A DNA stretch of 35,927 nucleotides from a virus, in the IMG/VR virus record IMGVR_UViG_3300010354_000255, positions 1 through 35,927 of that record. The stretch is one strand, 5' to 3'. Numbering within the stretch: position 1 is the stretch's first letter; each line of letters starts with the position of its first letter. Made by a program: the position numbers and the translations under genes. This document shows positions 1 to 35,927 of this stretch, in pieces. The notes under the pieces are model-generated. The model had not been told where the DNA came from. It saw only the letters and a program-made list of their open reading frames with translations, and did no database searches.

Positions 1-1
1 T

Positions 2-85
2 ATCCTCGAAGAACTGATCTTCGCTGCTGAGAACTACGAATCACTTGCAGAGCGTATCGAAGCATCGATGTTGGAAGAGGTTTGA
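2..85 (+). CDS. C-terminal fragment of an unidentified gene
   Basis: An open frame enters from the left edge and ends in TGA at 83-85. Only 27 residues are visible, rich in Glu, Leu and Ala (ending ...IEASMLEEV), consistent with a helical C-terminus. The next gene starts one base after the stop, so it is probably the upstream member of the same transcription unit. Too short to identify. Confidence 0.55.
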   Translation: MLEELIFAAENYESLAERIEASMLEEV

Positions 86-319
86 TTGTTTACAAACGAG
101 TTTGAGTTCGGCGCCACTGTCACCACCATTCTAGATGACAGTGGCGAACACGAAGACCTTGAAGTCATTATCGATGACAATGGTGTGTTCTTTCGTCAGT
201 GGAATGAAGCCCATGAAAGATACGACCTTATCCTAATTTCCCACAAGATGTTTGGTGAATTCCTTATGGCTATGAAGAAGCCCGAGGGAGCATATAAAAT
301 TTATTTTGAAAAAAAGTAA
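86..319 (+). CDS. Small acidic conserved phage protein, unknown function
   Basis: 77 aa, starting at TTG directly after the preceding stop, with a good Shine-Dalgarno (GGAAGAGG at 73-80). No ATG lies near the start that would keep the conserved-looking N-terminus (MFTNEFEFGATVTTILDD). The protein is acidic, with alternating beta-type segments and a C-terminal HKMFGEFLMAMKKPEG helix. It resembles small acidic proteins that recur in T4-like marine phages beside replication genes, but no function is known to me. No signal peptide or membrane segment. Confidence 0.7.
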   Translation: MFTNEFEFGATVTTILDDSGEHEDLEVIIDDNGVFFRQWNEAHERYDLILISHKMFGEFLMAMKKPEGAYKIYFEKK

Positions 320-381
320 ATTAGGGGATTTACATTTGAACCTGGATGGCTTATATAGAGAAGGTAACCAAGGAGGATCAG

Positions 382-741
382 ATGATCACCATCTACCAAA
401 TTCAACTCTCAGACTTGGAAATCATCCAGGTCAATGCTGGTCAGATGCCGGAGAAAGCAAAGGCTAAGTTCCGCATCTCCGCTTCGACCGATAACTTCAG
501 CCACGACATGCTTAAGTTCTACAAAGAAGTTTGCACCGTCGATACTGACGATCTGGAGAAAGCATTCGAGCTTACCAACCTTTGGGAAGAACCTTCGAAG
601 GTCACCAAGTTTGGTCGTATGAGCTCCACCTCCATTGGTGATATCTTCCGCCTCGGCGATCGCTACTACATCGTCGATACCTTTGGCTTTACTAGCCTAT
701 TCCTCTTCAACGATGAAATCGACATGATGGAGTGCATATAA
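382..741 (+). CDS. Conserved T4-like phage hypothetical protein
   Basis: 119 aa. The ATG at 382 is preferred over the in-frame ATG at 346 because a near-perfect Shine-Dalgarno (AAGGAGGA, 370-377) sits just before it, while 346 has none at proper spacing. The C-terminal half has a motif like SSTSIGDIFRLGDRYYIVD followed by GFTSLF, which I recognise from a family of T4-like phage hypotheticals (pattern S-x-S-x-G-D-[IV]). It is a small soluble alpha/beta protein with no catalytic signature. Its stop overlaps the next start (TAATG, 739-743), implying translational coupling. Confidence 0.75.
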   Translation: MITIYQIQLSDLEIIQVNAGQMPEKAKAKFRISASTDNFSHDMLKFYKEVCTVDTDDLEKAFELTNLWEEPSKVTKFGRMSSTSIGDIFRLGDRYYIVDTFGFTSLFLFNDEIDMMECI

Positions 742-1010
742 TGACTGTCGCAGTTACCTACGAAGAACGTATCGCTTTGATCCGCAAGATCGCAGAGCGT
801 AAGAAGAAAATGTCCACGATCAAGACGAAGTCTCGTTCCTTGATCGATCACTTCGACAAGTACGAGGAAGTTCCTCAGCGTGTCTCGAAGGTCGTCGAAG
901 AAGACAAGACCAAGAACGACAACTACTGGACTGATGCTCCTAAGTATGCAGAACAGTACTACGGTGAAACCTACCGTGCAACCACGAGGTATGACAATGA
1001 ATGGGAATGA
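741..1010 (+). CDS. Small charged protein, unknown function
   Basis: 89 aa, starting at the ATG of a TAATG overlap with the previous stop; an upstream in-frame ATG at 732 is less likely because GGAG at 726-729 is better spaced for 741. The N-terminal half is strongly basic and helical (RKIAERKKKM, then KTKSRS). The C-terminal half is acidic and Tyr-rich (APKYAEQYYGETYRATTRYD). No known domain. The bipolar charge suggests a nucleic-acid or protein-binding accessory factor, but that is only inference. Confidence 0.7.
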   Translation: MTVAVTYEERIALIRKIAERKKKMSTIKTKSRSLIDHFDKYEEVPQRVSKVVEEDKTKNDNYWTDAPKYAEQYYGETYRATTRYDNEWE

Positions 1011-1176
1011 TGCTAGCCTTCAGATGGAAATCTATAAGCTGAAGGATAAGATCGCTGGTACCGAATATCAACTTGAACTTATCGAAAAGAAGGTTCAAGC
1101 TCTGAATAACGATTTGGGTAAGCTGATGATCGCTCTGAATGATATTATGAACTCACTTGAAGGGGATAACAAATGA
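997..1176 (+). CDS. Small predicted coiled-coil protein
   Basis: 59 aa from ATG 997 (an ATG at 991 is also in frame; GAGG at 986-989 is better spaced for 997). It overlaps the previous gene by 14 bases. From about residue 8 onward the chain is one heptad-like helix (KLKDKIAGTEYQLELIEKK, then LNNDLGKLMIALND), so a dimeric or trimeric coiled coil is likely. Function unknown. The stop overlaps the next start as ATGA. Confidence 0.65.
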   Translation: MNGNDASLQMEIYKLKDKIAGTEYQLELIEKKVQALNNDLGKLMIALNDIMNSLEGDNK

Positions 1177-1421
1177 CTCGTGAAGAAATGCTCGAACAAC
1201 TGCATAAACGTGAATGCCGTGTGATCTTTAAGAAAGCCACTGGCGAAGAGCGTGATATGATCTGCACATTGCAGAAAGACTCTATCCCTGCTGCTACCCA
1301 AGCCGATCCGCTTTCCCAAACGAAGGTTCGGTCAATCAATGAAGAAGTTATTCCTGTCTGGGACGTAAAGGCACAAGGCTGGCGTTCGTTCCGCGTCGAT
1401 AGTGTAATCTCCTTCTCGTGA
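1173..1421 (+). CDS. Probable WYL_2 / Sm-like SH3-barrel phage protein
   Basis: 82 aa, start within an ATGA overlap. The pattern of an N-terminal helix (MLEQLHKRECRVIFKKATGE) followed by short beta-strands and a closing motif GWRSFRVDSVISFS resembles the small phage family annotated as WYL_2, Sm-like SH3 beta-barrel (DUF2693). In that family the final R-S-F-R-x-[DE]-S-[IV] strand is the most conserved part. Such proteins are thought to bind nucleic acid, but a role is not established. It is the last gene before the late promoter at 1432-1439. Confidence 0.55.
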   Translation: MTREEMLEQLHKRECRVIFKKATGEERDMICTLQKDSIPAATQADPLSQTKVRSINEEVIPVWDVKAQGWRSFRVDSVISFS

Positions 1422-1431
1422 TTGTAATCTG

Positions 1432-1439
1432 TATAAATA
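1432..1439 (+). promoter_or_regulatory. T4-type late promoter
   Basis: Exact TATAAATA octamer, the T4 late promoter -10 element recognised by RNA polymerase carrying gp55, gp33 and the sliding clamp. It lies 24 bases upstream of the ATG at 1464, in a 42-base gap. It would drive the membrane protein, the 381-aa protein and possibly gp33 late in infection. Confidence 0.75.
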
Positions 1440-1463
1440 GTCTGAACTACATTGGAGTACAAA

Positions 1464-1709
1464 ATGTGGATTGACCCCATCACTTTAAGCTGGATCATCA
1501 TTGGCGCCGCATCCTTTGTGGCTATGATGATCGGTTACTCCGTTGGACGTAAAGGCAATGAGTCTATTATCGCAGGTACAATTTCATATCTTTCCGATGA
1601 AGGGTTCGTCAAGTCTTATACAGACGAAGAAGGCGAACTCCACCTAGTTAAACTGAATGAGGATATGCCCAATGGCCGCCGTCGTAAGAAGAACACAACC
1701 AAAGCGTAA
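1464..1709 (+). CDS. Small single-span membrane protein, unknown function
   Basis: 81 aa from ATG 1464, with Shine-Dalgarno TTGGAG at 1453-1458. Residues about 6-25 (ITLSWIIIGAASFVAMMIGY) form one transmembrane helix, followed by a basic stretch (SVGRKG) and a soluble domain ending in RRRKKNTTKA, suggesting an N-out, C-in topology by the positive-inside rule. The soluble part contains GTISYLSDEGFVKSYTDEEG, a small beta-type domain. It is directly behind a late promoter, so it is expressed late. It overlaps the next gene by 38 bases. Confidence 0.7.
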   Translation: MWIDPITLSWIIIGAASFVAMMIGYSVGRKGNESIIAGTISYLSDEGFVKSYTDEEGELHLVKLNEDMPNGRRRKKNTTKA

Positions 1710-2817
1710 GAAAGCTACCCCACTTCCTCGCAAACCCAGAACTGGTATCTTAGCAGCACCCACCGAGTCGTATCAGTGGTTTGCTGAATACCTCCGTACG
1801 GACGTCGAGAAGAAAGAGATTGCTGGGGTAATCCGCAACTACATCAAAGAGAATTATAAAGGGGAAGAACGTACTCTTCTCCTGAATGCTCCTGACTACT
1901 ACTATACGAGCGAGTATGGTGTAGCTGCTACTATCCAGTGGAAGAGTCTTGGTTATCCATGGCCAGCTCGGTGGGATGGTAATAAGAAGATCCAGTCTTA
2001 CATCGACCGTACTCGTGCTGCTGCTCTGAAGAAGCTGCTGGACAAGCAAGAGGATAGTGATACACCTAAGATCGCTCAACGTTCTCCGATGGAAGTGGTG
2101 AAGGAAAGAACTACTGACTTCATTGCAAACATCGAAGAGGTGTTGGACCTTTTCTACAAAGGCGGGTATGTCGACATCGAGAACTATTCCGTTTATAACG
2201 AGATGATCAAGGCAGATCTGAATTCGTTCTCTGCCAAGCACGTTCTGGACTACTATATCCCTCTGCAAAAAGAAGTAGAGGAACTGGTGAACGAAAAGAC
2301 CATCGATTTGGTCGAAGGTTATCGCCATATGCCAGTTGCTGAACGTCGGAGATATCTTACCCTTGTGCAGAAGATTGTCGATGATACAAAGCGCTATCTG
2401 CTCTCAAAGAAAGCAAAGCGTGCTCCATCCAAGCCGAAGGTAAAAACTGCTGATAAGCAGATCACTAAGATCGTCTATGCAAAGGATTCTGCTGAGTTTA
2501 AGCTTACATCGATTAACCCCATGCAGATCATCGGTGCTAAGAGGTTGTTTACTTTCAACGTGAAAGAGCGTATAATTACAGAGTACGTTACCCGATCCTC
2601 GAAAGGATTCGAGATGAAGGGAACTACTCTACAGCTCTTCGATGAGGAGCAATCCCGATCCATTCGTCTACGTAAGCCAGATGAGTCTCTGACGATCTTC
2701 CTTACAAAACCGAAGACACATATCCATAAGCATTGGGATACTCTTACTACGAAGGCAACGAAACCAACTGGACGTATCAACAAGGATACAATTATTTTAA
2801 GAGTAATGGATGCATGA
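1672..2817 (+). CDS. Conserved T4-like phage protein of unknown function (381 aa)
   Basis: The start at ATG 1672 uses GAGG at 1659-1662; an in-frame ATG at 1657 lacks a comparable site. The N-terminus is very basic (RRTQPKRKKATPLPRKPR). Residues about 25-115 look like a folded domain with PTESYQWFAEYLRTDVEKKE and the aromatic motif SLGYPWPARWDG. Residues 150-250 are helical with an arginine cluster (HMPVAERRRYLTL). The C-terminal third (after KAKRAPSKPKVKTADKQ) is beta-rich. I recognise the general type as a conserved hypothetical of T4-like marine phages near gp33, but no enzyme motif is visible. Its stop overlaps the gp33 start (ATGA). Confidence 0.75.
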   Translation: MAAVVRRTQPKRKKATPLPRKPRTGILAAPTESYQWFAEYLRTDVEKKEIAGVIRNYIKENYKGEERTLLLNAPDYYYTSEYGVAATIQWKSLGYPWPARWDGNKKIQSYIDRTRAAALKKLLDKQEDSDTPKIAQRSPMEVVKERTTDFIANIEEVLDLFYKGGYVDIENYSVYNEMIKADLNSFSAKHVLDYYIPLQKEVEELVNEKTIDLVEGYRHMPVAERRRYLTLVQKIVDDTKRYLLSKKAKRAPSKPKVKTADKQITKIVYAKDSAEFKLTSINPMQIIGAKRLFTFNVKERIITEYVTRSSKGFEMKGTTLQLFDEEQSRSIRLRKPDESLTIFLTKPKTHIHKHWDTLTTKATKPTGRINKDTIILRVMDA

Positions 2818-3035
2818 ATAACTTTTTAACTAAATCTGAATTTTCTAGGATCGTAGAGAAGCACGTTCTTGATCGGAAGATGAGCTACATGGAGGCGGTA
2901 CTATGTGCTTGTGAAGATCATGGTATTGATCCAGAAGACATAAAGAAATTTGTATCTACTCCTATCCGTGACAAGATCGAAGGTGAAGCCATGAAGCTGA
3001 ATTTAATCCCTCGAAGTAATGAGCTTTTCTTTTGA
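2814..3035 (+). CDS. 33: gp33-like late promoter transcription co-activator
   Basis: 73 aa. The ATG at 2814 overlaps the previous stop. The core KMSYMEAVLCACEDHGIDP-EDIKKFVS followed by IRDKIEGEAMKLNLIPRS matches the short gp33 family of marine T4-like phages (T4 gp33 is 112 aa). T4 gp33 bridges RNA polymerase (beta flap) and the gp45 sliding clamp so that gp55-polymerase can fire late promoters. The protein ends in ELFF, an acidic-hydrophobic tail of the kind that gp33 and gp55 use to dock on the clamp (inference). The many TATAAATA late promoters in this window are its expected targets. The next gene starts within its stop codon (TGATG). Confidence 0.8.
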   Translation: MNNFLTKSEFSRIVEKHVLDRKMSYMEAVLCACEDHGIDPEDIKKFVSTPIRDKIEGEAMKLNLIPRSNELFF

Positions 3036-3700
3036 TGAAAAAGTTCGTAGTCACAGGAACACCTAGAAGTGGTACTACCTTTCTATGTGATCGTATAGCC
3101 AAACTTGATAATGTCTACATGAACGAGTCTAGTAACTATGAGCCATTCATATATGGAAGTAACATCTTAGATGAAGCTAAATACCTCTACGATCTAGAGA
3201 AAAACCACCCGGACAAGATCGTAGGATTTAAAGCATTCCTCGGAGATTCTTTTTTCTTGCAAGATCATATGAAATCCTACGATCCTATTGTTATTATAAG
3301 ACGGGATGTGAGTAAGGTTTTTCTAAGCCAATTGATCTTGGGTAAGAAAGGAGCTGATAAAAATTTCAGTAGTAAGAATAGAAAAGGTATTGAGTCTGTA
3401 GAATTCAATCGCAGATCACTTCAGTTCAATGCTAAAACACTTCTGAAATGGTATTACTATGGGGAATTGATTCCAGCAAAGGTTAAACTTTATTTCGAAG
3501 ATATCTTAGAAGGAAAGACCTATCCGGAGCTTGACGAATATTTTGGAAATAAAATTGATTTGAATACGAATTACCAAGAGGCAGACCTTAGTGTCTATCA
3601 CTCTGACTATACCCCACTAATTAAATTCCTAAGAGATACTGCAATTTCTCTAGGACCAGAAAATTTTCCTGATTATGTAAGGGAAAATCTGCATATATAG
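3035..3700 (+). CDS. Sulfotransferase-family protein
   Basis: 221 aa from ATG 3035. Residues 8-16 (GTPRSGTTF) are the 5'-phosphosulfate-binding P-loop of PAPS-dependent sulfotransferases. Residues 87-98 (VIIRRDVSKVFL) fit the 3'-phosphate-binding motif (R followed by S/D and a helix). The length fits short bacterial/phage sulfotransferases. The predicted reaction is transfer of sulfate from PAPS to a hydroxyl or amine, probably on a glycan; the acceptor is unknown. The gene is visibly more AT-rich than both neighbours and sits between two T4 core genes, suggesting a later insertion. It is followed by an RNA hairpin. Confidence 0.75.
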   Translation: MKKFVVTGTPRSGTTFLCDRIAKLDNVYMNESSNYEPFIYGSNILDEAKYLYDLEKNHPDKIVGFKAFLGDSFFLQDHMKSYDPIVIIRRDVSKVFLSQLILGKKGADKNFSSKNRKGIESVEFNRRSLQFNAKTLLKWYYYGELIPAKVKLYFEDILEGKTYPELDEYFGNKIDLNTNYQEADLSVYHSDYTPLIKFLRDTAISLGPENFPDYVRENLHI

Positions 3701-3702
3701 TA

Positions 3703-3716
3703 TGTACTTCGGTACA
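3703..3716 (+). other. C(UUCG)G intercistronic RNA hairpin
   Basis: TGTAC-TTCG-GTACA: a 5-bp perfect stem capped by a C(UUCG)G tetraloop, three bases after the sulfotransferase stop. Such loops are exceptionally stable and are known from T4 intercistronic regions. No U-run follows, so it is more likely an mRNA 3'-end stabiliser or processing barrier than a complete intrinsic terminator. Confidence 0.6.
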
Positions 3717-3731
3717 CATATATGGTATAAT
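3703..3731 (+). promoter_or_regulatory. Possible sigma70-type early/middle promoter of gp32
   Basis: A perfect -10 TATAAT (3726-3731) lies 36 bases before the gp32 ATG. With 17-bp spacing the -35 would be TGTACT (3703-3708), a weak match, so activation by a phage factor (middle-type) is possible. It fits gp32 needing early/middle expression independent of the late operon. The -35 overlaps the UUCG hairpin arm. Confidence 0.45.
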
Positions 3732-3766
3732 ACACTGTTCATACAACGCAATATAAGGAACACAAC

Positions 3767-4681
3767 ATGTCTTTTGCAAATCTCAAGCGCAGCCGCAACT
3801 CTATCGACAAGCTCGTTCAAGCAGCTCAGTCCGCAGGCGGTGGCGAAAAATCCTCCTACAAAGATGATCGTCAATGGAAGCCAACCGTCGACAAGATGGG
3901 TAATGGCTATGCGGTCATTCGTTTCCTTCCTGCAGCTGAAGGTCAGGATCTACCTTGGACTCGTTACTGGGATCACGGCTTCAAAGGCCCAACCGGTAAG
4001 TGGTACATCGAACGTTCTCTGACGACTCTTGGTCAGGAAGATCCTGTTGGTAAGCTCAACAGCAAACTCTGGAATATGTCTGATGACGATAAGTCAGAGA
4101 CTCGTAAGCAAGCACGTGACCAGAAGCGTCGACTGCACTATGTTGCTAACGTTCTGGTTGTCTCAGATCCTGCTAATCCTGACAACGAAGGTAAAGTCTT
4201 CTTGTACGAGTTTGGTAAGAAGATCTTCGATAAGGTCATGGATGCTATGCAGCCTCAGTACGCTGATGAAACTCCTATGAACCCATTCGACTTCTGGGCT
4301 GGTGCTAACTTTAAGATCAAGATCCGTAAGGTCGATGGCTGGACCAACTATGATAAGTCAGAGTTTGATTCACCTAGCGAACTCTTCGATGGCGATGAAA
4401 CTAAGCTCGAAGGCATCTATAACTCTCTTCACGATCTGGGTGAATATACCGATCCGAAGAACTTCAAGAGCTATGCAGAGCTTGAGCGTAAGATGAATGA
4501 AGTGCTTGGCACGGATAAGGTTCTTACCCCTACTCAAGAATCCCAGCTTGGTAATCAATCACCTCCGCGTAACATGCGTGAAGCTCCTCCACAGAACATC
4601 GAAGAGATGGTTTCCGAAGAGGATGAAGATGATAGCCAAGAGGATGTTACGAGTTACTTTGCTCGGCTTGCAAACGGTTAA
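3767..4681 (+). CDS. 32: gp32 single-stranded DNA-binding protein
   Basis: 304 aa; Shine-Dalgarno AAGGA at 3754-3758. It coats ssDNA in replication, recombination and repair. The N-terminus carries the LAST motif (LKRSRNS, residues 6-12), the basic patch for cooperative binding. The core matches T4 gp32: DHGF...GKWYIE (69-82), VANVLVVSDPANPDNEGKVF and FGKKIFDKV, then GANFKIKI and NYDKS. The C-terminus is acidic (EEDEDDSQED), the partner-binding A domain. H70 remains of the T4 zinc ligands, but the positions of Cys77, Cys87 and Cys90 are Ser or other residues and the protein has no cysteine, so it should not bind zinc. Its stop shares TTAA with the converging tape-measure-like gene. Confidence 0.93.
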   Translation: MSFANLKRSRNSIDKLVQAAQSAGGGEKSSYKDDRQWKPTVDKMGNGYAVIRFLPAAEGQDLPWTRYWDHGFKGPTGKWYIERSLTTLGQEDPVGKLNSKLWNMSDDDKSETRKQARDQKRRLHYVANVLVVSDPANPDNEGKVFLYEFGKKIFDKVMDAMQPQYADETPMNPFDFWAGANFKIKIRKVDGWTNYDKSEFDSPSELFDGDETKLEGIYNSLHDLGEYTDPKNFKSYAELERKMNEVLGTDKVLTPTQESQLGNQSPPRNMREAPPQNIEEMVSEEDEDDSQEDVTSYFARLANG

Positions 4682-6327
4682 GGCATCGCCTCGATAAACT
4701 GAACATCCATTGAGCTTAGGCCATCGCCTGCACCAATTTGATTGTTCTGTACAGTAGTGCTACCAGCATTATAGGTTGATCCGTATACCACATTATTAGA
4801 GGCAGCCCCAGTGGCTGTCTCTTTTTGTAGTTGCTCCATTTCTTTTCTCAACTCTTCGATTCTGGCGGTTGCTCTTTCTCGTCCGCCTTCTTCTCCGCCA
4901 TAGAAGACATTTTCTCCTGAAAGTGACCTTTCAATATCAGATTCGTTTCTAAGAATCTCTGCTTGTTTTTCTTCTATCTCAGATCTTTTTCTAGCAGCCT
5001 CGAGCTCAGGGCCAACAGCACCAATCGCCTTTAGTATCCAGTATCCGCCAGGTAATGATGCAATTGTCTCTAGAGTAAATTTCTTTAATTCTTCCGCTGA
5101 TGGGATAAGGTCCATAATCATAGACGGTATACTCTTGATCCAGTTCCATACTGGATCTACCATCTCGCCGATGTTTAGCTCTTTTAGATATTTCCCGACG
5201 TTTTCGAATCCTAACTTCTCTAGTATCCAACCAGGTAGATCTAGGAAGAGTAGATCGATAGCGTTTACAATACCTTCAATAACCCCTACTACACCACCTT
5301 CTAGACCTTCTAATAGTCTTTGTCCGAATCCTCTCTCATCGATCACATTACCGGCTTCATCGGTTTGAAGTTTAAATGCATCGACAAACCCGGAAAAGAA
5401 ATCTAGTAAAGATAAGAATCCTTGAATGAGTGGTCCACCAAGAATCCTTGTAACAAACCCGATAGGCTTTGTAATAAAACCAAACCAGTCGGTTAATTTA
5501 CTAAAGAATCCTAGGAGACCTGTTCCATTCTCTGCAACACCAAATGCAGCTTTAATTGGATCTAGGAATGGCTTTAGGTCGAGAGAAAATTCTACGCTCT
5601 TAAACCATTCCGATATACTACCAAAGAAAGTGCTTACCCGGTTAATAGCAGTGGTAACCCCTTCTGGAACTTTAATGTTATCGACAAACCCCGTACCAAG
5701 TGTTTCAATACTATTAAAATATGATCTTATACCTTCTAAGAATACAGTAACACCTGGTGGGAGAGTAATTTTAAAGTCAGAGATTAACCTTCCTGCATCA
5801 TCAATGAATTCCATCATTGGTAAGCGTATTTTGTAATCAATAAAATCAGAAATGATCTTACCTGTATCATCGATGAATTGTATACGAGGTAAACTAAGTT
5901 GAATATCGGGTAGTCGTATATTCTTAAGTTCATCAGCAAAGCGAATAAGATTGCTAAAACCAGAACTTAAACTATCGAAGAAGGTCACGATAGGGCGAAG
6001 TAATACATCTGGACGTAGTGCTCTTAGATAAGCATCGAAATCAGTTATCCAAGTGCCTAGAGCAAGCGCTATAGGGGTTAACATAGGTAGACCGAGAGAA
6101 GATGTGTCTTCCTTGTTTTGTTGTATAGCAGAAGCTACTGCTGATCCACCTGTACTACGTCTGGATTCTCTTGAAGCCTCGAGTAAATCCCCAGCTTTAG
6201 ATTTCTCCGATTTAAAGTAATCCTTAAAAAGCTTCGATAAGTCGTCAACCGACTTTTTCGTATCCTCCTGGTTAGCATTACCTTCTCGGAGGGATTGTAC
6301 TACGTCTTCTAAGGTTACCGTGGCCAT
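4678..6327 (-). CDS. Probable tail tape measure protein (gp29 position)
   Basis: 549 aa (T4 gp29 is 590). It follows gp26 and the frameshift ORF, the place a tape measure occupies in most tail modules. The N-terminus is helical and charged (LREGNANQEDTKKSVDDL, FKDYFKSEKSKAGDLLE), followed by a hydrophobic segment (LPMLTPIALALGTWI), Gly- and Phe-rich stretches, and a C-terminal coiled coil (ARIEELRKEMEQLQKE). Residues 139-190 contain a tandem repeat built on IDD-[TA]-G-[KR]-[IL]-ISDF. Tape measures set tail length and reach the cell envelope during ejection. Sequence alone would only say virion structural protein; the assignment leans on context. The start ATG has a weak Shine-Dalgarno, so coupling to the upstream ORF is likely. 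Confidence 0.6.
   Translation of the reverse strand: MATVTLEDVVQSLREGNANQEDTKKSVDDLSKLFKDYFKSEKSKAGDLLEASRESRRSTGGSAVASAIQQNKEDTSSLGLPMLTPIALALGTWITDFDAYLRALRPDVLLRPIVTFFDSLSSGFSNLIRFADELKNIRLPDIQLSLPRIQFIDDTGKIISDFIDYKIRLPMMEFIDDAGRLISDFKITLPPGVTVFLEGIRSYFNSIETLGTGFVDNIKVPEGVTTAINRVSTFFGSISEWFKSVEFSLDLKPFLDPIKAAFGVAENGTGLLGFFSKLTDWFGFITKPIGFVTRILGGPLIQGFLSLLDFFSGFVDAFKLQTDEAGNVIDERGFGQRLLEGLEGGVVGVIEGIVNAIDLLFLDLPGWILEKLGFENVGKYLKELNIGEMVDPVWNWIKSIPSMIMDLIPSAEELKKFTLETIASLPGGYWILKAIGAVGPELEAARKRSEIEEKQAEILRNESDIERSLSGENVFYGGEEGGRERATARIEELRKEMEQLQKETATGAASNNVVYGSTYNAGSTTVQNNQIGAGDGLSSMDVQFIEAMP
5758..5913 (-). repeat. Internal tandem repeat in the tape-measure-like protein
   Basis: Residues 146-162 read LPRIQFIDDTGKIISDF and residues 169-185 read LPMMEFIDDAGRLISDF. 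Partial units precede (IRLPDIQ) and follow (ITLPPGV). The spacing is about 23 residues. The codons have diverged, so this is an old protein-level duplication. Confidence 0.7.
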
Positions 6328-6333
6328 TTACGA

Positions 6334-6510
6334 CTACTTTCTTTGTTGTTCTTCTTTTTTCTTCTTTAAGTATTCGATCAATAACGTCACGTAAACTTCT
6401 CTCTCCCAAGGAATCATCTCGTTTATTTCCGTAAGGCTATAGTGATTATGTTCTACCAGCTGGAAATTCGTTTCATAATGATTTACTAAAGAATCATGAG
6501 AGAGACATAT
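6334..6510 (-). CDS. -1 frameshift extension of gp26 (T-domain-like)
   Basis: A 58-codon frame (stop TAG at 6334-6336) containing NFQLVEHNHYSLTEINEMIP then WEREVYVTLLIEYLKKKKEE. No ATG, GTG or TTG precedes this core; the first codon after the gp26 stop would be ATA (TAATA overlap at 6512-6508), with no Shine-Dalgarno, and the first ATG would leave only 26 residues. The pattern Y-S-hydrophobic-x-E-I-x-x-M-x-P-W-E-R-x-x-Y plus a charged tail is like the second-frame (T) domain of tail assembly chaperones. It is most simply read as the extension of a gp26 frameshift product (292 aa, 7211 to 6334). A non-standard start remains possible; T4 gene 26 is reported to use an internal AUU. Confidence 0.6.
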   Translation of the reverse strand: MCLSHDSLVNHYETNFQLVEHNHYSLTEINEMIPWEREVYVTLLIEYLKKKKEEQQRK

Positions 6511-7211
6511 TAAAAAAAATCTTGAATACCTTCTAATGTATAATGATTTTCATGGTTACAGTGATTACAATGGAATCCTATATCATGCTTCATTCTCGGC
6601 ATAGACTGGATAAAAGTCTTAATCTTATCGAACTGAGAAGTGGTAAGACTATCGAGGAATGCCTGAATCTCTTCCTTTGAATGTTCTGCAAAAGGAATTT
6701 GTTCTTCCTCAGTCAGCACAGTGTCTAGACACTTCATTACCATATTAAACGTCTGACCTGTAATGCCTTCGTCAGTATCAACATCCATTAGGGATTTATA
6801 GTTTGGCCATTTTAGTTTCAGACTGATCTGATCATTAATTTTTACTACAGGGTTTACCTCAGGAACATCTACTTTGATACTATCAATCTCGATAGTCACA
6901 TCATTCTGATGATTACACTCTTTACACTTTAGCCCTACAGTTGAGGTTTCACCTACAGACTTAGATCGGATCTGGGTAAACATATATTCTACATCAAAGA
7001 TTTTTAGTTTATCAAGATTAATCGGCTCTACTACACAAGCCCCAATTGTGTCTACAATCGATTTAATTGCCTGTTTAGAATCCTTAGATTCAAGAGCTAA
7101 CATTAATACTTTTTCTTCTTTTACTAGATAAGGTCTAAATCTTACCTTTTCCTTAGTAGAAGGTATAACCAAATCATACTTAGGGGTATCATTTAACTTA
7201 GGTAGTGCCAT
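6510..7211 (-). CDS. 26: gp26-like baseplate hub / tail chaperone protein
   Basis: 233 aa (T4 gp26: 208). The N-terminus MALPKLNDTPKYDLVIPSTK and the segment VRFRPYLVKEEKVLMLALES are typical of the T4 gp26 family (T4 baseplate protein). Two CxxC-type pairs, KCKECNHQ and CNHCNHEN, suggest a small zinc site. The protein acts in hub assembly with the tape measure. Shine-Dalgarno AAGGA lies 8 bases before the ATG; the gap to the upstream gene is 18 bases. The reading frame ends GAT TTT TTT TAA, a slippery heptamer flush against the stop, so a longer -1 product is predicted. Confidence 0.8.
   Translation of the reverse strand: MALPKLNDTPKYDLVIPSTKEKVRFRPYLVKEEKVLMLALESKDSKQAIKSIVDTIGACVVEPINLDKLKIFDVEYMFTQIRSKSVGETSTVGLKCKECNHQNDVTIEIDSIKVDVPEVNPVVKINDQISLKLKWPNYKSLMDVDTDEGITGQTFNMVMKCLDTVLTEEEQIPFAEHSKEEIQAFLDSLTTSQFDKIKTFIQSMPRMKHDIGFHCNHCNHENHYTLEGIQDFF
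6513..6519 (-). promoter_or_regulatory. Predicted -1 ribosomal frameshift site (T TTT TTT)
   Basis: On the minus strand the last sense codons of gp26 are GAT TTT TTT, giving a heptamer of form X-XXY-YYZ in the correct phase, followed immediately by TAA. Slipping back one base continues TTA ATA TGT into the downstream frame. A 6-bp stem (ATGATT/AATCAT, 8-nt loop, 6478-6497) lies 15 nt downstream; it is AU-rich, so any stimulation is weak. Confidence 0.55.
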
Positions 7212-7229
7212 TTCAATCGTCCTTATAAT

Positions 7230-7940
7230 TTAGAATATTTTATTCAGAATTTCTTCAGCTTTGTTCTCTAAGAAGCTTTCTAGCTTATATAGCGGATTAA
7301 CAGTGGATTCCCAATTTCTGTAGGAAAGTTGTACGGTTAATTCGATTACATCATCACCTCTTGCATTTCCCAGTTCAATCGCATTCATAGTGGTAGGGAA
7401 TGCATTTCTTAATACACATTCATAAACAATCTGATTACCGCCTAAAAAGGATACGTCTAAACTTCCTTGAGCGAGGTTAATCGGTCCTAGACTCGGTAGC
7501 TTCTTCGCTATAAGACTTGGTATAAAAGGTATATCGATGGGGGTTTGGTATATCGGTAGATCGAAGCCTTTAGTCAGCTGCTGGATTCTTATATCAAAGG
7601 CATAGTCCTTTAAATATCCTACTTCCAGTGAAGACTGATTAATACAAAGATTCTGCCAGCGCTCGAAGTATGTTCGAATACCATAATCATTCAAGAGTAA
7701 GAATGTAAGAGAAACATCATCATAGGCTTGGTCATAAGCAACCTTCTGATTAATTAGACCGATCTTCTTCTCCTGAGTCATAATCTGACGGCCAGGAATA
7801 TTCACTGAGCTACAAAGAAGATTCACCTCTTCGGAAGTAGCACCCGCAATTGCAGGGAAGAATACCCTATAGACATTCCCACGGGCGATGCCGTACTTTC
7901 TCGATACTAGCGATTTCAGTTTATCGATCGAATCAGCCAT
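7230..7940 (-). CDS. Tail-tube-fold baseplate protein (gp54/gp19-like)
   Basis: 236 aa. The layout fits the T4 gp19 tube fold: an N-terminal NVYRVFFP strand, a loop with SSVNIPGRQIMTQEKKIG, the strand motif YDDVSLTFLLLNDYGIRTYF with ERW helix, KDYAFDIRIQQL, and a late CVLRNAFPTTMNAIEL followed by DDVIELTVQLSYRNWE. T4 uses this fold for tube protein gp19 (163 aa) and tube initiator gp54 (320 aa). The intermediate length and location among hub genes favour a gp54-type initiator, but a tube protein cannot be excluded. A Pro-rich insertion (PIDIPFIPSLIAKKLPSLGP) separates the halves. It overlaps the upstream gene by 8 bases. Confidence 0.65.
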   Translation of the reverse strand: MADSIDKLKSLVSRKYGIARGNVYRVFFPAIAGATSEEVNLLCSSVNIPGRQIMTQEKKIGLINQKVAYDQAYDDVSLTFLLLNDYGIRTYFERWQNLCINQSSLEVGYLKDYAFDIRIQQLTKGFDLPIYQTPIDIPFIPSLIAKKLPSLGPINLAQGSLDVSFLGGNQIVYECVLRNAFPTTMNAIELGNARGDDVIELTVQLSYRNWESTVNPLYKLESFLENKAEEILNKIF

Positions 7941-8523
7941 TTATTTTCCTTCTAGAATCTCTATAGATCTGAGTCTTTGTAGCTTTTTGGAAATCAGCTG
8001 TTGGTAGAAATGTAGCAATTTCCCATTCTGGGGATTCAACCATTGCAAACCTTGATCTTACCTGTGAATTCAAATAATGCTTTATACAGGGTTTAAAATA
8101 TTTCATCTTACCTGCTCTTTGTAGCATATTATAGGTCACGTTAAATTTCGTGGTCTCGTTATAGATTTTATTATTCGTTACATCTAGAAGAGAATCTAAG
8201 AACTTTGCTCTTAAAACTGGCGGAAGGTAGTGTAGGTTTAACCCTAGGAATCCACCTTCCGCCGGACCAATTACAATCACTAAAGGGAAAGTGTCATAAT
8301 AAGGCAAAGTATCTTTATGTTTTGGGTCATAATAAAACATGTACATGTTTCCTATGACTCCCCTATTCTTTAACTGAATAGGTTCTTCTTTCATTAATTG
8401 ACTACGATTAATATTTTTTAACTGCGCAGATTTCAGTCTGAACCATTCGCGAGATTCGCGGGTTCGAAGGGTTAAACCCTTACGGAAAGCTTCGATTTCG
8501 AGTGTATAGAATAAATTTGACAT
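7933..8523 (-). CDS. Conserved T4-like virion protein next to gp4 (gp2 or gp3 candidate)
   Basis: 196 aa. The distinctive core is MYMFYYDPKHKDTLPYYDTF, then PLVIVIG and GGFLGLNLHYLPPVLRAKF. I recognise this core from T4-like phage proteins beside head-completion genes. In T4 the order is 3-2-4-53, so synteny with gp4 suggests the DNA-end protector gp2 or the tail completion protein gp3, but sequence alone does not decide. The N-terminal 50 residues are basic (RKGLTLRTRESREWFRLKSA). A variant late promoter lies just upstream. The start has no clear Shine-Dalgarno. Confidence 0.55.
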   Translation of the reverse strand: MSNLFYTLEIEAFRKGLTLRTRESREWFRLKSAQLKNINRSQLMKEEPIQLKNRGVIGNMYMFYYDPKHKDTLPYYDTFPLVIVIGPAEGGFLGLNLHYLPPVLRAKFLDSLLDVTNNKIYNETTKFNVTYNMLQRAGKMKYFKPCIKHYLNSQVRSRFAMVESPEWEIATFLPTADFQKATKTQIYRDSRRKING

Positions 8524-8528
8524 GCTAC

Positions 8529-8536
8529 TATTTATG
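8529..8536 (-). promoter_or_regulatory. Variant T4-type late promoter (CATAAATA)
   Basis: Minus-strand CATAAATA, one change from the late octamer, 5 bases upstream of the ATG at 8523 and overlapping the end of gp4. A start about 6 bases downstream would leave almost no leader, so it may give a near-leaderless transcript or be fortuitous. Confidence 0.3.
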
Positions 8537-9017
8537 TTGATTTCTTAGGCTTTTTGTAAGGCTTTAATTGTTTTGTGGATTTTGGCTTAATCCCCATTTG
8601 TTCTAGTGTATCTTCTGTCCAGATTTGAAATCCCCATCCATTGTCCGCCGCAAACTTCTGTGCTGCAGCCCATTTGTTCATATTCTTTACGTAGGTCAGG
8701 CCTTCATTAATGTACTGCTTTGTTTTTCTACCAGCAAATGTAGGCGGGGCAGTTTCTTTCTTCGGCTTAATCTCCACAAGAACAGTAGTGTTGTTCGAGA
8801 AAGTTATTTTTAGATCCATAAAATAGCGGTGGTACTTCTTATCTACCTCGTAGAAATATGGTATAACAACCTCTTCACTTGACCAACTCTTTACTTCACT
8901 ATTTTCATCGCACCATTTAAAGCAATACTTTTCCCAAAGCGATCTATACACCACATTGGTGAAATCGCCTTTATATTTACTTGCGTTTTTAACGCGGTAT
9001 TTCCCAGAATAAGCCAT
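8532..9017 (-). CDS. 4: gp4 head completion protein
   Basis: 161 aa (T4 gp4, also called gp50, is 150). It closes the packaged head before tail joining. The sequence has the nuclease-like core of the family: VYRSLWEKYCFKWCDEN, an acidic residue in YHRYFMDLKITF, and VEIKPKKE, the E-x-K of a TnsA/PD-(D/E)xK-type fold, followed by a helix ending KWAAAQKFAADNGWGFQIWT. The basic C-terminus (KQLKPYKKPKKST) may contact DNA. It is the first gene of the leftward late operon, directly behind the minus-strand late promoter at 9049-9056. Confidence 0.85.
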   Translation of the reverse strand: MAYSGKYRVKNASKYKGDFTNVVYRSLWEKYCFKWCDENSEVKSWSSEEVVIPYFYEVDKKYHRYFMDLKITFSNNTTVLVEIKPKKETAPPTFAGRKTKQYINEGLTYVKNMNKWAAAQKFAADNGWGFQIWTEDTLEQMGIKPKSTKQLKPYKKPKKST

Positions 9018-9026
9018 AAAATTCCA

Positions 9027-9034
9027 TATAAATA
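9027..9034 (+). promoter_or_regulatory. T4-type late promoter, rightward
   Basis: Exact TATAAATA, 32 bases before the gp48 ATG. It forms the left arm of an 11-bp inverted repeat with the leftward promoter. It should drive gp48 and the hub operon. Confidence 0.8.
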
Positions 9035-9048
9035 ATGCTAGATTCCAT

Positions 9049-9056
9049 TATTTATA
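9049..9056 (-). promoter_or_regulatory. T4-type late promoter, leftward
   Basis: Exact TATAAATA on the minus strand, 31 bases before the gp4 ATG. It should drive the gp4 to tape-measure operon. Confidence 0.8.
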
Positions 9057-9066
9057 AGGAAACCAC

Positions 9067-10074
9067 ATGAAGGGTTTTTTCACATACCCCTTAGAGAATC
9101 AAGATGATTATAAGGGGAAGATGATATTTCAAGTGGTAAATGAAGCCGCTGAAAGAAATATCCAGATTGATTATGGAGGATTTGCTGGTTCTGTCATATC
9201 GGCCGCTGCGGAAACGGTGGCCACTGTAGCTGAAGCCGGTTTGACTGCTATCGGTACAGGCATCGCACAAGCTACTGGTATTGGTTCCACGCCTGGATCT
9301 TTTGCTTTTAATAGAACCGGTAATGAATATAAAGGGGCCAGTAAAGAGCTTACTGCTCTTACCGATAGGAAGGTGACCCTTTATCTCCCACAAGCGATTC
9401 AGATCCAAGATGCTGCAACATATGATAACAACGTAGAGCTTGGTGCTATCGGTGGTGGCATTATGAATGCTGCTGAAAATAATAGAAACAATTTCAATAT
9501 TGGTAATGCAATCTCCAGCGCAACTACGAGTATTAACAATACTATAAAAGCTCTTTCAAGAGGCGACGTAACTGCTATTTCCCAAGAACAAGCATCTATT
9601 GCTTCTCAGATGCTTCTGAAGAATGCTGGTGCAACTGGAGCATCTGCAGGTCTTGCTCTCGGAGCTATTACTGGGGTAACAGCTAACCCGAATCTTAGAA
9701 CTCTATTTAGATCTGTCCCTATTCGTAACTTTTCTTTTACCTTTACACTAATGCCATCGAGTCAGAGAGAAGCCGAACAGATTAGATCGATCGTTCAGTT
9801 CTTTAGAGAAGAACTATATCCTGAAGCATTATCTGTCGGCGGGATCGATTATGGATATAAATTCCCAAATCGAATGTTAATAAAAATGATCTATAAAGAT
9901 AGAGAAATACCAGGTATTAAATTCTTACCTGTGTATCTCCAAAACTTTAATGCTGTCTATAACCCAAATGGTATGGGAATGCACAAAGACGGTAATTGGT
10001 CGGAAGTACAGATTACAATGACATTCACCGAGACTAAGCCACTTGCAAAACAAGATATCGAAAGAGGCTACTAA
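9067..10074 (+). CDS. 48: gp48 baseplate tail-tube cap
   Basis: 335 aa (T4 gp48: 364). It forms the ring on the hub from which the tube grows. The C-terminal domain from about residue 215 (SVPIRNFSFTFTLMPSSQRE, EQIRSIVQFFREELYPE, YLQNFNAVYNPNG, WSEVQITMTFTETK) is characteristic of gp48 and related to the tube fold. Residues about 40-75 and 180-205 are Ala/Gly-rich helices. The Shine-Dalgarno is AAGGA just before the ATG (TTATAAGGAAACCACATG). Its stop is followed in the same few bases by the gp53 start (TAATG). Confidence 0.85.
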   Translation: MKGFFTYPLENQDDYKGKMIFQVVNEAAERNIQIDYGGFAGSVISAAAETVATVAEAGLTAIGTGIAQATGIGSTPGSFAFNRTGNEYKGASKELTALTDRKVTLYLPQAIQIQDAATYDNNVELGAIGGGIMNAAENNRNNFNIGNAISSATTSINNTIKALSRGDVTAISQEQASIASQMLLKNAGATGASAGLALGAITGVTANPNLRTLFRSVPIRNFSFTFTLMPSSQREAEQIRSIVQFFREELYPEALSVGGIDYGYKFPNRMLIKMIYKDREIPGIKFLPVYLQNFNAVYNPNGMGMHKDGNWSEVQITMTFTETKPLAKQDIERGY

Positions 10075-10811
10075 TGTCTAAATTCTTCAATAATTTTCCG
10101 CTGCTTGCTTATAATTTCGGTGATGAAAATAAGCCTTCTATTTTCCAAAACATCTCTGCCTATATTTCAATCATAGACGAGATAAAAGACGAAGTCTCTG
10201 CTTACAATACGATTTTCATTGATGACGACGAAAGACCAGATACATTATCATATAAGTTATATAATGACGAAAGCTATTACTGGACTTTCTTCTACTTGAA
10301 TGAGGATATCCGTGAAAGCGGATGGCCGATGAATGAATTAGAGATTTACGATAAAGCCAAATTATACTATCCAAACTACACAGTTACCACAAGAGCACCA
10401 ATATATGATATCTTCTTAGAAGGTGATACCGTTCTCGGTTTATCCTCTGGTACAACTGGTGTGGTAGTAAAAAGATATCTAGATCTGGGTCAAATTGTTA
10501 TTGCAAAAGATACGACCACTAGAGAATTCAGACAGACTGAATTGATTCGTGCAAATAATAATATTGCAGATCAGGTTGCTTTAACTAGCTCTGTGGTACA
10601 ATACAACTCAGTACACCACTATGAAAACTCCTCGAAGATCTGGACAGATATTGACCCATTTAACCCAAACCTTTCTGGTCTTACCCCTATAACATACCTC
10701 GATCGAATCCTTGCTAAGAATACCGAATTAAGAGAAATAAAAGTCTTTACAACAGAAACCATTACTCAGATCCAATCCGAGTTTAATAAGCTTCTCCTGA
10801 GAGGAACCTAA
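10074..10811 (+). CDS. 53: gp53 baseplate wedge protein with extra SH3-like insert
   Basis: 245 aa; T4 gp53 is 196. The diagnostic segment ERPDTLSYKLYNDESYYWTF parallels T4 RPEELANAIYGNPQLYWVLL, and the C-terminus TYLDRILAKNTELREIKVF parallels the T4 ending. gp53 clamps wedges around the hub. Residues about 115-165 (DTVLGLSSGTTGVVVKRYLD, LGQIVIAKDTT) look like an inserted small beta-barrel absent from T4, accounting for most of the extra length. The start overlaps the gp48 stop. Confidence 0.8.
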   Translation: MSKFFNNFPLLAYNFGDENKPSIFQNISAYISIIDEIKDEVSAYNTIFIDDDERPDTLSYKLYNDESYYWTFFYLNEDIRESGWPMNELEIYDKAKLYYPNYTVTTRAPIYDIFLEGDTVLGLSSGTTGVVVKRYLDLGQIVIAKDTTTREFRQTELIRANNNIADQVALTSSVVQYNSVHHYENSSKIWTDIDPFNPNLSGLTPITYLDRILAKNTELREIKVFTTETITQIQSEFNKLLLRGT

Positions 10812-12133
10812 TGAAGCCATATCAGTCTTCTACCGATTATATTATAAAGTCTGTGGAGGTAACAGGGGACAATGGTGTAGTAATTAATTGCGCCAACCTT
10901 ATCGCACAGTTAGAGATTTTCGAGAATCTAGAAAGACCATTCCTCACTGGCAAGATGATGATGCGGGATGATATAAATTTCTTCGATGGCATTTACTTTA
11001 ATGGAACCGAAAGATGTAAGATTCTTTTAGAGCAGCCAATATCGAATGGTGTTTCAGTTGAGTTAAATTTTATCCTTCGTAAGGTGGATGCTGTAAGAAA
11101 AACGAACGATCAAACAGAAGTAATGAGTATATCACTACTTGAGGAGAATGCGTTTAACTCTCAGTTAAGAAAGATTTCTAAATCTTTCAGTGGTTCACCT
11201 GATGAGATAATAGAAAAGCTTATGACCGAAATAGGTCAGTCAGTTGATATGCCAGCTATCAAGCCAGCTCAGTCCGGGTCTATCAAATATCTTGTCCCAT
11301 ATCTTACTGCATTCCAAGCAGCAGATACAATAAAGAATAGAACAAGTACCGAGAACGGATTACCATATTTTCTATTTAAAACGATGAGTAATAAGAATAT
11401 CCAATTTAAGTCATTAGAAGAGATGATAACTACCCCGCCGTGGAATCAGAACAAGCCATATCGATATTCGAAAGCTTTCGCCGCTCAGTCATTAAATTTG
11501 ACCCAGGAAGAAGCTTCCTATATTGTAGAGCAGTTCTCCTATGCGGCAAAAGATGATACCATGACCTTAATAGAAGCAGGCTCTGTATCAGCGGTTGTGG
11601 ATATGATCGATGTTACGAGTGGTGTAAAAGAAAGATTCAGTTATAATGCTGAAGAGATGTTTCAGAAGCTATATGACGCGAACGTATTAGAAGCAGGTTA
11701 TAATCCGGTCATTTCTTCTAGCTATGCGAATGGTGATTTAAATCTAGTCAATGCGCCAGCTAAGAATATCAGTAGAATTGTTATGAATTCTACATATAGT
11801 GATTATAAGAATCTATCCCAAGAAGAAACTGCTGGGCAATTTAAATTAGATTTTATGAGAAGAGCTTTTAAAAATCTACTCTTTAAAAATTCTATTACAA
11901 TAAGAGTCCCGGGTGTTCACTACCTACAGGGAGTGAATAGAAGTATTGGCACACAGATCGAATTCTATTATCCTAATAACAATGCTGCAGCTCTTGAAGG
12001 TTTAGGTTCTGACCGGGATCTGAAGGATCGTAAGCGCTCTGGTAAATACGTAATATATAGCGCAAGGCATTTATTCGTTGCAAATAAACATACTGTTGAT
12101 CTTACAGCAGTTAAGTTAGGGAATGAAAAGTAA
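10811..12133 (+). CDS. 27: gp27-like baseplate hub protein
   Basis: 440 aa (T4 gp27: 391). The N-terminal tube-like domain shows ENLERPFLTGKMMMRDDINF, then ILLEQPISNGVSVELNFILR and MSISLLEENAF. The middle has the segment LVPYLTAFQAADTIKNRTST, typical of hub proteins of the gp27/gpD/VgrG group. The C-terminal part contains KNLLFKNSITIRVPGVH and the barrel-like GTQIEFYYP. The trimeric hub would hold the gp5-like protein encoded next. Start and stop overlap both neighbours (TAATG). Assignment rests on order and partial motif agreement. Confidence 0.7.
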   Translation: MKPYQSSTDYIIKSVEVTGDNGVVINCANLIAQLEIFENLERPFLTGKMMMRDDINFFDGIYFNGTERCKILLEQPISNGVSVELNFILRKVDAVRKTNDQTEVMSISLLEENAFNSQLRKISKSFSGSPDEIIEKLMTEIGQSVDMPAIKPAQSGSIKYLVPYLTAFQAADTIKNRTSTENGLPYFLFKTMSNKNIQFKSLEEMITTPPWNQNKPYRYSKAFAAQSLNLTQEEASYIVEQFSYAAKDDTMTLIEAGSVSAVVDMIDVTSGVKERFSYNAEEMFQKLYDANVLEAGYNPVISSSYANGDLNLVNAPAKNISRIVMNSTYSDYKNLSQEETAGQFKLDFMRRAFKNLLFKNSITIRVPGVHYLQGVNRSIGTQIEFYYPNNNAAALEGLGSDRDLKDRKRSGKYVIYSARHLFVANKHTVDLTAVKLGNEK

Positions 12134-13149
12134 TGGATATTATTAGTAATGAATTCTACGGTGATACTACCAGATGGTTTATTGGGGTAGTAGAAGAAGT
12201 AGGAAATGACGAACCGAGATTAGGTAGGGTCCGTGTACGAATATATGGTGTACACAGTGGAAGAGGCGACATACCTACCGAGGACCTTCCTTATGCACAC
12301 ACCGTTATTCCGACAACTGAGCCTGGTGTTTCTGGCTTAGGTAGAAATCCTTATCTAGTTCCTGGCGCTACGGTTTTTGGTATTTTTCTAGATGGTAAAC
12401 TTTCCCAATTGCCTTTAGTAATTGGCTCTATACCTACAATGCAAACCCCATCCATTAATCAAATTAATGGTCAATCACAAGACGAACTCTTTAATACCGT
12501 TACAAAGGGTAGTCAGGGATTTGATATACCGGGAGTACCTGGTTCGGGCACGGGCGGGCGTACGGGAATTAAGAGTGCTCTTGTAGAAGGATTAGACAGC
12601 TATAACTATGATCCAGATGCACCAGCTGGGAGAAACGTACAACTTTCCTGGGAATATTTAGTTGGACTAAACAAATATACTCCGGTGGCCGTTGCTGGTC
12701 TTATTGGAAACTTCTTAGCTGAATCTGGAAGTGGTAGCCCGATCGATTTAAATATTACTGCACTTGGTGATGTTGGACTAAAATCAGCAGGTGATCTATC
12801 TTTTGGTATTGCACAATGGTATAACGGAACCGATCGATACAATAATCTGGAAAAATTTGCTGCAAGGAGAGGTAGATCAAAGGAAGATCTGTTCACGCAA
12901 CTTGCATTCGTTGACTATGAATTATCTACTGTTCCCTTCTTCAGAGGTGCGGAGTTAAACAATATCCCTACCCCAACCTTAGCAGCTATACATGTAAGAA
13001 GATATTACGAAATTCCTGCTTGGGACGGCAATAAGATTAGTCCAGTAGATGGTAAACGTATGAGACTTGGAGAAGCAAAAGCAATTAACTATGCAAAGAT
13101 GGTGTATAATCACTTTACCCGTAAGACTAAAGAGAGTGCTACAGTATGA
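12133..13149 (+). CDS. 5: gp5-like hub protein: OB-fold plus tail lysozyme, lacking the spike
   Basis: 338 aa (T4 gp5: 575). Residues about 12-110 are the gp5 OB fold (WFIGVVEEVGNDEPRLGRVR, VRIYGVHS, then LVPGATVFGIFLDG). A Gly/Pro-rich linker follows (FDIPGVPGSGTGGRTG). Residues about 180-330 match the phage tail lysozyme type: AVAGLIGNFLAESGSGSP with probable catalytic Glu197, and SFGIAQWYNGTDRY. It locally degrades peptidoglycan during tail penetration. The C-terminal beta-helix of T4 gp5 is absent and encoded separately two genes downstream. The stop overlaps the next start (ATGA). Confidence 0.85.
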   Translation: MDIISNEFYGDTTRWFIGVVEEVGNDEPRLGRVRVRIYGVHSGRGDIPTEDLPYAHTVIPTTEPGVSGLGRNPYLVPGATVFGIFLDGKLSQLPLVIGSIPTMQTPSINQINGQSQDELFNTVTKGSQGFDIPGVPGSGTGGRTGIKSALVEGLDSYNYDPDAPAGRNVQLSWEYLVGLNKYTPVAVAGLIGNFLAESGSGSPIDLNITALGDVGLKSAGDLSFGIAQWYNGTDRYNNLEKFAARRGRSKEDLFTQLAFVDYELSTVPFFRGAELNNIPTPTLAAIHVRRYYEIPAWDGNKISPVDGKRMRLGEAKAINYAKMVYNHFTRKTKESATV

Positions 13150-14933
13150 CAACTATCTCGACTGAAGAGTTATCTAGACAATTAAATATTCTGAATAAGG
13201 TTACCAGTTCCTTTGAGGCAAACTCTGCAATATTAAATGTTGCGGAAGGATTTAAAAGTGCTGGACAAATGTCTCTAGGTGGTATATCAGATACTATTCC
13301 AAATCTTACAGACCAAGTAAAGAATGGTATTCCTTCCGAACTATCTTCTCAGTTAACGGAAACCCTTGGCGGATTACCACAACTCAATTCACTTTTTGCC
13401 GGCAATTCCCCAGTCTTAGCTGAGCTTGGTAAATTAAAAATGCTAGAGAATTTTGGTCCGCCAAAAGGTGGGGTTCAGGCTCTTATGAAGTCTGCTGATG
13501 ATCCAATCGATGAGCTCGATGCGAATTTTAGACCTGTATTAGCTAAAGTTGATGAATCTATGTCAGATCTAATACCAGATTTGAAGACAGAAATTTCTGG
13601 AGCTGATCTTGCAAATATGGATAAGATATTTTCGAATGAGAATATTACCATATCTTCGATATATGATAAAGGCACACCAATGTTAGAGAATAATTCTGCA
13701 GTTACAAAAGATGTATATTCTGATGGATCTGTAGAAGCAATCGGGGGTGAACTGAAAAGAATCACCGGAAAAGATTTCAAACAATTAAACCCGGTCTTGG
13801 ATAAATTAGGCCCAGTAGATTCTACACAGCCAATCGAAGAAATATTAGAGAAGAAAGAATCTAAACAATTCCAGAACCTGATGAAGACTAGCATTACGAA
13901 GCTTGAAACTGATTTAAATAAATCTCTATCCCAACTAACAAGTGGTGGATCCGTAAAAGGGGTTGCTGAAAATCTTACAAATAACATTGCGACCACTCTT
14001 CGTGGGCTTGGTATACCTGGTGCTGATTCGTCCCAGATTAAGAACCTTATACTTGCCGGGAAAACCGAAGAAGCAATCAATGAGATTCTCAAGAAAATAC
14101 CAGTTCCTGATAGTATCGAGCAGCTACTTGGTACTGTGATAATTACGGACAGATTCTCATATTATTATATAGTACAAGAAGGGAAGCGTCTGGCAAGCAC
14201 ACCAGAACAGATTGCGGATGTAAACGAATTCGAAAGAAAAGGTGAAGCGGTTATAAATGCTATCACTCCTGAATTAGGTAAGCTTTCTGGCACCGTGACC
14301 ACTGCTACTAACCAAACCCCTTCGAATCCCAATCCGGTTAAGAATTCGAATAAATTCCAAACTGCGCAAACATTAAATTCTGAAGAAGAGATTGTAAAGC
14401 TTCTCCAAGCTGTAAACAGAGAAATTACTTCAATTAAAATTATTCCAGGAAAACTCGGTTCTTCTTGGTCTTCTGCCACAGCAAGTGAATACGCTGAAGC
14501 GGTGTTCAGTACATATCAAGGGACTTTATCAGGTCTTGAGAATGATGGTCCAGCGCATTTCTTTGTAAGATCTGATGGTACCATTGAGACTATGAGAGAT
14601 TTAAACAAACCGGCAATCCAGTCTGGAGACATTACTGGAAACGAATACCTAGTTGAGATAATCTATAATAATGCCGGCGGTAAAACTACTATTTCACAAA
14701 ATGCTTCTCTGAAAAAGATAGTCGGTGCTTTTTACAAATATGTTCCTGTCGGTGAAGTTTATACAAGTTCAAATAATTCATTTGATGCGACCCAATGGAT
14801 TAAAACGAATTTTAATAAAACCAATGTACAAGATCCTACCCAAAGTCAAAAATATCTAAGTAAAGAAGAGTTAATTCAATTTAAGAATGAAACCTCTGAA
14901 AATACAAATAGAGAAATTAAGGATAACAATTAA
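13146..14933 (+). CDS. Hub/spike-associated protein with degenerate amidase (PGRP-like) domain
   Basis: 595 aa. Residues 1-340 are helical and low in cysteine, with repeated short Leu/Gly segments (MSLGGISDTIPNLTDQ, LGIPGADSSQIKNLIL). Residues about 427-545 follow the amidase_2/PGRP fold order: ITSIKIIPG strand, helix (ATASEYAEAVF), PAHFFVRSDGTIETMRDL, GNEYLVEIIYN, then the SQNASLKKIVGAFYKYV helix. Only H471 is at a family position; the usual first His (IHHTA) and last His/Cys are replaced, so zinc catalysis is doubtful and binding of peptidoglycan or a structural role is more likely. Location between lysozyme and spike genes supports a hub role. Stop and next start overlap (TAATG). Confidence 0.6.
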   Translation: MTTISTEELSRQLNILNKVTSSFEANSAILNVAEGFKSAGQMSLGGISDTIPNLTDQVKNGIPSELSSQLTETLGGLPQLNSLFAGNSPVLAELGKLKMLENFGPPKGGVQALMKSADDPIDELDANFRPVLAKVDESMSDLIPDLKTEISGADLANMDKIFSNENITISSIYDKGTPMLENNSAVTKDVYSDGSVEAIGGELKRITGKDFKQLNPVLDKLGPVDSTQPIEEILEKKESKQFQNLMKTSITKLETDLNKSLSQLTSGGSVKGVAENLTNNIATTLRGLGIPGADSSQIKNLILAGKTEEAINEILKKIPVPDSIEQLLGTVIITDRFSYYYIVQEGKRLASTPEQIADVNEFERKGEAVINAITPELGKLSGTVTTATNQTPSNPNPVKNSNKFQTAQTLNSEEEIVKLLQAVNREITSIKIIPGKLGSSWSSATASEYAEAVFSTYQGTLSGLENDGPAHFFVRSDGTIETMRDLNKPAIQSGDITGNEYLVEIIYNNAGGKTTISQNASLKKIVGAFYKYVPVGEVYTSSNNSFDATQWIKTNFNKTNVQDPTQSQKYLSKEELIQFKNETSENTNREIKDNN

Positions 14934-17449
14934 TGATTGAAGATCTTGATCCCCCAGTAAATCCACCGAGTATACCAAGTGGAGGTTACGATGATCCTAG
15001 AGGTGAATACCCACACCGAAAATACTGGAATTCCCCATCGCTGAATAAAGAAGTAACCGGGGAAGAAAAAACCTCCGTTGAGGTCGGTGGTGGGGATGTT
15101 GGTATTGATGCATTCGGGGAGATTGATGACGAAATCCCATCAGAATATGGTAGGATACAAGTCCAGGAAACACCAGGTGGTCATAAGATCATTATGGATG
15201 ATACACCAGGCGGGGAAAGATTAATACTTAAACATAGAACTGGTGCAGGTATTTCTATGGCTGCAAATGGTTCTGTGAATATACGATCTACTAATAATAT
15301 GGTAATATCGATTGATGCAAATGGTGGTATTATCGTAGAAGGTAATTTAAATATCTCCTCGAAGAATCTAAAGGTCGATGTTACAGGCGACTTGGATTTA
15401 AATATTACTGGGGATTGGAATACAACAGTTGCTGGTAATAAGAACGAAACTGTCTACGGTCACCATAGAACAAGCGTAAGTGGTAATATGAGTGAAACCG
15501 TGTCTGGTAGTAAATCAGAGACAGTGGTTCAATCTCAGACGAATACTATCCTTGGAACATGCACCGATGTTGTAAAAGGCGATAGAAGAAATACTACAGG
15601 CGGTAACCTATTCCAATCTACTGGTGGTAATTTCAAAGGATCTGCGCAAGGTGAATACACTGTGGCAGCTCCTAGCATGAATATGTCAGCAGCTGATATG
15701 ACAATCATTGGTGCTGGTGGAACTATCGGTGGCGAGAATATTATTATGTACAACTATAACATGTATGCTGGCCATAGTGTATATGCTGGTGATACGGTTA
15801 ATACTAGAACCTTAAATTCCACAAGAGTGAATACAACATCTGCCCACGGTTACTTTATCGGTGATCTAAATGGCTGTGCAAAGCAAGCCGATGACCCTGG
15901 AACATTTAGTGCTGGAACAACTGCAGCTAATATCGCAGATGATACAAGAGCTAGCTATAAGCCAGACGCTGATTTAATGGGTAAGATTCTTTCGTATAGT
16001 ACTCGTGGTATCAATGAAGTGTCGATTGATGCTGGAGATTATATTAAGAATAAGATAGACCGTACTGCAGTCATGGGTGGCATTGCAAATCGTAAGCTAA
16101 CCCCAGAAGAAGCTCGAATGAAGCTAAAAGATAATATTAACTCCTCTAACGAAGACTTTATAGCTTCATTAGTGGCCGATGGATCTGTAAGTGAAACTTA
16201 TTTCTCTAGCAAAGTACCTCCAGCAGTAGGAAGATCTTACTCAGGTTCGGGGTCAGTATCGTTTGCTCCTACGGGCGATTATGACTATGCATCTTCATCT
16301 GGCGCAAACAAATATATCACTGGTACTCGGGATTTTCTAGGATTCAGTCCAGACCCACAGTACAATCCACAGGATGCAGATCCAAGAAAAGGCCCATTAT
16401 CAATCGATGGTAAAACATTAGTTGGTAACGGTATACCAATCTCAACCTTCTTAGGTTCAAAGGGCGGATCAACAAATCTTGCTCATTTAGTTACTCTAGA
16501 AGAAAGACAAGCACTGGCAAGACAGTTACTTCTGCAAGCCGAAGTTCTTAAGATTGCTAAACAGAACCAGCATCAATTTAGAAGATTCAGAGCTGTTGTT
16601 GCAGAAGGTGTTTATAAAAAAGCTTCGGGTGAAACATTAGAATCTGAATCAGTAACTGCTTTAGCCCAAACTGGTAGAGCGATTACTTACGAATTATACG
16701 ATGCGAATAACAAATCCTATAATGAAGTAACCTACGAATTTGCAGAATATCTTGCAGAATATCTAACAGGTTATGATAAGATTATACTTTCATATGATAC
16801 ACTGGACCCAAGAAGCAGTTCAATGCAAAGTCAAGTAACAGTGATTATGCCAGAGGTAGATCAATACTTTAAGATTGTAGGAAAGTCTAAACCAGACTTC
16901 GGTCTAAAAACAATATACAACGGTAAGAGCCTATCTGAAACTGATCTGGTAGAAGTAGATCCGTATGGTAACGTAGTTGACGAAGACCAGTTAGCAACCG
17001 CTCAGGAAGCTGCTGGTATTGTTGAGTATCAGCTCGGTAGTATTCGAAACAAGAAAGTTAAACCGGCTCTTGAAATAATCCTAGCTTCAGCCGCAAGAAG
17101 AGCAAAGATTGATAAAGTAGTGATCACTTCTGGACTGCAACCCGGCTACTCCGGTCGTAGAACTGGTAGTACAAGACACGACACCGGCTTGGCAGCAGAT
17201 CTATATCTCATCTCAAATGGATCTGTAGTAACATTAGACACTACTCGTGGTAGAGAAATCATCTCTAGCTTTGTAAGAGAAGCTGTAAATCTTGGTGTAA
17301 GAGGTGGTGGAATGAGCTCAGGATATATGGGTAATAGAGTGATGCACCTTGACCTACTTGGACAAGATGCCGGCGGTGGAAGATATAATCCTGATGTTAA
17401 GGTTGTTTGGAAGAGTGATTCTTGGTTTAGCTCAGCTTTTTATGCTTAA
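14933..17449 (+). CDS. Baseplate spike: beta-helix with C-terminal M15-like peptidase
   Basis: 838 aa. Residues about 75-120 (GGHKIIMDDTPGGERLILKH) and 125-300 are the gp5C/VgrG-type triple-stranded beta-helix, with the repeating pattern VTGDLDLNITGDWNTTVAGN then NETVYGHH and GNMSETVSGS. The middle is mixed alpha/beta. Residues about 725-830 match M15/VanX-like peptidases: ITSGLQPGYSGRR, STRHDTGLAADLYL and VMHLDLLG, giving probable zinc ligands H749, D756 and H805. The spike would pierce the outer membrane and cut peptide cross-links. It is the last gene of the hub operon, and the next gene has its own late promoter. Confidence 0.75.
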   Translation: MIEDLDPPVNPPSIPSGGYDDPRGEYPHRKYWNSPSLNKEVTGEEKTSVEVGGGDVGIDAFGEIDDEIPSEYGRIQVQETPGGHKIIMDDTPGGERLILKHRTGAGISMAANGSVNIRSTNNMVISIDANGGIIVEGNLNISSKNLKVDVTGDLDLNITGDWNTTVAGNKNETVYGHHRTSVSGNMSETVSGSKSETVVQSQTNTILGTCTDVVKGDRRNTTGGNLFQSTGGNFKGSAQGEYTVAAPSMNMSAADMTIIGAGGTIGGENIIMYNYNMYAGHSVYAGDTVNTRTLNSTRVNTTSAHGYFIGDLNGCAKQADDPGTFSAGTTAANIADDTRASYKPDADLMGKILSYSTRGINEVSIDAGDYIKNKIDRTAVMGGIANRKLTPEEARMKLKDNINSSNEDFIASLVADGSVSETYFSSKVPPAVGRSYSGSGSVSFAPTGDYDYASSSGANKYITGTRDFLGFSPDPQYNPQDADPRKGPLSIDGKTLVGNGIPISTFLGSKGGSTNLAHLVTLEERQALARQLLLQAEVLKIAKQNQHQFRRFRAVVAEGVYKKASGETLESESVTALAQTGRAITYELYDANNKSYNEVTYEFAEYLAEYLTGYDKIILSYDTLDPRSSSMQSQVTVIMPEVDQYFKIVGKSKPDFGLKTIYNGKSLSETDLVEVDPYGNVVDEDQLATAQEAAGIVEYQLGSIRNKKVKPALEIILASAARRAKIDKVVITSGLQPGYSGRRTGSTRHDTGLAADLYLISNGSVVTLDTTRGREIISSFVREAVNLGVRGGGMSSGYMGNRVMHLDLLGQDAGGGRYNPDVKVVWKSDSWFSSAFYA

Positions 17450-17463
17450 TCCCTAATAATTAA

Positions 17464-17471
17464 TATAAATA
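17464..17471 (+). promoter_or_regulatory. T4-type late promoter of gp25
   Basis: Exact TATAAATA, 18 bases before the gp25 ATG, in a 40-base gap after the spike gene. It would drive the wedge genes gp25 and gp6 and the following gene. Confidence 0.75.
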
Positions 17472-17489
17472 AAAGAAAAAGAGATTTTA

Positions 17490-17930
17490 ATGGCAAGAGC
17501 TTTTTCGCTAGAGGATAAGAATCTTAATACTTCCTCTATTACCACATCTAGAAATAGACTCTATAAAGATGTAGATCTGACCTTAGCTATTAAGGGTAAT
17601 GGAGACGTATATAAGAAATTAGATGCGGCGGCGGTAAAACAGTCTATTCGAAATCTCATTTTAACTAATCATGGTGATAAGCCATTCCGTTATAATTATG
17701 GTGGTAATCTTAGGGATTTACTTTTTGATCTAGCGGATGAGGAAACAGAGTTTGATATAGAATCAGCTATTATATCTACAATACAAAGATTTGAGCCAAG
17801 AGCACAAATTATAAATGTAAATGCGAAATCAGATCCAGATAATAATTCTGTGGCAGTCACAATTGTTTTTAATATAGTAAATACAAAAGAAAAAGTTACC
17901 TTTACTACAATCCTTGCGAGGCTCAGATAA
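17490..17930 (+). CDS. 25: gp25 baseplate wedge / sheath initiator
   Basis: 146 aa (T4: 132). It belongs to the GPW/gp25 family, where it starts sheath polymerisation. Seen motifs: SIRNLILTNHGDKPFRYNYG, GNLRDLLFD, the family-defining EPR in IQRFEPRAQIINV, and a C-terminal beta handshake strand (VAVTIVFNIVNTKEKVTF). The next gene begins on the base after the stop. Confidence 0.92.
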   Translation: MARAFSLEDKNLNTSSITTSRNRLYKDVDLTLAIKGNGDVYKKLDAAAVKQSIRNLILTNHGDKPFRYNYGGNLRDLLFDLADEETEFDIESAIISTIQRFEPRAQIINVNAKSDPDNNSVAVTIVFNIVNTKEKVTFTTILARLR

Positions 17931-19757
17931 ATGGCTACAACTATTAAATCAACAGCTCTTGATTTTGATAACATCAAAGAAGCCTTAAAAGATTATTTTA
18001 AATCCACAGATGAATTTGCTGATTACGATTTTGCGGCATCTGGATTAAATAACCTGATGGACGTTTTAGCTTATAACACCCATCTAAATGGATTAATAGC
18101 AAACTTTACCCTCAACGAATCTTTCCTGGGCACTGCTCAATTAAGATCATCACTTGTATCACTCGCTACAGGTATTGGGTATATCCCAGATACTAAAACA
18201 GCTTCTCGCGCGATCATCCGCGTGCGTGCGAACTTATCAGCTGTTACCTCTCGACCTTCAGTTATTTCTTTACCGAAGTATACTAGATTCACAGCTACTT
18301 TAGATGATGTATCCTATACATTCCAGACAATCGAAAACTATGATGCAGAAGATAATGGTTCAGGTATCTATTACTTTAAGACTGATACAGGCAGTGAAGA
18401 AATTCCTATCTACGAAGGATCTGTAAGAACAAAGACCTTCTTGGTTGGCGAATACAGTGAAAATGACGTTTATATTATACCTGACGTAAACCTTGATGCT
18501 GATACAGTAGAAGTAAACGTTTACGAATCCCCGTCAGCTAGTGAATTTACAGCCTATCAGAATATTATTGATACGGTTTCTGTAAATGAAAATTCTACAC
18601 TTTATATTCTAAAAGAATCTCCGAATGGTTTCTACCAACTTTCTTTTGGTGCAAATGATATCCTCGGACGGGCGCCGCGCGCGGGAAATGCTATTCAGGT
18701 GAAATACCTTTCAACGAAAGGTGCTGTAGCTGATGGTATTACTTTATTCACTCCACAGGATACAATAGTAGTAGACGGTTCTAATCGTAGCCTTCTTATC
18801 TCTACTATATCACCTTCAGCAGGTGGTGATGAGAAAGAAACAATAGAATCTATTCGTCGTAATGCACCATTCCAATATGCTACCCAGAATAGAATGGTTA
18901 CCCCAGAAGATTATACATCGATTATACTTCGTAACTTCTCTACTCTAATAAAAGATATAAAATCCTGGGGTGGAGAAGATAATCCCAAGCCGAAATTTGG
19001 CACAGTTTTTTCTTCCATTCTTTTTAAGGATGATGTTTCTACGGCACAAATACAATCCGTAAAAAACCAGATAGCTGATCTAGTTGATCAACTTGCTATT
19101 GTTTCATTTAATGTGGAATTTGCAGATCCAGTAGAAACATTCGTAGAAACTTCGGTATTCTTCCAGGTTAACCCTAGACTTACTCCTCTTTCTTTAAACA
19201 CAATTAAAACAGAAGTAAGATCTGTTATTTCGAATTATTTTGATAACACCATTGGTAATTTCGATCAATCATTCAGAAGATCGAATCTTTTAACTCTGGT
19301 TGACGATGTTAGCCCAGCTGTTCTATCTTCTCGTGCTGATGTGAAAATACAGCAAAGAATAACCCCAGTACTGAATTCTAGAAATACTTTTACATTAACC
19401 TTCCCAGCTGATCTTCGAGCACCTGATGACGAATTACCAGTAATTACCAGTAGCACATTTGTTGTTAATAATACACCATCTATCATTCGTAATAAACTTT
19501 CTAGCACTATTTTACAGGTAGTTGCTGTTGGTACAAATGAGATTGTAGTTGATAATATAGGCTCATACGATCCGATTGCTAAATCTGTTCAGATTGTTTC
19601 TTTAAAACCAAGCGGTATTTCCGGGGCGGCAAATTATATTAAAATCTCTGCAGTTCCGGCAAACCAGTCTTTTGTTACTCCTACTTTAAATGATATCCTA
19701 AAATATGATGCCGAAGCTTCTTCAGTACAACCAGTAATTACAACGGCGATTAGCTAA
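17931..19757 (+). CDS. 6: gp6 baseplate wedge protein
   Basis: 608 aa (T4 gp6: 660). It has the baseplate-J-like core: FADYDFAASGLNNLMDVLAY, NTHLNGLIANFTLNESFL, the beta domain LPKYTRFTATLDDVSYTF, and later ETIESIRRNAPFQYATQNRM then VTPEDYTSIILRNF. The DILGRAPRAGNAIQV segment is also typical. gp6 dimers form the inner ring of the baseplate and trigger sheath contraction. The C-terminal 100 residues are beta-rich. It overlaps the next start (TAATGG). Short GC-rich patches around 18200-18230 and 18661-18690 stand out in an AT-rich gene. Confidence 0.88.
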   Translation: MATTIKSTALDFDNIKEALKDYFKSTDEFADYDFAASGLNNLMDVLAYNTHLNGLIANFTLNESFLGTAQLRSSLVSLATGIGYIPDTKTASRAIIRVRANLSAVTSRPSVISLPKYTRFTATLDDVSYTFQTIENYDAEDNGSGIYYFKTDTGSEEIPIYEGSVRTKTFLVGEYSENDVYIIPDVNLDADTVEVNVYESPSASEFTAYQNIIDTVSVNENSTLYILKESPNGFYQLSFGANDILGRAPRAGNAIQVKYLSTKGAVADGITLFTPQDTIVVDGSNRSLLISTISPSAGGDEKETIESIRRNAPFQYATQNRMVTPEDYTSIILRNFSTLIKDIKSWGGEDNPKPKFGTVFSSILFKDDVSTAQIQSVKNQIADLVDQLAIVSFNVEFADPVETFVETSVFFQVNPRLTPLSLNTIKTEVRSVISNYFDNTIGNFDQSFRRSNLLTLVDDVSPAVLSSRADVKIQQRITPVLNSRNTFTLTFPADLRAPDDELPVITSSTFVVNNTPSIIRNKLSSTILQVVAVGTNEIVVDNIGSYDPIAKSVQIVSLKPSGISGAANYIKISAVPANQSFVTPTLNDILKYDAEASSVQPVITTAIS

Positions 19758-20740
19758 TGGATAAGACGTTAAAGGATAGAAACAGACGAGAACTTGTATT
19801 CTCCAGGGATTACGTAGAGAGAGTTCTTCCTACGTATTTTGCGGAAGATTATCCTCAGTTTATTCAGTTTCTAAAAACTTATTATGAGTATTTAGATCAG
19901 GATGGTAATTTTGGCGATATCCTAAAAAATCTCGAGACCACTCGTGATATCGGTCAAACAAAGAAATCGAATCTAACCTTTATTGAGGATGAGCTTCTCC
20001 TTGGTCAAAACTATCTGGAAGGAATTCTTGACACCAGAACCGGTGCAGAACTTTCAAATAATTATTATAGAACAAAGGGAACTAAGTATTCTATTCAAAG
20101 ATTCTTTAGAGCTTTCTTTGGAACAGATCCAGAAGTTATTTACGGTAAGAATTTTGTTTTTAATGTAGGCGAATCTCAGATCGGTCCAAACTCACAGAAA
20201 TATATCATTGACGATAAGGTGTATCAATTCTGGGGTTTATTAATTAAGACTGATAGAGCTAGAAAAGAATGGATAGACCTTTATAAACTATTTGCTCATC
20301 CTGGTGGTATGTACGTCGGCTCTCAGGTTCAAGTTGTTTCAGTTAACGAAGACGCTAGCTTTGATACTATGCCTATCGCAATACCGCCAGCTTCTTCTAT
20401 CCCAGTGTATACCTCTATTGCATATGCCCAATTCTCCCCACTCGGAGAATACTCTGGCCTTATCGCTTCAGAAGTCGATTCTTCAGGCTTCATGCGTATC
20501 GACCTCGATAGATATCGCGTTGGAGACTTTGTTGATACTACCCCAACAGATACATATGGCACTGTCCAATATCTTGATACACACTATCAGAATATTAGAG
20601 ACTTGATAAAAGAAACCTCTCCACGTATGGACGAAGATTCAGGTGAAAGTGCAGGGGATCTATCAGCTATGAAGATTAGTAATAATCAAATCAGAATGGA
20701 CGTGGATGCATTTGATTATTATGCGGATTCCTCTTATTAA
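19757..20740 (+). CDS. Baseplate wedge-associated structural protein
   Basis: 327 aa. The N-terminus RRELVFSRDYVERVLPTYF followed by DYPQFIQFLKTYYEYLDQDG is a signature of a virion protein found after gp6 in T4-like marine phages. Next come RTKGTKYSIQRFFRAFFGTD and LFAHPGGMYVGSQV. By position it could replace part of T4 gp7, but the length (T4 gp7 is 1032 aa) argues against direct orthology. The C-terminal third is acidic and Ser-rich (ISNNQIRMDVDAFDYYADSS). No enzyme motif seen. It is the last gene before a late promoter. Confidence 0.65.
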   Translation: MDKTLKDRNRRELVFSRDYVERVLPTYFAEDYPQFIQFLKTYYEYLDQDGNFGDILKNLETTRDIGQTKKSNLTFIEDELLLGQNYLEGILDTRTGAELSNNYYRTKGTKYSIQRFFRAFFGTDPEVIYGKNFVFNVGESQIGPNSQKYIIDDKVYQFWGLLIKTDRARKEWIDLYKLFAHPGGMYVGSQVQVVSVNEDASFDTMPIAIPPASSIPVYTSIAYAQFSPLGEYSGLIASEVDSSGFMRIDLDRYRVGDFVDTTPTDTYGTVQYLDTHYQNIRDLIKETSPRMDEDSGESAGDLSAMKISNNQIRMDVDAFDYYADSSY

Positions 20741-20745
20741 TTATG

Positions 20746-20753
20746 TATAAATA
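20746..20753 (+). promoter_or_regulatory. T4-type late promoter
   Basis: Exact TATAAATA, 24 bases before the ATG at 20778, with the Shine-Dalgarno AAGGATAGGG between them. Confidence 0.78.
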
Positions 20754-20777
20754 CAACTATTAAGGATAGGGACAGAT

Positions 20778-21854
20778 ATGTCAAGACAACATATTAACGT
20801 TGGCACTAATGCGAATGATGGAACCGGTGATACACTCAGAACCACCGGTCAGAAGATCAACTCTAACTTCGTTGAGCTATACAGAGTGCTCGGCGGGGAT
20901 TCAGATCTTTTATCCAGCACTGTTCTTCTTGGTCCGAACCAGATTACATTCGAAGGTCTTTCATTTAATAACTTTGAAACAGTATTAACTACAATTGAAC
21001 CTACCAAAGATAATCTTATCACTTTTCCCGATTCAACTGGTGAGGTTATTTTAACTACAGCTGACCAAGAGCTTTATAATAAGCATCTTTATAATACAAA
21101 GATTGATGGAAATTTAAGATTACACGGGGTATCTGGTACTGGATATTACCTAATTAAATATAAAGGTGTAGTTGATTCTGATTCTGATCTTAATGTTAAT
21201 ATCCCGAATCTATTAGACAGCGATACTTTAGTATTTCAAAAACATACCCAAACCCTTACAAATAAAACCCTGACATCCCCTACCATCAATAACCCTAGAA
21301 TCGGAACAACAGTTCTTGATATAGCAGGGAATACTATATTAGCTTTACCTACTACTGCATCAGCTGTGAATCACATTGAAATATCTGCTGCTACTACCGG
21401 TAATAAACCGACTATTAATACACTTGGAACAGATACGAATATTGATCTAATGATCTCAGCAAAGGGAACGGGCGTAATCGAATTAGACGATCCTCTCCGT
21501 CTTGCACGTAGTAATTATTCAACTAACTCTACCATTTCGTTACAGGATAATATCGCACTGTTCAGTGGAACTTCTGGAACAAATACTTTCAAACTTCCGA
21601 GAGGAACTGGAAGAAACAACGTTCCGATGCTCTTTGTGAATGCCGGCGGTTCTGTTGCAACTGTGAGTGTAGATTCTAACGGTTCTGGAACTACCTGGTT
21701 TGGTCATACAGGATACAAAAATTTTACACTGAGAGCAAAAGCCTCTATCATGGGCATCTACAGTACTGAAACTTCAGGTGGGGCTACTGAAGGTTGGTAT
21801 TTAATTGGACTGGACTCTGCTCGTGGTCTAGGTAATAGAGTCATTCTATCTTAA
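20778..21854 (+). CDS. Tail fibre-like / baseplate-attached structural protein
   Basis: 358 aa. The start HINVGTNANDGTGDTLRTTG and QKINSNFVELY is a recurrent N-terminal module of T4-like marine phage fibre proteins, probably a baseplate docking region. It is followed by the fibre motif LTNKTLTSPTINNPRIGTT, beta-repeat sequence, and a C-terminal beta domain (MLFVNAGGSVATVSVDSNGS, GWYLIGLDSARG). It likely forms a trimeric short fibre or a fibre connector. It lies between wedge genes gp6 and gp8, a place consistent with baseplate attachment. No chaperone domain is seen. Confidence 0.65.
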   Translation: MSRQHINVGTNANDGTGDTLRTTGQKINSNFVELYRVLGGDSDLLSSTVLLGPNQITFEGLSFNNFETVLTTIEPTKDNLITFPDSTGEVILTTADQELYNKHLYNTKIDGNLRLHGVSGTGYYLIKYKGVVDSDSDLNVNIPNLLDSDTLVFQKHTQTLTNKTLTSPTINNPRIGTTVLDIAGNTILALPTTASAVNHIEISAATTGNKPTINTLGTDTNIDLMISAKGTGVIELDDPLRLARSNYSTNSTISLQDNIALFSGTSGTNTFKLPRGTGRNNVPMLFVNAGGSVATVSVDSNGSGTTWFGHTGYKNFTLRAKASIMGIYSTETSGGATEGWYLIGLDSARGLGNRVILS

Positions 21855-21865
21855 GGAAAATATAA

Positions 21866-23266
21866 ATGGTTGCTATAATCACAGACGCAATTAAAAGACA
21901 GTTTATTCAAGAAATTTATGATGATCTATCAGACTCTGCAGCGTCTAGATATTATGTAGCCGTTGCTAAATCTGAAGATTGGAACGACTCTGATATACCA
22001 GTCAATCCTGCAAATACCGATAGAGAAGCCAGAAACTTCAGACTTGGTATGCAGGCTATAAAGCGTATTACCGATTACTCATTTACAGTTCCTAGATATA
22101 ACTGGTCTTTCGGTACTACCTATTCAGCATATAACGATAATACTTCAGGATATCCTACTATCCCATATTACGTTTTAACCGAAGATAATGCTGTTTATAT
22201 CTGTCTAAAGCAGGCAAAAACAGATGGTGGTATTGCTCAACCTTCTACGACTAAACCAACAGGAACCTTAACAAGAGAATATACAGCAGCTGATGGTTAT
22301 GTCTGGAAATTCCTTTATACCATTGGTACATTATCAGCTACAAAATTTCTAACTGCTAACTATATGCCAGTTCAGAAAATCCTTACAACTGACTCTGACT
22401 CATTAGCGGTAGAGATTGAACAGAAAACTATACAAGATGCTGCGATTCCAGGTCAGGTAATTGGACTTCGAATCGTGAATGGGGGCGCTGGTTACGATGA
22501 TGCACCTGTTCCTACTATTACTATTGTTGGAAATGGTACTGCTGCTCAGGGCTTAACTTGGGTTACTGGTGGGGTAATTACTAAAGTAGAAATGGATGAA
22601 TCAGACGGCGAGATAATTGCTGGATCTGGATATAGTTGGGCTGAAGCTGTTATATCAGGTGGATCACCTACCACTGCTGCTAGTGTATTACCTATCCTCA
22701 GTCCAAAGAATGGATTTGGTGCAGATCCACGTATTGACCTAAAAGCAACCGCAATTATGTTTAACGTTATTCCTGATAGTGATGAGAACGGTGAATGGGT
22801 TATCGGTAACTCATTCCGTCAACTTGGCATTCTTAAAAATCCTAAAGTAGGTGATATAAGCAGCGATTCAGACTATATTGCTGCTGCGGGTAATACCTTA
22901 AGAGGTTTACAATTTGCTTCAGTCTCGACTGCATTTACAGTAGGTTCTACAATCCAAGGCGCAACGTCTTCTGCAAAGGCACTGGTAGATAAAATCAGCG
23001 GAACAGGAAGTAGCACTATAATCTACTATCACCAATCAGAAGCTACTGGCTTTACCCAATTCCAAGAAGCAGAAGCTATTACAGAACTAAACGGTCTACC
23101 TGGAAGTGGTATTCTAAAAGCTGGTGCTTTTGATGCTGATTCTAGGGCTTATGACTATCCATCTGCAGATCCTTTCTCTGGTGAATTACTCTATATAGAT
23201 AACAGAGCAAAGATTGATCGCGATGAAGGTCAAGCAGAAGACATTAAAATAATCATTCAGTTATAA
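21866..23266 (+). CDS. 8: gp8-like baseplate wedge protein
   Basis: 466 aa (T4 gp8: 334). The N-terminal 200 residues match the gp8 family: AASRYYVAVAKSEDWNDSD, NFRLGMQAIKRITDYSFTV, PRYNWSFGTTYSAYND, AVYICLKQAK and DGYVWKFLYTIGTLSATKFL. The remaining 250 residues are beta-rich with a repeated GGAGYDDAPVPTITIVGNG type element and an SGTGSSTIIYYHQ strand, an expansion compared with T4. gp8 bridges inner and outer baseplate parts. Shine-Dalgarno AAGGAAAA at 21853-21860. Confidence 0.8.
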   Translation: MVAIITDAIKRQFIQEIYDDLSDSAASRYYVAVAKSEDWNDSDIPVNPANTDREARNFRLGMQAIKRITDYSFTVPRYNWSFGTTYSAYNDNTSGYPTIPYYVLTEDNAVYICLKQAKTDGGIAQPSTTKPTGTLTREYTAADGYVWKFLYTIGTLSATKFLTANYMPVQKILTTDSDSLAVEIEQKTIQDAAIPGQVIGLRIVNGGAGYDDAPVPTITIVGNGTAAQGLTWVTGGVITKVEMDESDGEIIAGSGYSWAEAVISGGSPTTAASVLPILSPKNGFGADPRIDLKATAIMFNVIPDSDENGEWVIGNSFRQLGILKNPKVGDISSDSDYIAAAGNTLRGLQFASVSTAFTVGSTIQGATSSAKALVDKISGTGSSTIIYYHQSEATGFTQFQEAEAITELNGLPGSGILKAGAFDADSRAYDYPSADPFSGELLYIDNRAKIDRDEGQAEDIKIIIQL

Positions 23267-23275
23267 GGACTAAAA

Positions 23276-26200
23276 ATGGTAAGTCAGGTAATTAAAGACA
23301 GTTTCCTAAACATCTATAAGGATGATTATAGGGACAGTGACAACTATTATAAAATCCTATTTAATAATGGTAGAGCGCTGCAACAGCGAGAACTTAACCA
23401 GATGCAGACTATTCTCAATAAGGATATAAAATCCTTTGCTGGATATATTCTCGATCCTGGTGCTGCTACAGAAGGCGGTGCGATTGCTGTACTAAAAGTT
23501 CCATTTATTAGATTAAATCTAGTTTCTAACCCACTACCTGCTAGTCCTACATCAATTGAAAATGTCGTGTTTGAAGAAACCTCTACTGGTATTCAATTCC
23601 GAGTAGAGAAAGTTACTGCTGCTACTGGTATCATATATGTGACTTATGTTGACCAAGCCGGAGAAGTAGTTACTGATACTGCAATATCAATCACAAATAC
23701 AAATAGTACTTTAGTGGCTCAAGATGGATCTGGGGTTACTCTTTCTACCTCTGCAACAAATACGCTAGTTTCTCCTATGACAGGGGAAGGTCTTCTGTGT
23801 ATTCAGAATCCAGGTAGATTCTATGTTGATGAGCATTTCATTTATAGCCCAAGACAAATTATTATTCTTTCCGCTACAAGCTCGAATGCTGATGTCGTAG
23901 TAGGTCATAAAGTTTCCGAATCAATCGTAACAGTAAACGATAATGAAGACCTGTATGACAACTCTGGTGCAACCTTAAACATCTCAGCGCCAGGTGCAGA
24001 TAGATATAAAATTACTCTAGAACTTACTACTCAAGATTTAGTAGATTCATCTGATTATTTCATCCCGCAAATTAAAGTTGCCGATGGTAAAGTTCTCAGT
24101 GATAAAAATGCTGGGGCTAGCGGATTAAAAGCTACAGAAGATTTCCTTGCTATTCGTCTAAGAGAAATCCATGGTAACTTTACCCAACAGAATTTTATTA
24201 TTACTTTCGAAGATGACCCAAATAACGCTGACGCTTTTAAAGTAATTATTAACCCAGGTAAGGCTTATGTTGGCGGTCACAGAGTTCATTTAAGAGAACG
24301 TCTGGTCCTTACAGAAGCTCGTCCTAGAACTACCCAGGTTATTAATAACGAAACAACAACCGTAACTTACGGTAACTATGTTGTCGTAAGCGGTATGCAA
24401 AGTCTATTCGATGTCGGGTCTTTCGAGAAGGTAAACATCAAGCAGAGCGGAACTACTATTGGTACAGCTTATGTTAGAGCCATTGAAGAATTTGGCAGCA
24501 ATTATAAGATTTACCTATTTGAAGTTAAAATGAATGCTGGTAAAAACTTTTCATCAGCTACCTCTATTCAAGATTCTACAGGAAATGCAGCAACTATTGT
24601 CTTAGAGAACGGTGTTGCTAGACTTTACGGCCAAGAAGATAGAAATCTACTCTTCGGATTAAACCGTATTCGTCCAAAAAGTTTCTCGGATATTGTATTT
24701 ACTACCCAGAAACATTTTGCAGCTCAAACCGCAGCTAGCAACCAAATCACAGTTTTAGCTGGTACAGGTAAAGCATTTGATGACACTGGTTCCTGGGTAA
24801 TCGTTAACGAAACAACTAATGCAGTAGTAACTGGAACCATTACACTCTCAGGTGGTGGTAGTACTGCCGTTATTAGTGGTTTAACAAACGGGGAAGATTA
24901 TGCAGTACATGCCTATGTTCAGCATTCAGGTACTTCAGGATCAGTAAAAACCAAAACATTAACAAATAGAACAGATTCAGCTAAATCAGTAACTGGTGGC
25001 GTAGTAACATTAACTCAGCCTGACGTATACTCTATCACATCGGTAATCGATGATACAACAAGTGCCGATATCACAAGTAATTTCAAGTTCTATAATGGTC
25101 AAACAGATAACTATTATGATTACGGAACACTAACATTAAAAGGTGGTGCACCTACACCTGCTAGCACAGTAACCGTAACTTATCAATATTTTGCATGGGG
25201 CACTTCGGGGGACTTTTTTGCGGCATCGAGTTATACAGGAACTATCGATTACGAAGATATTCCAGCCTTTAGACTGAATAATGGTAATACTGTTGAGTTA
25301 AGAGAAGTATTAGACTTTAGACCAAAAAGATCAGGATCGTCCTTTAGTGGTGTTGCTCTTCCTAGAAACGGTGACTTAATTACTATGGATGTAGAATACT
25401 ATCTTCCAGTCAGAGGTAGAATATTCATAACACGTGATGAAGTATTTGGGGTTTATTTCGGCGATCCGGCCTTTGATCCTAAGTTGAGAGATTTAGGAAA
25501 TGATCTTGATACTATGGAAATCGCGAACTTCTATGCTAATCCTTACATGCTTAATACAGGGGATTTAGTTCTTAACTATACCCAGAATAAGCGATATACT
25601 ATGAAAGAAATCTCTAACATCGATGAAAGATTAAAAGAACTAAAAGAATTCACTACTCTTTCGTTGTTAGAACTCGGAGCAGTAAATAAGAATGTTCTTG
25701 ATGCCGAAGGATTCAGTAGACTAAAAACAGGCATTACAGCTGACAACTTTAAAGACCACTTCCAGACCGATACGGCTGATGAAGAACACAAAGCTGCTAT
25801 GGACTTCATTGAAGGGGTGGTTAGACCAATGACAACCCAGAACTCAATCGATTTAGTTTTCGATTCTGATCTATCCAGCGGTGTTGTAAAGGTAGGCGAT
25901 ATAATTATACTTGATTATGATGAAGAGGTTTGGAAGAACCAATCTTCAGTTTCTAGATCTATCCCTCTAGATGATACTATATTGAAGAAATATCAAGGGG
26001 CTATTACAATGTCTCCTGGTAGTGATAACTGGATGGATACTAAAACTCTTCCTGATAAAGTAATTACAGGTAACCCAAGAATTGAGCCTGCTATAAATAA
26101 AACCCACAACTATAACTCCGTGAGTTGGCAGGGTATTAAAGCAGAAGATCTAGCAAACGTACAAAACGGAACTGTGGTAGCCACTGGTACTTCAACCTCG

Positions 26201-27661
26201 AATACTACTTCAACCGGTGGGGTAACAACTAGCAAAACTGTAAAAGTAAAGGGGGGTACAAATACTACCACTACTACTACGGCTAAGATAGAAACAACTG
26301 TTACTAAAACCCCGGTTTATAAACTCGAGGGAAGTACTTATCTTTCGGAATCCCTGGGTGAGTTTGTTCGCGCAAGACTCTCTATTCCTTATATGAGATC
26401 CAGATTCGTATCCTTTAAAGCGACTGGCTTAAGACCAAATACTCGTCACTTCGCATTCTTTGGTTCGACAGCGGTAGATGATTGGGTATACGCAGCAACT
26501 GGCCCAAGTGAATTCACAAGAGCTTCTGATCTTTCTAGAACTAGTGATTTTAGAAAGATAGGTCGAGAACTTTCTAACTTTACTCAGTATCCTTTTGATG
26601 GTGGACCAACCCAAATTGTGACCGACGCAAACGGTACAGTATCAGGTTGGTTCTTGATCCCAAATACAAGTAGTATTCGATTTAAAACTGGAAGAGTTAC
26701 TTTTAGATTACTTGATATCAGTATATTAAGTGATGTAGGTGCAACATCTACAGCAAGTTTTGTCTATGAAGCAAATGGTACTTTAGAGCAAGTTCAAGAA
26801 GAAGTGCTTTCTACTAGAGTATATCAGATTTCTACGGCTATTGATACCGATACTTCTACAAAAGTTATTCCTGAAAGATCGAATACAGTCTTTACCCCAA
26901 ACCCAGTACCACCAAAGGTAGAAAGAGAATCCTGCTTCGTAAAAGGTACGAAGGTTAAGATGTTTGATGGCTCGGAGAAGAACATTGAAGATGTAGAAAT
27001 CTTTGATATGCTGATGGGTCAAATCGGACCAAATATGGTACTATCTTATGACCACTGGCCTCTAGCTGGTAGAGACCTAATTGGCATTAATGGATCTGGA
27101 CCTTTCAAAACTCCTGAACATCCTCTGATGACAAGAGAAGGTTGGAAAGCATATGATAGTGAACTTACTCAAATCCAAAAACCAGAGATTGCCCATCTAA
27201 TGGTAAACGGCAGTTTAAAAATTGGCGATGAAATTTTAATGGAAGATGGCACTTGGGTAAGAATAGAATCTCTTGAAGTTTATCCAAATGAACCAGAACA
27301 GGTAGTTTATAACTTCTATCTAAACGGGGATAACACTTATTATGCTAACGGTATGCTAGCACATAATAGATGTGCTAATCCTCCGGGAAATCCTAGCTGT
27401 AATGGTGGTCCGGGGTCGACCAGCGGACCAGGATGGAGCGGAAGCGACATTCGACTGAAATCTGATATCCGATATCTTTACGATATTGAAGATATTAAGG
27501 TATACTCATTCAAATATCTATGGGATAGCGTTACTAAGCACATTGGTGTAATGGCTCAAGACCTGATAGGTACTAAATATGATAATGCTATAGCTACTGA
27601 TGAAAATGGATATTATAAAGTCGACTATAATCAACTTCCGAATATACCTGGTAGAGATTAA
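23276..27661 (+). CDS. DUF4815 tail protein with C-terminal Hint domain and S74 chaperone
   Basis: 1461 aa. The N-terminus (YYKILFNNGRALQQRELNQM, QTILNKDIKSFAG) is the DUF4815 baseplate/fibre module; it continues as beta-rich domains to about residue 1200. Residues 1220-1364 form a Hint domain: C1220 (CFVKGTKVKMFDGSEKNIED), block B T1279-P-E-H1282, and the ending YYANGMLAHN with N1364. The +1 residue is Arg, not Cys/Ser/Thr, so splicing is unlikely but cleavage is possible. After a Gly/Pro/Cys linker, residues about 1389-1461 match a Peptidase_S74 chaperone (S1390-DIRLKSDI, YSFKYLWDS, HIGVMAQDLIGT, YKVDYNQLP), which folds fibres and then self-cleaves before the Ser. Shine-Dalgarno TAAGGA at 23264-23269. 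Confidence 0.82.
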   Translation: MVSQVIKDSFLNIYKDDYRDSDNYYKILFNNGRALQQRELNQMQTILNKDIKSFAGYILDPGAATEGGAIAVLKVPFIRLNLVSNPLPASPTSIENVVFEETSTGIQFRVEKVTAATGIIYVTYVDQAGEVVTDTAISITNTNSTLVAQDGSGVTLSTSATNTLVSPMTGEGLLCIQNPGRFYVDEHFIYSPRQIIILSATSSNADVVVGHKVSESIVTVNDNEDLYDNSGATLNISAPGADRYKITLELTTQDLVDSSDYFIPQIKVADGKVLSDKNAGASGLKATEDFLAIRLREIHGNFTQQNFIITFEDDPNNADAFKVIINPGKAYVGGHRVHLRERLVLTEARPRTTQVINNETTTVTYGNYVVVSGMQSLFDVGSFEKVNIKQSGTTIGTAYVRAIEEFGSNYKIYLFEVKMNAGKNFSSATSIQDSTGNAATIVLENGVARLYGQEDRNLLFGLNRIRPKSFSDIVFTTQKHFAAQTAASNQITVLAGTGKAFDDTGSWVIVNETTNAVVTGTITLSGGGSTAVISGLTNGEDYAVHAYVQHSGTSGSVKTKTLTNRTDSAKSVTGGVVTLTQPDVYSITSVIDDTTSADITSNFKFYNGQTDNYYDYGTLTLKGGAPTPASTVTVTYQYFAWGTSGDFFAASSYTGTIDYEDIPAFRLNNGNTVELREVLDFRPKRSGSSFSGVALPRNGDLITMDVEYYLPVRGRIFITRDEVFGVYFGDPAFDPKLRDLGNDLDTMEIANFYANPYMLNTGDLVLNYTQNKRYTMKEISNIDERLKELKEFTTLSLLELGAVNKNVLDAEGFSRLKTGITADNFKDHFQTDTADEEHKAAMDFIEGVVRPMTTQNSIDLVFDSDLSSGVVKVGDIIILDYDEEVWKNQSSVSRSIPLDDTILKKYQGAITMSPGSDNWMDTKTLPDKVITGNPRIEPAINKTHNYNSVSWQGIKAEDLANVQNGTVVATGTSTSNTTSTGGVTTSKTVKVKGGTNTTTTTTAKIETTVTKTPVYKLEGSTYLSESLGEFVRARLSIPYMRSRFVSFKATGLRPNTRHFAFFGSTAVDDWVYAATGPSEFTRASDLSRTSDFRKIGRELSNFTQYPFDGGPTQIVTDANGTVSGWFLIPNTSSIRFKTGRVTFRLLDISILSDVGATSTASFVYEANGTLEQVQEEVLSTRVYQISTAIDTDTSTKVIPERSNTVFTPNPVPPKVERESCFVKGTKVKMFDGSEKNIEDVEIFDMLMGQIGPNMVLSYDHWPLAGRDLIGINGSGPFKTPEHPLMTREGWKAYDSELTQIQKPEIAHLMVNGSLKIGDEILMEDGTWVRIESLEVYPNEPEQVVYNFYLNGDNTYYANGMLAHNRCANPPGNPSCNGGPGSTSGPGWSGSDIRLKSDIRYLYDIEDIKVYSFKYLWDSVTKHIGVMAQDLIGTKYDNAIATDENGYYKVDYNQLPNIPGRD

Positions 27662-27680
27662 ATAGGCGAATCAAAAAGTC

Positions 27681-27688
27681 TATAAATA
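27681..27688 (+). promoter_or_regulatory. T4-type late promoter
   Basis: Exact TATAAATA in a 54-base gap, 27 bases before the ATG at 27716; a Shine-Dalgarno (AGGGAA) follows. It would drive the fibre cluster. Confidence 0.78.
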
Positions 27689-27715
27689 ACAAGATAAGTT
27701 TATTAGGGAATTTCC

Positions 27716-29317
27716 ATGAGTGAATCAAAACACGTAAGTCCGATGTTTCAGACATTTTATGTCGAAAACAAATTCGGGGTTTATATTACAAAAATCGGAT
27801 TATTTTTCAGAACAAAATCTGACAAAGATGGTGTCAGAATTAATATCCGTGACTCATTTAAGGCCGGTCAATTAAGTCCGAACACCTTGGATATTATTCC
27901 TGGGACAGACGTATTTAAATCCGCTTCTGAAATTACTGTTTCAGAAAATGCTTCAGCAGAAACAATTTTTGAATTCGAAGAGCCTATTTATCTTTTCCCT
28001 GATAAATTCTATGCAATTGCAATTATTACAAATGATGGGGTCGGCTATGAAATTTGGTCTGCTACCGTTGGTGATTTTAACCTCGGTACCACCACTTCTA
28101 GAGTTTCTCAAGATCCTGACACGGGGGTATTATTCCGGGCCGCTGGCGGTTTAGCTAAAATCCCAGAAGGTATTACTGATCTAAAATATAAAATTTATAG
28201 AGCCAAGTTTAAATCTACTGGTGGTACAGTTGTATTAAAAGATGCTAATCCATCGAGACAATTACTCGAGACTAATCCGTTCCTTACCGATAGCGCTTCA
28301 GCTGTTGTTCGTGTATATCACCCAGATCACGGTTTCCAAATAAACGATAAAGTGCATATCACGGGATTAACTGCTGGAACTTCTTATAATGGTATCACAG
28401 GTGCTCAGATGCTTGGCACTAGAACGGTTACCCAAATAGACGCTACCGGATATAAATTCACTGCGGGAGGTACTGCTTCTTCAAGTGGAAGAGTTGGTGG
28501 CGCGGCAGTGAAAGTAACAGAGCAATATGTATTCGATTTACTAACACCTACTATCGATCATTACATTCCAAGAAACGTCGCAAAGGTAACTTATAGCGGG
28601 CAGTTTTGTACTTCTACCTCTTTTGCAGCAGACTCTGATGATGAACAAAGATATGCAACCACTTCTAATATTGCATTAATTCCTAGTCAGACCATTACTT
28701 TTGAACAGCCTCATGTTATTCTCCAGGATTCGAACGAGACAGTACATTTTGGCGGAAACGAATCTACCAGAATTACTGCTACTTTGACTAACCTAACCAC
28801 AAACGACTATATTTCACCTTACATTGATATGCAGCGTGCTAGTCTCGTGGTTATGAACAACTTAATCGATAGACAGGATTCTGCTGCTTCAGTTGGATTT
28901 AGTACTCCGATAGATTTCGTTCCTGAAACTAATCCTTCTGGTGGTACCGAACTTGCTAAACATATTACCAAGCCAGTTGTTTTAGAAAACCCAGCGAATG
29001 GTCTAAAGATCAACTTCGGTGCTCATACCCCAATCGGTGGGCAGATTGATACGTACTATAGAATTACTAAAGTTGGTACTGATTCTGATATTCAATTGAA
29101 GAATTGGATTTATATTGATTATGACGAAACCCCTATTACCGACAAAGATCCGAACGTCTTTAGAGAATATGAAGCAAATCTCGGTGGTGAATATTATGAC
29201 CAGCTAGATCACTTCGATCAATATCAACTTAAACTTGTTATGAGGTCACAATCATCTTCTAGAGTTCCTAAGATTCAAGATCTAAGAACTATTGCTCTTG
29301 GTGTGGATTCAGCATGA
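27716..29317 (+). CDS. Baseplate/fibre structural protein
   Basis: 533 aa. The N-terminus SPMFQTFYVENKFGVYITKI, then FRTKSDKDGVRINIRDS, is a lectin-like beta sandwich (about residues 1-160) common in T4-like marine phage tail proteins. Residues about 195-265 hold the common tail module HGFQINDKVHITGLTAGTSY with NGITGAQM and YKFTAGGTASS. The C-terminal 200 residues are another beta domain. It likely links baseplate and fibre (a gp10-like role by position, not by clear sequence match). Its stop overlaps the next start (ATGA). Confidence 0.65.
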   Translation: MSESKHVSPMFQTFYVENKFGVYITKIGLFFRTKSDKDGVRINIRDSFKAGQLSPNTLDIIPGTDVFKSASEITVSENASAETIFEFEEPIYLFPDKFYAIAIITNDGVGYEIWSATVGDFNLGTTTSRVSQDPDTGVLFRAAGGLAKIPEGITDLKYKIYRAKFKSTGGTVVLKDANPSRQLLETNPFLTDSASAVVRVYHPDHGFQINDKVHITGLTAGTSYNGITGAQMLGTRTVTQIDATGYKFTAGGTASSSGRVGGAAVKVTEQYVFDLLTPTIDHYIPRNVAKVTYSGQFCTSTSFAADSDDEQRYATTSNIALIPSQTITFEQPHVILQDSNETVHFGGNESTRITATLTNLTTNDYISPYIDMQRASLVVMNNLIDRQDSAASVGFSTPIDFVPETNPSGGTELAKHITKPVVLENPANGLKINFGAHTPIGGQIDTYYRITKVGTDSDIQLKNWIYIDYDETPITDKDPNVFREYEANLGGEYYDQLDHFDQYQLKLVMRSQSSSRVPKIQDLRTIALGVDSA

Positions 29318-29523
29318 TTCCTGTTGAAGGTCAAGAAGGATTATATAGAGATCCGAAAACTGACGCTATAATTTTGATAAATAAGGATGAAATCAAAAAA
29401 CGTCAAGCAATTAAAGCTGCAAGACGTAAACAGAAGTTAGAGCAGAAACAAGAAATCCAATATTTAAAAAATGAAATAAATGAACTGAAGGATTTAGTTA
29501 AGCAGCTATTAGAAAAGAGATGA
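29314..29523 (+). CDS. Small coiled-coil structural protein
   Basis: 69 aa, start in an ATGA overlap. The short N-terminal part (VEGQEGLYRDPKTDAIILIN) resembles a small conserved protein found next to fibre genes of T4-like marine phages. From residue 25 on, it is one basic/acidic helix with heptads (RRKQKLEQKQEIQYLKNEIN, ELKDLVKQLLEKR), a clear coiled coil. A fibre-assembly or joint role is inferred from position only. One base separates it from the next start. Confidence 0.7.
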   Translation: MIPVEGQEGLYRDPKTDAIILINKDEIKKRQAIKAARRKQKLEQKQEIQYLKNEINELKDLVKQLLEKR

Positions 29524-29524
29524 A

Positions 29525-31729
29525 ATGGCACCTAATCCAAAAGAATATGTTCGCTTAAACACCAGAATAGATCAATGGCAAGAACTATTCAATGATATCA
29601 CGAATGATGTCGGCGACCTGACTAAACTTACAACTGGTGGATATGTCAGTAAAGGTGGTGCGCAAGGTAGAACAGATTCTGCGGCAACAGCAGGATATGT
29701 CTTTTCTGGTGCTGATTCAGACATAGTAACAGCAATTAATGAAGTCGATTATAGACTTGACTCTATTGATGATAGAATAGATCAATTCGTTAAAACTAGT
29801 TCGAATGTTAACTTCAATCAGATTACTGTTGGTCCATGGAATAATGGCACACCCACTTCTACAAATCCAGTATATAGTACTTCTGGTGTAACTACAACGA
29901 ACTCTGCTGGTTATACTATCGATGCATCATTAGATATTATTCTAGATGCTGATGGTGCAAATGTTATCATTATGGATAATGGGGTAACCCAGTTCGATTT
30001 TTCGAATAACGGAACTGATAAGACCCTAAACATCCCAACCGGTAATCTAATCGTTACTACTGGTACTGATATTATTCTTCGTCCTACCGGTGATACGGTC
30101 TTTATGCAAGGCGTCACTAGTGGCGAACAACTACAGTTTGAACTTGGTACTGCTACCCAGACAATTACTGCATCCGATGATATGTCGCTCGAAGCTGCTG
30201 GAGATATCTATCTCAAGCCAACCGGTGATGATGTCTTTATGCAAGGAACTACTAGCGGTGAACAACTTCAATTCACCCTAGGTGATACAACCCAGACCAT
30301 CGCTGCTTCTGATGCTCTTTCACTAACTGCTACAACAACTATTACACTAACTGGAACGGATATCACTTTTGATGCATCTGGAGATGTTATTCTTGATGCA
30401 GACGGTGCTGATGTTATTCTTAGAGATGGTGGAGTACAATACGCAGCATTTACAAATAATGCTGGCAATCTGATTGTTAAATCAGGTAGCACTACAGCAG
30501 CTACATTTACCGGTGCTGATGTATCATTCGCATCAAATGTCTACATGACAGATAGCTCTCGTGCGAACTCCAATTTCAGTGTTGGTGGTAATTTAACAGT
30601 TGGCGGTAATACCCAAATCAACGGGACACTTACCGTTGAAGGTGCAGTTAACTTCAAAGCTGGAACTTCTGGTACGGTTACAATCGGTGATGCGAATACT
30701 GATAACGTAGTCTTTAACGCAGATATTAACTCAAGCCTTGTACCAAATACCAATAACGCTTATAATCTCGGTTCTTCTACTCAAGAATGGCAGAATATCT
30801 GGGTAACCGGAAACGGTAACATTGATAATCTACTAGCAGATAGTGCCACCGTTACTGGTGACCTAGATGTTCAAGGTATCACTACACTTGATTCGGCAAC
30901 CGTAGATGGTGAGCTTAGTGTTACGCGTACGCTCGGGGTGACTGGTATAGTTACTGCTAATGCTGGTGTTAAAGTAGATAATATCACAATCGACGGAACA
31001 GAGATTGACCTTTCATCTGGGGATTTCACACTTGATGTAGCTGGCGATATCAACCTAGACGCTGACGGTGGTGATGTTATCCTTAGAGATGGTGGTACCG
31101 AATTTGGTAGACTTACCAACCAAGGTACACAGCTAAGAATTACAAGTCAGAACTCCCAGTGGATGACATTCACAGCTGCTGGTGTAAGATTCAGTGGGAT
31201 TATTACCGACTCTGACCTTATTACTACAGCAAAATCAGTAGTTGCAGGTATAAATGAACTTAGTGGTAGAATTGATCTACTCGATTCAGCAGACTCTGCT
31301 TCTACTGCAGCTGTATTTGCGGCAATTGGTGATCTAAATAGTTTAACTACAACTGCTAAATCTAGCCTGGTTGCAGCAGTTAATGAAATTAATAACGGAT
31401 TCGACACCCGCGCGAAGGGATTACTTTCTGCGGCAACTTCTGGAACTGGTTATGGTGGACTAACTTATAGCACATCTACTGGTGCATTCACCTATGCTAA
31501 AGTAACGGATGCTAATATCAGGGAAAGACTTGTTGCAGGTAATGCTATTACCTATACATCTTCTACAGGAACTATTGCGGTCACAAGTGATGCAATTGAA
31601 GCTGATGAATTAGCCGTTACTGGTAATGGTACTTCTGGCCAAGCTCTAATTTCAGATGGGGATGGAACATTTAGTTGGGGAAGAAAAGTCCCGAATGTAT
31701 ATGATTCAGCTGGATCACTCTTAAATTAA
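29525..31729 (+). CDS. Long tail fibre protein
   Basis: 734 aa, entirely beta-repeat in type, with Thr, Asp, Gly and Asn dominating. Related segments such as DVILDADGADVILRDGG and DINLDADGGDVILRDGG recur. Residues 182-271 hold two tandem 45-residue units. Helical bundles typical of fibre knees occur: IVTAINEVDYRLDSIDDRID near residue 80 and ITTAKSVVAGINELSGRIDL plus SSLVAAVNEINNGFD near 570-620. The C-terminus ends in a beta region (NGTSGQALISDGDGTFSWGR). It is probably a trimeric shaft or distal half-fibre. No S74 or other chaperone domain is present in it. Confidence 0.75.
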   Translation: MAPNPKEYVRLNTRIDQWQELFNDITNDVGDLTKLTTGGYVSKGGAQGRTDSAATAGYVFSGADSDIVTAINEVDYRLDSIDDRIDQFVKTSSNVNFNQITVGPWNNGTPTSTNPVYSTSGVTTTNSAGYTIDASLDIILDADGANVIIMDNGVTQFDFSNNGTDKTLNIPTGNLIVTTGTDIILRPTGDTVFMQGVTSGEQLQFELGTATQTITASDDMSLEAAGDIYLKPTGDDVFMQGTTSGEQLQFTLGDTTQTIAASDALSLTATTTITLTGTDITFDASGDVILDADGADVILRDGGVQYAAFTNNAGNLIVKSGSTTAATFTGADVSFASNVYMTDSSRANSNFSVGGNLTVGGNTQINGTLTVEGAVNFKAGTSGTVTIGDANTDNVVFNADINSSLVPNTNNAYNLGSSTQEWQNIWVTGNGNIDNLLADSATVTGDLDVQGITTLDSATVDGELSVTRTLGVTGIVTANAGVKVDNITIDGTEIDLSSGDFTLDVAGDINLDADGGDVILRDGGTEFGRLTNQGTQLRITSQNSQWMTFTAAGVRFSGIITDSDLITTAKSVVAGINELSGRIDLLDSADSASTAAVFAAIGDLNSLTTTAKSSLVAAVNEINNGFDTRAKGLLSAATSGTGYGGLTYSTSTGAFTYAKVTDANIRERLVAGNAITYTSSTGTIAVTSDAIEADELAVTGNGTSGQALISDGDGTFSWGRKVPNVYDSAGSLLN
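30068..30337 (+). repeat. Two tandem 45-residue (135-bp) fibre repeats
   Basis: Units 30068-30202 and 30203-30337 align without gaps over 45 codons, e.g. PTGDTVFMQGVTSGEQLQF against PTGDDVFMQGTTSGEQLQF. Nucleotide identity is high in the centre (TCTTTATGCAAGG in both), so the duplication is fairly recent. Confidence 0.8.
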
Positions 31730-31740
31730 GGAATTAGATA

Positions 31741-33459
31741 ATGGTTGTTGATCGCTTAGTAAAGAGATCCGGATCATACGATCTGCAAAGAATTAGTGGA
31801 GCAGAAGAAAATTACCTTGCTTGGCAAGTTGCAAATAATCTTTTCAGTTCTGTAGCTGGTGAAGCTGGTGTACTAAGTGGTTCTAGTACAAACGGTACTT
31901 CTGTTGGTACTCATACAAATACCTTTTATAACCAGCCAGTAGGCACTCACCCTAGTACATCACTTACTACTTCTTCAACAGTAACTACTTTATATCAGAA
32001 TTTTTCTGGTAATGCTATAGAAGCAAATATATATCCAGTTATTAATGAGAATAGTTCGCTTGATTTTAAAGCAGTAAACGATGCCGAATTAAACACAATT
32101 GCTGATAGATTATTAGCAAAGGTTTTTGGTTCAGATTACTTTTCTTATAAGATCGGATCTTCTGCACCAGTTGGTTATACCTTATTTGTATCCTCTATCT
32201 TTACTGACACAAGAACAGATGGAACAAGCGTAGCTTATAATCTTTATAAAAAGAATTTATCAGCTATGCCTACAGTAGTCAGACCGTTGAAATTAGACGG
32301 TGCTGACTTTAGAACTATGACTGATACAGAGATTCGTAATCTGTTTGCCCAAAGAGTAAAGAATAGAATTGTCCAAAATGGTATTGGTTCTTATCAACTC
32401 CGTACTTCTATTCAAGGCGCACCGATCGCAGCCGGCACTTGGGTTGCAATGGGTACTGCTCTCGACACGAGACAGAACACCGCTGATGACAATTATACAA
32501 GAATTAGTACAAGAGATTCTACCCTTATCTCTACTCGCGGTAGTACAAATAACTTTCTTAGAACATCCCAGACGCCTTTTACATCAAACTTCCTAGGTAA
32601 CTTCCTAGGAAATTATCTGGCAGATGTGGACTTTTCTGCGGACTACACTGGTAATTATGCTTCTGGTCCTACTAACATTGCTGGCGATTATACTATCGAT
32701 AGCACTATTAATTCTACTCGAACATCAGAAGTTAATTATACACGGACAAGCAATACAGATTTTACTAGAATCTCCAACGTTATCTTTACTAGAGATACAC
32801 AAATTAACTATACCAGAATATCTGAGGTTAACTATACCAGAGATTCTACTGTAATTTTTAATACACCGGATAATATAGATTTTACAAGAGTTAGTACTAT
32901 TGATGGATTTGCGAATTTCACCGGGAATTACGTAGCTGGTGAAATCTATACTAGAACTTCTACCGCAGTCTTTGCACGTGATCCTACCTTTGCATCTTTC
33001 ACCGGGAATTTCGTCGGGAATTACGCTGGACCTATACCATATCAAGGTAATTTCATTGGTGATTATACCGGCGGGTTTGTAGGGGACTATATCGGCAACT
33101 TCGTTGGTAACTATACAGCCGATTATGGTGGTAACTATATTGCTGATTATGCCGGTGATTATATTGGTGGTAACTTCCTTGGGGATTACATCGGTAACTA
33201 TGTAGGTAACTACGTAGCTGATGATTATGTAGGAAATTATATCGGTAATTATATCTCTATTGTCGATTACACCAGAGATACTATTACTGACTTCGTTGGT
33301 GATTTCGTAGCCGATTACATCGGTAATTATGAAGGTGGATTCGAAGGGGATTATCTAGGTAACTTCATTGGGGATTATACCGGGGATTATGCAGGAGAAA
33401 CTATTCAGTCTACCTCCTCGACTATAGAGATATATACATTATATCTTCGAACAGCATAA
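31741..33459 (+). CDS. Repeat-rich tail fibre, first paralogue
   Basis: 572 aa; Shine-Dalgarno AAGGAA at 31729-31734. Residues 1-250 are a globular domain shared with the next gene: TNTFYNQPVGTHPST, IFTDTRTDGTSVAYNLYKK, GSYQLRTSIQGAPIAAGTWV and ALDTRQ. The rest is short-period repeat: seven consecutive octads at residues 332-387 (NYTRTSNT, DFTRISNV, IFTRDTQI, NYTRISEV...) and an aromatic tetrad array near residues 419-553 (GDYI, GNFV, GNYT, ADYG...). The ending IEIYTLYLRTA may be a capping strand. It is probably a receptor-binding or surface fibre; function is inferred from position and composition. Confidence 0.7.
   Translation: MVVDRLVKRSGSYDLQRISGAEENYLAWQVANNLFSSVAGEAGVLSGSSTNGTSVGTHTNTFYNQPVGTHPSTSLTTSSTVTTLYQNFSGNAIEANIYPVINENSSLDFKAVNDAELNTIADRLLAKVFGSDYFSYKIGSSAPVGYTLFVSSIFTDTRTDGTSVAYNLYKKNLSAMPTVVRPLKLDGADFRTMTDTEIRNLFAQRVKNRIVQNGIGSYQLRTSIQGAPIAAGTWVAMGTALDTRQNTADDNYTRISTRDSTLISTRGSTNNFLRTSQTPFTSNFLGNFLGNYLADVDFSADYTGNYASGPTNIAGDYTIDSTINSTRTSEVNYTRTSNTDFTRISNVIFTRDTQINYTRISEVNYTRDSTVIFNTPDNIDFTRVSTIDGFANFTGNYVAGEIYTRTSTAVFARDPTFASFTGNFVGNYAGPIPYQGNFIGDYTGGFVGDYIGNFVGNYTADYGGNYIADYAGDYIGGNFLGDYIGNYVGNYVADDYVGNYIGNYISIVDYTRDTITDFVGDFVADYIGNYEGGFEGDYLGNFIGDYTGDYAGETIQSTSSTIEIYTLYLRTA
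32734..32901 (+). repeat. Seven tandem octapeptide repeats (24-bp period)
   Basis: 168 bases code for seven contiguous 8-residue units with consensus [ND]-[FY]-T-R-x-S-x-[VIT]; the third and sixth units depart at some positions. Codons vary between units, so the pattern is kept at protein level. Confidence 0.8.
32997..33399 (+). repeat. Aromatic tetrapeptide repeat array, first fibre
   Basis: Near-continuous four-residue units of [GA]-[DN]-[YF]-[IVTLA] (GNFI, GDYT, GGFV, GDYI, GNFV, GNYT, ADYG...), interrupted by single extra residues (GG, AD) and one YTRD-type segment. The 12-bp DNA period is imperfect. Confidence 0.8.
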
Positions 33460-33468
33460 GAACCCAAT

Positions 33469-35927
33469 ATGAGTAATAATACTCCTTTAAAGTTAAAAGA
33501 CGCATTCGGCAATTTACAACAATTTGATATGACAGTACCCGAATGGGATTATACTGCATATCAGTCTGGCTTGTGGCTTTCAACAAATACTAGCTATTGG
33601 TCTATGTCCACTACTAGTGGTACAGCAAATATTGGTTCTTATACAGATACATTTTACAATCAAGCTGTTGGTGATCACGGGGTTCTGACTACTGGTCAAA
33701 CCGTTACCAGTCTTTACCAATCTTATTCAAATCCATCTCAAGCGCAATTCCGTCCAGTTTCATACGACGGTAGTTCAATTTACGAGATGGCAGATTCTGA
33801 TATGACTGTCTTATCAGATCTTATGATATCCCATATTTTTACAAATGACTATCCAGGAACTTATAGACTAGCAACCTCTAGTCCAGGTGCAGGTTGGACT
33901 AGTTATATCACGAATGCTTTCACCGATACACGAACTGATGGTACAAGCGTAAACTACCACATTTGGAAAAGAACTTCCTATACGGCACCGACTACAATCA
34001 GACCGATGAGAACAAAGTACTTGAGTTCTGTGTTCTCTGGATTACAGGAAATGTCTGATTCAGATGTCGGGGATGCATTTGGTTATTGGTTAACAAGCAG
34101 GGTTGCAACAAGTGGAGTCGGCAAATACCAGCTTCGTAGTTCCGTACAAGGTGCTCCGACAGACCCTGGAACATGGGTATCAAAGGGGACCGCGCTAGAC
34201 ACAAGACAGCAGGTTATAGAAGAAGATTACACCCGTGATAGTACTAGTGTTTTTACGAGAGATAGTACAGCAAACTTTACCCGGATAAGTACTAGACTCT
34301 CAAACCTAAACTTTACTAGAACGAGCAACGTTAATTTCTCTTCCGATTTTACTCGAGTAACCCCTATTGGATTCATAGGCAATTATATCCGTGATACTAC
34401 CGCTACCTTTGCAAATGATTTTACTCGAGATAGTACACAGAATTTCACGACTCCGTTTGCTGGAAACTATACACGTGTCAGCCAAACGGCCTTTATAAGA
34501 GATAGTTTAAATACCTTTACTAATGACTTTACCCGTAACAGTCAAAGAACCTCTCAGACTGATTTTACTCGTACTAGACAATCTACATTCGCGGGGGCGT
34601 ATGCGGGAGATTATGTCGGAGAATATATTGGAGGTAACTTCTTAGGTGAATATACCGCTGATTATGCTGGTAACTATATCGCTGATTATGCCGGAGAATA
34701 TACTGGCGATTACATCGGCGGTAACTACTTAGGTAACTATACTGCTGATTATACTGGCGATTACATCGGCGGTAACTTCCTCGGTGATTACATCGGTAAC
34801 TTTATTGGCGATTACATCGGCGGTAATTACGTAGGGGATTTCTTAGGTAACTATATAGCAGATTATACTGGTGATTATACTGGTAACTTCATTGGCGATT
34901 ACATCGGTGGCAACTTCCTTGGTGATTATATCGGTAACTATCTCGCAGATTATACTGGGGATTATTTAGCTGATTATACTGGCGATTACATCGGCGGTAA
35001 CTTCCTCGGTGACTACACTGGGGATTATATTGGTGGTAATTACGTAGGAGATTTCCTGGGTAACTTCATTGGCGATTATATTGGGGGCAACTTCCTAGGG
35101 GACTACACTGGTAACTACGTAGGGGGGAATTACGTCGGGGATTATCTCGGTAACTATGTAGGAAACTTTATCGGGGATTATCTAGGTAATGTGAATTACA
35201 CTATAGATTCAACAAATATCTTTACTAGAATATCTGAAGTTGATTACTCCCTTAATTATACTAGAACATCTGAAGTTGATTACTCCCTTAACTATACTAG
35301 AATATCAAATCTAGATTTTACAAGAGTATCTACTAATAACTTTACAAGAATTTCTTTAGGTGCATCTGTCATTTATTCTGCAATTTATACTAGAGTCAGT
35401 TCTAGATTTCAACCTGCACAATTTTTTAATGGATTTTCGCGACCAGCGGCAACCTTCGGGGCTTTTACTGGTAACTACACAGGTAACTATTCTGGTCAGC
35501 CACAATTCGTAGGTGATTATATTGGAGATTTTACTGGAAATTATATAGCGGATTTTACAGGGGATTTCATCGGTAACTATGTAGGCGGTAACTTCGTCGG
35601 AGATTACACCGGTAACTATGTAGGCGGTAACTTCGTCGGAGATTACCTTGGTAACTTTATCGGTGATTATACTAATGAAAATATTAACTTTACTAGAGAT
35701 TCTTTAACTGACTTTACGATTAATAGTACTAGAACCTCAGAAGTAGATTTTACTCGTATATCACAGAGAACCTCTGAAGTAAATTATACAAGAGATACCC
35801 AGACAAACTTTACTAGAACATCTGAAGTAAACTTTTCAGGGTTGTACACCCGAAATTCAGAAGTAAATTACACAAGAAATAGTACTTCTCCATTTACTAG
35901 AATCTCTAATGCAGACTTCACTATCAA
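33469..35927 (+). CDS. Repeat-rich tail fibre, second paralogue (incomplete at right edge)
   Basis: At least 819 codons from ATG 33469, open to the window end. Residues 1-250 are paralogous to the previous gene: YTDTFYNQAVGDHG, AFTDTRTDGTSVNYHIWKR, GKYQLRSSVQGAPTDPGTWV and ALDTRQ. The rest alternates two repeat types: T-R octad blocks (about 34225-34580, 35200-35400, 35683 to the end) and aromatic tetrad blocks (34591-35190, 35464-35670). The leader is only 9 bases with a weak Shine-Dalgarno, so it is probably translated by coupling. The C-terminus, which would hold any chaperone or receptor tip, lies beyond the window. Confidence 0.75.
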   Translation, partial: MSNNTPLKLKDAFGNLQQFDMTVPEWDYTAYQSGLWLSTNTSYWSMSTTSGTANIGSYTDTFYNQAVGDHGVLTTGQTVTSLYQSYSNPSQAQFRPVSYDGSSIYEMADSDMTVLSDLMISHIFTNDYPGTYRLATSSPGAGWTSYITNAFTDTRTDGTSVNYHIWKRTSYTAPTTIRPMRTKYLSSVFSGLQEMSDSDVGDAFGYWLTSRVATSGVGKYQLRSSVQGAPTDPGTWVSKGTALDTRQQVIEEDYTRDSTSVFTRDSTANFTRISTRLSNLNFTRTSNVNFSSDFTRVTPIGFIGNYIRDTTATFANDFTRDSTQNFTTPFAGNYTRVSQTAFIRDSLNTFTNDFTRNSQRTSQTDFTRTRQSTFAGAYAGDYVGEYIGGNFLGEYTADYAGNYIADYAGEYTGDYIGGNYLGNYTADYTGDYIGGNFLGDYIGNFIGDYIGGNYVGDFLGNYIADYTGDYTGNFIGDYIGGNFLGDYIGNYLADYTGDYLADYTGDYIGGNFLGDYTGDYIGGNYVGDFLGNFIGDYIGGNFLGDYTGNYVGGNYVGDYLGNYVGNFIGDYLGNVNYTIDSTNIFTRISEVDYSLNYTRTSEVDYSLNYTRISNLDFTRVSTNNFTRISLGASVIYSAIYTRVSSRFQPAQFFNGFSRPAATFGAFTGNYTGNYSGQPQFVGDYIGDFTGNYIADFTGDFIGNYVGGNFVGDYTGNYVGGNFVGDYLGNFIGDYTNENINFTRDSLTDFTINSTRTSEVDFTRISQRTSEVNYTRDTQTNFTRTSEVNFSGLYTRNSEVNYTRNSTSPFTRISNADFTI
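34591..35190 (+). repeat. Large aromatic tetrapeptide array, second fibre
   Basis: About 200 residues of [GA]-[DNE]-[YF]-x units (GDYV, GEYI, ADYA, GNYI...), often in a higher-order unit GDYIGGNFLGDY or GDYIGGNYVGDF. A 44-bp segment is exactly repeated at 34744-34787 and 34969-35012, showing recent DNA-level duplication. Confidence 0.85.
35233..35304 (+). repeat. 36-bp tandem duplication
   Basis: Two adjacent 36-bp copies (35233-35268 and 35269-35304) beginning TCTGAAGTTGATTACTCCC, differing at only a few positions, coding SEVDYSLNYTRT and SEVDYSLNYTRI. Confidence 0.85.
35464..35670 (+). repeat. Second aromatic tetrad block with 39-bp duplication
   Basis: Tetrads GDYI, GDFT, GNYI, ADFT and so on. 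Within it a 36-bp sequence starting GGTAACTATGTAGGCGG occurs exactly at 35572 and again at 35611 (39-bp spacing), coding GNYVGGNFVGDY. Confidence 0.85.

Follow-up and report, generated by a model that had tools for sequence, protein, structure and literature searches.

A BIL-like Hint domain at the break of a split DUF4815 baseplate gene, a candidate self-processing and exchangeable cassette of phage tail proteins

Introduction

BIL domains have long been without a clear role. Among the systems closest to the locus described here, fractured genes with split inteins have a host gene that is broken at an intein-like element, and S74 chaperones have a C-terminal helical trimerisation region that lies outside the Pfam profile. 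A-type BILs carry a terminal His-Asn (HN) and lack a nucleophile at the following (+1) position; in one study they are described as able to ligate by aminolysis, with cleavage dominating (PMC4031507), and BIL domains yield mainly cleavage products according to two papers (PMC4031507, PMC7664689), which also describe that they may turn into good splicers once a +1 nucleophile is supplied. To the contrary, a review holds that A-type BILs are unable to ligate (PMC7765530). The premise of the original prediction for this locus, that ligation requires Cys, Ser or Thr at +1, is therefore at odds with the first of these sources, with the review disagreeing. In addition, the BIL2 domain of Tetrahymena BUBL1 is described as forming an isopeptide bond with a lysine side chain (PMC8616854).

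Here we describe a Hint domain with a single, exact location in a well-defined virion protein of a marine phage, a baseplate protein of the DUF4815/VrlC family; among the open-licence papers listed in our searches, none dealt with such proteins carrying a Hint or BIL domain. The stretch of DNA analysed (the window, 35,927 nucleotides) is the whole of an uncultured virus record (IMG/VR IMGVR_UViG_3300010354_000255), and its positions 9000-33000 gave no megablast match among phage isolates.

Results

The DUF4815 gene and its surroundings

The gene under study (23276-27661, the latter being the last base of its stop codon) encodes a DUF4815 protein of 1461 residues (Pfam DUF4815, 1.1e-44; phrog_358, 6.6e-202; phrog_877 also matched). 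Pfam and PHROG matches place it in a baseplate gene cluster, where it is preceded by a wedge protein (17931-19757, phrog_219), a gp9/10-like protein (20778-21854, Pfam T4_gp9_10_N) and a second wedge protein (21866-23266, phrog_438, with Pfam Gp8 slightly below its cut-off). All features of this gene and of the gene downstream that are given below lie on the plus strand. Residues 1-1194 (23276-26857) form the N-part of a DUF4815/VrlC-family baseplate protein, as supported by Pfam, phrog_358, phrog_877 and the end of the N-part profile, and are followed in the translation by a linker (residues 1195-1219, 26858-26932) that ends in ERES and is hypervariable at the corresponding place in several pairs of relatives. 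The last 242 residues comprise the A-type BIL-like Hint domain from Cys1220 to Asn1364 (26933-27367, base 26933 being the start of the Cys1220 codon), with the block-B motif TPEH at 1279-1282 and His1363-Asn1364 at its end, then Arg1365 at +1 (27368-27370), a Gly/Pro linker with Cys1366 and Cys1375 (27371-27442), and a short S74-type domain that runs from S1390-D-I-R-L-K1395 to the C-terminus (27443-27658) and is supported by Pfam and alignments. The translation bears out, with exact coordinates, what had been predicted for C1220, TPEH, the AHN ending at N1364, the Arg at +1, the Cys-bearing Gly/Pro linker and the S-D-I-R-L-K start of the S74 domain. Moreover, the same Hint-S74 frame occurs in four other IMG/VR contigs (one identical protein and three N-proteins that are 94.9% identical), which argues that the reading frame is real.

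The break between the N- and C-parts

The match of the first ORF to phrog_877 runs up to profile position 777 and that of the next ORF (27716-29317, 533 residues) covers positions 781-944, while phrog_358 is likewise divided between the two, the second ORF corresponding to 1765-2054. These profiles and the single-CDS relatives identify the second ORF as the C-part of the DUF4815/VrlC-family protein in a gene of its own, a relationship absent from the original prediction, and the break falls directly upstream of the conserved DPxxQ motif. Both parts lie in a single CDS in C48C1, pf16, Mosig and eight further isolates, and in a single chain in a solved DUF4815 protein (ORF65, PDB 9euf). The protein of Xanthomonas phage X1 is split at a different place and unbroken at the Hint junction, and all 12 Hint-free phage isolates examined are unbroken there. 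Between the two genes of the window stand TATAAATA (27681-27688, 27 bases upstream of the ATG of the C-part gene), which we take to resemble a T4-type late promoter, and AGGGA (27705-27709), which resembles a ribosome-binding site. Five of the seven matches to the TATAAATA box lie 18-32 bases upstream of ORF starts, and their total is not above chance (at least seven matches in 17 of 100 shuffles). An artefact of sequencing was rejected as the cause of the break, as was a frameshift, since the break recurs in other contigs and the C-part gene has its own AGGGA and TATAAATA box.

Identity of the Hint domain

The Pfam matches to the domain were Hom_end_hint at 1220-1251 (2.5e-6; 28.1 bits, below the curated cut-off of 32.1) and Intein_splicing at 1282-1364 (0.033, below cut-off), and NCBIfam gave no match. 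The assignment as a Hint does not depend on Pfam, because the structure model of residues 1184-1461 is confident in this region (pLDDT >90 across most of 1220-1364), its fold matches a BIL and a profile links it to the BIL of C. thermocellum; the Hint fold predicted for 1220-1364 was thus recovered. The top solved match to the Hint model was BIL2 of Tetrahymena BUBL1 (PDB 6y75/6tmm; Foldseek E 2e-10; VIA-align Z 19.9, rmsd 2.0, 142 residues), and the next were the gp41-1 intein and the C. thermocellum BIL (PDB 2lwy), whose identical scores (Z 16.4 each) leave the fold without power to separate BIL from intein. Searches with a 17-row Hint profile gave the C. thermocellum BIL at 1.6e-9 and BIL2 at 3.8e-7, with PI-SceI entries in between. 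Fold and profile therefore give the Hint superfamily only, and it is the missing +1 nucleophile that points to a BIL rather than an intein.

The fold, Cys1, the C-terminal His-Asn and a +1 residue other than Cys, Ser or Thr are all features of A-type BILs. These sit in variable regions of non-conserved proteins; the present domain occupies the variable junction of an otherwise conserved virion protein. Cys1, the block-B TxxH and the terminal HN are those of class 1 inteins, but Arg1365 takes the place of their Cys, Ser or Thr at +1, and instead of both host parts flanking the domain in-frame, as they do in 18 related contigs, the C-part is a separate gene in the window. No homing endonuclease was found within the Hint domain, either in the translation or by Pfam. 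Four such families were sought in the surrounding, fragmentary records: HNH_3 and GIY-YIG occurred in none of 26 and LAGLIDADG_3 in none of 19, and HNH was above its cut-off in 2 of 19, at least 31 kb away from the Hint.

Conservation and selection

Conservation was assessed in 74 full-length Hints, counted as distinct with the 12 following residues included and without truncated or degenerate copies; the search patterns contained the block-B His, but not Cys1, HN or the +1 residue. All 38 Hints of DUF4815 proteins (36 distinct domain sequences, which at 90% identity form 27 clusters, Arg being the +1 residue in 17 of these and Lys in 10) have Cys1, the block-B His and HN, and their +1 residue is Arg in 22 and Lys in 16. 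Among the 36 other Hints, Cys1 is present in 36, the block-B pattern in 33 and HN in 35, with Lys at +1 in 30, Arg in 2 and Asn, Thr and Cys in one each, so that a basic +1 residue is found in 70 of the 73 distinct HN-bearing Hints. The Thr and the Cys both belong to a single ATPase-like protein, that of Vibrio phage 13VV501A, whose two Hints resemble ordinary inteins. Certain Hints of the wider family have HNK as their very last residues, so that C-terminal cleavage would release no more than a Lys, and the conserved Asn may consequently serve another reaction, such as ligation. Slow or even absent C-terminal cleavage would fit the Arg at +1, and both observations count against the self-cleavage favoured below.

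Both the Hint and the S74 domain are held by purifying selection after the gene split. In three pairs of the window clade, dN/dS of the Hint was 0.059, 0.070 and 0.186 (three further pairs, all with L016, were saturated), and that of the S74 domain was 0.078, 0.087 and 0.094. The linker and S74 taken together gave 0.09, 0.21 and 0.26, which, set against the values for S74 alone, marks the linker as the varying part.

The junction among relatives

Profile scans located Hint loci in IMG/VR (22 and 57) and in bacterial genomes (17), with contigs overlapping among the scans. A homologous Hint stands in-frame with the C-part, in one ORF and at the same junction, in 18 contigs, four of which hold two tandem Hints (one contig, L025, starts just upstream of its first Hint, its N-part lying outside). 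In these unsplit relatives HNR or HNK is followed by a C-part start of the DPLAQ type, directly or via a short linker, and in Hint-free proteins the N-part passes straight into the DPLAQ-type motif. The linkers separate the basic residue from DPLAQ in several proteins, which indicates that the basic +1 belongs to the Hint module. The structure model of one unsplit junction (L042) had a mean pLDDT of 49.

The junction was also surveyed with two N-part probes (A5 and A6) among the best 80 of 99 and the best 80 of 94 relatives; as both probes came from Hint-bearing proteins, the fractions that follow do not represent all phages. The 160 listed loci comprised 109 fused without a Hint, 4 fused with a Hint, 19 split with a Hint, 16 split without a Hint and 12 at contig ends; hence 35 of the 148 readable junctions were split, 16 of these Hint-free. 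In the same order, the 80 listed for A5 gave 56, 4, 2 and 10 (8 contig ends), the 80 listed for A6 gave 53, 0, 17 and 6 (4 contig ends), and the 97 k-mer clusters obtained by merging near-copies of listed loci gave 66, 4, 11 and 11 (5 unreadable). Two of the 19 split loci with a Hint (L134 and L139) hold a degenerate Hint only, with no HN end. The split N-proteins end in a Gly-rich tail only, in a Hint with a short two-Cys tail (several other Hints of split genes bear such a tail), in two or three Hint-like units, in a C-terminal domain starting ICTALY or similar, with or without a Hint, or in a Hint followed by S74, the last being confined to the window clade among the tails examined. This variety marks the junction as a hot spot at which breaks and exchangeable end modules occur, and the existence of split genes without a Hint shows that a chain break is tolerated there.

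Movement of the Hint between phages

Sequence comparisons show that the Hint has moved between DUF4815 genes, as an exchangeable cassette that appears to have entered the junction repeatedly. Hints 53-66% identical to that of the window are found where the N-parts share only 25-38% identity with its own, while L065-L073, with the closest N-parts outside the window clade (39-43%), yet carry Hints of 36-42% identity. Four changes are needed to place Hint presence on the N-part tree, from which the incomplete L019 and L056 were omitted, and the grouping of all Hint bearers into a single clade is rejected (p 0.001). The N-part tree joins the window clade to L065-L073 (a starred grouping) and the Hint tree joins it to L019-L022 (93/86, unstarred); each data set rejects the grouping of the other, moderately for the Hint data (AU test, p 0.023) and at p 6e-64 for the N-part data, in tests whose groups were picked after the trees had been seen.

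Additionally, synonymous divergence was compared between the Hint and its flanks in 17 pairs, eight of which were tested on an approximation of 0.72 synonymous sites per codon. In L042/L044 the pS of the Hint was 0.041, against 0.42-0.43 in both flanks (Fisher, 6e-18). The divergence of the Hint was below that of the flanks in six of the eight tested pairs (L042/L044, L024/L027, L066/L067, L020/L022, L071/L073 and L067/L069), above it in L042/L050, which exchange also fits, and no different in L021/L022. The remaining nine of the 17 pairs, including L046/L047, L028/L029 and L026/L029, were near-identical, saturated or lacking a clear contrast. The left border of the exchanged stretch is not provably sharp, as the adjoining linker is hypervariable. 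Since none of the four homing-endonuclease families was found beside the Hint, ordinary recombination in a shared cassette may suffice.

The S74 module

Pfam Peptidase_S74 matches residues 1390-1431 (3.5e-7; 30.9 bits against a cut-off of 22), and this match and the dN/dS of 0.08-0.09 in three pairs confirm the S74 domain that had been predicted. S1390 and K1395 presumably form the Ser-Lys dyad of S-D-x-R-x-K, as in work on endosialidase and MYRF. In alignments, the domain is without the C-terminal extension that L044 and L059 have in their long S74 domains, and such short forms are common among the best 80 of 150 relatives listed. The S74 part of the 1184-1461 model has low pLDDT, and a PDB search with the linker and S74 returned no S74 relative. 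A match to phrog_6121 runs across the end of the Hint and may reflect the short S74 alone.

The S74 domain looks like a separate end module that is optional and selected in its own right. Among split DUF4815 N-proteins, those of L283 and, at a different break, L303 end in S74 with no Hint, and of the best 80 of 150 S74 relatives listed only the four of the window clade combine it with a Hint in one ORF. The same Hint also occurs in relatives without S74, within unbroken proteins or at their ends. The original prediction that Hint cleavage matures or releases the S74 chaperone is thus not supported, given the relatives that carry the Hint without S74 and given L283, and since the two occur apart, S74 was rejected as an explanation of the Hint's presence.

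Discussion

The explanation that we regard as probable, if narrowly so, is that an A-type BIL, acting as an exchangeable end-forming cassette, cleaves itself off the N-half of a T4-type baseplate protein whose gene is split. On the sequence evidence, self-processing would most likely be the function of the Hint, and the persistence after the split of the invariant residues of both half-reactions argues for self-cleavage at both ends and a free N-half. Cys1220 would convert the Ser1219-Cys1220 bond into a thioester, Asn1364, aided by His1363, would cyclise and thereby cut the chain before Arg1365, and the BIL and the linker-S74 piece would be released, leaving a mature N-half that ends at Ser1219 and is freed through either hydrolysis or transfer to an amine. 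The same domain would, in unsplit relatives, cut and less often splice between the N- and C-parts, in which case gene fission and self-cleavage would be two routes to a two-chain protein. We infer the cleavage itself, the order of the cuts, the fate of the thioester and the activity of the S74 domain. An intein with splicing as its main job was rejected as the leading reading, given the basic +1 residue and the retention of the domain after the split.

Splicing by a BIL is nevertheless an alternative that keeps some weight, although we consider it unlikely. The Hint would be excised and its flanks joined by aminolysis, giving N-half-Arg-Cys-linker-S74 in the window and a continuous N-Arg-DPLAQ in unsplit relatives, where HNR-DPLAQ is indeed in-frame. 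A-type BILs can ligate without a +1 nucleophile according to PMC4031507, HN is kept by the wider family even at the extreme C-terminus, and the S74 domain, which the spliced product would retain, is under purifying selection. However, the BILs studied give mostly cleavage products according to the same paper and PMC7664689, and selection still acts on the Hint in split genes, whose N-half has no C-part to be joined to in cis.

Transfer of the thioester is an improbable reading, in which the amine of a partner would attack the Cys1220 thioester and the N-half would become covalently bound to a component of the virion or of a surface. In its favour, the nearest solved fold, BUBL1 BIL2 (Z 19.9), is linked through an isopeptide bond to a Lys side chain (PMC8616854), and Cys1 never varies, not even in Hints that end almost directly after HN. 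Against it, structural likeness does not amount to shared chemistry, and the separate C-parts begin MSES, MSDS, MVTT, MAY or MAGN, with no Cys after the Met. To a similar degree we doubt a broader proposal, that the HN-Lys/Arg Hints would be a distinct auto-processing class in phage tail proteins, an endonuclease-free cassette that moves between phages and recurs at one fission-prone junction and whose thioester joins the N-half to an amine of a partner in or on the virion, with the basic +1 residue taking part in the chemistry.

Two-step release of an S74 chaperone, in which S74 would drive trimerisation before the Hint and S74 both cleave, is quite improbable. The intact S-D-x-R-x-K, the Pfam match above cut-off, the low dN/dS of S74 alone in three pairs and the capping of split DUF4815 N-proteins by S74 in the window clade, L283 and L303 speak for it, but the Hint and S74 are found apart and the long C-terminal extension is absent, though short S74 forms are common. 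That the domain is a degenerate intein or a plain structural domain without activity, as its lack of an internal homing endonuclease and of Cys, Ser or Thr at +1 would allow, is highly improbable in view of Cys1 and HN in 38 of 38 DUF4815 Hints and of the strong purifying selection.

If the favoured self-cleavage of the N-half takes place, the baseplate protein would mature by self-cutting, and gene fission would repeatedly have given the same end; if the thioester were transferred instead, phage tails would hold covalent bonds made without an enzyme. Besides, short active Hints with a basic +1 residue are possible tools for protein ligation. The relatives offer natural controls (no Hint, a Hint in an unbroken protein, a Hint after the split, tandem Hints and a split without a Hint), which make the function directly testable.

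Compared with known systems, the Hint domain resembles A-type BILs in its fold, Cys1, C-terminal His-Asn and lack of Cys, Ser or Thr at +1, and the Hints of its family differ from them in their fixed junction in a baseplate protein, the basic +1 residue (38 of 38), the tandem copies and the exchange between phages. With class 1 mini-inteins such as gp41-1 it has in common the fold, Cys1, TxxH, HN, a common insertion point and horizontal spread, but it has Arg or Lys at +1, lacks an endonuclease and is retained after the split of the host gene, where splicing would restore nothing in cis. The S74 domain is like Peptidase_S74 chaperones in its Pfam match and in the S-D-x-R-x-K at its start, and unlike them in being a short form that is preceded by a Hint and optional among relatives. 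The homologous N-part and the C-part with DPxxQ are those of the DUF4815/VrlC proteins of PDB 9euf, C48C1, pf16 and Mosig, which are single chains, whereas the window has two genes with the Hint-S74 at the break. Unlike the intein of fractured genes with split inteins, the Hint of the window is whole and confined to the first of the two genes.

Chain Breaks in Baseplate Genes and a Hint Domain Outside the DUF4815 Gene

The gp5-like baseplate hub/lysozyme gene of the window, like the DUF4815 baseplate gene, appears from its profile matches to be broken into pieces. Among the PHROG profiles, different portions of phrog_430 were matched by the first ORF (12133-13149; profile positions 15-112) and by the third ORF (14933-17449; positions 332-556), while the 595-aa ORF lying between them (13146-14933) had no PHROG match. 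The DUF4815 genes of Xanthomonas phage X1 (L102) and of the related contig L056 are broken at other sites, and therefore the protein tolerates several chain breaks. The intein-like Hint domain can also be found outside the DUF4815 gene, as in the related contig L031, where the DUF4815 gene (178-5616) has no Hint and a downstream 304-aa ORF (7542-8453) carries a C-terminal Hint of the same family as that of the window, ending in HNRE and a stop.

Hint Units and Neighboring Modules

Three consecutive Hint or Hint-like units, followed by a tail with GASMLGSVLCLKKP, were observed in the split DUF4815 N-proteins of the related loci L204, L205, and L207. Degenerate Hint-like units, such as YDYKGIKVSGSH and NRRLLIEGITFTDYFE, were observed in L134, L136, and L139 and as later units in L065, L058, L061, and L063; these retain Cys1, lack the HN end and presumably resemble B-type BIL domains. 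A recurrent C-terminal domain starting with ICTALYNLGYL or similar was observed in L073, L211, L032, and, with greater divergence, L126, L143, and L245; it occurs both with and without a Hint, and Pfam named no family for it in the three tested (L073, L211, and L032). Besides, small proteins of L280-L282 and L284 carry a Cys-rich repeat (CICNSDCACNLVC or similar) immediately N-terminal to a short S74 domain.

The ATPase-like protein of Vibrio phage 13VV501A (L012, 2149-4659) contains two Hints with Thr and Cys at +1, residues shared with ordinary inteins, and provides a natural contrast to the tail-protein Hints, in which the +1 residue is basic.
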